This document shows positions 1 through 64,000 of a stretch of DNA of 64,000 nucleotides, in pieces (position 1 is the stretch's first letter; each line of letters opens with the position of its first letter). Location of the stretch: the NCBI RefSeq assembly GCF_000510645.1, contig NZ_KI783301.1, positions 238,946 to 302,945 on the forward strand. The letters run 5' to 3'. Source of the stretch: Thermicanus aegyptius DSM 12793 (GTDB lineage Bacteria; Bacillota; Bacilli; Thermicanales; Thermicanaceae). Position numbers and translations under genes: made by a program. Under the pieces are notes generated by a model that worked only from the letters and a program-made list of their open reading frames with translations, did not search any database and was not told the DNA's origin.

Positions 1-3000
1 AAGAGGGGAAAGTAAAAGAGTTTAAGAATTTCTTCATCGTAAACGGTTTGGCCGTCACCAGCACCAAGGAGGTGATGGAGGAACTGGCCAAGAGAAAGGA
101 TATCGAACGGATTGATCTTAACCATGAGATTGCTCCACCTGAGGTGGAAAAAGGGAAAGAGGTAAAGGGAGTCTCCCCGAATCAGGTCGAATGGAACGTG
201 GATAAGATCGGGGCGCCGGCCGTTTGGCAGATGGGCATCGACGGGACGGGAATTGTGGTGGCCAACCTGGATACGGGAGTCGATTACACCCATCCCGCCC
301 TGGCCCGGAAATGGCGGGGATTGGAGACGGGTCCCGCGTTGAGCTGGTACGATGCTCATAGCCATAGCCCATTGCCGCGGGATGATCACGGACACGGGAC
401 CCATACCATGGGAACCATGGTGGGTTCGGAGGAGGATGGATCGAATCAGGTGGGAGTGGCACCCGGGGCAAAATGGATTGCGGTTCGCATCTTTAACCCC
501 TCCACCACCGATGCCATCATCCTGGATGGGGCGCAATGGCTCCTCGCCCCGGTGGATGAGGAGGGGAATCTCCATCCGGAGTTGGCTCCCGATGTGGTGA
601 ACAATTCCTGGGGTGGGGGGCCCGGAATGGATGAATGGTTCCGCCCCATGGTGGAGGCCTGGAGAGCGGCCCAGATCTTCCCCGAGTTCTCGGCGGGAAA
701 TGATGGGCCCGGAGATGGGACGATCGCCAATCCGGCCAATTACCCGGAATCCTTTGCCACCGGCGCGACAGATATCCAAGATCACTTAGCCTCTTTCTCC
801 TCCAGAGGTCCTTCTCCTTATGGGGAGATGAAGCCGGAAGTCTCTGCCCCTGGGGTCAATGTCCGCTCTTCCGTCCCGGGAGGAGGCTATGAAGGGGGCT
901 GGAGCGGCACTTCGATGGCGGGCCCCCATGCGACGGCGACTGCGGCTCTCTTGCTCTCCGCCGATCCTTCTCTCACGGTGGATCAATTGGAATACATCCT
1001 AAAGAGTACGGCGACGCCGCTGACGGACTCCCAGTATCCGAATAGCCCCAACAACGGCTATGGATCGGGATTGGTCAATGCCTTGGATGCAGTGGGTTCC
1101 GTGGTAAGCGGCCTTGGGACCATCGCCGGGCGGGTGACGGTGTCCGGAGATGATTTTGATGCGCCCGTCATGGAACACACTCCGGTTACCCATGCGTTTA
1201 CGGGCTTCGATATTCCCCTCACCGTCCATGCCGCCGATAACGTGGGAGTGGTGCGGGTGGAAGGCTTCGCCCGGAAGGTGGGGGAGACATATTGGACCTA
1301 TATTCCCTTTACCCGTACCTCAGGCGATGCGAAAGACGGAATCTATGCGGGGACCATCCCCTATACCCTGGTCACGACGGCGGGTGTGGAATATTATCTC
1401 CGCATTAACGACTACGGCAACAACGGCTTCGATAGTGAAACGTATCGGGTAGAAGTCTCCAACGGGGTAACCCCGGGATATTTTCAGGATTTTGAGAATG
1501 ACGCGGCAGGATTTGAAATGGGCGGTGAAAACAGCACATGGCAATGGGGTGTACCCACCGGTGGACCGGGTGCGGCCTACTCCGGAGAGAAATTGGTCGC
1601 CACCAATCTGTCCGGCAATTATGCCAATAACTCCAATTCCTATCTCCTCATGCCACCCATCGATTTGACCGGAAGCGGAACAGGGGTAAGCCTAAGCTTT
1701 AAACACTGGTATAGTTTGGAGAATAACTACGATTACGGCGTCGTCTTTATCGCCTCCCCGGAGAGCGGTTATGAGTTCCAACCCGTGTTGGAATTTACGG
1801 GAGATAGCAATGGGTGGAGGAACCAGATCATCGATCTATCCCCCTATGCCGGAGAGAGGGTTTATCTCCTCTTCAACCTCTTCAGCGACGGTTCGGTGAC
1901 GCGGCCCGGCTGGTACATCGATGACATTGCCGTCCATGAACCGGATCGGACGGCCCCCGGTGCTCCCGCCGATCTGACGGCGACGACAGGGCCTACAGGA
2001 AATGTGAGTCTGACCTGGAGGCCCGTTTCCGATGCGGACTTGAAGGAATATCACGTCTATCGTTCCACCACCTCGGGGAGCGGATATGAACAGATCGCGA
2101 CGGCAACCGATCCTTCCTATACTGACGGCGGCGTGGTGGCGTCACAAACCTATTATTACGTGGTGACCGCTGTCGATTATAGCGGGAACGAGAGCGGATA
2201 TTCCAATGAAGCCTCCGTCACTACGCCCGGCATCCAAGTGATCTACAGCGACGGTTTTGAAGGGGCCGACGATAACGGCTGGACCCACTCCGGGACGAAT
2301 GATGAGTGGCAGCGGGGAACGCCGACCTCAGGTCCGGGAAGCGCTTATACCGGGGAGAAGGTGTGGGCGACGGATCTTACCGGCAATTACGAAAATGGTA
2401 CGAATGCCTTCCTCTATTCTCCTGTCATCAACCTCTCAGGTGTGACGAATGCTTCTCTCTCCCTCATGCACTGGTATGAGGTGGAACGAAACTACGATAA
2501 GCTCTTTGTAGAGATCACCACCGACGGGGGAGCCACCTGGACGGAGTTGGCCCGTTTTTCCGATGCGGAGGCAGGGAAGACATGGACCAACCTCATCCTT
2601 GATTTAACCCCTTATGTCGGAGGAAATGTTCAGTTCCGTTTTCATATCACCTCCGATTCATCGGTGGTTAAAGCGGGATGGTACCTGGACGATTTCAAGG
2701 TTTTAACCGTCTCGGCTCCGAGTTCCGTCGCGCCTCCCAAAGAGGAGAAAGGAGAAGCGGTTAAGAAAAAGACCGAGTACGGCAAACCCGCCTTCTCCTT
2801 AACCCGTACGGAACCGGTAAAGAGCTCTCCTCCGAAGGCGGAGGGAGAAAAGGGCGTGACCAGTCTCCCGGCGGGGGCCGTCGTTACGGTTCTGGAGACG
2901 GGACGATCGGCCCATACCGATCCGGCCACCGGACGCTACAGCCTCACCCATGTGGCAGGGGACTACACCTTGCGGGCGGAAAGCTATGGTTATTATCCTG

Positions 3001-4910
3001 CGGAGCAATCGGTCACGGTTGCCGATGGCGGAACGACGACAGCCAATTTCCAACTGCAGCCCATTCCCCACGGATGGATCAGCGGCCGGATCACCGATGA
3101 GCGGACCGGTGAAGCTATTGCCGGCGCCACGGTGTTGGTGAAGGAAGACGCCCACGTCACTCCCGCGGTTACCGATGAGACGGGACGCTACACCCTGGAG
3201 GTGATGGAGGGGAGCTATACCCTCTCCGTTTCTGCCGCAGATTACTACGGCAAAGAGCAAAGCGTAACGGTAACAGGGGGAGAGACGCTCCCTGTGGATA
3301 TGGCTCTGAAGCCTTTTGTCGGCGTTCCGGGGGAATTGGGTTATGACGATGGAACGGCGGAAAATGCCCGGGCTTTCTACGACGCAGGGAACGGTTGGGC
3401 GGTTCGCATGACTCCGCCGGGAGGGGCGGCGATGGTAACGGGAGGGCTCTTCCGCTTCTGGGATACGGAGTGGCCGGTACCCGGAGGGACCGATTTCCAA
3501 TATGCCATCTATGATGCCTCCGGTCCGGATGGAGCTCCCGGGCGCCTGATCGCCGGACCCTTCCAAGCGACGGCCAAGCGGGACGGAACCTGGACCGAAG
3601 TCACGTTACCCACTCCCGTGATGATTCAAGGCGATTTCTACATGACCTATATTCAGACAGCGCCTTACCCGAATTCTCCCGGCCTTTCTACCGATGAGGA
3701 CGGCGAAAATGCAGGCCGGAGCTGGCAACTGGTGGGAGGCGGGTGGAGTCTATCTCCTGCAGATGAAGGAAACTATATGATCCGGGCCAAGATCGTAAAC
3801 GAGGTAACCGTGCCCATCATCACCAGCCCCGAAGATCACTCATACACCCATCAGCCTGAAATCACCGTAACAGGTGCAACGGCCAAAGGGGAGGGCATCT
3901 CGGTCCAGCTCTTTAACGGAGAGGAATTGGCCGGAACCGCCCCGGCGACCGAAGGGGTCTTTACTCTGCCCATCACCCTCCACGAAGGAGAAAACCGCCT
4001 CACCGCAGTGGCCGTGGTGAATGGGAAGAACACCGATCCCTCCCAACCTGTGGTGGTCACGCTGGATCGGGAAGCGCCCCTCTTGACCGTTTCCACACCC
4101 GCCGATGGAACCGTGACCGATAAAGAGGTGGTTTATGTTACAGGGCAGAGCAGCGACGATCACCTTGAAGGAGTTTACGTGAATGGAACGAAAGCCAACC
4201 TGCGCACCAACGGTACTTTTACGGTACGCATCCTGGTGGATGAGGGGGAAAATACGATTACCGTTCGTGCGGTTGACTTGGCAGGAAATGAGACCATCGT
4301 GACGAGGACGGTGGTGGTCGATCTCCAGATTCCGGAGATTACAAATGTTGAACCGTCCCAGGATGTGCATATCGCCGCAGGAGATCCGGTCCATGTCTCC
4401 TTTGACAGTGAGCCGGGACTCCACGCTTCTTTCCGCATCGAGCTGCCTCTCGCTCCGTCGGGCCGCAATGAGATCTCCATGACCGAAACCTCCCCCGGCC
4501 ATTATGAGGGAAGCTACACCACCCCGGACAACTTGAACGTGGAAGGGGCCGTGATCGTCGTCAAGGCGGTTGATGCGGCTGGGAATGTGGTGGAAGCGGA
4601 AGCGACGGGGAAACTTTATGTGACCGCCGGAGGCGGTGGGGATGAACCGGAGAATCAGGCTCCCATCGCCGTCATCCGGGCGATCAGCTCCACGAAGCAG
4701 AATAAACCCACCACCTTTGACGCCTCCCAGTCGCGGGATGTAGACGGGACGATCGTAAGCTACTCCTGGGACTTCGGGGATGGTGGGACCGCCGGCGGGG
4801 CCAACGTCTCCCACCGCTTCACCGCGCCCGGCACCTACACGGTCACCTTAACGGTAACCGATAACGATGGAGCGACCGACACCGTCACCCACATCATCGA
4901 AGTTCATTAG
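1..4910 (+). CDS. Bacillopeptidase F-like secreted serine protease, 5' end outside window
   Basis: Secreted subtilisin-family (S8) endopeptidase. The frame is open to the left edge; the residues before the TTG at 48 read as an inhibitor I9-type propeptide, so the real start lies upstream. The catalytic triad is visible: Asp in ANLDTGVDY (codon at 270), His in DDHGHGTH (codon at 393) and Ser in GTSMAGPHA (codon at 912), with the oxyanion Asn in FSAGNDGPG. After the catalytic domain come two similar beta-sandwich modules (about 1470-1930 and 2240-2700), an FN3 module between them (about 1950-2225), two carboxypeptidase-regulatory-like repeats (about 2870-3310), Ig-like/Big modules (about 3810-4320) and a C-terminal PKD domain (about 4650-4907). 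No LPXTG or S-layer anchor is visible, so release into the medium is inferred. A hairpin follows the stop. Confidence 0.93.
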   Translation, partial: EGKVKEFKNFFIVNGLAVTSTKEVMEELAKRKDIERIDLNHEIAPPEVEKGKEVKGVSPNQVEWNVDKIGAPAVWQMGIDGTGIVVANLDTGVDYTHPALARKWRGLETGPALSWYDAHSHSPLPRDDHGHGTHTMGTMVGSEEDGSNQVGVAPGAKWIAVRIFNPSTTDAIILDGAQWLLAPVDEEGNLHPELAPDVVNNSWGGGPGMDEWFRPMVEAWRAAQIFPEFSAGNDGPGDGTIANPANYPESFATGATDIQDHLASFSSRGPSPYGEMKPEVSAPGVNVRSSVPGGGYEGGWSGTSMAGPHATATAALLLSADPSLTVDQLEYILKSTATPLTDSQYPNSPNNGYGSGLVNALDAVGSVVSGLGTIAGRVTVSGDDFDAPVMEHTPVTHAFTGFDIPLTVHAADNVGVVRVEGFARKVGETYWTYIPFTRTSGDAKDGIYAGTIPYTLVTTAGVEYYLRINDYGNNGFDSETYRVEVSNGVTPGYFQDFENDAAGFEMGGENSTWQWGVPTGGPGAAYSGEKLVATNLSGNYANNSNSYLLMPPIDLTGSGTGVSLSFKHWYSLENNYDYGVVFIASPESGYEFQPVLEFTGDSNGWRNQIIDLSPYAGERVYLLFNLFSDGSVTRPGWYIDDIAVHEPDRTAPGAPADLTATTGPTGNVSLTWRPVSDADLKEYHVYRSTTSGSGYEQIATATDPSYTDGGVVASQTYYYVVTAVDYSGNESGYSNEASVTTPGIQVIYSDGFEGADDNGWTHSGTNDEWQRGTPTSGPGSAYTGEKVWATDLTGNYENGTNAFLYSPVINLSGVTNASLSLMHWYEVERNYDKLFVEITTDGGATWTELARFSDAEAGKTWTNLILDLTPYVGGNVQFRFHITSDSSVVKAGWYLDDFKVLTVSAPSSVAPPKEEKGEAVKKKTEYGKPAFSLTRTEPVKSSPPKAEGEKGVTSLPAGAVVTVLETGRSAHTDPATGRYSLTHVAGDYTLRAESYGYYPAEQSVTVADGGTTTANFQLQPIPHGWISGRITDERTGEAIAGATVLVKEDAHVTPAVTDETGRYTLEVMEGSYTLSVSAADYYGKEQSVTVTGGETLPVDMALKPFVGVPGELGYDDGTAENARAFYDAGNGWAVRMTPPGGAAMVTGGLFRFWDTEWPVPGGTDFQYAIYDASGPDGAPGRLIAGPFQATAKRDGTWTEVTLPTPVMIQGDFYMTYIQTAPYPNSPGLSTDEDGENAGRSWQLVGGGWSLSPADEGNYMIRAKIVNEVTVPIITSPEDHSYTHQPEITVTGATAKGEGISVQLFNGEELAGTAPATEGVFTLPITLHEGENRLTAVAVVNGKNTDPSQPVVVTLDREAPLLTVSTPADGTVTDKEVVYVTGQSSDDHLEGVYVNGTKANLRTNGTFTVRILVDEGENTITVRAVDLAGNETIVTRTVVVDLQIPEITNVEPSQDVHIAAGDPVHVSFDSEPGLHASFRIELPLAPSGRNEISMTETSPGHYEGSYTTPDNLNVEGAVIVVKAVDAAGNVVEAEATGKLYVTAGGGGDEPENQAPIAVIRAISSTKQNKPTTFDASQSRDVDGTIVSYSWDFGDGGTAGGANVSHRFTAPGTYTVTLTVTDNDGATDTVTHIIEVH

Positions 4911-4984
4911 TCCGCATCGATTTTTTCCGAGTGAACGGATTTTCCACACCCCCCGATGGGAGGACGCTAAAGAATGAGAAAAAA

Positions 4985-5034
4985 GGCTGCCCAAGGTTCG
5001 CTTTTTGCGAACCTCCGGGCAGCCCCCGTTTTTC
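4985..5034 (+). terminator. Intrinsic terminator of the protease gene
   Basis: GGCTGCCC-AAGGTTCGC pairs almost perfectly with GCGAACCTCCGGGCAGCC across a TTTTT loop (stem 4985-5024), and the 3' side runs into CCCGTTTTT. It lies 75 nt after the protease stop. The 3' arm GAACCTCCGGGCAGCC recurs in the terminator at 14351. Confidence 0.8.
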
Positions 5035-5132
5035 CCCATTCGCCGATCGCCTGGGAAAGATGAGCCTATTCCATCATTTCCTTTGCATTGCAAAAAACTC
5101 TCACTCTCTTTTGAAAATGGACCTGTCCTCTC

Positions 5133-7172
5133 TTATGACCTTCCAATGATGGCGATGATCTCTTCCCCTTTTTTCACGTTCCCACTTTTCTCGATTTGGA
5201 CCGATTCATTCTCCTTCAGGTTCGTCAAGATGACGGGAGTAATGATCGAAGGGGCATTCTTTTTCACATATTCCAAATCCACCTTTAATAACGGCTGTCC
5301 TTTTTTCACCTTATCTCCTTCCGCCACCAAGGGTTCAAATCCCTGTCCATTTAATTTGACGGTATCAATGCCGACATGAATCAAAATTTCCCGCCCCTCT
5401 TTTGATACAATGCCAATCGCATGTTTCGTGGGGAAAAACGTTGCAATTTCCCCGTCTACCGGAGAAACGACGATTTCTTCCGTGGGCATAATCGCAAAGC
5501 CATCCCCCATCAATTTCTGGGAAAAAACTTGGTCCGGCACTTCAGAGAGGGGAAGCACCTCGCCTGTGATGGGCGCGGCAATCGCTTCCTCCCCTGCTTC
5601 TCTATCGTTTTTTTCCCGAGAATCCGTTTCGTTTTCTTCCCCTTTTCCCGGGGAGGGGGTGCGTCCTTCCATAATTTGTTTCATTTGACCTTTTAAAATG
5701 TCCGATTTCGGACCGAAAATGGCCTGTACGTTGTTTCCCACTTCAAGCACTCCTGCGGCCCCCAAGGTTTTTAAGCGCTCCTTATCCACCCGGTTGATGT
5801 CGTTCACGGAGACCCGCAGGCGGGTAATGCACGCATCGAGATGAGCGATATTCTCTTTGCCGCCGAATGCTGCCAATACTTGATGGGGAAGATCGCCGGC
5901 CCCCTCCATTATGGTTGTTTTCTCTTCCGTATTCTTTTCACGTCCCGGCGTCGCCAAGTCCCATTTGCGAATCGCAAAACGGAACCCAAAGTAGTAAATG
6001 GCCGAAAACACCAAGCCCACCGGGATGACCAGCCACCATGGGGTGCGATTCGGCAACACGCCAAACAACAAGAAATCGATGACGCCGCCGGAAAAGGTCA
6101 TTCCGATCTTAACGTTTAAAATGTGCATCATCATAAACGACAGACCGGCAAAAATCGTGTGAATCGCAAACAGCACCGGGGCTACGAATAAAAAGGAGAA
6201 TTCGATGGGTTCCGTAATCCCCGTTAAGAACGAGGTTAATGCGGCGGAGCCCATAATCCCGGCAACCAGTTTTTTATTTTCCGGCCGTGCCTCATGATAA
6301 ATCGCTAGCGCCGCCGCCGGAAGTCCGAACATCATGAAGGGGAATTTTCCCGTCATAAATGTACCTGCGGTTAATGCAACGCCATCTTTTAATTGGGCGA
6401 AAAAGATTTTTTGGTCGCCGTGGACAATCTCTCCCGTTTTGCTGATATACTCACCAAATTCATACCAGAACGGTGCATAAAAGATATGGTGTAAACCGAA
6501 GGGAATGAGTGCACGCTCAATGACGCCGAAAACAAAAGCAGCCAATGTTTTGTTGGCGTCAATCATGTTATGGGAGAAAAGGTTTAAGCCTTGTTGGACG
6601 GGAGGCCACAAAAAGGTCATTGCAATCCCTAAAATGACGGCGGAGGCGGCGGTGACGATGGGAACGAAGCGCTTTCCGGCGAAGAAGCCTAAATATTGAG
6701 GAAGCTCAATGTTGTAATACTTGTTGTACATATAAGCAGCCAATATTCCCACAATAATGCCGCCGAAGACTCCAGTTTGCAAAGTAGGAATCCCTAAGAC
6801 GTTTGCAAAGGCCGGGTTTGCACCGACACTTTCAGGGGTAACCCCCAAAATAACGCTCATCGTAATGTTCATGATCAGATAGCCGATGATGGCGGCAAGG
6901 CCGGCAACTCCTTCCCCCCCTGCTAAACCGATCGCTACTCCGACCGCAAAAAGCAAAGAAAGGTTGGAGAAGACAATTCCCCCAGCTTGCTCCATAACCT
7001 TCATAATGAGGACCACCCACTCCGCTTTCAGCGCCGGAAGTTTGTCGGTTAACGCCGTGTTTTGCAAGGCATTCCCGATGGCTAGCAAAATACCGGCCGC
7101 CGGTAAAATCGCCACGGGAAGCATTAAAGCTTTCCCCACTTTCTGTAATGTACCAAATGCTCTTTTCATCAT
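5133..7172 (-). CDS. ptsG: PTS glucose-specific EIICBA permease
   Basis: Imports and phosphorylates glucose (phosphoenolpyruvate:sugar phosphotransferase system). The 679-aa protein has the order IIC (about residues 1-410, multiple membrane segments, with [11 protein letters not shown] and [12 protein letters not shown]), IIB (phospho-Cys in DACITRLRV) and IIA (phospho-His in [12 protein letters not shown]). Length and order match Bacillus PtsG (about 700 aa) rather than a split system. The start has GGAGG six bases upstream. The gene follows glcT on the same strand, separated by a 240-nt leader with a terminator-like hairpin, the arrangement in which GlcT antitermination induces ptsG. NagE-type N-acetylglucosamine specificity is the main alternative; the GlcT neighbour favours glucose. 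Confidence 0.93.
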
Positions 7173-7288
7173 GACGAACCTCCGTTTTGTATTTTTTTTG
7201 GATTACTTATGCATACACTGCGAAGTTTAAGGGCAGAGCGCCGAATAATGTAAGCATTTGCAAAGGAGGAAAGCGTTATAACACAAAA

Positions 7289-7395
7289 AGGCATGAATAA
7301 AGAACAAACAAAATAGAGCGCTTCCAAAAGGGGCATTTGAGCCTCTCGCACCTATTTTGCCTTCTTTACTCATGCCTGATCTACTCAGTAACACG
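7289..7395 (-). promoter_or_regulatory. ptsG leader: RAT antiterminator target overlapping a terminator
   Basis: On the minus strand AGGCATGAGTAAAG (7377-7364) pairs with CTTTATTCATGCCT (7302-7289), which is followed by TTTTTG, giving a terminator-like hairpin with an inner CAAAATAG/CTATTTTG stem. Just upstream, and overlapping its 5' arm, is GTTACTGAGTAGATCAGGC (around 7393-7375), which resembles ribonucleic antiterminator targets bound by BglG/SacY/GlcT proteins. Binding of GlcT here would block the terminator and switch on ptsG. The exact RAT boundaries are inferred. Confidence 0.72.
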
Positions 7396-7412
7396 TAAAA
7401 CGAAGACTGCAT

Positions 7413-8258
7413 TTATTCAGTTTTCTCTGCAAGCCTTTGCAAATGCATGGTCAAAAAGACCGTTTCGGCCTCATCAACGGGTGCCTGCAATGCCTGTTGC
7501 ATCACTTTGACGAGCTTCCATGCGAGATTATAACATATTGGGTACTCTTCTTTCAAGATATTCGACATTTTTTTCGGTTCCGTCATCCGTTCCCCTTTTT
7601 TGATGCGTTCGATGGCATATCGCAGATGGCGGATGAATCGCAAATAATGAACGCTTTCCCGGTCAATGGAGATGCCAAGCTGTTCTTCCACGATTTCAGT
7701 AAGCTTTGCGATTAACTGGGAATGCCGATTTACATCGGAGAGGCTCTGTTGGGAAATACCGCTGTGGATGTGTAAAGCGATAAAGCCGGCTTCTCCTTCG
7801 GGCAATTTCACATGCAGTTTTTCATTTAGCATTTTGACCGTTTCCAGGGCGATCTCATATTCCAGCGGATACAAGCTTTTGGTTTCGAGTAAGAAGGGGT
7901 TTTTTAATTCAAGGCCTTGTTCTATCCTTTTGACGGTGAAGGAAATATGGTCGGTCAGAGCGACGTGGATATGTTCATTGAGCGGTGCCTTGACTCGCTT
8001 TTGAATCAGTTGTAAAACCTCGTTCATAAGACCGATAAATTCCTCATCAAGCTCGGGGAGGAGTCTTTTGTATTGTTCCTTTTCCCGTTCACTTTTTAAA
8101 ATGAACCATTTTTCGACTGCGCTATGCTCGATTTGGTCCCCTTTATTCTTGCCGAATCCGATCCCTTTCCCTAATAAGACGACTTCCTCGTACTCAGGGT
8201 GGGAGGCAATTAAAACATTGTTATTGAGTACCTTTTCCACGCGAAAGGACTTTTCCAC
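7413..8258 (-). CDS. glcT: PtsG operon antiterminator, BglG family
   Basis: RNA-binding antiterminator controlling the downstream ptsG gene. The 281-aa protein has an N-terminal co-antiterminator RNA-binding domain (about residues 1-60; start MEKSFRVEKVLNNNVL) followed by two PRD regulatory domains with conserved histidines (ALTDHISFTVKR and LHIHSG in PRD1; HYLRFIRHLRYAIERI and FLTMHLQRL in PRD2). Such PRDs are phosphorylated by PTS proteins, coupling activity to glucose transport. Position directly upstream of ptsG, on the same strand and separated by the RAT/terminator leader, supports GlcT over LicT or SacT. Confidence 0.9.
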   Translation of the reverse strand: MEKSFRVEKVLNNNVLIASHPEYEEVVLLGKGIGFGKNKGDQIEHSAVEKWFILKSEREKEQYKRLLPELDEEFIGLMNEVLQLIQKRVKAPLNEHIHVALTDHISFTVKRIEQGLELKNPFLLETKSLYPLEYEIALETVKMLNEKLHVKLPEGEAGFIALHIHSGISQQSLSDVNRHSQLIAKLTEIVEEQLGISIDRESVHYLRFIRHLRYAIERIKKGERMTEPKKMSNILKEEYPICYNLAWKLVKVMQQALQAPVDEAETVFLTMHLQRLAEKTE

Positions 8259-8356
8259 GAAGTCCAGCTCCCTTGGCTTATATTATCCCCTTGTTCATCT
8301 TACGAAAGGAATTTCTCTTCGTCAACGGCTCTGCTCCAATCTTGATTAAAACCCTA

Positions 8357-8385
8357 TTGATTTTTATCCGACTTTCGTGTATATT
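8357..8385 (+). promoter_or_regulatory. Sigma-A promoter of the T-box operon
   Basis: TTGATT (8357-8362), a 17-nt spacer and TATATT (8380-8385) form a good sigma-A promoter. It predicts a start near 8392, just before the T-box leader. Confidence 0.7.
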
Positions 8386-8391
8386 GGAAAA

Positions 8392-8717
8392 AACGACGGT
8401 ACAGAACACAAAGGCGATGAGGAGAAAAAGTAGAATCTGGCCATTTTTTACAGAGAGCTTCGGTTGGTGAAAAGAAGCAAAAATGCGGATTCGAACATGG
8501 TCTCTAAGCTCCGTGCTGAACGTGCTCTTATTCATAAGGGCATTAGTAGGTTCCGGCGAGGTTGGCACTCGTTACAAAGGCCGCAGTATAAGAGTTCAAA
8601 CCGGTTTTTGAGCTCCGTACTGGCTGAGGCTGCTTTGCGCGAGCGGGCAGCGAAGTAAGGTGGTACCACGTAAGTCAACCACGTCCTTATCGAGATGATA
8701 AGAACGTGGTTTTTTAT
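8392..8717 (+). promoter_or_regulatory. T-box leader, methionine specifier (AUG)
   Basis: The leader contains the canonical T-box AAGGTGGTACCACG (8657-8670) and an intrinsic terminator, CCACGTCCTTATC pairing with GATAAGAACGTGG (8679-8709) followed by a T run. In Stem I the AGTA / GAA loop-E pair brackets the specifier: the 3' strand reads GAAC-ATG-G, placing AUG (Met) at 8497-8499. The antiterminator bulge is UGGU, whose last base complements an A discriminator as expected for tRNA-Met. By the known T-box mechanism, uncharged tRNA-Met would prevent termination and turn on the downstream SAM hydrolase gene. Confidence 0.9.
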
Positions 8718-8738
8718 TTTAGCGAAAGGGGGGATTTC

Positions 8739-9668
8739 ATGCAGCCGTGTATCCCTTTACGAGGAAGAGAGGGGAGCATGCCACAGGTAGATTATGAACC
8801 GCGGACCAGGGAGAAGAGAGTAAGAAGGCTATTGGTTTTGCAGACGGATTTCGGAACCAGCGACGGCGCCGTTTGTGCCATGTACGGTGTGGCCAATTTG
8901 GTGGACCCGTCCATACGGATTTTCGATTTAACCCATGATATTCCTCAATTTAACATTTGGGAAGCTTCGTATCGCCTTTATCAAACGATTTCTTACTGGC
9001 CGCAGGGGACCGTCTTTGTTTCCGTCGTGGATCCTGGGGTCGGTTCGGATCGCCGAAGCATAGCGGTTCGGACGGAAAGCCATCATTTTATCATCACGCC
9101 GGATAACGGAACGCTTACCCATATAAAGAGATGCATCGGGATTAAAGAAGCGCGCATCCTCGATGAGATGGCTAATCGGCTGCCGCATTCCGGGGAATCC
9201 TATACCTTTCATGGCCGGGATATCTACGCCTATACAGGGGCCAGACTCGCCTCGCGCCAGATTTCCTTCGCCCAATTGGGGCCGGAAGCGGAGATTCGTT
9301 CCATTGTGGAGCTGCCTGTGTCGGAAGCCTGCATAAAAGAAGGATATGTGATCGGAACGATCGACATCCTGGATATTCGGTTCGGCAACCTCTGGACCAA
9401 CATCCATCGCCATCTTCTCCGGAAAGCGGGGATAGAATATGGGGATCGGTTGGAAGTGGTGATTCATCACGATTTTCGCGAAGTATTTAAAAATACGATG
9501 AAGTTTAGCCGTACATTTGCCGATACAAAGATCGGGGAACCGCTGGTTTATGTCAATTCGCTGGACCATCTGGGCGTAGCCATCAATCAGGGCTCTTTCG
9601 CTGAGGCAAACCGCATCGGAACGGGCAGGAATTGGCGAATTTCCATTCGGAAGGTCTCTCATTTATAA
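8739..9668 (+). CDS. S-adenosyl-L-methionine hydrolase (adenosine-forming), DUF62 family
   Basis: Member of the SAM hydroxide adenosyltransferase family (relatives of fluorinase/chlorinase), which splits SAM with water or hydroxide into adenosine and methionine. The 309-aa protein shows LVLQTDFGTSDGAV near the N-terminus, then SVVDPGVGSDRRSIAVRT and PDNGTLTHI, containing the conserved Asp, Arg and His positions. The ATG at 8739 is chosen because AAAGGGGGG lies five bases upstream; an earlier GTG at 8706 falls inside the leader terminator, and an ATG at 8778 is a possible alternative. The gene sits behind a Met T-box and ahead of an ECF transporter, so methionine recovery from SAM or related sulfur compounds under Met shortage is the inferred role. 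Confidence 0.88.
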   Translation: MQPCIPLRGREGSMPQVDYEPRTREKRVRRLLVLQTDFGTSDGAVCAMYGVANLVDPSIRIFDLTHDIPQFNIWEASYRLYQTISYWPQGTVFVSVVDPGVGSDRRSIAVRTESHHFIITPDNGTLTHIKRCIGIKEARILDEMANRLPHSGESYTFHGRDIYAYTGARLASRQISFAQLGPEAEIRSIVELPVSEACIKEGYVIGTIDILDIRFGNLWTNIHRHLLRKAGIEYGDRLEVVIHHDFREVFKNTMKFSRTFADTKIGEPLVYVNSLDHLGVAINQGSFAEANRIGTGRNWRISIRKVSHL

Positions 9669-9709
9669 ATTCTTATGTATAAAATGATGAAAAAAGGAGA
9701 TGAATTGGT

Positions 9710-10264
9710 TTGCGGCAAGAAAAATTGTCTATTCAAACGATTGTTGCCATCGGAATTGGCGCCGCGGTATTTGTGATTTTAGGAAGGTTCGTATCCATCC
9801 CTACCGGAATTCCCAATACCACCATTGAAACCTCCTATGCTTTTCTCGCTTTAATGGCGGTCATCTTTGGCCCCGTCGCGGGGGGATTGATCGGCTTGAT
9901 CGGACATGCTCTTAAGGATCTCATCATGTACGGTTCTCCGTGGTGGAGTTGGGTGGTTGTATCCGCGTTGGTAGGATTGCTCATTGGTTTGTTATCTAAG
10001 CGGATTAATATTCAAGAGGGAGAGTTTGGCGGGAAGCAGATCATCTCGTTCAATCTCTTTCAGGTGATTTCCCAGGCCGTCGGATGGTTTCTCGTCGCCC
10101 CGACCCTGGATATTCTCATCTATGCGGAACCGGCGAATAAGGTATATGTGCAGGGAATCGTGGCCGGCATTTCCAATATGGTGACCGTCGGTGTCATCGG
10201 AACGCTTTTGCTCATCGCCTATGCCAAAACCCGCCATAAGAGCGGAAGTCTTGATAAAGAGTAG
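9710..10264 (+). CDS. ECF transporter substrate-binding (S) component, UPF0397 family
   Basis: Integral membrane S component that would bind the substrate and associate with the EcfA/EcfT module encoded downstream. The 184-aa protein has about five or six hydrophobic segments and UPF0397 hallmarks: [49 protein letters not shown] and [17 protein letters not shown]. The TTG start has AAAAAGGAG upstream. The Met T-box and SAM hydrolase neighbours suggest methionine, SAM or a precursor as substrate; the sequence does not establish this. Confidence 0.85.
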
Positions 10265-10331
10265 CCTTAAACGGCGACCTCCTTGCGCCGTTTAGGTCCG
10301 GAGAAAAGCAGAATCCGCATAACCTCTTTGT

Positions 10332-10357
10332 CCGGGGGATTTCCTCCGGTTTTTTTC
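10332..10357 (+). terminator. Terminator-like hairpin between the ECF S and A genes
   Basis: CCGGGGG (10332-10338) pairs with CCTCCGG (10343-10349) over an ATTT loop and is followed by eight T. Upstream CCGGAG (about 10299-10304) can pair with the same CTCCGG, so an alternative non-terminating fold is possible. Between 10265 and 10500 I see no gene; the rest holds another inverted repeat (TAAACGGCG / GCGCCGTTTA, about 10268-10295). Confidence 0.65.
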
Positions 10358-10500
10358 TGAACCGATCAGAACACCATCGGCGCTTAATCACCGGAATCGC
10401 AGATGGCATATCAGATGAGGATCATGAACTCGGTCCATGAGGAAGTGGCTCATCCGTACGGCCATCGATCAATTTAATCGTGTATTGGATGGAGAAACCG

Positions 10501-12213
10501 ATGAGAAAACCCGTCATTCAATTCGAAAACTTCGGCTTTAAATATCGCAGCCAGGCGAAACCCACCCTGTATGATATAAATCTCACCGTCTACGAAGGGG
10601 AGAAAGTTCTGATCGTAGGCCCTTCCGGATCGGGAAAGAGCACGCTGGCCCATTGCATTAACGGATTGGTCCCCTCTTCATACAAGGGGGATGTAACCGG
10701 AAGCTTGAAGATCATGGGCAAGGAGGCGAGGGAAGAGGGGATTTTCTCCCTTTCCAAAATGGTCGGCACCGTTTTGCAAGATCCGGACGGGCAATTTATC
10801 GGACTGACCGTGGGGGAAGATATTGCCTTTACCTTGGAAAACGAATGCGTGCCTCAAGGGAAGATGAGGGAACGCGTTGAGGAAGTTTCCAAGATGGTAG
10901 ATATGGAGAAGCATCTTCAATCATCCGTTCATCAGCTCTCCGGAGGGCAAAAACAGAGGGTAGCCCTTGCCGGAGTTATGGTCGATCGCGTCCAAATCCT
11001 CCTCTTCGACGAGCCTTTGGCCAATCTGGATCCCGCCACGGGGAAGCGGGCCATCGCCCTCATTGATCGCATCCAAAAGGAGACCAACACCACGGTGGTG
11101 ATCATCGAACATCGGTTAGAGGATGTGCTGCACGGGAATGTGGATCGCATTATTGTGATGTATGACGGCCGCATCGTGAGCGATACAACCCCAGATCAAC
11201 TGCTTTCTTCTTCGATATTAGAAGAATATGGCATCATGGAACCTCTCTATGTGAAAGCGATAAAATATGCCGGATGCCGGGTAACCCCCGAGATGCACCC
11301 GGCCCATCTCGATTCCATGGATCTAAGCGGCGCGAAAGAGAAACTGATACGGTGGTATGAATCAACCCATCCCCCCATCGTATCGCCTAAAGAAACGCCG
11401 GCCTTGGAATTACAAGAGATTCATTTTGGCTATACTCCCGATCGCCGGATCATCCATGGGATCTCCTTTGCGATAGGAAAAGGAGAGATGGTAAGCATCG
11501 TCGGGAAAAACGGAGCCGGGAAATCGACGCTTACGAAACTGATCTGCGGATTTGAAACGCCGAATTCCGGGAGAATTCTCGTGAACGGAGAGGATATAAC
11601 GGGGGATACCATCAAGGAACGCGCTTTAAAAATCGGATTGGTGATGCAAAATCCGAACCAAATGATCTCAAAGCATAGGATTTTCGATGAAGTGGCTTTG
11701 GGGCTTCTGGTCAGAGGTTGTCCCAAAGAGGAAATTAACGAACGGGTTGAAAAAACCTTAAAAATCTGCGGCCTTTACCCTTTCCGTAACTGGCCTATCT
11801 CGGCGCTCAGTTTCGGGCAAAAAAAGCGGGTTACGATTGCCTCCATCCTGGTGCTGGAGCCGGAGATCCTGATCCTCGACGAACCTACGGCGGGACAGGA
11901 TTTCCGACGTTATACGGAGATCATGGAATTCCTGACGGAGTTAAACCGCCAAGGGGTTACGATTCTCATGATTACCCATGATATGCATCTCATGCTCGAA
12001 TATACTCCCCGTGCCATCGTAATCGCCGATGGGGAAAAAATCGCCGACGATACCGCCGTTCATGTTCTCACCGACCCTGATGTGATTCGGCGGGCCAACT
12101 TGAAACAGACCTCCCTGTTTGAACTGGCGGAGCGGGCCGGTATCGGGGATGCGAAGGGGTTTGTGCAGCGTTTTATTGCCTACGACAAGGAGATGAGACA
12201 GGGATGGCGGTAG
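10501..12213 (+). CDS. ECF transporter ATPase with two fused ABC domains
   Basis: Energy-coupling ATPase, equivalent to EcfA plus EcfA' in one chain of about 570 aa. Domain 1 has Walker A GPSGSGKSTLAH, signature LSGGQKQRVALAG and Walker B ILLFDEPLANLDP. Domain 2 has Walker A GKNGAGKSTLTK, a degenerate signature LSFGQKKRVTIAS and Walker B ILILDEPTAGQD. The ATG at 10501 is chosen because GGAG (10491-10494) lies six bases upstream; GTG 10480 and ATG 10489 are in-frame alternatives. It overlaps ecfT by 10 nt, indicating translational coupling, and follows the S component gene after a hairpin. Confidence 0.88.
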   Translation: MRKPVIQFENFGFKYRSQAKPTLYDINLTVYEGEKVLIVGPSGSGKSTLAHCINGLVPSSYKGDVTGSLKIMGKEAREEGIFSLSKMVGTVLQDPDGQFIGLTVGEDIAFTLENECVPQGKMRERVEEVSKMVDMEKHLQSSVHQLSGGQKQRVALAGVMVDRVQILLFDEPLANLDPATGKRAIALIDRIQKETNTTVVIIEHRLEDVLHGNVDRIIVMYDGRIVSDTTPDQLLSSSILEEYGIMEPLYVKAIKYAGCRVTPEMHPAHLDSMDLSGAKEKLIRWYESTHPPIVSPKETPALELQEIHFGYTPDRRIIHGISFAIGKGEMVSIVGKNGAGKSTLTKLICGFETPNSGRILVNGEDITGDTIKERALKIGLVMQNPNQMISKHRIFDEVALGLLVRGCPKEEINERVEKTLKICGLYPFRNWPISALSFGQKKRVTIASILVLEPEILILDEPTAGQDFRRYTEIMEFLTELNRQGVTILMITHDMHLMLEYTPRAIVIADGEKIADDTAVHVLTDPDVIRRANLKQTSLFELAERAGIGDAKGFVQRFIAYDKEMRQGWR

Positions 12214-13040
12214 AGATGTTATCCTATATCGAGAGAAATTCCCCGATCCATCGGCTGACCGGGGTGACGAAACTGCTCTCGTTTATCCTATGGTCCACGG
12301 CGGCCATGCTCACGTATGATACCAGAATCTTATTCTTTTTGCTCATGGCGAGCATCGCTGTTTTTGCCGTTTCAAAGGTAAAATGGAGGGAAATCTCCTT
12401 TGTTTTGATCTTTATTCTGATCTTTCTTTTGCTGAACGATGTCGCCATCTATCTCTTTTCACCCCAGGAAGGGGTTAAGATCTACGGAACGAGGCACGTC
12501 TTGTTTAACCTTCCCGGAGATTATGACCTCACCCTGGAGCAGCTCTTTTACCAGTTGAACATCACCATCAAATACTTAACCGTCATTCCCGCCGCCCTTC
12601 TTTTTATCGTTACGACCCATCCCAGTGAATTCGCCTCGTCGCTCAACCGAATCGGAGTAAGTTATCGGATCGCTTATTCCGTCGCTCTCGCTCTTCGTTA
12701 TATCCCCGACATTCAGCGGGATTACCGGAATATCGCCCTTTCCCAGCAGGCCCGGGGGATCGATTTGTCTCGAAAGGAAAAGTTGACCAAACGAATAAAA
12801 AATGCGCTTTCCATCATTATCCCGCTTATCTTTTCCAGCCTGGATCGGATTGAGGTGATTAGCAATGCGATGGAGCTTCGCGGATTTGGAAAAAAGAAGG
12901 AGAGGACCTGGTATAGCGCCCGCCCCTTCACGAAAGGGGATTATATCGCTTTGGGTTTAGTAACCGCCTTTTTCATTCTTTCTCTGATCATCACATTTCA
13001 CGACGGCACACGTTTTTATAATCCTTTTTTGAAACCGTAG
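12204..13040 (+). CDS. ECF transporter transmembrane coupling protein (EcfT)
   Basis: Membrane scaffold that couples ATPase movement to the S component. The 278-aa protein has several hydrophobic segments and the two Ala/Leu-Arg-Gly coupling motifs typical of EcfT, in SQQARGIDL and AMELRGFGKKK, in the cytoplasmic region that contacts the ATPases. The start overlaps the end of the ATPase gene. No clear intrinsic terminator is seen in the 93 nt before the convergent regulator gene. Confidence 0.88.
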   Translation: MAVEMLSYIERNSPIHRLTGVTKLLSFILWSTAAMLTYDTRILFFLLMASIAVFAVSKVKWREISFVLIFILIFLLLNDVAIYLFSPQEGVKIYGTRHVLFNLPGDYDLTLEQLFYQLNITIKYLTVIPAALLFIVTTHPSEFASSLNRIGVSYRIAYSVALALRYIPDIQRDYRNIALSQQARGIDLSRKEKLTKRIKNALSIIIPLIFSSLDRIEVISNAMELRGFGKKKERTWYSARPFTKGDYIALGLVTAFFILSLIITFHDGTRFYNPFLKP

Positions 13041-13133
13041 CGCTTCCGCTTTGAATCATACTTCAAAGTCACCCCTCCCGATTTCTCTTCCCCTGTTTTA
13101 ATCTATTGGGGGATCGATGAACTGTGGTTGATA

Positions 13134-13592
13134 TTATGGCGCATCCTTTCCCGTGAGCCTGGAGAGAAGGACGCCGAGCAGTTCAATGTCCCTCTCCGAA
13201 AGGAGCGTTATCTTTTCGATGAGAGAGAGGATCGCCTCTTGGCGGTGCTTGTCGTCCTCCGTCATATAGTGGCTTGAACGGCAAAAAATTTGCCACTTGT
13301 CGTGAAAAAAAATAAGCCGATCGTTTTTCTCATAGACCTGTTCATTTTCCGGCAACGTCCCCCTTAGGATCCAATCGGAAGAGACGTGAAACGCCTTGGA
13401 GATGTTGAGCAAGATGGCCCCACCGGGGATGCTTTTCCCATTTTCGATATTTGAAATCGTTGCCGACGTGGCATGAATCCGTTGGGCAAATTCCTCCATG
13501 GATAATCCTGCTCCGGTCCGTAATTTCCTCACTCGTTCACCGATCTGTTTTTTTAATTCCTTCTCTCTTTCCTTCACGATCCGTTCCTCCAT
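13134..13592 (-). CDS. XRE-family helix-turn-helix regulator
   Basis: DNA-binding protein of 152 aa. The N-terminal half carries a classic XRE/Cro-CI HTH (about residues 18-75: RVRKLRTGAGLSMEEFAQRI, then SATISNIENGKSIPG). The C-terminal half (about 80-150) is a charged, helical extension with no family I recognise. It is divergent from another small HTH gene at 13753, with a 20-bp palindrome (13629-13648) between them that is a plausible operator. The targets cannot be told from the sequence. Confidence 0.8.
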   Translation of the reverse strand: MEERIVKEREKELKKQIGERVRKLRTGAGLSMEEFAQRIHATSATISNIENGKSIPGGAILLNISKAFHVSSDWILRGTLPENEQVYEKNDRLIFFHDKWQIFCRSSHYMTEDDKHRQEAILSLIEKITLLSERDIELLGVLLSRLTGKDAP

Positions 13593-13628
13593 GGTCCAAA
13601 ATGTAAGGGGAAAATCGAGCAGATCTGG

Positions 13629-13648
13629 ACACTAAATAAAATTAGTGT
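13629..13648. promoter_or_regulatory. Palindromic candidate operator between divergent HTH genes
   Basis: ACACTAA (13629-13635) and TTAGTGT (13642-13648) are perfect 7-bp inverted arms around ATAAAA, 37 nt upstream of the XRE gene start. The AT-rich surroundings repeat related words (ATAAAATTAGT, ATAAAACTAAT), so it probably overlaps the divergent promoters. Which protein binds is unknown. Confidence 0.5.
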
Positions 13649-13752
13649 TAGAATTTATGTATAAATAAAACTAATAAAAGAATCGACGCGATATGCCAAT
13701 ACTCATTATATCAAGAATCAATTCGATCGTCATTTCGGGGAGGAGTTGGCTC

Positions 13753-13983
13753 ATGTCTAAAAAGCAGAAGCCAATCACACCGCTGGGCTGGTTAATTATT
13801 AAGAGATTGGCAGAAAGAAAGATGACGAGGAAAGAATTTTGCCTTAAGGAGAACATCCCGGAGAGCCGCCTGTCCAATTTAATCACAGGGCTTAGACCGG
13901 CGTTGAAGTATCGGAAAAAGGTGATGGATGCCCTCGGGATTAAGGAAGAAGAGATTACGGCCCACGAGGAGAGGAAACTGTGA
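13753..13983 (+). CDS. Small helix-turn-helix protein
   Basis: A 76-aa protein starting MSKKQKPITPLGWLI, whose body is a compact helix-turn-helix of the XRE/phage-regulator type (RKEFCLKENIPESRLSNLI, then a helix with GLRPALKYRKKVMDALGI). The ATG at 13753 is preferred over the upstream in-frame ATG at 13693 because GGGGAGGAG lies just upstream and the extra residues are not HTH-like. It is divergent from the XRE gene at 13592 and precedes sda by 100 nt. Function unknown. Confidence 0.65.
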   Translation: MSKKQKPITPLGWLIIKRLAERKMTRKEFCLKENIPESRLSNLITGLRPALKYRKKVMDALGIKEEEITAHEERKL

Positions 13984-14083
13984 AAGAAATCGGGCATTGG
14001 ATTCCGATCCACTCGGAGTGGGTCATTCACTGGGAAACGCGATGGAAAGTACTTCGCATTACATAGGAGAGAGGGGAGGCATC

Positions 14084-14272
14084 ATGAGGGAGCTATCGGA
14101 TGAGAGCTTAATAGAGGTTTATCGAAAAGCGGTTCAATATCATCTGGACAAGGAATTTATCGATTTGATCCTGGAGGAAATGATGCGGAGGAAACTCTAT
14201 CTTCCAAAGGAACAGAATAGCATGGCGTCTCCGGATCCATCGTCCGAAGGGGAACCTGACAGGCTCTCTTAA
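14084..14272 (+). CDS. sda: Sporulation checkpoint protein Sda
   Basis: Short helical-hairpin inhibitor of the sporulation histidine kinases (KinA/KinB in Bacillus subtilis), which delays sporulation when DNA replication is disturbed. The 62-aa product begins MRELSDESLIEVYRKAVQ and continues LDKEFIDLILEEMMRRKL, matching the Sda pattern over its whole usual length (about 46-52 aa), with an extra Ser/Pro-rich tail of about 16 residues. The ATG at 14084 has GAGAGGGGAGG upstream; a longer frame from 13928 adds only non-homologous residues. A bidirectional terminator follows. Its presence suggests a spore former. Confidence 0.85.
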   Translation: MRELSDESLIEVYRKAVQYHLDKEFIDLILEEMMRRKLYLPKEQNSMASPDPSSEGEPDRLS

Positions 14273-14350
14273 ATTCTCTGATTTTTTTGCAGTTAATGAT
14301 TTCCTCGCTGGTGGGACACAAACGATAAGATCACCCTGGCAAAAAACAAA

Positions 14351-14396
14351 GGCTGCCTGGAGATTCCGTGAGGAACCTCCGGGCAGCCTTTCTTTT
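14351..14396. terminator. Bidirectional terminator between sda and ugpB
   Basis: GGCTGCCTGGAG pairs with CCTCCGGGCAGCC (14351-14388), followed by TTTCTTTTT on the plus strand and, on the minus strand, by TTTGTTTTTT. It therefore serves sda on the plus strand and ugpB on the minus strand. Confidence 0.8.
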
Positions 14397-14405
14397 TGGG
14401 AAGAA

Positions 14406-15809
14406 TTATTTTCCCACCGTTTTGTTATATTCCTGGATCTTGGCCGTGATCTCCTGCGCAGCCTGATCCAAGGCATCTTTAGGTGATTTTTGGCCGTTTA
14501 AGGCTTCTTCTATGGCTCGTTCCGTAATCTGTCTTGCTTCCGGGAAAACACCCATGAGGGCTCCCTGTGTAGCCCGGTTCAGCTTCGTAGCATGGAGTTG
14601 ATCCACGGCAGTCTGGAATTGAGGGAACTTCCGCATATTCTCCTTCAGGATCGGTTCATCATAGGCCGCTTTGGTGATGGGGAAATATCCCGTGTTAATA
14701 TGCCACTGGGCTTGTTGAGCGGGAGAGACGAGGAACTTAATAAATTCCCAGGCGGCTTTCTGCTCTTCTTCCGGCCGATTGTTCAAGATATAGAGGCTGG
14801 CTCCTCCTACGATAACGCCTCCATCCTTTGCGTCTTGGGGTCGAGGGAGGAAGGCGGTACCTACTTCAAACTTATTTCCCACCGCATCGACGATCCCTCG
14901 GAGAGAGGCGGTGGAATCCAGGGTCATGGCCACTTGTCCCCCTACGAAGGCCGCCTTCGTGTCATTGGTCTTCCTTCCCAGGTTTAGCATCACCTTATCA
15001 TCCACCATCTTCTTCCACCATTCCAGGGTTTTTACCCCTGCATCGCTGTTTACTAAGGATTTTGTCGCCATTCCATCCCGCCCGTTTCCATGATCAACCA
15101 GTTCCGCTCCCTGATTGGCGAAGAATTGCTCCATAAACCAACCGTAGATGGCAAAAGAGGCGCCGTATTTTCCATCCTTGGTTAACGCCTTGGCCGCCTG
15201 AGCTACCTCTTCATAGGTTCGGGGCGGTTTATCCGGATCAAGTCCGGCCGCTTTAAACATATCCTTGTTGTAGTAGAGGATGGGATTGGAGGTGTTGAAG
15301 GGCATAGAATTTAATTGGCCATCGATGGTGTAATAGCCCAGAATGTTTTCTTCCAGCCGGGAGAGGTCAAAGTGATCGGCATCCACAAACGTCTGGATGG
15401 GGGTAATCGCCTTGGAGTCGATCATAAACCGGCTGCCGATCTCATAGACCTGCATGAGGGTAGGGCCTGAATTACTTCCCAAGGAAGCTTTCAGCTTATT
15501 GAGCGCTTCGTCATAGGTACCCTGGAAGACCGCCTCCACTTGGATATCGGCGTGGGAGGCGTTAAAATCGCTCACGATCTGGTCGACGGCTTTTCCCAGT
15601 TCGCCGCCCATGGCGTGCCACCAAATCACCTTTATCGGTTTTTTCTCCGACATTCCGGAGTTCTGGGTGTTCTGGCTGTTGGCAGGCTCCGTTCCGCCGT
15701 CATTTTGGGTACCCGTCTGGGCAGGGGCTTGTCCGCAGCCGCTTAAGAGCAGAACGAAGAAGCTTAACAAAATAAGAAGAGAGCGCATTTTGCCAAAAGA
15801 CCGATTCAT
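14406..15809 (-). CDS. ugpB: Glycerol-3-phosphate/sugar ABC transporter substrate-binding lipoprotein
   Basis: Extracytoplasmic solute-binding protein (family 1) of 467 aa. A lipoprotein signal peptide is clear: basic start MNRSFGKMRS, hydrophobic stretch, then lipobox LLLSGC with Cys25 as anchor, followed by a Thr/Gly/Asn-rich linker. The mature part shows IKVIWWHAMGGELGKAVDQI, QVYEIGSRFM and PFNTSNPILYYNKDMF, closest in pattern to UgpB, so glycerol-3-phosphate or its diesters is the likely ligand, although related sugars cannot be excluded. GGAGGA lies upstream of the start. It is the third gene of ugpA-ugpE-ugpB on the minus strand. Confidence 0.82.
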   Translation of the reverse strand: MNRSFGKMRSLLILLSFFVLLLSGCGQAPAQTGTQNDGGTEPANSQNTQNSGMSEKKPIKVIWWHAMGGELGKAVDQIVSDFNASHADIQVEAVFQGTYDEALNKLKASLGSNSGPTLMQVYEIGSRFMIDSKAITPIQTFVDADHFDLSRLEENILGYYTIDGQLNSMPFNTSNPILYYNKDMFKAAGLDPDKPPRTYEEVAQAAKALTKDGKYGASFAIYGWFMEQFFANQGAELVDHGNGRDGMATKSLVNSDAGVKTLEWWKKMVDDKVMLNLGRKTNDTKAAFVGGQVAMTLDSTASLRGIVDAVGNKFEVGTAFLPRPQDAKDGGVIVGGASLYILNNRPEEEQKAAWEFIKFLVSPAQQAQWHINTGYFPITKAAYDEPILKENMRKFPQFQTAVDQLHATKLNRATQGALMGVFPEARQITERAIEEALNGQKSPKDALDQAAQEITAKIQEYNKTVGK

Positions 15810-15895
15810 GGGGTGGATTCCTCCTTCGCTTTCGAATGGGATTTATATGAACCTGCCGGATGGCAGGAGAATACCCGCAAAGGGTCTTGTCGCCT

Positions 15896-16714
15896 CTATC
15901 CCTTCAGGGCTCCGGCGGATAAACCTTGGATCAGTTGTTTTAGGCCAAAGAGGAGAACGAAAAGGCTTGGGAGGAGGACGATGGTAATTCCGGCCAGTAC
16001 CAGATTCCATGCGGTAGACTCCTGCCACTGGAGCATGCCGACGCCGATCTGGACGGTGCGCATCGTCTCACTGTTGGTGATCAGAAGGGGCCACAGGTAC
16101 ATGTTCCATGTGGTGAGAAAGGCGTAGACACCCAGCGTGGCTAGGGCAGGCCTTGCGATGGGGAGCACGATGCCGGCATAGATGCGCAAATGGCCTGCTC
16201 CGTCGATCTTGGCCGCTTCGATGAGATCCTTCGGCAATTGCAGGAAGGACTGACGGAGGAGGAAGGTGCCGAAGGCGCTGGCGAGGAATGGGACGGTTAG
16301 CCCCTGGTAGCTGTCCAACCACCCCCAGGATTTGATGGTCAGATAATTGGGGATGACGGCCACCTCCCATGGGATCATCATGGTGGAGAGGAAGAGGGAG
16401 AAGAGTAAATTTCGACCCTTAAACGGAATAAAGGCAAAGGCATAGGCGGCAAGGCTTGATGTGAGAAGTTGTCCAACGGTAACGATCAGGGAAACGGCGG
16501 TGCTATTGAGGAGAAACCGGACGAGCGGAGCCGTCTCCAACGACTCCTTAAAATTAGCGAGATAAAGGTGACTGGGGAGGAGTTTGGGCGGATAAAGCCC
16601 CGATTCTTCCGGCGTCATAAGGGAGGTGGAAAAGGTGAAGAAGAGGGGATAAAGCAGAAAGAGACCGGCTACCATGAGGAAGAGATAAAGGAGGAGATGT
16701 TTGATACCTCTCAT
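15896..16714 (-). CDS. ugpE: ABC transporter permease, UgpE/MalG type
   Basis: Inner permease subunit of 272 aa with six predicted membrane segments. The EAA loop that docks the ATPase is visible as EAAKIDGAGHLRIYAGIVLP. The C-terminus GLSAGALKG is typical of this permease family. The start overlaps the end of ugpA by 4 nt, so the two are translationally coupled. No ATPase gene of the UgpC/MsmX type lies in this cluster, so a shared ATPase encoded elsewhere is inferred. Confidence 0.87.
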   Translation of the reverse strand: MRGIKHLLLYLFLMVAGLFLLYPLFFTFSTSLMTPEESGLYPPKLLPSHLYLANFKESLETAPLVRFLLNSTAVSLIVTVGQLLTSSLAAYAFAFIPFKGRNLLFSLFLSTMMIPWEVAVIPNYLTIKSWGWLDSYQGLTVPFLASAFGTFLLRQSFLQLPKDLIEAAKIDGAGHLRIYAGIVLPIARPALATLGVYAFLTTWNMYLWPLLITNSETMRTVQIGVGMLQWQESTAWNLVLAGITIVLLPSLFVLLFGLKQLIQGLSAGALKG

Positions 16715-17679
16715 TGATAATGCACCTTCCTTTCCAAGAAGAGAAATTGAATCGCGGTAAGGAGCAAAACGAGGAGGAAAAGGAAGATGGCTTCCGCACT
16801 GCCGATGCCAAACCGATAGTTGATAAAAGCATCCTGATAAAGGCGGTAAACCAAGACATTGGTCGCCTCGGCGGGTCCACCCTGGGTGAGGAGATGAATC
16901 TGGCCAAAGGTTTGCAACGCGCTGATGGAGGAAACGATGACGAGGAAGAAGAGATTCGGCGTAAGAAGGGGAAAAGTGATGCGGAAGAAGCTTCGAACAA
17001 GTCCCGCCCCGTCGATCTTAGCACTCTCGTATACCTCTTCCGGGATGGACTGCATTCCACTTAAAAGAATGAGATAAGCGAAGCCGAAATTAAGCCAAAT
17101 GGTCATCAGGGAAACGGAGGGCAAGGCCCAACGGGGATCGGATAGCCAGAAGATGGGGGATAAACCCAACCAACTGAGAAAATAGTTCAGCATCCCCATG
17201 CTGGGATGAAAGAGAAGCAGCCAGATGATGGAGGCTGTCCCTACCGACAAAGCGAGGGGAAGGGAGAAGATGAATTGAAAGACTCGCCTCCCTTTGATCT
17301 TCTGATGGGTGAGATAAGCGATCGGCAAGGCGAGGAGAATGGTGGTTGGGACGGTATAAAGGGCGAATAACCCTGTGGTTTTAAGACTTTGGAAGAAATG
17401 GGGATCGGTGAAGAGGGCTACGTAGTTTCCCATCCCCACATACTCGACGATCCTGCCCTGGGGATCCGTGAGGTAGAGGCTCATATAAATGGAACGGAGG
17501 AGGGGAAAGAAGAGAAAGAGGGCAAAAAGGGTCAGGGATGGCATGAGAAAGAGATATGCCCATCCATTCTCTTTCAGATGATTTATGGAATAGGTACGGG
17601 TGATCCGAGAGGTTTCTTCTTCGACGTTCAAACCGGTCTCGATGGAAAATTCGGATTCTTGCCGACCATGAAAAGACAT
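16711..17679 (-). CDS. ugpA: ABC transporter permease, UgpA/MalF type
   Basis: First gene of the importer operon, 322 aa. The N-terminal ~45 residues are hydrophilic, then six membrane segments follow (first is WAYLFLMPSLTLFALFLFFP). The EAA loop reads ESAKIDGAGLVRSFFRITFP. The ATG at 17679 is chosen because GAAGGGAGG lies just upstream; a longer frame from 17712 lacks a ribosome-binding site. It faces away from the nif operon across a 432-nt region containing the nif control sites. Confidence 0.87.
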   Translation of the reverse strand: MSFHGRQESEFSIETGLNVEEETSRITRTYSINHLKENGWAYLFLMPSLTLFALFLFFPLLRSIYMSLYLTDPQGRIVEYVGMGNYVALFTDPHFFQSLKTTGLFALYTVPTTILLALPIAYLTHQKIKGRRVFQFIFSLPLALSVGTASIIWLLLFHPSMGMLNYFLSWLGLSPIFWLSDPRWALPSVSLMTIWLNFGFAYLILLSGMQSIPEEVYESAKIDGAGLVRSFFRITFPLLTPNLFFLVIVSSISALQTFGQIHLLTQGGPAEATNVLVYRLYQDAFINYRFGIGSAEAIFLFLLVLLLTAIQFLFLERKVHYQ

Positions 17680-17881
17680 GGATCCGCCTCCCTTCGATCT
17701 GTGCCTTACCATTGTATCAAGGGAGTGTGGATTCTTTGTAATGTTAGGGTAAAGGTTTCGTAAAGAAGCTCCTCAAATAGGTTGGGACCTGTAACGAGAA
17801 AAAACATTCCCCCGGCATTTGTCGTATAAGAAAATACGTTTCCTCCCCCCACGATAGGTTACCGATAGGTCATACATAAAA

Positions 17882-17898
17882 TGTAATATAATATAACA
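17882..17898. promoter_or_regulatory. GlnR box I upstream of the nif promoter
   Basis: The 17 bases TGTAATATAATATAACA match the GlnR/TnrA consensus TGTNA-N7-TNACA at every defined position. It sits about 80 bp upstream of the inferred nif -10 element, the position of an activating site in Paenibacillus nif promoters (established knowledge of that genus). The intergenic region 17680-18111 has no gene; the stretch 17713-17880 shows nothing I can name. Confidence 0.8.
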
Positions 17899-17975
17899 GT
17901 CAGCGTAATAAATAAGAAAAAAATCACAAAAACTTACGGAAAAATATGAAAGTCATTAGGATTCTTTTTTCATAA

Positions 17976-17986
17976 TGGTATATAAT
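17976..17986 (+). promoter_or_regulatory. Likely nif operon promoter (-10 region)
   Basis: TGGTATATAAT provides a -10 (TATAAT at 17981-17986, or TATATA at 17979 with an extended TG). The -35 region is poor (TTAGGA around 17956), which fits dependence on an activator bound at the upstream GlnR box. No sigma-54 -24/-12 element is seen here. Confidence 0.55.
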
Positions 17987-18069
17987 TTAACCGAACAACT
18001 CAATATAAGCCGCTCATCCTTTAGGATTCATTTGATTACCACTGAAAAGAGAGAAATGAAAGGGGTGTA

Positions 18070-18086
18070 TGTTAGGAAATATGACA
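18070..18086. promoter_or_regulatory. GlnR box II in the nif leader
   Basis: TGTTAGGAAATATGACA is a second perfect TGTNA-N7-TNACA match, located downstream of the inferred transcription start and 25 bp before the nifB start codon. In this position bound GlnR would block transcription, so a repressing role under nitrogen excess is inferred. Confidence 0.8.
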
Positions 18087-18111
18087 AGAAAGAAAGGAGA
18101 GGATCAGGAGA

Positions 18112-19527
18112 ATGAATGAAAATTCTTGTTCCATGGTGGAAGGAACGGGAGCGCATGGAAAATCGACCTTAAACCTGCCGGAAGAAGTCGTTAACCGAGT
18201 CAAAAGGCATCCTTGTTACAGTGAAGAAGCTCATCATTTTTTTGCCCGTTTGCATGTGGCGGTCGCGCCGGCTTGCAATATTCAGTGCAAATACTGTAAC
18301 CGGAAGTATGACTGTGTGAATGAAAGCAGGCCAGGCGTTACCAGCGAGGTTCTTACACCGGAGGAGGCGGTGGAGAAAGTATTGGCGGTGGGCACCGTGA
18401 TAAAGCAAACCAGCGTCGTCGGCATCGCAGGTCCGGGAGATCCTTTGGCCAACCCGAAGCGAACCTTTAAAACCTTTTCCCTTTTGCGGGAAAAAGCGCC
18501 GGATATGAAATTATGTTTGAGCACAAACGGTCTGGCTTTACCGGATTACATCGATGCGATAAAGGAGTTGGGGATTGATCATGTCACCATTACCATAAAT
18601 GCCGTAGATCCTGAGATCGGGAAACATATATACAGGTATGTGGTATGGAAAGGAAAAAAGCTGACCGGATACGATGCGGCGGCGGTATTGCTGGAACGGC
18701 AACTTACCGGATTGGAAAAACTGGTGGAAAACGATATTCTTGTCAAGGTTAATTCGGTGCTGATTCCAGGCATCAATGATGCGCATATGAAAGAAGTGTC
18801 CCAAATCATACGGAAGAAAGGGGCGTTTTTACACAATATTATGCCCCTGATCATCGCCGACGGTTCAGATTTTGAAAGGGAAGGACGAAGGCCCGCCTTG
18901 ATGGAGGATGTGGCATTGGCGCAACAAAGCTGCGAACGAGAAAGCCGCTTGATGAGGCACTGCCGTCAATGCAGGGCCGATGCGGTGGGGTTATTGGGAG
19001 AAGAACGGAGTGAAGAGTTTACAAAAGAAAAAGTCCGTCAGCTATCGGCAACCTATGATGTTTCTTCCCGCCAAGCTTTACATGCCGAGCTGGATGAACG
19101 GATTGAAAAAATGAAAGAAGCCCGTAAAAAAGCGGCGCGACTCATGGAACTGAGGGCAAGAGCCGATTTTATCCCCTTTAACGTAGCGGTCGCAACAAAA
19201 GGGGATGGAAAAGTAAACCAACATTTTGGGCAAGCCAAAGAATTTCAAATCTTCGAGGTCTCCAGGAAAGGCTTAAAATTTATAACGGTTCGGCGAGTTT
19301 CCTCTTACTGCTCCGGAAAGGAAACATGCGGCGATCATATCGAACGGATGGGTGAGATTGCCGGGATGCTCGGGGATTGTCGGTATCTTTTATGCAAGCG
19401 CATCGGAACGGAACCGATGAATCGTCTCCGAGAATACGGCATCGAATCGGTGATGGCCAATGGCTCGATTGATGATGAACTTCTTCGTCTTGCGGAACGG
19501 CAATATCCCGTCCAAAACCAGGTTTAA
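18112..19527 (+). CDS. nifB: Nitrogenase cofactor biosynthesis radical SAM protein NifB
   Basis: Makes NifB-co, the 8Fe-9S-C precursor of FeMo-cofactor, from two 4Fe-4S clusters and SAM. The 471-aa protein has a radical SAM core (motif ACNIQCKYCNRKYDC, CxxxCxxC plus an extra Cys; then GPGDPLANP) and a C-terminal NifX-like cofactor-binding domain (from about residue 360: FNVAVATKGDGKVNQHFGQA). This two-domain form is the usual long NifB. AGGAGAATG overlaps the start. It is the first gene of the operon, directly behind the two GlnR boxes. Confidence 0.97.
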   Translation: MNENSCSMVEGTGAHGKSTLNLPEEVVNRVKRHPCYSEEAHHFFARLHVAVAPACNIQCKYCNRKYDCVNESRPGVTSEVLTPEEAVEKVLAVGTVIKQTSVVGIAGPGDPLANPKRTFKTFSLLREKAPDMKLCLSTNGLALPDYIDAIKELGIDHVTITINAVDPEIGKHIYRYVVWKGKKLTGYDAAAVLLERQLTGLEKLVENDILVKVNSVLIPGINDAHMKEVSQIIRKKGAFLHNIMPLIIADGSDFEREGRRPALMEDVALAQQSCERESRLMRHCRQCRADAVGLLGEERSEEFTKEKVRQLSATYDVSSRQALHAELDERIEKMKEARKKAARLMELRARADFIPFNVAVATKGDGKVNQHFGQAKEFQIFEVSRKGLKFITVRRVSSYCSGKETCGDHIERMGEIAGMLGDCRYLLCKRIGTEPMNRLREYGIESVMANGSIDDELLRLAERQYPVQNQV

Positions 19528-19611
19528 GCCTTTAGTGCGACGATAATTTTTTAAAAAATCAGTCCATTCGTCCCGGATCATTCTATTTTATCGAAGGAAG
19601 ATGAGGAAAGG

Positions 19612-20763
19612 ATGAAAATTTATTTTTGCGATACCACTCTTCGAGATGGGGAACAAGCGGCTGGGGTTTCTTTTTATCCGGAAGAGCGCATAGCCCTAGC
19701 CAAAGCGCTTGACCGGGCCGGCTTGGATCTGATCGAGGTTGGGATCCCGGCGATGGGAGAGGCGGAACAGGAGAATATCGCCGCCATCCTCTCCCTCCCC
19801 ATGCAGGCGAAGCGAAGCACATGGAATCGGGCGCGCCGGGAGGATATCGATGCTTCGCTTAAGTGTGGAGCTCAAATCGTTCACATCGCTTTGCCCGTTT
19901 CCGATCGAATGCTTCGCTGGAAATTGGGGACGGATTACCGCGGGGCAAAACTCCGCTTACTTGAAGTTATCGACTATGCGAGGGGAAGAGGGCTGGAAGT
20001 ATCGGTGGGGTTTGAGGATGCGTCCAGGGCGAAACCTTCCTTTTTAAGGGAACTGGCCGAAGCGATTGAACCGTTCGGAGTGATGCGGATCCGTTTTGCG
20101 GACACGGTGGGAATCCTTACCCCGTGGGATACGGAGCTATTAATCGGGCATTTGCGGAAATCAACATCGATCCCCATCGAATTTCACGGACATAACGATT
20201 TTGGTTTGGCGGTGGCCAATTCCCTGGCGGCTGTGCGCAAGGGAGCCGATTGGGTAAGTACGACCGTTTTAGGGCTCGGTGAACGGACGGGAAACGCTCC
20301 GATGGAGGTTGTAGCCCTTGCGGTAAAGCGATTGCTTGACTTTGATGTGGAACTTCGCTTCGATTCCTTTCAGCCCTTAGCCGAGATGGTTGCCACAATG
20401 TCCGGAAGAGCCATTCCTGAACAAGCGCCCGTCGTTGGGTCCCATGCTTTTACCCACGAGTCCGGAATTCATGTGGATGGTTTATTGAAATCGAGCGATA
20501 TGTACGAGTCTTATCCTCCGGATGTGGTGGGGCGAAAGCGCATTTTCTTATACGGAAAACATTCCGGAAGAAATGGTGTGCGAAAAGTTTTAGAAAATGC
20601 CGGTGAGACGCCAACGCCGGAAGCGGTGGAACTTCTTCTTGAGGAAGTTCGAAAATTTTCAAGAGAATGTAAACAATCGTTAGAAGCGCGCCAAATCCTT
20701 GATCTCTATTACCGGGAGGTACGACCCAAAATTTCCTTTCAGACGATCGGTCAGACAAGTTGA
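19612..20763 (+). CDS. nifV: Homocitrate synthase NifV
   Basis: Condenses acetyl-CoA and 2-oxoglutarate to homocitrate, the organic ligand of FeMo-co. The 383-aa protein has the DRE-TIM metallolyase start FCDTTLRDGEQAAGVSF, the HGHNDFGLAVANSLAA metal-binding motif and the ESGIHVDGLLK region. Length matches NifV rather than the longer LeuA. It lies 84 nt behind nifB; its placement before nifH differs from the Paenibacillus order, where nifV is last. Confidence 0.94.
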   Translation: MKIYFCDTTLRDGEQAAGVSFYPEERIALAKALDRAGLDLIEVGIPAMGEAEQENIAAILSLPMQAKRSTWNRARREDIDASLKCGAQIVHIALPVSDRMLRWKLGTDYRGAKLRLLEVIDYARGRGLEVSVGFEDASRAKPSFLRELAEAIEPFGVMRIRFADTVGILTPWDTELLIGHLRKSTSIPIEFHGHNDFGLAVANSLAAVRKGADWVSTTVLGLGERTGNAPMEVVALAVKRLLDFDVELRFDSFQPLAEMVATMSGRAIPEQAPVVGSHAFTHESGIHVDGLLKSSDMYESYPPDVVGRKRIFLYGKHSGRNGVRKVLENAGETPTPEAVELLLEEVRKFSRECKQSLEARQILDLYYREVRPKISFQTIGQTS

Positions 20764-20792
20764 TCGGGCGATTGGAAAGGGAAGGGGGAAAA

Positions 20793-21623
20793 ATGAACGG
20801 GGAGGTGGCTCTATTGGAAGTCGGGTTGTTTAGTGCAAGGGGGCTTTTGACAAGAATTATATCCGCCATCCTGGAAGAGGACGGTCATCACTTATACTCC
20901 AGCCGTTACTGGTCGATTTTTGAGAAAGGGGCAAAAAATCATTTTTTTGACCTTTTACTTTACGATTGCCCCGGCCAATGTCCGTTTTCAAAAAAACGGT
21001 GTCTTATTCTTGCCGATATGCTGAGAACACCTTGTGTCGTCATCAGTCCCGACCCCGACCATCTCAAAAACGATTTGAGGTGGTCAAGCGATTTTGCCGT
21101 CTTGCAAGATCCATTTTATCCAGTAGAACTCCTCCAAATCATCCGGGAAATGGTAAACCGGTATGATCCGATTCAAAAAAACAGGCCGGCACCTTTTCGT
21201 GAACATCATCGAAAACAACTGGTTATTGCAGATGAAAAGATGATTGAACTATCACCCGTCATATTTCTTGACACAATTGCGGAAGTGTTGATTCACGAAG
21301 GGCTTCGGTTACAGCTTTCATCGAGGGAATACCGGTTGTTGGAAACCTTGCTTCGCAACGAGGGAAAAGTGGTTGATTATGATACGCTTTTAACCGCCAT
21401 CTGGGGTGATGAAGACAAAGGAAGTTTCGATAATTTGTACACCGTCGTTCGCTCTTTGCGAAAAAAACTCGGGGACAAAGGAGATCCGGACGATATCATC
21501 CAGAATAAATATGGCCGGGGGTATGTGTTGAAGCGGCGGGAAGTGAAAGAAAATGAAAAATGTTATGGAACGACTCAATCCTTACAAATAGAGAAAAAAG
21601 CAAAAAAAGGGAATTCTTATTAA
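20793..21623 (+). CDS. Winged-helix regulator with degenerate, Cys-rich receiver domain, in the nif operon
   Basis: A 276-aa protein I cannot assign to a named nif gene. The C-terminal third (about residues 165-255) is an OmpR/PhoB-type winged helix: LRLQLSSREYRLLETLLRNE, then a recognition-helix region NLYTVVRSLRKKLGDKG and wing NKYGRGYVL. The N-terminal ~120 residues have a receiver-like layout, but the N-terminal acidic pair is missing (VALLEVGLF) and the conserved Lys is Asp106 in LQDPF; only Asp58 (LLLYDC) keeps the phospho-acceptor position. Cys59, Cys63, Cys70 and Cys81 cluster right after it. The ATG at 20793 has GAAGGGGG upstream; a TTG at 20760 would overlap nifV. A redox or Fe-S sensing regulator of nif is an inference. 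Confidence 0.85.
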   Translation: MNGEVALLEVGLFSARGLLTRIISAILEEDGHHLYSSRYWSIFEKGAKNHFFDLLLYDCPGQCPFSKKRCLILADMLRTPCVVISPDPDHLKNDLRWSSDFAVLQDPFYPVELLQIIREMVNRYDPIQKNRPAPFREHHRKQLVIADEKMIELSPVIFLDTIAEVLIHEGLRLQLSSREYRLLETLLRNEGKVVDYDTLLTAIWGDEDKGSFDNLYTVVRSLRKKLGDKGDPDDIIQNKYGRGYVLKRREVKENEKCYGTTQSLQIEKKAKKGNSY

Positions 21624-21704
21624 AACGGCGGTTTCATGTAAGGATATTTAACATACAACGTGGTATGGTTATGGCAGGCCGGTGCTGTTGTAAGCTGCCG
21701 ATGA

Positions 21705-22634
<930 letters not shown>

Positions 22635-22659
22635 ATCTACCATCACGGAGGTGGGGCAC

Positions 22660-24084
22660 ATGGCTGAGGTTGGGGGACAGAACGTGATCGAGGAATTGTT
22701 GGAAGCCTATCCCGAAAAAGCGCGAAAAGAACGGAAGAAACATTTTGAAATCAATGATATTGAAAAGATTTCCACCGGGAAGTGCTCCATCAAATCAAAC
22801 GTAAAATCCCGTCCCGGTGTCATGACGGTTCGCGGATGCGCCTACGCCGGTTCTAAAGGGGTGGTGTGGGGACCGATTAAGGATATGGTTCATATCAGTC
22901 ACGGGCCGGTTGGCTGCGGCCAGTACAGCTGGGGTACCCGCCGGAACTACAGCAATGGAGTCCTAGGTGTCAATAATTTTGTGGCCATGCAGGTGACCAG
23001 CGACTTCCAGGAACGGGACATCGTATTCGGCGGAGACAAGAAACTGGAAAAAGTATGCCGGGAAATTAAGGAAATGTTTCCCCTTGCGAAGGGGATCACC
23101 ATTCAATCCGAATGTCCCATCGGGTTGATCGGGGATGATATTGAAGCCGTGGCGAAAAAGATGACGAAGGAATTGGGCATACCGGTCGTTCCCGTTCGAT
23201 GCGAAGGCTTTCGGGGTGTGAGCCAGTCCCTGGGCCATCACATTGCCAACGATTCGATTCGGGACCATGTTTTGGGGACCCGGGATCTAAATGAACCGGG
23301 CCCGTACGACGTGGCGATCATCGGGGATTACAATATCGGTGGGGATGCCTGGGCGGCCAGAATTTTGCTCGAAGAAATGGGCCTTCGGGTGATTGCCCAA
23401 TGGTCGGGGGATGGAACCCTCAATGAATTGGCCATCACCCACAAGGCGAAGCTAAACCTGATCCACTGTTATCGTTCTATGAACTACATCGCACGACACA
23501 TGGAAGAGAAATACGGCATCCCTTGGATGGAGTATAATTTCTTCGGCCCCACGAAAACGATTGAAAGCCTGCGCAAGATAGCGGCCTTCTTTGATGATCA
23601 GATTCAGGAACAAGCGGAACGGGTGATCGCGAAATATAAGCCGGAGATGGATGCGGTCATTGAAAAATATCGCCCGCGGCTTGAGGGGAAAAAAGTGATG
23701 CTATTGGTTGGCGGCTTGCGTCCACGCCATACGGTGGGCGCCTATGAAGATCTGGGGATGGAAGTGGTGGGAACCGGATACGAGTTTGCCCATAAGGATG
23801 ACTATGAGCGCACGTATAAGGAACTGAAAGAGGGTGCGGTGATTTACGACGATCCCTCCGAATACGATCTGGAATACCTGGCCAAAGCGCTCGGGGTAGA
23901 CTTGGTGGGTTCGGGCATTAAGGAGAAATATGTGTTTCAAAAAATGGGGCTTCCTTTCAGACAGATGCATTCCTGGGATTATAGTGGCCCCTACCATGGC
24001 TTTGACGGGTTTAAAGTTTTTGCCCGGGATATGGATATCGCCATGAATAGCCCGGTGTGGAATCTCATGCAAGTTCCATTTTAA
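22660..24084 (+). CDS. nifD: Nitrogenase molybdenum-iron protein alpha chain NifD
   Basis: Alpha subunit of MoFe dinitrogenase, carrying FeMo-co and half of the P-cluster ligands. The 474-aa protein shows P-cluster cysteines in [18 protein letters not shown] and [12 protein letters not shown], the FeMo-co Cys in [13 protein letters not shown] and the FeMo-co His in [12 protein letters not shown]. The length fits Mo-type NifD, and no vnfG/anfG delta gene is present, arguing against an alternative nitrogenase. The ATG at 22660 follows GGAGGTGGGG; longer frames from 22513 overlap nifH. Confidence 0.98.
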
Positions 24085-24099
24085 GGGAGGTGAGGAGTT

Positions 24100-25635
24100 A
24101 TGGCCAAAAACGTGGAGATCAAAGACCATAACACGTTATTCCAATCGGAAGAGTATATGAAATCGGCGGAAAAGAAGATGGAGTTTGAGGCCCCTTGCTC
24201 CCTGGAAGAAGTGGAAGATACGGCGGCCTATTTAAAAACGGAAGAATATAAAGAAAAAAATTTTGCCCGGGAAGCTCTTACCATTAATCCGGCGAAAGCC
24301 TGCCAGCCCCTCGGCGCGGTTTTGGCCGCCTTGGGTTTTGAAAAAACGTTGCCTTTTGTCCACGGCTCACAAGGATGTGTGGCTTATTTCCGGAGCCATT
24401 TTGCCAGGCATTTTAAAGAACCGGTGCCGACGGTATCCACCTCGATGACCGAAGATGCGGCTGTCTTTGGCGGACTTCGCAACTTGATCGAAGGATTGGA
24501 AAACGCCGTTTCCTTGTATAAACCGGATATGGTGGCCGTGAGCACCACTTGCATGGCGGAGGTGATCGGAGATGACCTGCAGGCATTTATTGAAACGGCC
24601 AGGAACGAGGGGGCGATTAGCAAATCCTTCCCCGTGCCCTTTGCCAATACGCCCAGTTTCGTCGGCTCCCACATTGTCGGCTACGACAGCATGATGAAGT
24701 CGATTCTAAGTTATCTGAACGGGCGGGAGGGCGATGGGGAGAAGATGGCGGCTGAGGCGGCGGAAAAGATTAACGTTATCCCCGGATTTGAACCGTATAC
24801 GGGCAACATCAGGGAGGCAAAACGGATCCTTGACCTGATGGATGTTCGCTACACCATTCTGGGAGATCATAGCGATATGCTCGATTCGCCGGCAAACGGA
24901 GAGTATCGGACCTATTACGGCGGAACGAAGCTTTCAGACGCGGCTTATGCCTCAAGGGGAAAAGGAACGATCGCATTGCAAAAGTATTCCACGAGGAAAA
25001 CGGCGAAATATATCGAAGAAAATTGGGGCCATCCGTTCATTGCCGGTCCGATTCCCATCGGCATTCGAAACACCGATGCGCTCCTCATGCGAATCAGCGA
25101 ATTAACCGGCAAACCGATTCCCCAATCGCTAAAAGATGAAAGGGGACGTGTGGTGGACGCGATGACCGATTCCCATCCATATCTTCAAGGGAAACGAGTG
25201 GCGATGGCCGGCGATCCGGACCTCTTGTTGGGGCTCATCTCGTTGTCCCTGGAGTTGGGAATTGAACCGGTTCATATCCTTTGTACCAATGGCGATAAGG
25301 AATTTGAAGAAGAGGCACAGCGATTGCTTGCAGAAAGCCCCTACGGTTTGGATGGAAAGGTTTATGTGGGGAAAGACTTATGGCACTTAAGATCTCTGTT
25401 ACTCACGGACCCCGTTGATTTTGCCATCGGCAGCACCTTTTTAAAATTCGCGGCAAAAGATGCGAATATTCCATTGGTTCGTGTCGGCTTCCCCATTTTT
25501 GACCGCCATCATATGCACCGCTATCCGATTATCGGATACCAGGGAACATTAAACCTCTTATCCTTAATGGTCAATATGGTTTTGGAGCGTTTGGACGAGG
25601 AGGCACCGGGTCATAGCTTTGATGTGGTCCGTTAA
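24100..25635 (+). CDS. nifK: Nitrogenase molybdenum-iron protein beta chain NifK
   Basis: Beta subunit of MoFe dinitrogenase, supplying the remaining P-cluster ligands. The 511-aa protein has the N-terminal extension typical of NifK, then INPAKACQPLGAV, HGSQGCVAYFRSHFARHFKE and STTCMAEVIGDDL with the three P-cluster cysteines, and the C-terminal GFPIFDRHHMHRYPIIGYQG signature. It starts 16 nt after nifD behind GGGAGGTGAGG. Confidence 0.98.
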   Translation: MAKNVEIKDHNTLFQSEEYMKSAEKKMEFEAPCSLEEVEDTAAYLKTEEYKEKNFAREALTINPAKACQPLGAVLAALGFEKTLPFVHGSQGCVAYFRSHFARHFKEPVPTVSTSMTEDAAVFGGLRNLIEGLENAVSLYKPDMVAVSTTCMAEVIGDDLQAFIETARNEGAISKSFPVPFANTPSFVGSHIVGYDSMMKSILSYLNGREGDGEKMAAEAAEKINVIPGFEPYTGNIREAKRILDLMDVRYTILGDHSDMLDSPANGEYRTYYGGTKLSDAAYASRGKGTIALQKYSTRKTAKYIEENWGHPFIAGPIPIGIRNTDALLMRISELTGKPIPQSLKDERGRVVDAMTDSHPYLQGKRVAMAGDPDLLLGLISLSLELGIEPVHILCTNGDKEFEEEAQRLLAESPYGLDGKVYVGKDLWHLRSLLLTDPVDFAIGSTFLKFAAKDANIPLVRVGFPIFDRHHMHRYPIIGYQGTLNLLSLMVNMVLERLDEEAPGHSFDVVR

Positions 25636-25658
25636 TCTTTATCAAAGGGGGGAGGAAC

Positions 25659-27023
25659 GTGAGGCGTCAAGTGTTAGAAGCGCTGGAAGAGCCGGCTTGT
25701 GAGCATAGTACAAACGAGAATCTTAAAGTTTGTGCGAGACCTAAGCCGGGCCAAGCCTCAGGAGGCTGTTCATTTGATGGGGCGCAAATCGCGCTTCTCC
25801 CCATCGCCGATGCGGCTCATCTGGTCCATGGACCTTTGGGATGCAGCGGAAACAGTTGGGAAGGAAGAGGCAGCCTGTCGTCAGGCCCTCACCTTTACCA
25901 ATATGGACTTACGACCGATCTGAAAGAATCGGAAATTATCTTCGGCGGTGAAAAAAAATTACGGGAAGCGATTGGGGAAATCATGGAGCGTTTTTCACCT
26001 CCCGCCGTATTTGTTTATTCGACCTGTGTTACCGCATTAATTGGAGACGATTTAGAGGCGATCTGCCGGGAAGAAACGAGGAAATGGGGCGTTCCGGTCA
26101 TTCCGGTAAACAGCCCGGGATTTGTGGGAAGCAAAAATTTGGGGACGCGTCTTGCCGGAGAAACACTCTTCCAATATGTTATCGGTACCTCCGATCCTCC
26201 GGAAACGACTCCCTACGACATCAATTTAATAGGAGAATACAATATTGCCGGAGAGATGTGGGAGATAAAGGAATTGTTGGACAAGGTGGGGATCCGAATC
26301 TTATCGCGAATTACAGGAGACGGGCGGTTTCAGGAAATCCGGTGGGCGCATCATGCCAAGGTAAACATGGTGGTTTGTAGCCGGGCATTGATCAATTTAG
26401 CCCGCAAAATGGAGGAACATTACCAGATCCCCTATTTTGAAGGTTCCTTCTACGGGGCGGGAGAAACCGGATCTTCCTTGCGGAAAATCGCCGGTTTGCT
26501 GAAAGACCGGGAATTGGAACGGCGAGTAGAGGAGCTGATTCAAGAGGAAGAGAAAAAGTTGCATCGTGACCTGCTTCAGTATCGCCCGGTCTTAAAGGGG
26601 AAAAAGGTCGTTTTGTATACGGGAGGAGTAAAAAGCTGGTCCGTCATCAGCGCTTTACAGGAGCTGGGGATGGAAGTGGTGGCGGTGGGAACGAACAAAA
26701 GCACCCAAGAGGATATTGCCCGCATTAAAGAGAGGGTAGGAGCCGATACGGAGCTGATCGATGAGGGGGGATCCGGCAGCATTTTAAAAGCCGTTCGATC
26801 CAAAAAAGCAGATATGATGATCGCAGGAGGGCGCAACATGTATGTGGCGCTAAAGGAAAAGATCCCTTTTTTGGAGATTAATCAAGAGCGCCACACCGCT
26901 TATGCGGGCTATACAGGGTTAAAAAGGTTGGCGAAACATATCGCCCATACCCTTTCCCACCCCGTATGGCAATTGGCCCATAAAAAAGCGCCGTGGTGTG
27001 AGGGGTGGGCTGATGACCGTTAA
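25659..27023 (+). CDS. nifE: Nitrogenase cofactor scaffold protein NifE
   Basis: With NifN forms the scaffold on which NifB-co matures to FeMo-co. NifD paralogue of 454 aa: GPLGCSGNSWEGRG, VYSTCVTALIGDDL and GEYNIAGEMWEIK are diagnostic, and the FeMo-co Cys/His pair of NifD is not reproduced. The start is GTG with GGGGGGAGG upstream. It lies 24 nt behind nifK and overlaps nifN by 11 nt. Confidence 0.96.
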   Translation: MRRQVLEALEEPACEHSTNENLKVCARPKPGQASGGCSFDGAQIALLPIADAAHLVHGPLGCSGNSWEGRGSLSSGPHLYQYGLTTDLKESEIIFGGEKKLREAIGEIMERFSPPAVFVYSTCVTALIGDDLEAICREETRKWGVPVIPVNSPGFVGSKNLGTRLAGETLFQYVIGTSDPPETTPYDINLIGEYNIAGEMWEIKELLDKVGIRILSRITGDGRFQEIRWAHHAKVNMVVCSRALINLARKMEEHYQIPYFEGSFYGAGETGSSLRKIAGLLKDRELERRVEELIQEEEKKLHRDLLQYRPVLKGKKVVLYTGGVKSWSVISALQELGMEVVAVGTNKSTQEDIARIKERVGADTELIDEGGSGSILKAVRSKKADMMIAGGRNMYVALKEKIPFLEINQERHTAYAGYTGLKRLAKHIAHTLSHPVWQLAHKKAPWCEGWADDR

Positions 27024-28311
27024 AATAAAGAAAAAATCCGTATCGGTCAATCCGTTAAAAGTAAGCCAACCGTTGGGAGGTTCCCTAGCCCTGCAAGGGT
27101 TTTATCGTTCCATTCCCATCCTCCACGGTTCACAGGGATGCGCTTCATTTGCCAAGACGCTTTTAACCCGGCATTACCGGGAGACGATCGCCATGCAAAC
27201 CACAGCGCTGCAAGAGATGAACGTGATCTTCGGGGCCGGAAAATCATTGTTTGAGGCGTTGGATACCATCATTCATAAACTTAAACCCGATCTTATCGGG
27301 GTTCTCAGTACCGGTTTAACCGAAGTGGCCGGCGATGATCTGGTCGGAAACATTAACGAGTACATCAAAGAGAGAAACATGGAACAACCTTTCATCATTC
27401 CCGTAAGTCTCCCCGATTACCAAGGGTCGCTGGAATCGGGTTATGCAAAAACGGTGGAGGCGATCGTTGGGCGCCTTTTGGAATCAAAGGATCAATGGCC
27501 GACGGAGATCGTGCGGGGGCGAGTCAATCTATTGCCTGCCTCCCACTTGACGCCGGGAGATGTGATGGAAATCAAAGAAATTATCCGAGCGTTCGGATTG
27601 GAGGTGATTTCCATCCCCGATTTATCCACTTCCTTATCGGGACATCTCATCACCGGTTTTTCTCCCCTTAGCCGTGGAGGAATTCCCCTCGATGCTCTTC
27701 CTAAAATGATTACGGCCGAACGAACCCTTGTGATCGGAGCCAGCATGGAGAAGGTGGCGAAAAAAATCGAAGAAGCCGCAGAGATCCCATATCATGTTTT
27801 TCCCAGCCTGACCGGGCTGGAAGCAAGTGATCGGTTTTTCACCTTCCTTCAATCCGTGACAGGTCATGAGATCCCCTTGAAGTATGTATGGCAACGTGAA
27901 AATCTGCTGGACAGCATGCTTGATGCCCATTTTTACTTTGCAGGCAAGTCGGCGGTGGTCGCCCTGGAACCGGACCTCCTTTATTCGGTCATCACTTGGC
28001 TGCATGAGATGGGAGTGGATTTGAAAGGAATCGTGACAACGGAATCTTCTCCGGTGCTTATGCAATTGGATGAAGAAATTTGGGTGGGGGATTTGGGAGA
28101 TCTTGAAGAATGGGCCGACGGGGTTGACCTTTGGATAAGCAATTCCCATGGAAAACGAGGGGCCAAACGCAAAGGAGCGGTCTTTATGCCTTTGGGATTT
28201 CCGATTTTTGACCGGATTGGGGCTTCGTTATTTACCGGCATAGGTTACCGGGGCACGACGGAGCTGGTGATTCAGGTAGGCAATCTACTGATGGAGAAAG
28301 AGGAGGTATAA
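27013..28311 (+). CDS. nifN: Nitrogenase cofactor scaffold protein NifN
   Basis: Partner of NifE in FeMo-co assembly and NifK paralogue, 432 aa. It begins near VSVNPLKVSQPLGGSLALQG, has HGSQGCASFAKTLLTRHYRE and STGLTEVAGDDLVG (the second P-cluster cysteine position is lost, as usual for NifN) and ends with GFPIFDRIGA. The ATG at 27013 overlaps the nifE end; an upstream GTG at 26998 is an alternative. Confidence 0.95.
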   Translation: MTVKIKKKSVSVNPLKVSQPLGGSLALQGFYRSIPILHGSQGCASFAKTLLTRHYRETIAMQTTALQEMNVIFGAGKSLFEALDTIIHKLKPDLIGVLSTGLTEVAGDDLVGNINEYIKERNMEQPFIIPVSLPDYQGSLESGYAKTVEAIVGRLLESKDQWPTEIVRGRVNLLPASHLTPGDVMEIKEIIRAFGLEVISIPDLSTSLSGHLITGFSPLSRGGIPLDALPKMITAERTLVIGASMEKVAKKIEEAAEIPYHVFPSLTGLEASDRFFTFLQSVTGHEIPLKYVWQRENLLDSMLDAHFYFAGKSAVVALEPDLLYSVITWLHEMGVDLKGIVTTESSPVLMQLDEEIWVGDLGDLEEWADGVDLWISNSHGKRGAKRKGAVFMPLGFPIFDRIGASLFTGIGYRGTTELVIQVGNLLMEKEEV

Positions 28312-28317
28312 TCTCCC

Positions 28318-28707
28318 ATGAAAGTGGCGTTTGCGACCGAAGATGGATCCTTAGTCAACAGCCATTTTGGTCAGTGTAACACCTTTATCATCTATGAAGT
28401 GACCCTGGACGGTTACAGACTGGACGGGGTAAGGGAAATCATGGGAAAAAAAGAGGAAGAGGGGGATGAATATGGTCGCCTTGATCGACGGATTGATGCC
28501 ATTGAAGATTGCACGCTGTTATTTATCACTCAAATCGGCCCGTCCGCCGCGGCAAGAGTGACCCGCAAAAAGATTATGCCGATTAAGGTGGAAGAGGGGA
28601 CCCCCATCCTCCAACAATTGGATCGCTTATTGGTCATGCTGCATACAAAACCTCCTCTCTGGCTGGCTAAGGCATTAAAGCACCAAAAAGGAGAGGAAGA
28701 GAGTTGA
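28318..28707 (+). CDS. nifX: FeMo-cofactor carrier protein NifX
   Basis: Small cofactor-binding protein that shuttles NifB-co/FeMo-co precursors. The 129-aa protein begins MKVAFATEDGSLVNSHFGQC, the characteristic opening of the NifX/NifY/VnfX family, also seen in the C-terminal domain of the NifB encoded here. It starts 7 nt after nifN and overlaps the next gene by 4 nt. Confidence 0.94.
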   Translation: MKVAFATEDGSLVNSHFGQCNTFIIYEVTLDGYRLDGVREIMGKKEEEGDEYGRLDRRIDAIEDCTLLFITQIGPSAAARVTRKKIMPIKVEEGTPILQQLDRLLVMLHTKPPLWLAKALKHQKGEEES

Positions 28708-29153
28708 CGGGTGAAGAGAGAACCACAGCACATTCTCCCGCATTTCGGGAATCCCTTGTACAAGTGATCGATGCTTATGACACCCTGTCCGTCTTTCGGA
28801 AATGGACGGAAGAAGAAAAGATTAAAAAATGGTTTCTATCACCGGAAGAAGAAAAGAAAAAGACGGAATCCTGCGGGCTGACCAACGAAAAAATAGAAAG
28901 GCAAATCGGCCTTTTCTTTCAGGCCGTCGCATTGGCGATTGAAAAACGCTCGGGGAAAATGACAAGCAGTATGATTGAAATCGATCATGAAGGGATGGGG
29001 CGGGCCATCGTCTATTCCGGTCGGACCATTTTGATCAACCAAGGATTGCGCGGCATAAAGCAGTTTATGTTTACTCATGTTGAAGACCTGATGAATAAGG
29101 GGGCCAGGTTTGTAGAAAAAGGGCTTTCCCAGTTGGAGAAACCCGGCATTTAA
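28704..29153 (+). CDS. NifX-associated nitrogen fixation protein (DUF269)
   Basis: A 149-aa protein found next to nifX in many diazotrophs; its precise biochemical role is not settled. Family features are visible in DTLSVFRKWTEEEKIKKWFL, IEIDHEGMGRAIVYSGRTIL and the C-terminal LMNKGARFVEKGL. TTG start overlapping nifX (TTGA), with GGAGAGGAAGAG upstream. Distinct from NifW, which is encoded further down. Confidence 0.9.
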   Translation: MTGEERTTAHSPAFRESLVQVIDAYDTLSVFRKWTEEEKIKKWFLSPEEEKKKTESCGLTNEKIERQIGLFFQAVALAIEKRSGKMTSSMIEIDHEGMGRAIVYSGRTILINQGLRGIKQFMFTHVEDLMNKGARFVEKGLSQLEKPGI

Positions 29154-29166
29154 ATGGGGTGGAAAA

Positions 29167-29979
29167 ATGGGGGGAAGAGAAGTGGATAAGGCCGGACCGG
29201 ATGGAACCGTGGATCCCCACGAACGTTATCGAAGGCAGATCAAACTGATCGGAGAGAAGGGCCAGGAAAAATTAAAAAATTCAACGGTCTTTATTGCCGG
29301 AATCGGCGGACTGGGAGGAACGGCGGCGATTTATTTAGCCGCCGCCGGAATCGGCAAATTGATCATAGCCCATGAAGGAACGGTGTCCCTGCCCGATTTA
29401 AACCGACAAATTCTAATGGACAGCAGGAGAATCGGAGAGGAAAGAGTTGCGTTGGCCGTGGAAAACCTTCGTCGCATCAATCCAAATGTGATCATCGAAG
29501 CACACCCCGAACGGATTCGCTATGAACGGGCAAAGGCATGGGTTGAATCGTCCGATATTGTCGTCGATGCCCGCTATGATTTTTTGGAACGGTACGCGTT
29601 GAACAAGGCGTGCATAGATTGGAACAAGCCGATGGTGGAAGCGGCCATGTATGGGTTTGAAGTATCCATCACGACGATATGGCCGGGAAAGACCGCATGT
29701 CTTAACTGCATTTATCCGGAGCAATCGTATTCATGGGAGCCCTACGGTTTTCCGGTATTGGGAGCTACGTCGGGGATCGCCGGGGCTTATGCGGCGATTG
29801 AGGTGATAAAGGTAATCACCGGAATCGGGAAGCCTTATTTTAATCAAATGCACCGTTTTGACACGTTACATTTTCATTCGTATACGGTTTCGTTCAAACG
29901 GAACGAACGGTGCTCACATTGCGGTGAACAGGAGGGCGAATCTTATGAATCGGTCTATGAACGATTTGCACGACGCTGA
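29167..29979 (+). CDS. hesA: HesA/MoeB/ThiF-family adenylyltransferase
   Basis: E1-like enzyme of the MoeB/ThiF fold common in Gram-positive and cyanobacterial nif clusters, thought to help supply molybdenum cofactor parts or sulfur. The 270-aa protein has the nucleotide-binding GIGGLGGTAAIYLAAAGIG, the DLNRQIL loop, ARYDFLERYALN and a zinc site made of CLNC and CSHC. It is 14 nt after the DUF269 gene and overlaps nifW by 35 nt. Confidence 0.92.
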   Translation: MGGREVDKAGPDGTVDPHERYRRQIKLIGEKGQEKLKNSTVFIAGIGGLGGTAAIYLAAAGIGKLIIAHEGTVSLPDLNRQILMDSRRIGEERVALAVENLRRINPNVIIEAHPERIRYERAKAWVESSDIVVDARYDFLERYALNKACIDWNKPMVEAAMYGFEVSITTIWPGKTACLNCIYPEQSYSWEPYGFPVLGATSGIAGAYAAIEVIKVITGIGKPYFNQMHRFDTLHFHSYTVSFKRNERCSHCGEQEGESYESVYERFARR

Positions 29980-30256
29980 GGATTTCTTTCATTTCTACCG
30001 GCTCACCTATGATCCAAAGGTTTTGTCCATCGCCAGGTTGCACATTCTTCAACGCTATAAACAGTATTTGGAACAAAATGATTTACACGAAGGGGACTCT
30101 ACGGATCCCGAGATTTGGGGGAAAAAAAGATCCTTATTAAATCAAGCCTATCACGATTTTATCCGTTCAACCCCCTTGCAAGAAAAGGTTTTTCCCGTTT
30201 TTTACCGGAGGAGATCCTGCTTCATTTCCTTTTGCAGGATAGAGGGGGAACCCTAA
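29945..30256 (+). CDS. nifW: Nitrogenase-protective protein NifW
   Basis: A 103-aa protein resembling NifW, linked in other diazotrophs to stability and maturation of MoFe protein under oxygen exposure. Key stretch: DAEDFFHFYRLTYDPKVL followed by ARLHILQRYKQYLEQ, matching the family signature. The ATG at 29945, inside the end of hesA and behind GGAGGG, is chosen over a longer frame from 29858 whose first residues are just hesA out of frame. Confidence 0.85.
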   Translation: MNRSMNDLHDAEDFFHFYRLTYDPKVLSIARLHILQRYKQYLEQNDLHEGDSTDPEIWGKKRSLLNQAYHDFIRSTPLQEKVFPVFYRRRSCFISFCRIEGEP

Positions 30257-30257
30257 T

Positions 30258-30500
30258 TTGCTCGGGAAATTTGATCTTGAAGATATTGTAAGGACAACGA
30301 AAAAAATTCGTAATGACGGAACTTACCCCGGGATGGATCGGGGCGCGATCATCATCCGTGAAGGTGAAGTAGGAACCATTGTAGACTATGGATATTTCTT
30401 GCAGGATATATTGGTTTATACCGTTTTTTTTAACCGGGGACTCTTGGTCGGATGTTTGGAAAATGAACTGGAATTGGTTGAGAGGGGGAATCGGAAATAA
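30258..30500 (+). CDS. nifZ: NifZ family protein
   Basis: An 80-aa protein matching the NifZ core: IRNDGTYPGMDRG, REGEVGTIVDYGYFLQDI and YTVFFNRGLLVGCLENEL. NifZ assists formation of the P-cluster in other diazotrophs. The TTG start lies 2 nt after the nifW stop with AGAGGGGGA upstream. It is the last gene of the nif operon and its 3' end forms part of the terminator hairpin. Confidence 0.88.
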   Translation: MLGKFDLEDIVRTTKKIRNDGTYPGMDRGAIIIREGEVGTIVDYGYFLQDILVYTVFFNRGLLVGCLENELELVERGNRK

Positions 30501-30535
30501 TTCCGGTATCCCCCTCTGCTCTTTCTCTTTTTCGT
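30482..30535 (+). terminator. Terminator of the nif operon
   Basis: GAGGGGGAATCGGAA pairs with TTCCGGTATCCCCCTC (about 30482-30516) and is followed by the pyrimidine-rich TGCTCTTTCTCTTTTTC. The 5' arm lies inside the last codons of nifZ. Confidence 0.75.
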
Positions 30536-30542
30536 TATTTTT

Positions 30543-31832
30543 TTAATTCCTATTCCCTTCTTTTCTTCCCAACGGATAGAGATAGTAGAATAGGAGAGCG
30601 AGAAGAAGGGAGGCGATGGGGATTCCCGTCATCATGAGGCGGATGCCCGCCTCCACCGAGGCGGGCTGGGTGGCGGAATGTTGCACATAGCCGCTCCATT
30701 CTAGGACCGCCCCCATGACGATGGCTTGAAGGGAAATCCCCCAGCGGATGATAAACCCGTTCATGCCGAAATACATTCCTTCTCTCCGGGCTCCGCTTCG
30801 CTTCTCATCGTCGTCGATCACCTCGGCCAGGAGGACATCGAGGAGAATGATGATCCCCGCCAGACTGATCCCGATGGCGATGGCGGAAAGTGCCGCCGTG
30901 AGAAGAGTGGTGACGAATGCGAAAGGGATCAGGGAGAGGAGGAAGAGTAAGACCGCCGTCAGGATGGTCTTCCGCGGTCCCATCCTTTTTACGATGAAGC
31001 TCCAGAGGTAGACCATGGGAATGGCGGCGATGAAAATCGCTCCGGTCAGTATGGAATTCTCCGATTCTGGGATCTTCAGGACATATTTCCCATAAAAAGG
31101 AATAACCGCAGGGAGCAGAACAAAAGCGAATTGAACGAGAAAGCTGCCCACCACATAGGTCACAAAGGCTTTATTGACAAAGGTGTAGCGAAGCGCTTCC
31201 AAAAATGACGGAGAGGTGAACGAGAGATTGGGATTCTCTTTTGAACCGTAAAGGGAGAAAATGAAGCTGAGAAGAATAAGAAGTCCGAAAAGGATCCCCA
31301 TCCGGCTCCAACCGATCGAAGTATAGAGGAGAGGAGGGATTGCAACCCCCAGAATCATGCCGATGAGGCCAAACATCTGCCGCCAAGCGGAGACGAATGA
31401 CCGTTCGATCAACGTGGTAAACATTTCCGGAAAGAGGGAGGTCCAGTTGAGGACCACCACCACGAAGAAGATGTCGTAGAGGAGAACGGTGATCAGGAAG
31501 TACCAGAAGAGGTTCGCCCCTTGGAGAAGGGGAACCCAGATCATCGTAAAGGCGGCGGCGAGGGGAAGGATCCCCATGACGATATAGGGAAGGCGCCTGC
31601 CCCAGCGGGAATGGGTCCGATCGGAAATGTAGCCGAAGATGGGATTCATGAAGGCGTTAAAGATCCCATGGATAAACATGGCGAGGCCAATCCATCCGGG
31701 ACGAACTCCTAAAACATCCACATAGAAAAAAACCGCATAGGTGGCAAAGGTTTGCGCCATTAAATTTATGGCAAAGTTTCCATTGCTGTAGGCCACCTTT
31801 TGGATCACGGTAAGAGATAGACCCGAATTCAT
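30543..31832 (-). CDS. GPH-family sugar:cation symporter (YicJ/XynP-like)
   Basis: Twelve-segment membrane transporter of 429 aa from the glycoside-pentoside-hexuronide family. Typical features are the start VIQKVAYSNGNFAINLM, the loop ISDRTHSRWGRRLPYI and helix 12 near the C-terminus. The neighbouring GH1 and GH31 genes suggest glycoside import (for example isoprimeverose or cello-oligosaccharide type sugars); the substrate is inferred from context only. GGGAGGGG precedes the start. Confidence 0.85.
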   Translation of the reverse strand: MNSGLSLTVIQKVAYSNGNFAINLMAQTFATYAVFFYVDVLGVRPGWIGLAMFIHGIFNAFMNPIFGYISDRTHSRWGRRLPYIVMGILPLAAAFTMIWVPLLQGANLFWYFLITVLLYDIFFVVVVLNWTSLFPEMFTTLIERSFVSAWRQMFGLIGMILGVAIPPLLYTSIGWSRMGILFGLLILLSFIFSLYGSKENPNLSFTSPSFLEALRYTFVNKAFVTYVVGSFLVQFAFVLLPAVIPFYGKYVLKIPESENSILTGAIFIAAIPMVYLWSFIVKRMGPRKTILTAVLLFLLSLIPFAFVTTLLTAALSAIAIGISLAGIIILLDVLLAEVIDDDEKRSGARREGMYFGMNGFIIRWGISLQAIVMGAVLEWSGYVQHSATQPASVEAGIRLMMTGIPIASLLLALLFYYLYPLGRKEGNRN

Positions 31833-31847
31833 CGCAGATTCCCCTCC

Positions 31848-32663
31848 CTACATTCTCTCCGCATCCACATTCATGTGGAGCATTTGCGGGGTTAATATTT
31901 TAAATCCTTCTCCATACGAGGCCCCTATCTTTCTTCCCCATTCGATTCCCTTTAGGGTTAGGTATTGTTGGACAAAGAGGAGTTCCTCCCCCTGGAATTG
32001 GCTTTGGTGAAGACTGATCGCCTTCATCTTACGGTCCCAATAGGAGCTGACATCTTCAATGTGGTTGGAGCGGGAAGAGGAGTAAAATGCGACATAACGG
32101 GGAACGTGGGGCATCACTCCTCTTCTGAGATGTTCGGGAAAAGCCAGGGGGAAAGCGGCGATGATCGCCGCGTAGGCGACCGCTTTTCCGGTATAAAGGT
32201 GATCAAAGTGAGCTTCATAGGGATTCCAAGGGTCCACGGTGAAGAGGAGATCGGGCCGCACCTCCCGTATGAGGCGAACCAGGGCCTCCCGGAGGGAAGG
32301 AGCATCATAGAGTTCGCCGTCCGGAAAACCGAGCCAATGGAAAACCGAGGCGCCGAGAAAACGGCCGCTCTCTTCATGTTCCCGGCGGCGGCAGGAGATG
32401 AGCTCCTCAGGAGTGATCTCCGGATCTAGCGTTCCCAGGCTACCATCGGTCACGGTGGCATAATGAACCTCCACCCCATGGGCTGCCAGTTTAGCGACGG
32501 TTGCTCCGGCTCCCACCTCGTTATCGTCCGGATGGGGTTGGATAAAAAGCACCTTTTTAAAGGAAGAGAGCGACAGGGATTGAAGCTCCTCCATTTGTTT
32601 TTGGATCATACCGGAATCCCCGTAGAGGGAAGGAGATGAATGTTCCACAGTTTGATGTTCCAT
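31848..32663 (-). CDS. PIG-L family deacetylase
   Basis: Zinc-dependent N-deacetylase fold (LmbE/PIG-L), 271 aa. Metal-binding motifs are QPHPDDNEVGAG near residue 50 and HFDHLYTG later in the chain. The ATG at 32663 is chosen because GAGAGGGG precedes it; the upstream ATG at 32684 has no ribosome-binding site. It lies between a glycoside symporter and a beta-glucosidase, so an amino-sugar or acyl-decorated oligosaccharide is a possible substrate. It differs from the bacillithiol enzyme BshB2 encoded at 42726. Confidence 0.85.
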   Translation of the reverse strand: MEHQTVEHSSPSLYGDSGMIQKQMEELQSLSLSSFKKVLFIQPHPDDNEVGAGATVAKLAAHGVEVHYATVTDGSLGTLDPEITPEELISCRRREHEESGRFLGASVFHWLGFPDGELYDAPSLREALVRLIREVRPDLLFTVDPWNPYEAHFDHLYTGKAVAYAAIIAAFPLAFPEHLRRGVMPHVPRYVAFYSSSRSNHIEDVSSYWDRKMKAISLHQSQFQGEELLFVQQYLTLKGIEWGRKIGASYGEGFKILTPQMLHMNVDAERM

Positions 32664-32809
32664 CGGTGAACCCCTCTCGTTCATGAATGTAAAGTACAGG
32701 CTCCCTCCAACTCATTCAATCTCTCTAAAATTTTAATGATTGAAATATTTATTATCATAAGATTATACCAAAATTCATCTTGCTGCTTAATCAACTCATT
32801 GGCCATCAT

Positions 32810-34147
32810 CTAGATCGTTACCGTTTTCGCGATAAGCTCACGGTACCAATAGAAACTCTCTTTGGGAATGCGCTTTAACGTGGCGTAGTCGATGTACAAA
32901 AGCCCGAAGCGCTTGCTGTACCCGTAAGCCCACTCGAAGTTGTCCATGAGGGACCAGACGCAATACCCGATCACCGGGATCCCCTGGGCGATGGCTTCGT
33001 CCACCTTTTCCAAATGGGATTTTAGGAATTGAATCCTTTTCCGATCCTCCACTCTTCCGTCAGGGGTGAGTAGATCGTCGTAGGCGGCGCCGTTTTCCGT
33101 AATCAGGATGGGAATGGATCCATATTGGGAGTGAACGTTCTTTAGAACCTCTAACAATCCTTGGGGATAAACTTCCCATCCCATCGCGGTCAACTCTCCC
33201 TGGGGAGGAAGGATTTCAAATCCCAGGGGCTGCGCTTCCGGAGCGTGGCGGACGATGTTTCTAAAGTAGTAATTGATGCCGAGAAAATCGATGGGTTGGT
33301 TGATCTTCTCCATATCCCCTTCTTTAATAAAGGAAAAATCGCTGTAAGAGGCCAGGATGGGGATAAGTTCGAGGGGATAGCTTCCTGTAAAGATCGGGTC
33401 GAGGAACCATCCGTTTTGCAACCGTTCGAACAGTAGGGCAATCTGCCGATCTTCATCTTTATCACTTGCCGGATACCCCTTTGTTAATACGTTGGTGATG
33501 CCGATCTTTCCATCGGGGAGGTGAAAGGTCCGGAATGCCTCCACCGCCTTGCTGTGGGAGAGGAGGAGATGGTGGGCGACCGTGAGGGCCGTGGGGAGAT
33601 CTTGAATCCCCGGCGCATGTTCGCCTGTGAAGTGTCCCATAAAGGAGGCGACCCAAGGTTCGTTATGGGTGATCCAGTAAGGGACGAGATCGCCAAACCG
33701 CCGAAAGAGAAGATCGGCGTACTCCGCATACCGGTCGGTGGTATCCCGATTGGCCCATCCCCCTTTCTCCTGGAGGGCTTGTGGAAGATCCCAGTGATAA
33801 ATGGTGAGAATCGGGGTGATCCCCCTATTGAGCAGGCCGTCGATGAGGCGGGCGTAGAAATCGAGCCCTTTTTCGTTGACTCTCCTCTTCCCTTCCGGTA
33901 AGACCCGGGACCATGAGACGGAAAAACGGTAGGCGGTAAGCCCCAGCTTTTCCATCCAGTCCAGATCTTCTTCATAGCGATGATAATGATCGCAGGCCAC
34001 ATCCCCATCATCCCCGTTTAACGTCTTCCTCGGAGTATGGGAGAAGATATCCCAGATGGAAGGCCCCCTCCCATCTTCAAAAGCAGCTCCTTCTACTTGG
34101 TAGGCAGCGGTGGCCGCTCCCCACAGGAAATCCTTTGGAAACGTCAT
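32810..34147 (-). CDS. Glycoside hydrolase family 1 beta-glucosidase
   Basis: Cytoplasmic retaining beta-glucosidase (or 6-phospho-beta-glucosidase) of 445 aa. The N-terminal GH1 signature FLWGAATAAYQVEGA, acid/base Glu in THNEPW and nucleophile Glu in ITENGAAY are all present. No signal peptide. It is more like the non-phospho bglA/bglB type, and the adjacent transporter is a symporter, not a PTS, which also favours unphosphorylated substrates. AGGAGG precedes the start. Confidence 0.92.
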   Translation of the reverse strand: MTFPKDFLWGAATAAYQVEGAAFEDGRGPSIWDIFSHTPRKTLNGDDGDVACDHYHRYEEDLDWMEKLGLTAYRFSVSWSRVLPEGKRRVNEKGLDFYARLIDGLLNRGITPILTIYHWDLPQALQEKGGWANRDTTDRYAEYADLLFRRFGDLVPYWITHNEPWVASFMGHFTGEHAPGIQDLPTALTVAHHLLLSHSKAVEAFRTFHLPDGKIGITNVLTKGYPASDKDEDRQIALLFERLQNGWFLDPIFTGSYPLELIPILASYSDFSFIKEGDMEKINQPIDFLGINYYFRNIVRHAPEAQPLGFEILPPQGELTAMGWEVYPQGLLEVLKNVHSQYGSIPILITENGAAYDDLLTPDGRVEDRKRIQFLKSHLEKVDEAIAQGIPVIGYCVWSLMDNFEWAYGYSKRFGLLYIDYATLKRIPKESFYWYRELIAKTVTI

Positions 34148-34294
34148 GCATCTACCTCCTCCTGGGTTGGTATCTTCATTATATCGAAAATGGGGAAGGT
34201 TGGAAATAGTGATATGATCCCTAATGCGTTGCTCATGCGGGATTATCGCAGGCGCCCAACAGGATGGGGAAGCTTACACTAAGAGGAACTGTGA

Positions 34295-35200
34295 TCAAAA
34301 AAGGATGTTAGGGGATGACGAGGCGGAAATGGTTCGCCTTCGGTACTGGGAAGGGGTTAACCCGTAACAACGCTTAAACAAACCAATGAAATAACTTAAA
34401 TTGTTGAAACCGACATCGAGGGCGATATCCATGATTTTGCGATTCGTCTCTTTCAGTAGCGTGGCGGCTTGCTGCAGGCGGTATTGGTTAAGGTATTCGA
34501 TGGGGCTCTTGGAAGTGATCTCTTTGAAAAAACGGCAAACATGTCCTTCGCTCATCGAGGCGATACCGGCTAAATCCCGCAAACGGATCGGTTCCCGGAA
34601 GTGGGTGTGGATATATTCAGCTACTTTTTTGAACCGTTCCATCTTCTGTTCGGCAGTAGATCGCCTTTCCGATCTCGTCGGCTTTCCGAGCAAAAATAAC
34701 CGGTTCATCATGAGATAAAGAAGGCCTTTTGTGGCAAGTTCATGTGCCGACGATGAGTCTCCGTTCATTTTGTGAATTTCACGCAGCATGGAGAGCAGGT
34801 CCGCAGCCGGTGTAGTATCGGGAGTGATGTGAACGGGAACGGAATATTGCATACGGATCAATGGTTGAATGTATTTTTCCTGGATGATGTCGACGGTACC
34901 GCTAGTGAAAATCTTGGGATGAAAGACAATGGCCATAAAGGAGCAGGGCTCGCAATCCAGCGCGTAGCCGGAGTGGAGCAAGCCGGAATTGACGAAAATG
35001 GCTTCGCCGGCTTTAACTTCATAATCGATTCTATCGACGCGAAAGACCGCACGGCCCATGGTTAACAGGAGAAACTCAAATTCTTCGTGCCAGTGCAAAT
35101 AAAGCAAGGGTTCCTCCGGAACGCAGGCAATCGAGTAGATGCTGACAGGATAAAGGGGCGTTCCGTGGGTTCGCTTTTCTTTCAACATCGCTCTATTCAT
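34295..35200 (-). CDS. AraC-family transcriptional regulator
   Basis: A 301-aa regulator: N-terminal cupin-type sugar-sensing half (about residues 25-110: HWHEEFEFLLLTMGRAVF, AGEAIFVNSGLLHSG) and C-terminal double HTH (RDLAGIASMSEGHVCRFFKE and IALDVGFNNLSYFIGLFKRC). It is divergent from the alpha-xylosidase gene across a 124-nt region and is probably its activator. GGGGAGGAC precedes the start. Confidence 0.9.
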   Translation of the reverse strand: MNRAMLKEKRTHGTPLYPVSIYSIACVPEEPLLYLHWHEEFEFLLLTMGRAVFRVDRIDYEVKAGEAIFVNSGLLHSGYALDCEPCSFMAIVFHPKIFTSGTVDIIQEKYIQPLIRMQYSVPVHITPDTTPAADLLSMLREIHKMNGDSSSAHELATKGLLYLMMNRLFLLGKPTRSERRSTAEQKMERFKKVAEYIHTHFREPIRLRDLAGIASMSEGHVCRFFKEITSKSPIEYLNQYRLQQAATLLKETNRKIMDIALDVGFNNLSYFIGLFKRCYGLTPSQYRRRTISASSSPNILF

Positions 35201-35219
35201 TTTGTCCTCCCCGTTTCCA

Positions 35220-35235
35220 TATCAATATTGTGATA
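35220..35235. promoter_or_regulatory. Inverted repeat between araC-type gene and alpha-xylosidase gene
   Basis: TATCA (35220-35224) and TGATA (35231-35235) flank ATATTG in the divergent intergenic region; similar words (TTGATA) recur downstream. Candidate regulator site, weakly supported. Confidence 0.35.
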
Positions 35236-35324
35236 AAAAAGAGCAAAATTGATAAAGAGATTAAGAAAATGGATGAATATCATTATATTATACGAAAATA
35301 AGATGCGAAATGGAGGAATCCTCG

Positions 35325-37652
35325 ATGAAGTTTACCAACGGCTATTGGCTAGTGAAGGAAGGTATAGAGATTCAATATCCGATGGATCTTCGGGATGCTG
35401 AGATTAAGGGAAAAAAACTCATTGTTTATGCGGCAACCCGTAAAATCCGGCATAAGGGCGATACGTTAAACGGAGCGTTGCTGAGTGTGGAATTTAGTTC
35501 GCCCATGCCCGACGTGATCCGGGTTCGCTGGGCACATCATCTCGGCGGGCAACGGAAAGGTCCGGCATTTATTTTGCATGAATCTGCAGATACGCCGGTA
35601 CAAATCGAGAATCGGGAAGAGAGGATCGTTCTTACAAGCGGCAATTTAAGCGTAAACCTCCGAAAGGGGGATGAGTGGGGAATCGATTTTTATTACGCCG
35701 GGAAACGAATGACGGGAACTGGAAATAGGGGGACGGCTTACATCACCACCCAGGAACGATCGGTCTATTTCCGTGAACAGCTGGATCTGGGCGTCGGGGA
35801 ACATATTTACGGTTTGGGGGAAAGGTTCACGCCGTTTGTGAAAAATGGCCAATCGGTTGATATCTGGAATGAGGACGGTGGTACGAGCAGCGAACAAGCG
35901 TACAAAAACGTGCCCTTTTATTTAAGCAGCCGAGGTTACGGCGTGTTCGTCAACCACCCGGAGCGCGTTTCGTTCGAGGTGGCTTCAGAAAATGTCTCTA
36001 AAGTGCAATTTAGCATTCCCGGAGAAACGTTGGAATATTTTGTGATTGGCGGCGCAACTTTAAAGGATGTGTTGAAAAATTACACCGCGTTAACCGGACG
36101 ACCGGCGTTACCTCCGGCTTGGTCCTTTGGATTGTGGTTAACCACTTCATTCACAACGGATTACGACGAGAATACGGTCAAACATTTTATTGAGGGAATG
36201 TTTGAGAGGGATATTCCCTTAAGGGTGTTCCATTTCGACTGTTTCTGGATGAGAGAGTATCAATGGAGCGATTTTGAATGGGACACTCGCGTTTTCCCGG
36301 ATCCTGAGGGAATGATCCGGAGACTGAAAGAGAAAGGTCTTAAAATCAGCGTGTGGATCAACCCGTATATCGCCCAGAAGTCCCCTCTGTTCAAGGAGGG
36401 TATGGAAAACGGCTATCTGCTAAAGAAGCCGAACGGGGATGTATGGCAATGGGATATGTGGCAGGCCGGCATGGGAGTGGTCGATTTTACCAATCCGGCC
36501 GCCGTCAAATGGTATCAGGGCAAGCTGAGGCGTTTGCTGGACATGGGGGTTGACTGCTTCAAAACCGACTTTGGCGAGCGCATACCGACGGATGTCGTAT
36601 ATTACGACGGCTCAGACCCGAACAAAATGCACAACTTTTATACCTACTTATACAATAAGGCCGTTTTTGAACTGCTGGAAGAGAAAGTGGGCAAGAACGA
36701 AGCGTTGGTTTTTGCGCGCTCCGCGACGGCGGGAAGCCAGCAATTTCCGGTTCATTGGGGTGGCGATTCCTCATCCACCTATGAGTCCATGGCCGAGTCG
36801 CTGCGTGGGGGACTTTCCCTGGGTTTGTCCGGGTTTGGCTTCTGGAGCCATGATATCAGCGGATTTGAGAAGACGGCCACGCCCGATCTCTACAAACGCT
36901 GGGTGGCTTTCGGATTGCTCTCGAGCCACAGCCGACTCCATGGAAATGTTTCGTATCGAGTGCCGTGGCTGTTTGACGAGGAGGCGGTTGATGTCTTAAG
37001 GCATTTCACGAAATTAAAATACCGCCTGATGCCATATCTCTTTGCCATGGCCGTTGAAGCGGCGGAAAAGGGGATTCCGATGATGCGCGCCATGATGCTG
37101 GAATTTCCGGATGACCCTACTTGTGAGTATTTGGATCGTCAGTATATGTTGGGCGACGGACTGCTGGTGGCCCCCATCTTTCGGGAGGACGGCACGGTGA
37201 AATATTATGTTCCGGAAGGACGCTGGACCCATTTCCTGACTGGGGAAACCATCCAAGGGAGCGGTTGGAGGACTGAAAAGCACAATTACTTTAGCCTTCC
37301 GGTATTGGTAAGGCCAAATACGTTTTTGGCCATAGGAGCAGACGACCATCGCCCTGATTATGATTATGCCGATCAGGTTACCTTGAAGTTGTATGAGCTG
37401 GAGGATGGCAAGAAGGCAAAAGCAGTGGTATACGACGTAAAAGGAAATATCGAGCTCGAAGTGGCGGCCGAACGATCAGGCCAAACGATCGCCGTTGAAA
37501 GCCGGGGATCCGGGAAACCATGGAAAATGGTGTTGGCGGGCATCCCGCGTATCCAATCGGCAGAAGGGGTGAATTGGGAAAGCGATGGATTGAATATCGT
37601 CCTGCAACCTTTTACCCATCCGTCTAAATTCACCGTTACCGTATCATCGTGA
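35325..37652 (+). CDS. yicI: Glycoside hydrolase family 31 alpha-xylosidase (YicI-like)
   Basis: Releases alpha-linked xylose from xyloglucan oligosaccharides such as isoprimeverose. The 775-aa protein shows the YicI nucleophile region DCFKTDFGERIPTDV, the acid/base region HWGGDSSSTYESMAESLRGG and the aromatic WFG-type loops (HFDCFWMREYQWSDFEWD) of alpha-xylosidases. No signal peptide, so the cytoplasm is the site. The ATG at 35325 is chosen because the earlier ATG at 35310 lies on the GGAGG ribosome-binding site itself. Divergent from the AraC regulator. Confidence 0.92.
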   Translation: MKFTNGYWLVKEGIEIQYPMDLRDAEIKGKKLIVYAATRKIRHKGDTLNGALLSVEFSSPMPDVIRVRWAHHLGGQRKGPAFILHESADTPVQIENREERIVLTSGNLSVNLRKGDEWGIDFYYAGKRMTGTGNRGTAYITTQERSVYFREQLDLGVGEHIYGLGERFTPFVKNGQSVDIWNEDGGTSSEQAYKNVPFYLSSRGYGVFVNHPERVSFEVASENVSKVQFSIPGETLEYFVIGGATLKDVLKNYTALTGRPALPPAWSFGLWLTTSFTTDYDENTVKHFIEGMFERDIPLRVFHFDCFWMREYQWSDFEWDTRVFPDPEGMIRRLKEKGLKISVWINPYIAQKSPLFKEGMENGYLLKKPNGDVWQWDMWQAGMGVVDFTNPAAVKWYQGKLRRLLDMGVDCFKTDFGERIPTDVVYYDGSDPNKMHNFYTYLYNKAVFELLEEKVGKNEALVFARSATAGSQQFPVHWGGDSSSTYESMAESLRGGLSLGLSGFGFWSHDISGFEKTATPDLYKRWVAFGLLSSHSRLHGNVSYRVPWLFDEEAVDVLRHFTKLKYRLMPYLFAMAVEAAEKGIPMMRAMMLEFPDDPTCEYLDRQYMLGDGLLVAPIFREDGTVKYYVPEGRWTHFLTGETIQGSGWRTEKHNYFSLPVLVRPNTFLAIGADDHRPDYDYADQVTLKLYELEDGKKAKAVVYDVKGNIELEVAAERSGQTIAVESRGSGKPWKMVLAGIPRIQSAEGVNWESDGLNIVLQPFTHPSKFTVTVSS

Positions 37653-37663
37653 TCCTGGGCGTG

Positions 37664-37708
37664 AATAAAGGCTACTCCCTTTATATCGGTAGTAGCCTTT
37701 ATTCGTTT
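37664..37708. terminator. Bidirectional terminator after the alpha-xylosidase gene
   Basis: AATAAAGGCTACT (37664-37676) pairs perfectly with AGTAGCCTTTATT (37691-37703) over a 14-nt loop, with T-rich flanks on both strands. Confidence 0.8.
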
Positions 37709-37769
37709 TGCCGCCACATCCCCCATTTTCGTTCCGGGGACCAGGAAATTTATCCCTTTACGGGTTGAA

Positions 37770-38066
37770 TTAACCTTTGACCGCTCCGGAAGCTACGCCT
37801 TTGACAATGTATTTCTGCAGGAAAATAAACGCAATGACGGAAGGCAAAATCGCCATGACCAGTGCGGTCATTGCATATTGCCAGTTGGTATTGTACTGGC
37901 CCACGAAAGTATAGATCGCCAGGGTTAATGTCTTGGTCTCCGCTGATCCGTTGACCATGATCAACGGAAGTAAGAAATCATTCCAGATCCACATGACATC
38001 AATCATGATGATGGTGGCGGTTCCACCAAGGATCAGGCGATTGACGAAATCGAAAAAGGCTCTCAA
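37770..38066 (-). pseudogene. Remnant of an ABC sugar permease (MalG/UgpE-type C-terminus)
   Basis: The 98-codon frame contains only the last third of a carbohydrate ABC permease: the segment MWIWNDFLLPLIMVNG, then LALVMAILP-like membrane segments, ending in KYIVKGVASGAVKG, the family's usual C-terminus. The EAA loop and the first four membrane segments are missing, and the first ~12 residues do not look like the family. No partner permease or binding protein is nearby. It is therefore a decayed leftover, not a working gene; the gatCAB promoter overlaps the region just beyond its 5' end. Confidence 0.8.
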
Positions 38067-38073
38067 ACATTGG

Positions 38074-38102
38074 TTGAAACCCTCTTCTAGGTTTGATATG
38101 AT
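38074..38102 (+). promoter_or_regulatory. Sigma-A promoter of gatCAB
   Basis: TTGAAA (38074-38079), exactly 17 nt, and TATGAT (38097-38102), placing the start about 60 nt before gatC. Confidence 0.75.
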
Positions 38103-38167
38103 TTTTCTTATGATAAAAAATTGATAAAAGAAACAGGGCTCGAGAGAATTGGAAGGGAAGTGGCAGG

Positions 38168-38461
38168 ATGCGAGAAATTAGTCGCGAAGAGGCGAAACGG
38201 GTGGCGGAGCTGGCTCGGCTTGCCTTAAGCGAAGAAGAAGCAGAGAAGATGGCCCGCACCTTAAACCAGATTCTCCGCTATGTGGAGAAGCTGAATGAGC
38301 TGGATACCGAGGAGGTTCCCCCAACCAGCCATGTGTTGGGAATTACCAATGTGATGAGGGCAGACGAGGTGCGTCCTTCCTGGCCCATCGAGGAAGTTTT
38401 AAAGAACGCCCCCGACAAAGAGGAGCGCCAATTTAAAGTCCCGGCGATCATGGGCGAGTAG
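38168..38461 (+). CDS. gatC: Asp-tRNA(Asn)/Glu-tRNA(Gln) amidotransferase subunit C
   Basis: Small 97-aa stabilising subunit of the GatCAB amidotransferase. Family pattern: [20 protein letters not shown] at the N-terminus, then [20 protein letters not shown] and MRADEVRPS. First gene of gatC-gatA-gatB, behind a good sigma-A promoter. Confidence 0.96.
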
Positions 38462-38474
38462 GAGGAGGGAAGAG

Positions 38475-39947
38475 ATGGCACTGTTCGATAAACGTCTGCA
38501 GGAGATTCAACAGGACCTACATAACGGGGAATATAAAGTGGCTGATCTGGTAGAAGAATCCCTTCGGAGGATCGAAGAGGTGGATGGAGAGATTCATGCC
38601 TTTCTCTCTGTGAATCGCCAGGTGATGGCGGAAACGGAGCGACTGCAGGAGCGCCTGGATAAAAAGGAAGAGAGGGGACTCCTTTTCGGTTTGCCTGCGG
38701 GGATAAAAGATAATATCGTAACGAAGGGGTTTAAAACCACCTGTGCCAGTCGCTTGCTGGAAAATTATGATCCCATCTATGACGCCACGGTTACCGTAAA
38801 GCTGAAACAGGCGGATGCCCTCATCCTAGGAAAACTAAATATGGATGAATTCGCCATGGGCTCTTCCACGGAAAACTCGGCCTTTCAAAAGACGAGGAAT
38901 CCCTGGAATCTGGATTATGTTCCGGGGGGATCAAGCGGTGGGTCGGCGGCTGCGGTGGCGGCCGGGGAGGTTTATTTCGCCTTAGGCTCCGATACGGGAG
39001 GATCCATCCGTCAACCTGCCTCTTTTTGCGGAGTTGTGGGGCTTAAACCGACCTATGGGCTCGTCTCCCGCTTCGGCTTGGTCGCCTTCGCCTCCTCCTT
39101 GGACCAGATCGGTCCCTTGACGAAGAATGTGGAGGACGCCGCCTATGTCTTGCAGGTGATCGCAGGGCATGATCCCCAGGACTCCACTTCGGCCAAGGTG
39201 GAGATTCCCGATTATCTCAGCGCCTTGACCGGAGAGATTCGCGGGTTAAAAGTAGGGCTGCCGAAGGAATACTTGGGTGAAGGAATTGATCACGAAGTTC
39301 GACAGCGGGTTTACGAGGCGGTAAAGGTATTGGAAGGACTGGGGGCCGAGGTGATGGAGGTTCGCCTCCCCCATACCGAATATGCCGTTGCTACCTATTA
39401 CATCCTGGCCTCCTCGGAAGCCTCTTCCAACCTGGCGCGCTTTGACGGGGTACGGTATGGAGTGAGGGTGGAAGGGGAGAATCTCATCGACATGTATAAA
39501 AAAACGCGGAGTGCGGGCTTCGGGGATGAAGTGAAACGGCGCATCATGCTGGGGACCTATTCTCTAAGTTCCGGTTATTATGATGCCTATTATCTAAAGG
39601 CTCAGAAGGTGCGGACACTCATCAAGCGGGACTTTGAGGAGGCTTTCCAAAAAGTAGACGTTATTGTAAGCCCCACCGCTCCCACCACTGCCTTCCCTAT
39701 CGGGGAGAAGGTGGACGACCCCCTCACCATGTACTTAAACGATATTCTCACCATTCCGGTCAACCTGGCGGGTATTCCTGCCGTCAGCGTGCCGGCGGGA
39801 TTTCATTCGAACGGTCTTCCGGTAGGCCTTCAAATCATGGGTAAGCCCTTTGCCGAAGCGACCATCCTAAACGCCGCTTATGCCTATGAACAGCATACCG
39901 ACCATCACCTGAAACGTCCGGCTTTTGAAAGGGGGGTCAGATCATGA
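38475..39947 (+). CDS. gatA: Asp-tRNA(Asn)/Glu-tRNA(Gln) amidotransferase subunit A
   Basis: Glutaminase subunit that supplies ammonia for converting Glu-tRNA(Gln) to Gln-tRNA(Gln). The 490-aa protein carries the amidase-signature Ser-cisSer-Lys triad (Lys in [10 protein letters not shown], Ser residues in [14 protein letters not shown] and [16 protein letters not shown]). It starts 13 nt after gatC behind GGAGGAGGG and overlaps gatB by 4 nt. Confidence 0.97.
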
Positions 39948-41377
39948 AATATGAAACCGTGATCGGACTGGAGGTTCATGTGGAACTTTCCACCGCTTCG
40001 AAAATCTTCTGCGGCTGTTCCACCGCCTTTGGGGCTCCCCCGAACCAGAATACCTGCCCGGTCTGCTTGGGGCATCCCGGTGTTCTCCCCGTTTTAAACC
40101 GGCAGGCCGTGGAGTTCGCCATGAAAGCGGCTTTGGCCTTACATTGCGAGATCGGCGAATATACCAAATTTGACCGGAAGAATTATTTTTACCCCGATCT
40201 TCCGAAGGCTTACCAGATCAGCCAATATGATCAGCCCATCGGGAAGAAAGGTTGGCTGGAAATTGAGGTAAACGGCGAGAAAAAGCGAATCGGCATTACC
40301 CGCCTTCATCTGGAAGAAGACGCCGGGAAATTGGTTCACCTGGAGGGAGAGGATGCTTCACTGGTCGACTTTAACCGGGTCGGCGTCCCCCTCATCGAAA
40401 TCGTCTCCGAACCGGACCTTCGCTCTCCGGAGGAGGCCAGAGCCTACCTGGAGAAACTGAAGGCGATCATGCTCTATACGGAGGTCTCCGACGTTCGCAT
40501 GGAGGAAGGCTCCCTTCGTTGTGACGCCAACATCTCCCTCCGCCCTTGGGGAGAGCAGGCTTTCGGTACCAAGACCGAGCTAAAGAATCTCAATTCCTTT
40601 AGCGCCGTCCAAAGGGCTCTCGAGTATGAAGTAAAGCGGCAGACCGAGATTTTGGAAAGAGGGGGGGTAATCCAACAGGAGACCCTCCGCTGGAATGAAG
40701 ACAGGAAAGCCACCGTTACCATGCGCTCCAAAGAGGAAGCCCATGATTACCGCTATTTTCCTGACCCGGATTTGGTGGTACTTCATATCACCCGGGAATG
40801 GGTGGAAGAGGTGCGGGCAGGAATTCCGGAATTACCCGATGCCCGTAGGGAGCGCTATGTCCGCGAGTGGGGGATTCCCGAATATGACGCCGGTGTCCTA
40901 ACCCTGACCAAGAAGACGGCCGATTTCTTTGAAAAGGCGGTGGCCGCAGGGGTAGATGCGAAGGCGGTCTCCAATTGGATGATGGGAGAGCTCATGGGCT
41001 ATTTGAACAAAAACAACATGGAAATTGATCAGATTCCCATGACCCCTGAACAGCTGGCAGAGATGATCCGCCTGATCGAGAAAGGGACGATCAGCGGGAA
41101 GATCGCCAAAACCGTATTCGCGGAGATGCTTGAGAGCGGGAAAGATCCGGATCGCATCGTGAAAGAGAAGGGGCTCGTCCAAATTAGCGATGAGGGGGCC
41201 ATCCGCCAGATCGTGGAGAAAGTGATAGCGGCCAATCCCCAATCGGTGCAGGATTATAAAGCGGGGAAAGAGCGGGCCATCGGATACCTGGTGGGACAGG
41301 TGATGAAGGAGACGAAGGGAAAGGCGAATCCCCAGATGGTGAATCAACTGCTCGTGGAGACGTTAAATCGGGAATGA
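39944..41377 (+). CDS. gatB: Asp-tRNA(Asn)/Glu-tRNA(Gln) amidotransferase subunit B
   Basis: Kinase/transamidation subunit of 477 aa. Features: [20 protein letters not shown] and [14 protein letters not shown] (zinc cysteines), [32 protein letters not shown], and a C-terminal YqeY-like tail ([17 protein letters not shown]) that binds tRNA. The four-base overlap with gatA indicates coupled translation. Confidence 0.97.
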
Positions 41378-41405
41378 GATCACTCAGAAGAACATAAAAA
41401 GGGGG

Positions 41406-41440
41406 GCAGGAGGAATCCTTGAGGGTCTCCTGCTCTTATT
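41406..41440 (+). terminator. Probable terminator of gatCAB
   Basis: GCAGGAG (41406-41412) pairs with CTCCTGC (41427-41433), followed by TCTTATTAT. The T run is interrupted, so the call is moderate. The rest of 41441-41604 contains nothing I can name. Confidence 0.55.
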
Positions 41441-41604
41441 ATGAAGCCACGAATGCACAAAGGAGGGGTCGTTACCATCGGACCGGGTGATGAAGATGCT
41501 CCACGATGATCATGTCCGTCAAGTGGATCTCGGAATGTGATTGATTTGAAATAGAGAAAAGGATAAGATAACAAAAGAAGTCGGAAAGTGAAAGGGAGAG
41601 CCAG

Positions 41605-42219
41605 TTGGACTTGCAATTTTTAACCGATATCGAATTTTGGCGCAGGATGATGGATCAGTATGCGGCCTTTGGCCCCTTTGTGGCCATGGGACTAGCTGCG
41701 TTAGAATCGATTTTTCCTCCTTTGCCCCTTTTCGCCATCGTCATGGCCAATGTGAATGGATTTGGTTTTTTGGGGGGAGCTCTCTTCTCCTGGATCGGCA
41801 CTGTGGTGGGATCGGCGTTGGTCTTTCTCTTTTTTCGCTGGCTGAGCAAGAAGAGAATGCGCGCCTATTTTCTCCGCCATCGGAGGATGAGGCAGTTCCT
41901 TCAGTGGGTAAAGCGCCGCGGATTTACCCCGGTCTTTCTCCTCTACGCTTTTCCCTTTACCCCCTCATCTATCGTCAATGTGGTGACCGGCTTATCCACT
42001 TTGCCCCTCGTCTCTTATTTCGTTGCTTTGATCGGTGGAAAGGCGATTATGATCCTCCTCATGTCCTGGGCCGGGAACGACATTTTCGCGATCACGAATC
42101 ATCCGTTCCGTTTGATTGCGGTGGCCGCCGTTCTCTTCCTTCTTTGGTGGGGAGGAAAAGGGGTGGAGCGGCGTTATCTCGCCAGGGAGAAGAAAACCAC
42201 CGTATCAGCAAAGGAGTAA
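41605..42219 (+). CDS. VTT/TVP38-DedA-like membrane protein
   Basis: Integral membrane protein of 204 aa with about five hydrophobic segments and the VTT-domain pattern FPPLPLFAIVMANVNGFGF, WIGTVVGSALVFLFFRWL and the glycine/proline loop YAFPFTPSSIVNVVTGLS. Such proteins act in lipid or membrane homeostasis; the specific role here is unknown. The TTG start has AAAGGGAG upstream. Confidence 0.8.
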   Translation: MDLQFLTDIEFWRRMMDQYAAFGPFVAMGLAALESIFPPLPLFAIVMANVNGFGFLGGALFSWIGTVVGSALVFLFFRWLSKKRMRAYFLRHRRMRQFLQWVKRRGFTPVFLLYAFPFTPSSIVNVVTGLSTLPLVSYFVALIGGKAIMILLMSWAGNDIFAITNHPFRLIAVAAVLFLLWWGGKGVERRYLAREKKTTVSAKE

Positions 42220-42329
42220 AAGGATTGGAATATTGGAATTATGCTTATTCTATAAACCTTTAAGCGTGAAAAGCGCTTGCTCCTTGTGATAATATTTCTC
42301 ATAAGGACTCCGTTTTAGGAGGTTCTTTG

Positions 42330-42710
42330 ATGTCAGAAACGGGAGAGGAAAGAGAAGGAGAGAAGATGGAACCGATCGTAAAAGAAAAGGTACAATCTAT
42401 CCTTGAGCGTTTTGTCCATCAGGAGGCATATCTCCATCTGGAGACGACGAATGGCGCCTACGCCGCCCATCATCGCGGGGGCTTGAATGCAGGGGCGTAT
42501 ATCCGCAACGGCCGAATTCATGTGGAAAGGGCAATCATCGCAGGAAACGGCCCTTATCGGGTAGGGCTTAAGATCTCTCAAGGTTGGGTCTATGCGGAAG
42601 GATTGACCGATTGGGAAGTAGACCAGAAAGGCCGACTCCTGTTGGCCGGGCATGATCAGGAAGGCCACTTGGCGGTAGCGATGGAATTAAGCCGCCATCC
42701 ATTCGAATGA
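42330..42710 (+). CDS. yojF: YojF family protein (DUF1806)
   Basis: A 126-aa protein with the YojF pattern HQEAYLHLETTNGAYAAHH, LNAGAYIRNGRIHVERA and GPYRVGLKISQGWVYAEGLT. In Bacillus it is encoded immediately before bshB2, as here. The ATG at 42330 has AGGAGG seven bases upstream; a downstream ATG at 42366 (MEPIV, with AAGGAG) matches the usual family start and is a real alternative. Biochemical role unknown. Confidence 0.85.
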   Translation: MSETGEEREGEKMEPIVKEKVQSILERFVHQEAYLHLETTNGAYAAHHRGGLNAGAYIRNGRIHVERAIIAGNGPYRVGLKISQGWVYAEGLTDWEVDQKGRLLLAGHDQEGHLAVAMELSRHPFE

Positions 42711-42725
42711 GGGAGGAGAAGATAA

Positions 42726-43394
42726 ATGGCAGCGAGACTAAACCGACATCTGCTCGTCGTCCTTCCCCATCCCGATGATGAAACCTTCGGATGTGCAGGG
42801 ACGATTCTTTTACACTCCAGGGATCATATTCCCGTCACCTATCTTTGCGGGACAAAAGGGGAGATGGGCAGGAATATGGGGAAACCTGTCTTTGCCAATC
42901 GGGAAACCTTGGGGAAGATCCGGGAGAAGGAGCTTCGGGATGCATGCCGGGTTTTGGGGATCGAAGATCTCCGCTTCCTCGGTTTAAGGGATAAGACCAT
43001 TGAATTTGAAGATCCGGAAGTGATTGCGGACAAAATTGAAGAAGTACTTCGGGAGATCCGCCCCTTCCGAGTCCTTACCCACTACCCGGGACAGGCGGTT
43101 CACCCGGACCACGATGCGTTGGGGGAGGCCACGATTCGGGCAATTCGTCGGCTTCCGGCAGAGGAGCGCCCTGAGGTGTACGCCCATGCCATCACGAAAA
43201 ATCGGGAAGAGGTCTTGGGCCCGCCGGATGTGGTGGTGGATATCCGCGAGGTGGTGGAGGGGAAGATTGCCGCCATCCGCGCCCATCGTTCCCAATCGGA
43301 ACAGATGTTTGAAGGATTGGGTGAGAATGCTGCGTCCGATCCGAAGTTCAGGGAGCGCTGGGGAAATGAGGTCTTTTGGAGATACCGATTCTGA
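42726..43394 (+). CDS. bshB2: Bacillithiol biosynthesis deacetylase BshB2
   Basis: Zinc-dependent PIG-L/LmbE deacetylase of 222 aa expected to remove the acetyl group from GlcNAc-malate in bacillithiol synthesis. Metal motifs: LPHPDDETFGCAGT at the N-terminus and AVHPDHDALGEATI mid-chain; also LRDKTIEFEDPE. Tandem with yojF supports BshB2 over other LmbE proteins. GGGAGGAG precedes the start. Confidence 0.9.
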   Translation: MAARLNRHLLVVLPHPDDETFGCAGTILLHSRDHIPVTYLCGTKGEMGRNMGKPVFANRETLGKIREKELRDACRVLGIEDLRFLGLRDKTIEFEDPEVIADKIEEVLREIRPFRVLTHYPGQAVHPDHDALGEATIRAIRRLPAEERPEVYAHAITKNREEVLGPPDVVVDIREVVEGKIAAIRAHRSQSEQMFEGLGENAASDPKFRERWGNEVFWRYRF

Positions 43395-43443
43395 GAGCCT
43401 ATTTTGAAAGTATATTTTAAAAGCCTATTTTGAGTGTATATAA

Positions 43444-43480
43444 AAAGATCCCGCCGGTGAAGGATGCGGGATCTTTGTTC
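43444..43480 (+). terminator. Terminator of yojF-bshB2
   Basis: AAAGATCCCGC (43444-43454) pairs perfectly with GCGGGATCTTT (43466-43476) and is followed by GTTC; the U tract is the 3' end of the stem. Confidence 0.7.
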
Positions 43481-43529
43481 TGGCATCTATTTTCTGCTTC
43501 GTTTCGAAGATTGTTTTAGAATCTATGTA

Positions 43530-43604
43530 TGGTGACCCTACAGGGATTCGAACCCTGCTTTCCGCCGTGAGAGGGCGGTGTCCTAACCAATAGACGATAG
43601 GGCC
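43530..43604 (-). tRNA. tRNA-Glu (anticodon CTC)
   Basis: The minus strand folds as a tRNA: acceptor GGCCCTA / TAGGGTC, D arm with TTGGTTAGGA, anticodon stem CCGCC / GGCGG enclosing CTCTCAC (anticodon CTC, reads GAG), T arm CAGGG-TTCGAAT-CCCTG, and an encoded CCA at 43532-43530. It lies 200 nt downstream of gltX, whose product charges it, and has its own perfect promoter. Confidence 0.96.
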
Positions 43605-43672
43605 ATTCTACCGGGATAGCACCTTGGCTGATTAGAGGTAACTTGTTCTATTAGATCAGGTGACATCTCTAG

Positions 43673-43701
43673 ATTATACTCGGGAGTAAGGGTGTTGTCA
43701 A
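43673..43701 (-). promoter_or_regulatory. Consensus sigma-A promoter of tRNA-Glu
   Basis: On the minus strand TTGACA (43701-43696), a 17-nt spacer and TATAAT (43678-43673), a perfect consensus promoter about 70 nt upstream of the tRNA. Confidence 0.88.
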
Positions 43702-43718
43702 TCCCTACTCCCGTTTTT
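43681..43718 (+). terminator. Plus-strand hairpin plus T run overlapping the tRNA-Glu promoter
   Basis: CGGGAGTAAGGG pairs with CCCTACTCCCG (43681-43713) followed by TTTTT on the plus strand. It would stop plus-strand transcripts approaching gltX; the minus strand has no U run here, so it is not a normal gltX terminator. Confidence 0.5.
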
Positions 43719-43805
43719 GGGGAAATCCATTATTTACCTATGATGGATGTCTGTGCTATCCGGTATAAATGTCGGATTGTTAAACGGAGTTTTTTTCCTT
43801 ATTGG

Positions 43806-45296
43806 CTAAATCCCCGCTCCTTCCGTCTTATTGCGCAGGCGTATTGCAGCTTGCCGCATCCTTTTTTGGCATTCCTCCCGCCCCAGCAGTTCCATGAGAT
43901 CAAAAAGACCGGGGCCTACGGTGACGCCGCTTATGGCAAGGCGCGTCGGATGGATCAATTCCCCTCCTTTGATCTGCCAGGTATCGATCAACCTGCGGTA
44001 GAGGGTTTCAATGCGGCTTGCCAGAAAGGGCTCCGCCTCACGAAGGGCATCCGCCGCCCGTTCCAGGAGATCCGGAACATTCTCCTGCGCAAAGTATTTT
44101 TTCACCCCTTTCTGATCATACGCATCGATGGGCTGGAAGTAATAGGTGAGGCGTTCGACGAGGTCATCGATGGAGTTCGACCTTTCTTGGGCGAGGCGTA
44201 TCATCCGCCGGATCCAGGCGATCTTCTCCGGGGTGGGATCCGCTTGTGCCCATCCCCTTTCTTCGAGCTTAGGCCAGACCCTTTCCATCAGTTCCGTCTC
44301 CGGCATGTGGTGAAGATATTGGGCATTAAACCACTCCAGTTTTTTGATGTCATAGATGGCCGAATGCTTCGTCACCTTCTCAAGCTCGAAGGAAGAGACG
44401 GCCTCTTCCCGGGAGAGAATCTCCTCTCCGTTCGCGGGGGTAAAGCCAAGCAGCAAGAGGTAATTGATCAAGGCTTCCGGAAGAATCCCCGCCTCCCGAT
44501 ACTCCTCCACGCTCGTTGCCCCGTGCCGTTTGCTCAGCTTACTCCGGTCCGGAGCGAGAATCATGGGCACATGGGCGAAATGGGGAACCGGGGCGCCCAA
44601 AGCATGGAAGAGAGCGATGTGGCGGGGGGTATTGGAGAGGTGCTCCTCCGCTCTGATGATGTGGGTGATTTCCATTAAGGCATCATCGATGCAACTGGCA
44701 AAATGGTAGGTGGGGGTTCCGTTCGCTTTCCAGATGATGAAATCATCAATCTCCCGATTATCAAAGATGACGTCACCGCGGACGAGATCATGGACGATGG
44801 TTGTCCCTTCTTTCGGGGAACGGAGGCGATAGACATGTGGCTCCCCCCGAGCCAGCCGCTCCCTTTGCTCCTCCTTGGTAAGGCGGGCGCATCGTCCCGC
44901 ATACCGGGGCGCTTCCCCTTTTGCTATGGCCTCCTTCCGATCCTCCTCCAACTGCTCCGGCGTGCAGAAGCAAGGGTATATTTTATCTTCTGACAGAAGT
45001 CGATTAAACTCCTTCTCATAAAAGGACTGCCTCTCCGATTGGCGATAGGGACCGAACGGTCCGCCTACCTCCGGGCCTTCATCCCAATTTAAGCCTAACC
45101 AGCGCAGACCCTCGAGAATCTTACGGTAGGACTCCTCGGTAGAACGGCTCTTATCCGTATCGTCAATGCGCAGAATGAAGCGACCTCCCGTTTTACGGGC
45201 GAATAGCCAATTAAAATAGGCGGTCCTTGCCCCGCCGATATGTAGAGCCCCTGTCGGACTGGGGGCAAAGCGGACGCGTACTTTCTTTCCTTCCAT
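43806..45296 (-). CDS. gltX: Glutamyl-tRNA synthetase
   Basis: Class I aminoacyl-tRNA synthetase of 496 aa. HIGH motif in APSPTGALHIGGARTAYFN, KMSKS-like motif in DRSKLSKRHGATSVEEY. With gatCAB present, and no glnS seen here, a non-discriminating enzyme that also charges tRNA-Gln is likely but cannot be proven from the window. The ATG at 45296 is chosen because GAAGGGAAG precedes it; the upstream start at 45317 lacks a site. Confidence 0.95.
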   Translation of the reverse strand: MEGKKVRVRFAPSPTGALHIGGARTAYFNWLFARKTGGRFILRIDDTDKSRSTEESYRKILEGLRWLGLNWDEGPEVGGPFGPYRQSERQSFYEKEFNRLLSEDKIYPCFCTPEQLEEDRKEAIAKGEAPRYAGRCARLTKEEQRERLARGEPHVYRLRSPKEGTTIVHDLVRGDVIFDNREIDDFIIWKANGTPTYHFASCIDDALMEITHIIRAEEHLSNTPRHIALFHALGAPVPHFAHVPMILAPDRSKLSKRHGATSVEEYREAGILPEALINYLLLLGFTPANGEEILSREEAVSSFELEKVTKHSAIYDIKKLEWFNAQYLHHMPETELMERVWPKLEERGWAQADPTPEKIAWIRRMIRLAQERSNSIDDLVERLTYYFQPIDAYDQKGVKKYFAQENVPDLLERAADALREAEPFLASRIETLYRRLIDTWQIKGGELIHPTRLAISGVTVGPGLFDLMELLGREECQKRMRQAAIRLRNKTEGAGI

Positions 45297-45771
45297 GTTA
45301 TAACTTCCCTTCAGCAAGATAGTACAAGAAGACCAACCTTAGTCTATCCCAAAAAAACAAGGGAAGCAACCGTTCTCATCGCGGGCAGGTTTCTTGACGC
45401 TCCCCGCTTAACTCCGATCGTGATCCGAGGAAAAACTTTCTCTGCCATCGCGGTGTTGCTTACATCGGAAAATCGATCCCTCGTCTCCCAAGGTCCGGAA
45501 ATCATCGTGACGGTTCGTAAGCTCGTTACGTTAGAAAATGATTCTCCCCATGCGCTATCCGCCGATGACCCCTTAAGAGAAAGGGTAGGAAATATCGTTG
45601 ATTTTTGCTACGATGGAGTTATAAGCCGAACCATTTTCTTTTCATGCAATTTATTCAAATCTTATTTGAATCTTATTTGATGTTTTTTCGCGGATTCCCC
45701 TCTTTTTTTATGAAGGATGGAGGGAATACGAAACGGATGGTCATCTTTTTTCAAGGACAGGGGGAGTGATC
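45297..45771. other. Intergenic region upstream of gltX and the CoA transferase gene
   Basis: No convincing gene: an 86-codon frame at 45420-45680 has no family resemblance or ribosome-binding site. A possible plus-strand promoter is TTGATT-N16-TATAAG near 45600-45628. Around 45655-45680 the words TCAAAT-CTT-ATTTGA form an inverted repeat, and AATCTTATTTG is directly repeated. Confidence 0.4.
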
Positions 45772-47106
45772 ATGCTGTGGGAGGAATATCGGAGAAAGGC
45801 GGTTTCCGCAGAAGAGGCGGTGAAGGCGGTTAGAAGCGGTGATTGGGTTGAAATGGGATTTGTCGCCAATATTCCCCGCCTATTGGATGAGGCGTTGGCC
45901 GCAAGAAAAGAGGAATTGAAGGAGGTAAACCTGAGGGGAGGGATGCTCCTCGCCCCACTGAAAACCATCGAATCTGACCCAACCGGAATGCATTTCCGAT
46001 GGAACAGCTGGCACATGGGCCGGATGGAGCGCAGATATTATGAAGTAGGCCTTGCCTATTATATCCCGATGAAATTTTCCGAAGTTCCCAGGTATCTCCG
46101 GGAAAATCTCCGAACCGATGTGGTCATGATCCAGGCGGCCCCCATGGATGAACATGGCTATTTTAATTTAGGGGTAACCATTTCCCACTATGCCGCTGCC
46201 GTGGAGATGGCTCGAACGGTGATTGTGGAGGTGAATGAGGAGATGCCCGTGGTGCATGGGGGGTATGATCACGCCATTCACCTCTCCCAGGTTGATTATA
46301 TCGTGGAGGGGGGGAGATTAGAAATTCCTCAAATTCCGCCCGCTGTTCCTACCGATGTTGATCGCAGGATTGCGGAGTTCCTCCTCCCTGAAATCAGGGA
46401 TGGCGCCTGCATCCAATTGGGAATCGGCGGCATTCCCCAAGCCCTCGGAAGGATGATTGCCGAGTCCGACTTAAAGGATCTGGGTGTGCATACGGAGATG
46501 CTCACGGACGCTTTTGTAGAGATGGTGGAGTCGGGGAGGGTGACGAACCGGCGGAAGCAGATCGACCGGGGGAGAATGGCCTTTACCTTTGCTGCCGGAA
46601 CGGAGAAGATTTATCACTTTATCCATGAGAATCCCATGGTGGCCGCCTACCCTGTCGATTACACCAATGAGCCACGCATCGCCTCGGCAAATGATAACCT
46701 GATCGCGATAAACGGCAGCCTGGAAATGGACCTCTTCGGCCAAGTGACCTCGGAGACGGCGGGGGTGAGGATGATCAGCGGCTCCGGCGGCCAGCTCGAT
46801 TTCGTCGAGGCTGCCTATCTTTCAAAGAATGGGAAGAGTTTCCTCTGTCTCCCTTCTACTTACATCGATGCGAACGGTCATCTCCATTCCCGCATCAAAC
46901 CGGTTCTAACTCCAGGATCCGTCGTTACAGATCCCCGCGCCTCGGTTCATTATATCGTGACCGAATATGGGAAAGTGAATATGAAAGGATTATCCACCTG
47001 GCAGCGGGCAGAAGCTTTGATCGGGATCGCCCATCCCGATTTCCGGGAGGAACTGATCAAGGAGGCGGAGAGGTTAAGGATTTGGCGGAGAAATGAGAAG
47101 AGGTAG
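45772..47106 (+). CDS. Acetyl-CoA hydrolase / 4-hydroxybutyrate-type CoA transferase
   Basis: CoA transferase of the acetyl-CoA hydrolase/transferase family, 444 aa, which exchanges CoA between acetate and another short acid. Motifs: GIGGIPQALGRMI, the region with catalytic Glu in FGQVTSETAGV, then SGSGGQLDFVEAAYLSKNGK and SFLCLPSTYID. Butyrate-, 4-hydroxybutyrate- or succinate-type partners cannot be separated by eye. The ATG at 45772 is preferred over the GTG at 45766 because of the GGGGGA spacing. Monocistronic, followed by a terminator. Confidence 0.85.
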   Translation: MLWEEYRRKAVSAEEAVKAVRSGDWVEMGFVANIPRLLDEALAARKEELKEVNLRGGMLLAPLKTIESDPTGMHFRWNSWHMGRMERRYYEVGLAYYIPMKFSEVPRYLRENLRTDVVMIQAAPMDEHGYFNLGVTISHYAAAVEMARTVIVEVNEEMPVVHGGYDHAIHLSQVDYIVEGGRLEIPQIPPAVPTDVDRRIAEFLLPEIRDGACIQLGIGGIPQALGRMIAESDLKDLGVHTEMLTDAFVEMVESGRVTNRRKQIDRGRMAFTFAAGTEKIYHFIHENPMVAAYPVDYTNEPRIASANDNLIAINGSLEMDLFGQVTSETAGVRMISGSGGQLDFVEAAYLSKNGKSFLCLPSTYIDANGHLHSRIKPVLTPGSVVTDPRASVHYIVTEYGKVNMKGLSTWQRAEALIGIAHPDFREELIKEAERLRIWRRNEKR

Positions 47107-47110
47107 GGAG

Positions 47111-47143
47111 AAGGCTCCAATCAAAACGATTGGGGCCTTTTTT
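47111..47143 (+). terminator. Terminator of the CoA transferase gene
   Basis: AAGGCTCCAATC pairs with GATTGGGGCCTT (47111-47139), followed by TTTTTG. Confidence 0.8.
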
Positions 47144-47178
47144 GCGATCAGTTGAACAAATGCAAAAGTTACATTAAT

Positions 47179-47209
47179 AGAACATACGTTTCCTGACAAA
47201 CTATTGTCA
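47179..47209. promoter_or_regulatory. LexA-like box next to a 16-bp palindrome upstream of cas operon
   Basis: AGAACATACGTTTC (47179-47192) matches the Bacillus LexA/DinR consensus CGAACRNRYGTTYC at 13 of 14 positions. Immediately after it, TGACAA-ACTA-TTGTCA (47194-47209) is a perfect inverted repeat. Both lie about 160 bp upstream of the cas promoter in a 357-nt region without genes. What they control is unknown. Confidence 0.4.
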
Positions 47210-47310
47210 AAAAGGTTTGTTATCCTTAATTTAATCACCAATTTAATCGCCCGTAGGCATCACCGCTTCAAGAAAGATTTTTCATCCTCGCCTACACTCA
47301 AAAAGGAATA

Positions 47311-47323
47311 GTGCTCAACTCCT
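47311..47323 (-). repeat. CRISPR-repeat-like fragment upstream of cas promoter
   Basis: On the minus strand AGGAGTTGAGCAC matches the last 13 bases of the array repeat (AGGCGTTGAGCAC) with one mismatch, including the whole 8-base 3' tag. It stands alone, 43 bp upstream of the cas -35 box and in the opposite orientation to the array. The hairpin part of the repeat is not present. Confidence 0.4.
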
Positions 47324-47365
47324 CAAACAAATCACATTTACATGAGGAAATCACAGCAAAAAAGA

Positions 47366-47394
47366 TTGACAGTACCAACTTTTTCTATTATGAT
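47366..47394 (+). promoter_or_regulatory. Sigma-A promoter of the cas operon
   Basis: TTGACA (47366-47371), 17-nt spacer, TATGAT (47389-47394); near consensus, 70 nt before cas6. The seven cas genes that follow are tightly packed or overlapping. Confidence 0.82.
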
Positions 47395-47463
47395 GATTTT
47401 GAAGAGAGGATTAAATGACAACACTGAAAAAAGAATACATAGAAGAAAGGAGGTGATACAATA

Positions 47464-48087
47464 ATGGAATTGATGTCCCACGTTCCACTTGTTCGTATCC
47501 GATTTCCGGTGTTAGGGAGTGAGGTGCCCATCGACCACTATGAAGCCCTTTACGCGAGTTTATCCCGAAATAATTCACAATTCCATCAGTTGGAAGGACT
47601 TTCAGTCTCCCCGATTACTGGCGGTGAATCGGCAGGGGAGGTTCTTCGCCTCACCAAGGATTCTTGCCTTTATTTCCAGATGCCATATGAGAGTTTAAAC
47701 CATCTTGTTCAGCTGGCAGGGAAAAGACTTCAAATTGGGGATAAATTAATTCGTCTTGGAGTTCCTCATCTAATACCGTTGAATCCGCACCCCCGTCTCT
47801 ATTCCAGATTTGTCACAATTAAAAACGCATTAACGGAAGAAGTTATGCGTTCAAAAGTTCAAGAACAACTCCTCAACATGGATATTACTCTAAGCGAAGA
47901 GAAGATTCAAGTTCTGAGACGCAGAGTAATTACGATTCATGATCGAAAAATTGTGGGTTTTGGGATCTTGTTGGAAGGATTAGATGATGAAGCATCCATA
48001 AAGGTGCAATTGCTGGGCGTTGGGGGACGACGCAGATATTCATCCGGGTTCTTTTTACCGGTAAAAGGAGATCATTGGGATGAATAG
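47464..48087 (+). CDS. cas6: CRISPR RNA endonuclease Cas6 (Cmx6-like)
   Basis: Processes the array transcript at the repeat hairpin. The 207-aa protein fits the MYXAN-subtype Cas6 pattern: start with RIRFPVLGSEVPIDHYEALY, middle LAGKRLQIGDKLIRLGVP and RLYSRFVTIKNALTEE, and a C-terminal glycine/basic loop LLGVGGRRRYSSGFFLP typical of Cas6 RAMP folds. AGGAGGTGATACAATA precedes the ATG. The catalytic residues cannot be assigned with certainty. It overlaps cas3 by 8 nt. Confidence 0.82.
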   Translation: MELMSHVPLVRIRFPVLGSEVPIDHYEALYASLSRNNSQFHQLEGLSVSPITGGESAGEVLRLTKDSCLYFQMPYESLNHLVQLAGKRLQIGDKLIRLGVPHLIPLNPHPRLYSRFVTIKNALTEEVMRSKVQEQLLNMDITLSEEKIQVLRRRVITIHDRKIVGFGILLEGLDDEASIKVQLLGVGGRRRYSSGFFLPVKGDHWDE

Positions 48088-50335
48088 GTTGCTTGCAAAA
48101 AAAATGAAGCTTGGGACGGAGTTTGGTGCGTTGTTGCCAGGGCACCTGACCCAAGTCAGGGATGTGGCGAAAATCTTTGTGAATACCCCTGATCTACTTA
48201 ACCATACAGGGCTGGGAGCAGATGAACTATCTTATTTTCGGAAATCGATCCAGTTGGTTTCCATCTTGCATGATTTGGGGAAAGCCAACCCGTATTTTCA
48301 GGGGATGTTAAGCCAGGAAGGGAGGAGGATTACACAACCGATCCGTCATGAAGTCGTTTCTGACTGGATTCTAAGAAAACATGAAGGAATTTACCGCGCA
48401 GTCCTGAAATGGATTGATTTGCCTAACCATGAAAATTCAATCCATGATTGGAAATTCGTTTCCCTACGTGTTGCCATCCTTGGGCATCATCTAAAATTTC
48501 CGGGATCTGATCATGGGCAGGGGGAAGAAATAACGATTCAGACGGATCACAACGACTTTAAAAATTCGTTACGTTTACTAGAAGAGTTAACAGGGGAAGA
48601 GATTAAAAATTTTTCTGTGCCGCCTCTCATAGCCGATTATCGTTGGTTGGACAAAAATGTAAAAAAAGATTTTAGACATTCCCTGGTACAATCCGGTTTG
48701 GGAGAAGAATTAAGCAATGAGAAAGGGAAATACGCTTCCCTGCTTAGAACCTTTCTTTTATCCATGGATAGTCTTGGTTCTGTTGCGAGTGAAACGGAAG
48801 AAGACTGGCAACATTACCGATCAGTGATTCAGGAATCGATTCAAGGGTCAGATTTAACAAAAACGTTGAAAAAGATGATCGACTTGCGACTTGAGGGGCG
48901 TACACCCGATCCCGAGATCAACGATTTTCAAATTCGTGTAGGGAAAAGTGAAGCGTCTGTCACCATCGTAGAAGCCGGATGTGGCTCCGGGAAGACCATC
49001 TCCTCCTATTTATGGGCGGAAAAAAGGAATGCGAAAAACTTCTTTCTGGCTTACCCCACCACGGCGACCGCTACACAAGGTTATCTGGACTATGGCCTTC
49101 TTGCTCCGGAGGCGAGTAAACTGCTTCACTCCCGCAGTACCGTAGATATGGAACTATTAGCCAACGGTGAAGAAGAGAATGATGAAGATACAGCTGCTGC
49201 AATGAACGCAATGGATCGTATACAAAAACCGTTTGTTCTCTGTACGGTGGATACTATCTTAGGGGTGGTTCAGAATTACCGTTCCAGCGCCATTTTATTC
49301 CCCAAATTATTAAATGGTGTGGCTGTTTTCGACGAAGTTCACTCCTATGATGATTCATTGTTCCAGCATTTGCTGGAGTTTCTAGATGCCGTATCGATTC
49401 CTACTCTGGTGATGTCCGCCTCTCTGCAAGCTCATCGAAAAAAAGAGATCCTAAATCTATTAGAAAAACGGGGGAGGTCGGTGCAATGGATTAAAGGACC
49501 AGAAGCGTATGAAAGGAGAATTCGTTACCGGATTCGTATGCGAGAACAATTGGACGAAGAAGTAATTTGGAGTGCTCTGAGAGAAGGGAGAAAGGTTCTC
49601 GTTATCGCCAATCAGATAAAGGCAGCAAGAGGCTATTATGAGATGTTAAAAGAAAAAGCCGAAAAGATGGGTATCGAGGCGAAATGGTTCCTATATCATG
49701 CGCGATTTGAATATCAGGATCGCGTTGAAAGACAGCAAGAGATCGTCTCTCATTTCCGGGAGGGTGGTGCGGTCTGCGCGGTAACAACACAGATTGCAGA
49801 AATGAGCTTCGATATCTCCGCCGATCTCCTCATCTCGGAAATCTCCGATTTTCCATCGATTATCCAACGTTTGGGACGACTCAATCGCTATGCTAAAGAA
49901 GGCGATCCGGTGAAGGAAGCCTACTTCTTTAAACCTAAGGAGGTATATCCTTATACCTCAGAGGAAATTACCCAGGCGGAAGAAGTTTTATTGGAGCTTA
50001 AAGACCAGGATATATCCCAAATGGATTTAGCCGTTCAACTAAATCATTTGGAAGGCAGAAAACTTCAATCCTCAATTGTTTTTGCTTGGCAGAGCCTTTT
50101 ATCTGCCAAAGCGGATCAGTCCCTTCGAGAACCTGGATATAGTATCGATTGCTTAAGAGAGCTTCACTATGAGCCTAGGCAACGGCAACCCTGGTCAACT
50201 TTGCAAAAATATCTCATACCCATGCCTGGAAACGGCATTCCTCCGGGATTGAGGAAGGTAAGATCAGCCTATCTTATTCCGGAAGAGAAAATCGATTATA
50301 CCAAAGAGAAAGGAGGTAGATGGAAAGATGAATGA
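48080..50335 (+). CDS. cas3: CRISPR-associated helicase/nuclease Cas3
   Basis: Degrades target DNA after recruitment by the crRNA complex. The 751-aa protein has an N-terminal HD nuclease (SILHDLGKANPYF, His64-Asp65; a second His region LGHHLKFPG) and an SF2 helicase with Walker A AGCGSGKTISS (about residue 298), DEVH box VFDEVHSYD (about 415) and the late motif QRLGRLNRY. HD and helicase are fused in the usual order. The start lies inside the end of cas6. Confidence 0.94.
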   Translation: MNRLLAKKMKLGTEFGALLPGHLTQVRDVAKIFVNTPDLLNHTGLGADELSYFRKSIQLVSILHDLGKANPYFQGMLSQEGRRITQPIRHEVVSDWILRKHEGIYRAVLKWIDLPNHENSIHDWKFVSLRVAILGHHLKFPGSDHGQGEEITIQTDHNDFKNSLRLLEELTGEEIKNFSVPPLIADYRWLDKNVKKDFRHSLVQSGLGEELSNEKGKYASLLRTFLLSMDSLGSVASETEEDWQHYRSVIQESIQGSDLTKTLKKMIDLRLEGRTPDPEINDFQIRVGKSEASVTIVEAGCGSGKTISSYLWAEKRNAKNFFLAYPTTATATQGYLDYGLLAPEASKLLHSRSTVDMELLANGEEENDEDTAAAMNAMDRIQKPFVLCTVDTILGVVQNYRSSAILFPKLLNGVAVFDEVHSYDDSLFQHLLEFLDAVSIPTLVMSASLQAHRKKEILNLLEKRGRSVQWIKGPEAYERRIRYRIRMREQLDEEVIWSALREGRKVLVIANQIKAARGYYEMLKEKAEKMGIEAKWFLYHARFEYQDRVERQQEIVSHFREGGAVCAVTTQIAEMSFDISADLLISEISDFPSIIQRLGRLNRYAKEGDPVKEAYFFKPKEVYPYTSEEITQAEEVLLELKDQDISQMDLAVQLNHLEGRKLQSSIVFAWQSLLSAKADQSLREPGYSIDCLRELHYEPRQRQPWSTLQKYLIPMPGNGIPPGLRKVRSAYLIPEEKIDYTKEKGGRWKDE

Positions 50336-51938
50336 TGGATGGGGAATTTTTGATCTGAATGCCCCAGGGATGAGCCCTCTACATCGGGCGGGAATGACGG
50401 GATTGGTGGCAAGTTTAAAAAGGATGAAAGAATTGGATTTTTTACGCGATGAGTGGCGGTATGAGATTAAGGGAAACATGCTTCGTCTTCCCCATCTTGG
50501 CACAGAGACCGAGGCGATTGCAGAATTGTTTCGAAACGTATACCGCATTGATGAAGATGGCTTAATCGACTTTCCCCTGTATCATGGATTATCCCGGGTG
50601 TATAAAGCCCATGTCCAGCAGGTCCTTCTTGGAACCTTCCTACAGCATCCTCGTACCAGAAAAGCGGCGAAGCACCCGGTAAAGATCAACGATCGTATCG
50701 ATGAAAAAGATATAGAAGTCTCTTTCCTTCCTCTCTATGATTTCCAACATCGAAATGAATCGACTGCAAAAGAGATCAGTGAAGGAATAAAAAAGCAGAA
50801 GAAAATCGAGATTGCGGGATGGGCAATGCCCGGGGGAATGGTACGCCACAACGCCGTTAAAGGCACGGCTTTACAAGAGACTCCGGATCGATATTTTCTG
50901 CTCATGTTCGCTCCCCTGGGATGTTTGTATTATCTGGGCAGCTCCTTTTTAAAAAATGGAGATTTTGATCCAAAAACCCAATATCTATTGGGAATCCCCC
51001 GACCTACCCGACTACAGGAACAGACTGAACAATTGATTGATTTATACAAATACCATAACGGTATTTTAACACGGCATTTGGTCGTGACGGGGGAATCGGA
51101 TGCCACCCTCCTTTCGGCAGCCTTTTTTCACATCGATACTCATGCATATGAATTAGGGTATGATTTTCAAATTCAGGAAAAGGGAGTACGAAATTTCCAG
51201 GTGATGCGCTTTGGCACGGTGGGCTGGAGCAAGCAGCAAAAGACAAGAACCGGTGTAGCCTCGGTCTCTGAGATTAAAATGGAAGTTCTCAAACGGTATC
51301 TACTTGTAGATGAAAAACTTTCTCCACGGAGGAGGGTTAGTCAAGCCGGTGAAGAGTATGAGGAAGTAATGCCCATGCGGGACAAGATCTCTGAGAATCT
51401 TATTCAGGGGAGGCCGTGGTATGCCGGTTTTGCCGAATATGTGCAGGACCGACGGGGCAGAAAAGTATTAAGTTGGGGAAAGGAGTTGGCTGAATTGACA
51501 GAAAAAATCGTTTGGAACGATGAATCGAAAAAACAATTCATTCGTCTCGTGCAAGTAGCCATTAAGAACCGTTATGGGAAAGTGGCGGCGGAGGCGAAAC
51601 AAAATAATGCAGATCTGTTTAGCCTTTTAGACCGGGAATATGACCGCTTGGTCTTAACCTTTAGCAAATGCAGAACCCGTGAGAACTTTCGAGAAGAACT
51701 ACTCCGCTTTATCGCTCAAAACCATGCCAATCTTCCCGGTTTAACTCAAGAGCAGAGGATTTCACTTTTATATCTGGGGGCTATCGATACGAACTGGAAA
51801 GAAGCCAGGGATCTATGCTTACTGGCCCTCGCCACTTATCAGGGTACAGATCGTACCGATGATAAGGACGCCAATGATAAGGGCACCAAGGGAAAGGATA
51901 AGGCTACTGATTTAGGTCAAAACAAACAATCATTATAA
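50328..51938 (+). CDS. cas8: Type I-MYXAN-like large subunit Cas8 (Cmx8/DevT-like)
   Basis: Large subunit of the interference complex, 536 aa, placed by gene order and by the opening GWGIFDLNAPGMSPLHRAGMTG, which recalls Cas8a1/Cmx8 (DevT) proteins. The C-terminus is a low-complexity Asp/Lys/Thr/Gly tail (from about residue 510) that is unlikely to be folded. Overlaps cas3 by 8 nt behind AAAGGAGG. The family call is less certain than for the other cas genes because Cas8 proteins diverge quickly. Confidence 0.75.
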   Translation: MNDGWGIFDLNAPGMSPLHRAGMTGLVASLKRMKELDFLRDEWRYEIKGNMLRLPHLGTETEAIAELFRNVYRIDEDGLIDFPLYHGLSRVYKAHVQQVLLGTFLQHPRTRKAAKHPVKINDRIDEKDIEVSFLPLYDFQHRNESTAKEISEGIKKQKKIEIAGWAMPGGMVRHNAVKGTALQETPDRYFLLMFAPLGCLYYLGSSFLKNGDFDPKTQYLLGIPRPTRLQEQTEQLIDLYKYHNGILTRHLVVTGESDATLLSAAFFHIDTHAYELGYDFQIQEKGVRNFQVMRFGTVGWSKQQKTRTGVASVSEIKMEVLKRYLLVDEKLSPRRRVSQAGEEYEEVMPMRDKISENLIQGRPWYAGFAEYVQDRRGRKVLSWGKELAELTEKIVWNDESKKQFIRLVQVAIKNRYGKVAAEAKQNNADLFSLLDREYDRLVLTFSKCRTRENFREELLRFIAQNHANLPGLTQEQRISLLYLGAIDTNWKEARDLCLLALATYQGTDRTDDKDANDKGTKGKDKATDLGQNKQSL

Positions 51939-51952
51939 GGGAGGAATGAAAT

Positions 51953-52873
51953 ATGACGATTCATGTGCATGGAACCGTGGTTACTCAATATGGAGTGGCC
52001 GCCAACAACCGAGGGGAAAACGAAGGGAATCTGACGACGTTGCAAAAGGTCCTTTGGAAGGGAGAACTGCATACTAGCGTATCTGCAGAAGCCATTCGCT
52101 TTGCCATGCGCTATTACTGGCAAACGGTCTATGATGATACAAAGGATGAAATCTTACGGGTGAACCGCCGCTGGAATGAGGATAGTCAGGACTATACCTT
52201 TGAAGACCAAGCTTTTTCCAAAAAGAAGTATATTGATGATGACGTGATGGGGTATATGGATGCCAAAGCGGCGCAGGCTGAGAAGGAAGACGAGGAGGGG
52301 GAAGAAGAGAAGAAGCCGGCGAAGAAACAGAAAGGGACGACGAACGCGAGGAGAGGAGCTCTAGAAGTTTCCCGCGCCATATCCCTCTATCCTTACTTTG
52401 GAGAGACTTCTTTCAATGCACGGGGAGGGCAAAAAGGGAAGACTTCCCTCTATGCGACGGAGATGCATGCAACTTCATATCAATATAGCTTTTCCTTCAC
52501 TCCAACCCAATTGGAGAAGCCTGAAAGGGCATCAGCCGTGTTAGATGCGATTGGGGATCTCGCCCAGGTAGGAGGGAATCAAGGACGCTTCCTCTATGAC
52601 TTCTCTCCCCAGGCCGTTGTTTTTCGGATTACACATGATCCTGCTCCGAGAATTCTCTATGTTTTCAACCAGGAAGTGGGCGGGCCGTTGCAATTGTCTG
52701 AACTGATTCGTCGCACACAGGTTGGAGATATTGCAGCAAATGAATTAATTGTAGGCGGATTATTGGAGAGTTCCGAGGCCGCAGTCATCTTACGGGATTA
52801 TGGAGCCCAAGTCTTTAACGGTGTGCGAGATGCGGTTGTTGCTGCTAAGGAGAGGATCGGAAAGGAAGTGTAA
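51953..52873 (+). CDS. cas7: Crescent backbone protein Cas7 (Cst2/DevR family)
   Basis: RAMP-fold subunit that coats the crRNA in several copies, 306 aa. DevR/Cst2 features are HVHGTVVTQYGVAANNRGE at the N-terminus, the ALEVSRAISLYPYFGE region and FNARGGQKGKTSLYATEMH. A strongly charged Glu/Lys stretch (about residues 105-130) interrupts the domain and may be a flexible loop. GGGAGG precedes the start; 15 nt after cas8. Confidence 0.88.
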   Translation: MTIHVHGTVVTQYGVAANNRGENEGNLTTLQKVLWKGELHTSVSAEAIRFAMRYYWQTVYDDTKDEILRVNRRWNEDSQDYTFEDQAFSKKKYIDDDVMGYMDAKAAQAEKEDEEGEEEKKPAKKQKGTTNARRGALEVSRAISLYPYFGETSFNARGGQKGKTSLYATEMHATSYQYSFSFTPTQLEKPERASAVLDAIGDLAQVGGNQGRFLYDFSPQAVVFRITHDPAPRILYVFNQEVGGPLQLSELIRRTQVGDIAANELIVGGLLESSEAAVILRDYGAQVFNGVRDAVVAAKERIGKEV

Positions 52874-52876
52874 TAG

Positions 52877-53542
52877 ATGGCCGATAAAGGGAAGTCACTT
52901 TGGTTATCCATTTCGGTACCTATATCTAGCTTTGCGATCCCCCAAGCGAGGGAGTTCGTGGAGAGTTTTCCGTTCCCGCCGCCGGCTACGGTGTATGGGA
53001 TGCTCCTTTCCTTGATCGGGGAGAAAGACCGGTCCAAGTATAAAGGGACCCGGTTAGGGATTTTGGTAGAATCCCTACCCGCAACATCTATGATCCTGAG
53101 AAAAATTCGACGCGTAAAAAATAAGGATTTAAACCACCCCACGAATGTAAAACCGGATTACCAAATGCTTTTAACCGGGCTTTCTTTTATCGTTCATGTG
53201 TCGGAAGGGGAAGATATGAAGGAATCGATCGTCACCCATATCGAAGAAGCGGTTACTCATCCTGAGAGAATCAACCGTTTCGGGGGATTATCTTGCGGCG
53301 AGAGCCACCACCTCGTCGACCAGATTAAACTCATCTCTTCCGAAGAAGTGGTGAAACGACTGTCCGATGATGTATGGGTCTTAATACCAACAGATGAGGG
53401 AGATTGGGCTTGCCCTGTCTGGGTGGATCATGTGGGTTCGGAAAAGACGGTTTGGGAAAGAGCGCAGTTTAGACCCATCCCCTCCGATTTCACGTTAGAT
53501 GATATGGTCAACTTCCAGATTAGAAATAGCTCTTCAATTTGA
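52877..53542 (+). CDS. cas5: Cas5 (DevS/Cmx5-like)
   Basis: RAMP subunit that caps the 5' handle of the crRNA, 221 aa. Start-region pattern SISVPISSFAIPQAREFVES followed by FPFPPPATVYGMLLSLIG is characteristic of Cas5 proteins, and FGGLSCGESHHLVD is the glycine-rich mid-protein segment. It follows cas7 by 3 nt. Confidence 0.9.
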   Translation: MADKGKSLWLSISVPISSFAIPQAREFVESFPFPPPATVYGMLLSLIGEKDRSKYKGTRLGILVESLPATSMILRKIRRVKNKDLNHPTNVKPDYQMLLTGLSFIVHVSEGEDMKESIVTHIEEAVTHPERINRFGGLSCGESHHLVDQIKLISSEEVVKRLSDDVWVLIPTDEGDWACPVWVDHVGSEKTVWERAQFRPIPSDFTLDDMVNFQIRNSSSI

Positions 53543-53574
53543 GGAAATACGAAATATAAGGGGAGGGATGGTGT

Positions 53575-55218
53575 GTGGATCCGGCCGAATCGATCGAGCC
53601 CTTGATCCGGGTTATGGCTCTCCACGCATTGGAGTATTGTGAACGATTATATTATCTTGAAGAAGTTGAGGAAATCCGTATTGCGGATAAAGCGGTCTAT
53701 GACGGACGAAGGTTCCATCAACAACTGCCGGAATATGTAGAGATTACTTCATATCCACTTCAAAGTGATACCCTGGGTATTTTCGGAAAGGTTGATTGTG
53801 TCCGGTCAGAGGGGGGAGAATGGATTCCCTTTGAATATAAGAAAGGGCATTCGAAGAATTACGAAAAGGACAAGATTGATGCGTGGCCACCGGATAAACT
53901 TCAGGTGGCCGCCTATGCCCTTCTTCTCGAAGAACATTTTGACCGAACCATTTCAGAAGGAAGAATCTATTATGCTGCCGATCATCGAACCGTACGTATT
54001 CTCATTAATGATGAAATGCGGGAGTGGGTTAAGAGGTCCATAGAAAGGGCTCGATATTTGAGGAAGACAATAAAACGCCCCCCAATTTCAAAGAATGAAA
54101 GACTTTGTGCAAGATGTTCATTGGCTCCTGTATGCCTTCCGGAAGAAGAGAGGTTGATTCAAGAGGGAAAAGAAGATCTTCCCCGTTATTTCCCTCCGGA
54201 CCGGGACCAGGTAGATTTGCACATTCTCCAGCATGGCACAACCATTCGCCGATCGTCCGGGACATTCATCTTAGAGAATCGGGAGGGGATAATTGAAGAG
54301 GTATCCAGTGAATCCATCGGATCAATTACTATTCATGGCCATAGCCAGATAACCACGCAAGCCATCCATCTTGCCTCCATGAAAGGAATCCATATTCACT
54401 GGATGACCTCAGGGGGTAAATATGTGGGAAGTTTGGTTCAATCGGTGGGTGGTACGCAGAGAAGGCTTAGACAGTATGAGGGTTTGACCAATGAAAGCTT
54501 GACCATTCGACTATCCCAATCATTGGTATATTCAAAAGTAGAATCGCAATTACGATATATTCTAAGACTCACCCGGGGAACAAAAGAACGCGATCACCAT
54601 GAAGAAAATTTACAGATTATGAGGGAATCCCTGCGAAGAATACGTTCCGATTCGCCAAAGCGGGATGGTTTATTGGGATATGAGGGGATGGCGGCAAAAG
54701 CCTATTTTAATAGCCTTTCTCTCATTATCTCTGAAGAAGGAAATCCGATGTTTTTTAATGGAAGAAATAGACGACCACCACGGGATCCTGCCAATGCCAT
54801 TCTTTCGTTCCTCTATAGTTTGTTGTATCGAGATGCAGTACAAGCCATCGTAACCGTTGGTTTAGACCCTACCATCGGTTTCTATCATCAGCCACGATCC
54901 CAAGCATATCCGTTAGCTTTAGATCTGATGGAATTGTTTCGGGTTATGCTCTGTGATACCATCCTGGTAGGAACAATTCACAGAAGACAATGGGATGTAG
55001 AAAAAGATTTTGAGACTGCAGGGAAGCAAGTCTGGCTCAGTGAGGAAGGGAAAAAGAAGGCAATTAGAGCTTACGAAAAGAGAAAGCAAGATACTTGGAA
55101 GCATCCGGTTGTCGGTTATTCCTTAACTTATGATCGAACGATGGAATTGGAAGTCCGGTTATTGGAAAAAGAATGGTCCGGTGTGCCGGGATTATTTGCA
55201 ATGAATAGGATTCGATGA
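53575..55218 (+). CDS. cas4-cas1: Cas4-Cas1 fusion protein (spacer acquisition)
   Basis: One 547-aa chain combining the prespacer-trimming nuclease Cas4 (about residues 1-200) with the integrase Cas1 (about 215-547). Cas4 has the four cluster cysteines Cys22, Cys178, Cys181 and Cys187, and the RecB motif residues Asp74, Glu87, Lys89 and Gln110. Cas1 has Glu370 (GYEGMAAKAYF), His438 (GFYHQPRSQAYPL) and Asp450, the metal site. Such fusions are known in MYXAN-type and I-U/I-G systems. GTG start behind GGGGAGGG; overlaps cas2 by 4 nt. Confidence 0.95.
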   Translation: MDPAESIEPLIRVMALHALEYCERLYYLEEVEEIRIADKAVYDGRRFHQQLPEYVEITSYPLQSDTLGIFGKVDCVRSEGGEWIPFEYKKGHSKNYEKDKIDAWPPDKLQVAAYALLLEEHFDRTISEGRIYYAADHRTVRILINDEMREWVKRSIERARYLRKTIKRPPISKNERLCARCSLAPVCLPEEERLIQEGKEDLPRYFPPDRDQVDLHILQHGTTIRRSSGTFILENREGIIEEVSSESIGSITIHGHSQITTQAIHLASMKGIHIHWMTSGGKYVGSLVQSVGGTQRRLRQYEGLTNESLTIRLSQSLVYSKVESQLRYILRLTRGTKERDHHEENLQIMRESLRRIRSDSPKRDGLLGYEGMAAKAYFNSLSLIISEEGNPMFFNGRNRRPPRDPANAILSFLYSLLYRDAVQAIVTVGLDPTIGFYHQPRSQAYPLALDLMELFRVMLCDTILVGTIHRRQWDVEKDFETAGKQVWLSEEGKKKAIRAYEKRKQDTWKHPVVGYSLTYDRTMELEVRLLEKEWSGVPGLFAMNRIR

Positions 55219-55514
55219 CGATGAGTAAAAAGACACACTATCTTATTTGTTATGATATCACTGATGCTAAGAGGTGGAGAAAGACGTTCAAATTATTAAA
55301 AGAATACGGTAATCGGGTTCAATACTCAGTATTTCATTGCGAACTCACGGATATAAAAATGGCAAAATTAAGAGTTGAACTCGACCGATGTTTAGCCCCG
55401 GAAGACAGGTTGCTAATTGCTCCGATTGACAATATTGATTCCAATAAATTTGTGATTCAGGGACCCAATCTGGGATGGGATTATCAGCAGAACGAACGTT
55501 TCGATTTTTTTTAA
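55215..55514 (+). CDS. cas2: CRISPR-associated protein Cas2
   Basis: Dimeric ferredoxin-fold partner of Cas1 in spacer integration, 99 aa. Pattern: HYLICYDITDAKRWRKTFKL (N-terminal strand with the conserved Asp), then GNRVQYSVFHCEL and DRLLIAPID. It overlaps the Cas4-Cas1 stop. The array leader begins right after it. Confidence 0.95.
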   Translation: MTMSKKTHYLICYDITDAKRWRKTFKLLKEYGNRVQYSVFHCELTDIKMAKLRVELDRCLAPEDRLLIAPIDNIDSNKFVIQGPNLGWDYQQNERFDFF

Positions 55515-55764
55515 TCCTCGGATTCAAGGATTACATTCCTTTGTTCATTTACTTTTAATAGAAATCGAAAAAACATAGAAACATTATCGGATTCGATGAA
55601 CAAACGACTCAATGAGATTCTTGAAAGTGAGACAGGACATACTGTTAAACGCCTTGTATAATGTATCTAGTGGATAATAGGCAGGATTCCATGGAGGGAA
55701 AAACAATGGTACTTGAAAGGAGGTTCGAAAAATCCATACGTGAAGAGGGGTTATTGGGAATGCT
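55515..55764 (+). promoter_or_regulatory. CRISPR leader with promoter
   Basis: A 250-nt region between cas2 and the first repeat, AT-rich in its first half, without genes. AGGACA (55634-55639), 17 nt and TATAAT (55657-55662) form a promoter reading into the array, giving a start near 55669. This indicates that the array is transcribed on the plus strand, as are the cas genes, and that new spacers enter at this end. Confidence 0.7.
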
Positions 55765-58700
55765 CCGATATTAGCAGTGACGCCGAAAGGCGTTGAGCAC
55801 CGAAACGCAGGATACGACAATAGCAAGATAGGCTATCCGATATTAGCAGTGACGCCGAAAGGCGTTGAGCACATGTGATCAGACGATGAGGGATACGGAA
55901 TCCCTCGAAACCGATATTAGCAGTGACGCCGAAAGGCGTTGAGCACATGAAAAGTTTAATCAAGCTAAGGAGAAAGCGATGCCGATATTAGCAGTGACGC
56001 CGAAAGGCGTTGAGCACATTACAACCCGAACCACGTCGCTCCTCCGGAAATGCCCGATATTAGCAGTGACGCCGAAAGGCGTTGAGCACAGATGCCGGAG
56101 GTGAGAACGTGAAAAACGGAAAGCCGATATTAGCAGTGACGCCGAAAGGCGTTGAGCACTAGTACAATATGGCGCGTGATATCTGCGTTTCTGTCACCGA
56201 TATTAGCAGTGACGCCGAAAGGCGTTGAGCACCGGCCAATGTTATGAACGTACATTTGAAAAGGAATCCGATATTAGCAGTGACGCCGAAAGGCGTTGAG
56301 CACTTCCCGTGGAGATAAGCGACGTTCTCTGCGCCGTACACCCGATATTAGCAGTGACGCCGAAAGGCGTTGAGCACGAAGCCTTCAGCGAATTTGTAAA
56401 CTATCCCGTTACAGCCGATATTAGCAGTGACGCCGAAAGGCGTTGAGCACTAATTCTCTTAACTCCGGGGTGTCGATACCCATAACCGATATTAGCAGTG
56501 ACGCCGAAAGGCGTTGAGCACTACAATAACACTTGGAAATGGAGCATTCCATTTGCTTCCGATATTAGCAGTGACGCCGAAAGGCGTTGAGCACCCATCA
56601 AAAGGGCAATGGAGGCAGAGAAGATGGTCGAACCGATATTAGCAGTGACGCCGAAAGGCGTTGAGCACAGACGTGAGCGGGAACGCGCTGAACAAGAGAT
56701 AACCGATATTAGCAGTGACGCCGAAAGGCGTTGAGCACAGATCATGCATGACGACTTTATTTATATCGTTGTTCCCGATATTAGCAGTGACGCCGAAAGG
56801 CGTTGAGCACTATTGGTCACTGCGAAATAGATAAATTTGCAAACAAACCGATATTAGCAGTGACGCCGAAAGGCGTTGAGCACTTGGTGCGGAGTCGCGA
56901 ATACGCGGTATGACAGTTGCCGATATTAGCAGTGACGCCGAAAGGCGTTGAGCACAGAACATTGTGGATGTTCGTCCTTCCTGTTCTCTCATCCGATATT
57001 AGCAGTGACGCCGAAAGGCGTTGAGCACTAAATAGTCTCTCTACGAAGACAGGGGAGATAGAATCCGATATTAGCAGTGACGCCGAAAGGCGTTGAGCAC
57101 ATTATTCTTCAAAGCGAGAATCCTTCTTACCCACCACCGATATTAGCAGTGACGCCGAAAGGCGTTGAGCACATTAAGAACCATATGCAGATCATGAAGC
57201 AACTTACGCCGATATTAGCAGTGACGCCGAAAGGCGTTGAGCACAAAATCGTCCGAATCGTTAGGTTCACCGAAACTGGAGCCGATATTAGCAGTGACGC
57301 CGAAAGGCGTTGAGCACCAAAAAAAACGGCTATTCGGATTTTCGTGTTGAGACTTCCGATATTAGCAGTGACGCCGAAAGGCGTTGAGCACGTCGCGATC
57401 GCTCATCTCGTCGACACTTCGATCGGAGACCGATATTAGCAGTGACGCCGAAAGGCGTTGAGCACATCCCCCTTTCGCTCCTGCTCTACGAAAAAAGCCG
57501 CCGATATTAGCAGTGACGCCGAAAGGCGTTGAGCACATAAAAAAGTACGGGTCAGGGCAACCCCCCTGGCCCGATATTAGCAGTGACGCCGAAAGGCGTT
57601 GAGCACATACCCAGTCCCTACATAGGGCCGTTCAGGATCCGCCGATATTAGCAGTGACGCCGAAAGGCGTTGAGCACTGTATCGCCCGGGCGGGATGTTG
57701 TCATCCGCCGGCCGATATTAGCAGTGACGCCGAAAGGCGTTGAGCACGTGGCCACGATAAGTAGATAAATCGGGGAGGCATGGCCGATATTAGCAGTGAC
57801 GCCGAAAGGCGTTGAGCACTTAAGCAGGTAGAGGAGATTAAGAAGGAGATCAACCGATATTAGCAGTGACGCCGAAAGGCGTTGAGCACGGGGTTAAATT
57901 CAGTCTATGTGAAGGATATTGAGACCGATATTAGCAGTGACGCCGAAAGGCGTTGAGCACAAATGTTCCTTTTCCATTGTCTTTCCCTCCTTTCACTTCC
58001 GATATTAGCAGTGACGCCGAAAGGCGTTGAGCACCTCATAACCTCTTCACACTCCCATCCGGGAGGGTTACTCCGATATTAGCAGTGACGCCGAAAGGCG
58101 TTGAGCACTCTTTTGGCGTAACTACCTCTTTCTTCTTAACATATAAACCGATATTAGCAGTGACGCCGAAAGGCGTTGAGCACTTGGGATAATTAACTTC
58201 ATTTCTGTTTTAATTCTTGCCGATATTAGCAGTGACGCCGAAAGGCGTTGAGCACATCTCAAAGCAGAGAAGTTCTGTATCATGGGATAAACCGATATTA
58301 GCAGTGACGCCGAAAGGCGTTGAGCACACGCAATTCGGTCCCAATAATCGCGTAAACGTTCGATACCGATATTAGCAGTGACGCCGAAAGGCGTTGAGCA
58401 CCAAATGTCCTCGATCGCCTGCCGGATCGCGTCCTCACCGATATTAGCAGTGACGCCGAAAGGCGTTGAGCACCCGTAATATAACATTTTGTGTGTTTCT
58501 CCCTTTGAGTAACCGATATTAGCAGTGACGCCGAAAGGCGTTGAGCACTGATCAGGCAGGAAATTACGTGGGACGGGGCCTTGGGCCGATATTAGCAGTG
58601 ACGCCGAAAGGCGTTGAGCACAATGGTAAGAAACCGCCGGCTTCGGAGCAGATTAACCGATATTAGCAGTGACGCCGAAAGGCGTTGAGCACAGAAAATC

Positions 58701-60422
58701 CTTCGACGTACAACTCGGTGAAATCAACTCCGATATTAGCAGTGACGCCGAAAGGCGTTGAGCACCTGCCGGATTCATATCTGATTTCTACATGAAGGAT
58801 TCCGATATTAGCAGTGACGCCGAAAGGCGTTGAGCACACAGTCGGCGAAATTAACGCTTGGATCGACCGCCTTAATTCCGATATTAGCAGTGACGCCGAA
58901 AGGCGTTGAGCACCATCGATATTTTCATCTGTTACAGGAATTCCTTCCCCGATATTAGCAGTGACGCCGAAAGGCGTTGAGCACTACCGCTCCCCGCTTC
59001 TGGAACTCTACCACAACTACCCGATATTAGCAGTGACGCCGAAAGGCGTTGAGCACGTGTGATCATTGGCCTTTAATGGTTTATCTTCTCCCCGATATTA
59101 GCAGTGACGCCGAAAGGCGTTGAGCACAAAATGGGATTTGATCTAAGTAAACTTGGAGTACAACCGATATTAGCAGTGACGCCGAAAGGCGTTGAGCACA
59201 AAAGTTATTTTGACGTTGAAATGAGTCGAACAACCGATATTAGCAGTGACGCCGAAAGGCGTTGAGCACTTTTCACTGTTAATTCATCATTATCCAAATA
59301 TATCCACCGATATTAGCAGTGACGCCGAAAGGCGTTGAGCACACTTCCATAGAAACCAAGTGATAAGCCCCCCGATACCGATATTAGCAGTGACGCCGAA
59401 AGGCGTTGAGCACGTATATTATTCTTGCAAGGAAAATTCGACAAGAAAGCCGATATTAGCAGTGACGCCGAAAGGCGTTGAGCACACTTATTTTTATTGA
59501 GTAACTCCAACCATTCGTTTTCCGATATTAGCAGTGACGCCGAAAGGCGTTGAGCACATAACTTTTACCGCTCCCGGGTGTACCGGTATAACAAACCGAT
59601 ATTAGCAGTGACGCCGAAAGGCGTTGAGCACATACTATGCGTCTCTTTAATCTGGAACAAATTGGACACCGATATTAGCAGTGACGCCGAAAGGCGTTGA
59701 GCACTTTGAGGTAAAAAGGGGGACAAGCCTTGCGGAACCCGATATTAGCAGTGACGCCGAAAGGCGTTGAGCACAAAGATGAAATACTGGCGGTCATGCA
59801 AAAATGAAATTCCGATATTAGCAGTGACGCCGAAAGGCGTTGAGCACAAGAATTTCATAGACCGGATGATCGGGAGCACGGGTCCGATATTAGCAGTGAC
59901 GCCGAAAGGCGTTGAGCACCCTTCGGCCTGGCTGCCTCTGACGCTTCCCGCGTCCGATATTAGCAGTGACGCCGAAAGGCGTTGAGCACCTCTCATCGAC
60001 GACCTCCGCATTTCCTCCCGCGCCCCCGATATTAGCAGTGACGCCGAAAGGCGTTGAGCACAAATTTGAACTTCAGACCAACGTCGCATACCGGCTACCG
60101 ATATTAGCAGTGACGCCGAAAGGCGTTGAGCACTTCATGATTCATAACCCCTGGTCATTTGCTGTTGGCCGATATTAGCAGTGACGCCGAAAGGCGTTGA
60201 GCACAGCTGGCACAAAATTAACGAATGGGCTTTCGGTGACCGATATTAGCAGTGACGCCGAAAGGCGTTGAGCACAGATCAATTCTGGAAAAGCGATTTT
60301 AAACGCATTTACAGACCGATATTAGCAGTGACGCCGAAAGGCGTTGAGCACATTTAAAATGCAGGTCAAAAAGAAACGAGGTGTAACCGATATTAGCAGT
60401 GACGCCGAAAGGCGTTGAGCAC

Positions 60423-60530
60423 CACCTCCGCATTAGGCTTGTCTTCCACTGCAAGCTACCGATATTAGCAGTGACGCCGAAAGGCGTTGAGCACCACCTC
60501 CGCATTAGGCTTGTCTTCCACTGCAAGCTA
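60423..60530 (+). repeat. Tandem duplication of one repeat-spacer unit
   Basis: The 36-nt spacers at 60423-60458 and 60495-60530 are identical, starting CACCTCCGCATTAGGC; they are neighbours in the array. Confidence 0.95.
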
Positions 60531-60637
60531 CCGATATTAGCAGTGACGCCGAAAGGCGTTGAGCACATGCGCTGGCCGCCACAAGATCAGCTCTTACCGA
60601 TCCGATATTAGCAGTGACGCCGAAAGGCGTTGAGCAC

Positions 60638-60887
60638 TGAACCGAATCGAAGGAAATACAAACGCAATTGAACCGATATTAGCAGTGACGCCGAAAGGCG
60701 TTGAGCACAAACCATCGAAAGTGTATCAAGGGACTTCATTCACCGCCGATATTAGCAGTGACGCCGAAAGGCGTTGAGCACGGTTATGTGAGCGTTGCGG
60801 CGGACCGGGGAAGATCCCGATATTAGCAGTGACGCCGAAAGGCGTTGAGCACTGAACCGAATCGAAGGAAATACAAACGCAATTGAA
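60638..60887 (+). repeat. Dispersed duplication of one spacer within the array
   Basis: The 35-nt spacers at 60638-60672 and 60853-60887, starting TGAACCGAATCGAAGG, are identical and separated by two unrelated spacers. The second copy is followed by the variant repeat at 60888. Confidence 0.95.
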
Positions 60888-61897
60888 CCAATATTAGCAG
60901 TGACGCCGAAAGGCGTTGAGCACTTGCTTTTGTCGTGCAAGATAGGCTCGTGGAAAGCCGCCGATATTAGCAGTGACGCCGAAAGGCGTTGAGCACAAGA
61001 TGGAAAGCGGAATACACACAGGAAAAAGCCACCGATATTAGCAGTGACGCCGAAAGGCGTTGAGCACCATTTGAGGCTATCGCAGTATTTCAGAAAGTGC
61101 TGTACCGATATTAGCAGTGACGCCGAAAGGCGTTGAGCACGGGGCAAAATGATGCAGATTGCCCCCAAATTGCCCCCACCGATATTAGCAGTGACGCCGA
61201 AAGGCGTTGAGCACAAAGTAGGTGCTATTATGACTTCATTTGGAGATAGGTCCGATATTAGTAGTGACGCCGAAAGGCGTTGAGCACCCGGCCGCTGCGA
61301 ACACATCCCCACCCCATGAGTCAACCGATATTAGCAGTGACGCCGAAAGGCGTTGAGCACCTCCGGACGGCGGTATATACCCATCCTGATGGGCAAGCCG
61401 ATATTAGCAGTGACGCCGAAAGGCGTTGAGCACCAACCAGGCCTTGCCCTTGTTGATCGCCTCTTTACCCGATATTAGCAGTGACGCCGAAAGGCGTTGA
61501 GCACATACGTAAAACCATTATTACTTGAAACCGTAAAAACCGATATTAGCAGTGACGCCGAAAGGCGTTGAGCACACAATTCGATCCGGTACGCCATTAT
61601 GACCTGGGCTCACCGATATTAGCAGTGACGCCGAAAGGCGTTGAGCACATTGTCCGGACGCATAATGTGGAGTATTTAGCCGCCCGATATTAGCAGTGAC
61701 GCCGAAAGGCGTTGAGCACGCAGAGAGATCTTACTCCACATAGATTGCCGCAGTGAATAATCGCTTTACAACTTTAAAATCCCTAATAAAGTGAGCTACA
61801 AACTAGGCCGCCATGTAGATGCATAGGCGAATCAACTACTACAGCTTTTACAGATGATGATGAAAGAACCTGTGGTATATTTGGTGGTGAAGCTTCA

Positions 61898-62350
61898 GTG
61901 AACAGATTGGTGATTACGGTGGGCAACGAGATGATGGGCGATGATGGTGCCGGCCCGCTGTTGGCACGACTTCTGGAAAAAAATCCGATCCCCGGATGGG
62001 AAGTGATCGATGGCGGAACCATGCCGGAGAATTATTTCCATCAAGTGCAGGACATGAAACCAAAGCTTGTAGTAGTGGTGGATGCCTGTGAAATGGATCT
62101 TGAGGTTGGAAGCATACGCCTCGTTTCCGAACGGGATATTGCCCAGGAGTTCTTTTTAACTACGCATCGGCTTCCTTTGTCATTTTTTATCTCTTTTTTG
62201 AAAGAATTGGTTCCGGACGTTTTTTTTGTGGGGATCCAGCCGGCGGCCGTTTCCTTTGGCGCGCCGGTCTCTTCCGCAGTGAAGGAAGCGGTGAAGAGGG
62301 TGTATGAAACGTTAAAAACGGGAAAACCCGACTTTCCACACCTTACGTGA
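61898..62350 (+). CDS. hycI: Hydrogenase maturation protease (HycI-like)
   Basis: Nickel-dependent endopeptidase that trims the C-terminus of a [NiFe]-hydrogenase large subunit. The 150-aa protein starts RLVITVGNEMMGDDGAGP, with the family's metal-binding Glu and Asp, followed by VVVVDACEMDLEVG (second conserved Asp) and TTHRLPLSFFISFL (metal-binding His). GTG start; the frame stays open for 36 codons upstream but contains no other start codon. It precedes a hyfB-like gene, so a group-4-type hydrogenase is the likely client. Confidence 0.85.
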   Translation: MNRLVITVGNEMMGDDGAGPLLARLLEKNPIPGWEVIDGGTMPENYFHQVQDMKPKLVVVVDACEMDLEVGSIRLVSERDIAQEFFLTTHRLPLSFFISFLKELVPDVFFVGIQPAAVSFGAPVSSAVKEAVKRVYETLKTGKPDFPHLT

Positions 62351-62487
62351 ACAAGGAGAGAGATTGCGGAGGGTCCGAGGAAATCGCAGGAAAGATTTGA
62401 TGAAAAAGGGGGATTGTTGAAGCAGGTGTTTATCAAAAGAATATCCCCCAATTAACTCGATTAATCTAACGTCTCCACAAAAATCCT

Positions 62488-62515
62488 TTTTCATTTCCTT
62501 TCTTTCCCCTATAAT
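62488..62515 (+). promoter_or_regulatory. Possible promoter of the hyf-like operon
   Basis: TTTTCA (62488-62493), 16 nt, TATAAT (62510-62515), about 50 nt before the HyfB-like gene. The -35 is weak. The gap 62351-62566 contains no gene; GGGGGATT and AATATCCCCC around 62410-62450 could form a hairpin. Confidence 0.4.
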
Positions 62516-62566
62516 AGAATTGTGATTTATTCAAAGCTTCATAGAATAGGAGGAGAAAAAGGGAGA

Positions 62567-64000
62567 GTGGAGACGTTCGTTGTAGCACTATTTCTAATTT
62601 TTATTCTGGGCAGCATCGCTTCGCTCCTCTTGCGAAGGAGTCGATGGCATGACCGGGCTGCCTATATCTCTTCATTACTCGGAACTATGTTGGCACTGAT
62701 TCTCTCTCTAAACGCATTGATCGGTGGAGCAGGAGGCAGCTTTTCCTTATGGGAGATCGCGCCGGGTCTTGTGCTCCAATATCGCTTGGACAGTCTCTCT
62801 TCCTTCTTCCTCCTCATCCTCTCCCTTGTGGGGATGGCCTTATCCATTTATGGATTGGGTTATGGAAAGGAGTATGCGGATAAGGGGAAAGGAACCCTCA
62901 TGGGGGCGGAGTGGAATCTCTTTTTCCTCTCCATGCTCCTCGTCCTCCTGGCAGCCGATGCATTTACCTTCCTTTTTGCCTGGGAGGCCATGTCTCTCAT
63001 CTCCTTCCTCCTGGTGATGACCGACCATGACAGGGAGCCGGTGCGAAAAGCGGGATATCTATATGTCGCCATGACCCACCTGGGGACCCTCTTTCTCTTT
63101 CTTGCCTTTTTTCTTCTGTATAAGGAGTTGGGAGATTTCTCCTTCCTCATGTGGGAAAAGTTGGGCCCGACGTTGGATGGCGGCTTGCGGTCAATCCTCT
63201 TCCTCCTTCTCCTGATCGGTTTCGGGACGAAAGGGGGGCTCATGCCTCTTCATATCTGGCTTCCCAGGGCTCATCCGGTGGCGCCGAGCCATGTGTCGGC
63301 CTTGCTATCGGCCGTCATGCTAAAGATGGCGGCGTATGGGATGGTTCGGTTCTTCTTTGGGGTGTTGGGGGAGGTTTCTCCTTGGTGGGGGGCATTGCTC
63401 CTATGGATTGGGGGAGCGTCCGCTTTCATCGGTATTCTATACGGAGTTGTCGAGAATGAATTGAAACGGTTTCTGGCCTATTCCAGTTCGGAAAACATGG
63501 GATTGATCGTGATGGGCATCGGGGCATCGCTTCTGTTCCGTACGAACGGAAACGAGCTCTTCAGTTCCTTCGCGCTCATGGCCGCTTTATTCCATGGGTT
63601 AAACCATGCCCTCTTTAAAGGGGTCCTCTTCATGGGGGCGGGTTCGGTTCTCTGTGCCACCCATACGCAGAATAGCAACCGTCTCGGCGGGCTGATCCAC
63701 CGCATGCCGCATACGGCCTTTCTTTTTTTGCTCGGAGGGGTGGCCCTCGCGGCATTTCCTCCTCTGAACGGGTTTATGAGTGAATGGATGCTTTATCAGT
63801 CGCTCCTCCAAATCTCCTTCTCCGCTCCTTCCTTTTGGCAAGGGGGGCTCGGCATCTTAGCCGCCGTCCTATTAGGCATGGCCGGGGCGCTGGCGGCGGG
63901 AGGCGTGGTGAAACATTTTGGGACCGCCTTTTTGGCCGTTCCCCGAACGGAGGAAGCCGCTAAAGCGGAGGAGGCCCCCCTCTCCATGCGGTTGGGGATG
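62567..64000 (+). CDS. hyfB: Hydrogenase-4/formate hydrogenlyase membrane subunit (HyfB/HycC-like), 3' end outside window
   Basis: Proton-translocating antiporter-like subunit of a group-4 [NiFe]-hydrogenase complex. The 478 codons present encode many membrane helices and typical motifs: FTFLFAWEAMSLISFLLVMT (conserved Glu), GTKGGLMPLHIWLPRAHPVA (conserved Lys and His), AYSSSENMGLIVMGIG and EAPLSMRLGM at the cut edge. The start is GTG at 62567; AGGAGGAG lies 11 nt upstream and AAAGGGAGA adjoins it. NuoL/MrpA-type subunits are related, but AHPVAPSHVSALLSAVMLK and the adjacent hycI favour HyfB. The stop lies beyond the right edge. Confidence 0.9.
   Translation, partial: METFVVALFLIFILGSIASLLLRRSRWHDRAAYISSLLGTMLALILSLNALIGGAGGSFSLWEIAPGLVLQYRLDSLSSFFLLILSLVGMALSIYGLGYGKEYADKGKGTLMGAEWNLFFLSMLLVLLAADAFTFLFAWEAMSLISFLLVMTDHDREPVRKAGYLYVAMTHLGTLFLFLAFFLLYKELGDFSFLMWEKLGPTLDGGLRSILFLLLLIGFGTKGGLMPLHIWLPRAHPVAPSHVSALLSAVMLKMAAYGMVRFFFGVLGEVSPWWGALLLWIGGASAFIGILYGVVENELKRFLAYSSSENMGLIVMGIGASLLFRTNGNELFSSFALMAALFHGLNHALFKGVLFMGAGSVLCATHTQNSNRLGGLIHRMPHTAFLFLLGGVALAAFPPLNGFMSEWMLYQSLLQISFSAPSFWQGGLGILAAVLLGMAGALAAGGVVKHFGTAFLAVPRTEEAAKAEEAPLSMRLGM

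Follow-up and report, generated by a model that had tools for sequence, protein, structure and literature searches.

Organization of the nif cluster

The window (the whole 64 kb stretch of DNA that was analysed) harbors a nif cluster in which all genes run in the forward direction, in the order nifB, nifV, a regulator gene, nifH, D, K, E, N, X, DUF269, hesA-like, nifW and nifZ.

18112..19527, + strand: nifB (TIGR01290, E 6.5e-179)
19612..20763, + strand: nifV, homocitrate synthase (TIGR02660 is the best match, 454 bits, just below the 463 cut-off)
20793..21623, + strand: orphan OmpR-type regulator gene (intact ORF, 276 aa; two other genomes have a homologue in the equivalent position)
21732..22634, + strand: nifH (TIGR01287, 447 bits, above cut-off)
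22641..30500, + strand: nifD, K, E, N, X, DUF269, hesA-like ThiF, nifW and nifZ (ORFs; nifD start approximate)

Downstream of nifH, Pfam searches identified the DUF269, ThiF, NifW, NifZ and Nitro_FeMo-Co domains; nifK, E, N and X align to the clusters of the relatives described below, and nifD was assigned by position and ORF sequence. The regulator ORF starts 29 nt past the nifV stop (20763) and ends before nifH (homologous start 21732), and no account of this gene turned up in a literature search. A previous sequence-only reading had placed it between nifV and nifH in the same direction, had recognized an OmpR-type DNA-binding domain in its product and had considered it nif-linked, yet outside the standard nif genes; the ORF, Pfam and NCBIfam results agree with all of this.

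An OmpR-type regulator with a degenerate receiver

The regulator product combines the C-terminal winged helix of canonical OmpR/PhoB response regulators (Trans_reg_C, PF00486) with a receiver-like N-terminal half and an unusual set of cysteines.

20817..21161, + strand: diverged receiver-like domain, residues 9-123 (hhalign 95.7% to 22 receivers; (beta-alpha)5 model)
20964..21002, + strand: DC59PGxC63PFxxxRC70 motif, residues 58-70, replacing the loop normally found after the phosphoacceptor strand (invariant in the three relatives)
21306..21530, + strand: winged-helix DNA-binding domain, residues 172-246 (Pfam PF00486, E 3.1e-19)
21561..21563, + strand: codon of Cys257 in the C-terminal tail, the fourth invariant cysteine (three-member alignment)

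Trans_reg_C is the sole Pfam domain of the protein, and its best NCBIfam match, RpaB, is obtained through the same winged helix. Pfam detected neither the AAA+ sigma-54 interaction domain of NifA-type activators nor a ferredoxin match, the latter unlike CnfR-type Fe-S nif activators (CnfR carries a ferredoxin-like domain), and Response_reg was not detected even at E up to 1. Nonetheless, when the N-terminal 124 residues (as a profile of the three relatives) were compared with 22 receivers, hhalign returned a probability of 95.7% and a score of 51.5, while the best of 30 column-shuffled controls scored 22.0, with a probability of at most 9.6%. This alignment pairs Asp58 with the phosphoacceptor and Asp106 with the Lys of the KPF motif, and the positions of the acidic pair are occupied by Ser14 and Ala15. 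Asp58 is invariant, and none of the three members retains the acidic pair or the conserved Lys, which bears out the earlier description of a receiver devoid of the acidic pair and with Asp106 instead of Lys.

Structure predictions were of low to moderate confidence. The full-length model (overall pLDDT 59.8) displays a (beta-alpha)5 pattern, and one model out of five contains blocks that reach 70-80 pLDDT. Full-length OmpR-type PDB structures match the full-length model, KdpE first and RitR and HP1043 lower. The isolated N-terminal model (pLDDT 44) was too poor for use, so that the receiver fold rests mainly on the profile comparison. Judging from this comparison, the N-terminal half is a highly diverged receiver; no kinase gene lies beside the regulator or in any of the three nif clusters, and the regulator is probably phosphorylation-independent.

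A conserved CX3CX6C motif and a tail cysteine

The cysteines Cys59, Cys63, Cys70 and Cys81, which the earlier reading had noticed directly after Asp58, are all present as described, and conservation among homologues had been proposed as the check on them. The stretch DC59PGxC63PFx3RC70L is identical in all three proteins and thus Cys59, Cys63 and Cys70 are kept in both relatives, but Cys81 is replaced by Thr in both, and we reject the four as one site. Cys257, which that reading did not name, is conserved instead, although the C-terminal tail around it is variable. The conserved set therefore consists of CX3CX6C plus Cys257, with all other cysteines varying among the three proteins, and the three-member alignment holds no conserved cysteine between residues 71 and 256, linker included. 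CX3CX6C is not among the standard Fe-S motifs known to us.

Cysteines are well conserved in general, and four of the five being kept in an alignment where 113 of 251 ungapped columns are invariant is suggestive, not decisive, given that just three members are known and their invariance reflects little divergence. As the models are poor, contact between Cys257 and the other three cysteines cannot be read from them.

Relatives, probable rarity and loss together with nif

One relative (50% identity to the regulator) was found in genome G044, and the other (55% identity) in Bu37 (G073), a metagenome-assembled Alicyclobacillaceae genome. Each is located between nifS and nifH, directly upstream of the latter, in a complete nif cluster that holds nifB, V, S, H, D, K, E, N, X, DUF269, hesA-like, nifW and nifZ, and the position directly upstream of nifH is thus common to three genomes of three genera. 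No further member was seen in samples of 399 genomes of the class and 398 of the phylum, nor among 398 class genomes when the N-terminal domain alone served as query (all three samples overlap), and plasmid records gave no match by DNA or protein. A scan of 84,980 species returned Bu37 as the sole relative; the regulator is likely rare, but this is not proved, since the same scan missed G044. Distant OmpR-type matches (L029-L031) were rejected as members because they match by the winged helix or by generic receiver features alone. One of them (L029, 1042-1875), from the same class, is an OmpR-type protein with an odd receiver located beside a thiL-like gene, with no nif gene adjacent.

Within the class, 3 of the 17 nifH-bearing genomes carry the regulator and 14 do not, and all three carriers have nifH. 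In most of the other nif loci that we read (Paenibacillus-type clusters) nifB directly precedes nifH. Genome G025, which shares its genus with G044, has neither the regulator nor a place among the genomes with nifH; it is probably Kyrpidia tusciae. Its locus matches that of G044 at 94% up to the nifB promoter, where the match breaks off, and transposase- and integrase-like genes follow (L083, about 10400-14874). The regulator was thus lost along with the nif cluster, of which the nifB promoter is all that is left. Kyrpidia tusciae is reported as not fixing N2, and Kyrpidia spormannii FAVT5, shown to grow on N2 in tests with at most 5% O2 (PMC7248562), is a likely carrier species of the regulator. 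Going by this distribution, the regulator is inherited solely with the nitrogenase genes and is thus probably nif-dedicated.

GlnR-type sites and a shared promoter element

Perfect matches to the GlnR/TnrA consensus (TGTNAN7TNACA) occur exactly three times in the 64 kb window (0.4 expected), all of them in the nif cluster.

17882..17898, + strand: GlnR/TnrA-type site preceding the presumed nifB promoter, comparable to site I of Paenibacillus (perfect consensus match)
17981..17986, + strand: TATAAT, candidate nifB promoter -10, between two GlnR-type sites (consensus match only)
18070..18086, + strand: GlnR/TnrA-type site 25 nt before the nifB ATG, comparable to site II of Paenibacillus (perfect consensus match)
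21615..21646, + strand: composite element TCTKA-N17-NGTMAKGATW upstream of nifH (sole match in the 3.66 Mb genome)
21637..21653, + strand: GlnR/TnrA-type site TGTAAGGATATTTAACA, 78 nt before the nifH ATG (perfect consensus match)

The window's genome encodes a glnR homologue (55% identical), as do all five genomes tested. A single GlnR-type site precedes nifB in Bu37, and a near match precedes nifH in G044, whose nif cluster (about 1580-1594 kb) is only ~5 kb away from glnR (1600 kb; L042-L043, L072). Two such sites flank the nif promoter of Paenibacillus polymyxa, where they are activating or repressing (PMC6191146), and nitrogen control of the present cluster is best explained by GlnR acting, in a Paenibacillus-like scheme, through the predicted sites. 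The previous reading, which saw no nifA or sigma-54 element in the region, had overlooked the three perfect operators of GlnR type; with these operators and GlnR encoded in the genome, the operon does have a known regulator. This accounts for nitrogen control, and the orphan regulator would be a second input.

Alignment of the regions upstream of nifH revealed the GlnR-type box, a ATGGTGATA-like stretch downstream of it and, at a fixed distance of 17 nt upstream, TCTGA. Across four whole genomes, the derived pattern TCTKA-N17-NGTMAKGATW matches only nif promoters or the G025 remnant, i.e., the nifB and nifH promoters of G044 and G073, the nifH promoter of the window's genome (G000) and the orphan nifB promoter of G025, while the reversed control pattern matches nowhere in them. 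As the pattern was built from five of its sites, these match by construction; what the scan adds is that no other sites match, together with the G025 copy, itself homologous. In the window's own genome nifB is not preceded by the element, and, because the element overlaps the GlnR box, it may belong to the promoter or to GlnR binding. A consensus promoter scan did not rise above chance.

Other candidate regulators of nif expression

No sigma-54 site above chance was found in the nif region, as the sequence-only reading had also held. Of the three strong sigma-54-type activators in the window's genome, judged by their sequences, one resembles a response regulator of the NtrC type, another is AcoR-like and encoded beside acetone carboxylase, and the third is a PAS-containing activator; NifA/sigma-54 control was rejected as there is no site above chance and no NifA-like protein among the activators inspected, and NifA-type control of the cluster is unlikely. 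The window's genome encodes two strong Crp/Fnr proteins, neither of them an obvious Fe-S Fnr (the best one lacks cysteine altogether), and no classical cysteine-bearing Fnr was seen among the best Crp/Fnr matches, which leaves room for a sensor such as the regulator described here.

A putative cysteine-based sensor acting alongside GlnR

A regulator kept together with nif across three genera, with its phosphorylation residues gone and four cysteines invariant, points most simply to a second, chemical input, for which oxygen or redox state is most likely as the natural candidate. We postulate a nif-dedicated, OmpR-derived regulator whose receiver has become a cysteine-based oxygen or redox sensor working alongside GlnR, a reading that we regard as evenly balanced between right and wrong. 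In this scheme the receiver, having lost the acidic pair and the Lys, would work as a cysteine-based sensor in which CX3CX6C, in the loop after the former phosphoacceptor strand, probably together with Cys257, would form an Fe-S cluster site or a thiol switch. At low oxygen, with the site intact or reduced, the winged helix would bind DNA close to the nifH promoter, its probable target being the conserved TCTKA half-element that precedes the GlnR box by 17 nt, and the bound regulator would allow nif transcription; the same element also precedes nifB in the two relatives. GlnR would give the nitrogen signal at its own boxes. The gene, its domains and invariant residues, its co-inheritance with nif, the GlnR boxes, glnR and the shared promoter element are observed, and we infer the identity of the element-binding protein, the redox or oxygen sensing, the cofactor and the direction of control.

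The bolder version, in which the receiver would be an Fe-S oxygen sensor, with the cluster in its former phosphorylation loop (CX3CX6C plus the tail cysteine), of a NifA-free, GlnR-controlled nif system and the first OmpR-type regulator of this kind, is offered tentatively, and we would rather expect it to fail than to hold. The other chemistry of the scheme taken alone, a RitR-like, metal-free thiol switch in which cysteine oxidation leads to a disulfide or dimer and altered DNA binding, has a proven precedent, as RitR is an OmpR-type receiver turned redox sensor (PMC5965902), and the PDB fold matches of the model include RitR chains. However, the RitR cysteine is single and sits in the linker, whereas the conserved ones here are found in the receiver loop and the tail, and we consider a pure thiol switch unlikely. 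We think just as little of the chances of a nif-dedicated orphan OmpR-type regulator that senses no oxygen, its cysteines holding structural zinc or stabilizing the fold and its action being constitutive or exerted through contact with GlnR or RNA polymerase. The degenerate receiver, the overlap of element and GlnR box at the nifH promoter and the fit of four invariant cysteines to tetrahedral zinc all speak for it, but oxygen-labile nitrogenase usually has an oxygen input, and the best Crp/Fnr matches of the window's genome include no classical cysteine-bearing Fnr (both arguments are circumstantial). Very improbable, finally, is a regulator still phosphorylated on Asp58 by a kinase encoded elsewhere in the genome, with incidental cysteines, as the invariance of Asp58 and its alignment with the phosphoacceptor are countered by the replacement of the acidic pair and Lys in all members and by clusters devoid of kinase genes.

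Comparison with known systems

The streptococcal redox sensor RitR derives from an OmpR-type response regulator (PMC5965902) and resembles the nif-linked protein in its receiver and OmpR winged helix, in dispensing with ordinary phosphorylation and in cysteine chemistry as the signal (proposed, in our case). The two differ in that RitR has one linker cysteine and controls iron uptake, whereas the regulator, which has no redox cysteine of the RitR type in the linker ahead of its winged helix, has three receiver-loop cysteines plus one in the tail and belongs to a nif cluster. In cyanobacteria, CnfR is a low-oxygen activator of nif genes that is itself nif-cluster-linked, and ChlR, likewise a low-oxygen activator, senses oxygen through a [4Fe-4S] cluster (PMC5943405, PMC13421787), i.e., the mechanism proposed here as one option, but both have an architecture other than receiver plus OmpR winged helix. 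RpaB is likewise OmpR-type, with a single conserved cysteine, Cys59, and a C59A change ruled this residue out as a direct redox sensor (PMC13421787); RpaB has a kinase partner, whereas the regulator is without an adjacent one. Thus, the RitR precedent implies that OmpR-type receivers can turn into redox sensors, and that of RpaB that a conserved cysteine by itself is not enough. Control by GlnR in Paenibacillus (PMC6191146) shares with the present cluster a pair of GlnR-type sites on either side of the presumed nifB promoter as well as a glnR gene, but there nifB runs straight into nifH without such a regulator.

Orphan OmpR-type regulators are already known; one that is nif-dedicated and bears an unusual cysteine motif is new. 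HP1043, CosR and mycobacterial GlnR are also orphan, OmpR-type and phosphorylation-independent, and the full-length model matches their structures, but we know of none with CX3CX6C in its receiver and of none encoded in a nif cluster. To our knowledge, how nif expression is coupled to oxygen in Gram-positive fixers without NifA is poorly understood. The question becomes directly testable with a small candidate that is nif-linked, has conserved cysteines and lies next to mapped GlnR-type boxes and a shared promoter element. If true, the proposed sensing would represent a second way for a receiver domain to become a direct chemical sensor.

Sequence comparisons of the flanking genes gave differing affinities. 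NifB is closest to that of Bu37 (74%, vs 49-54% in Paenibacillus-type clusters), and NifH is closer to those of Paenibacillus-type clusters (84-87% vs 79-80%); a mosaic history of the cluster (18112-22634) is possible.
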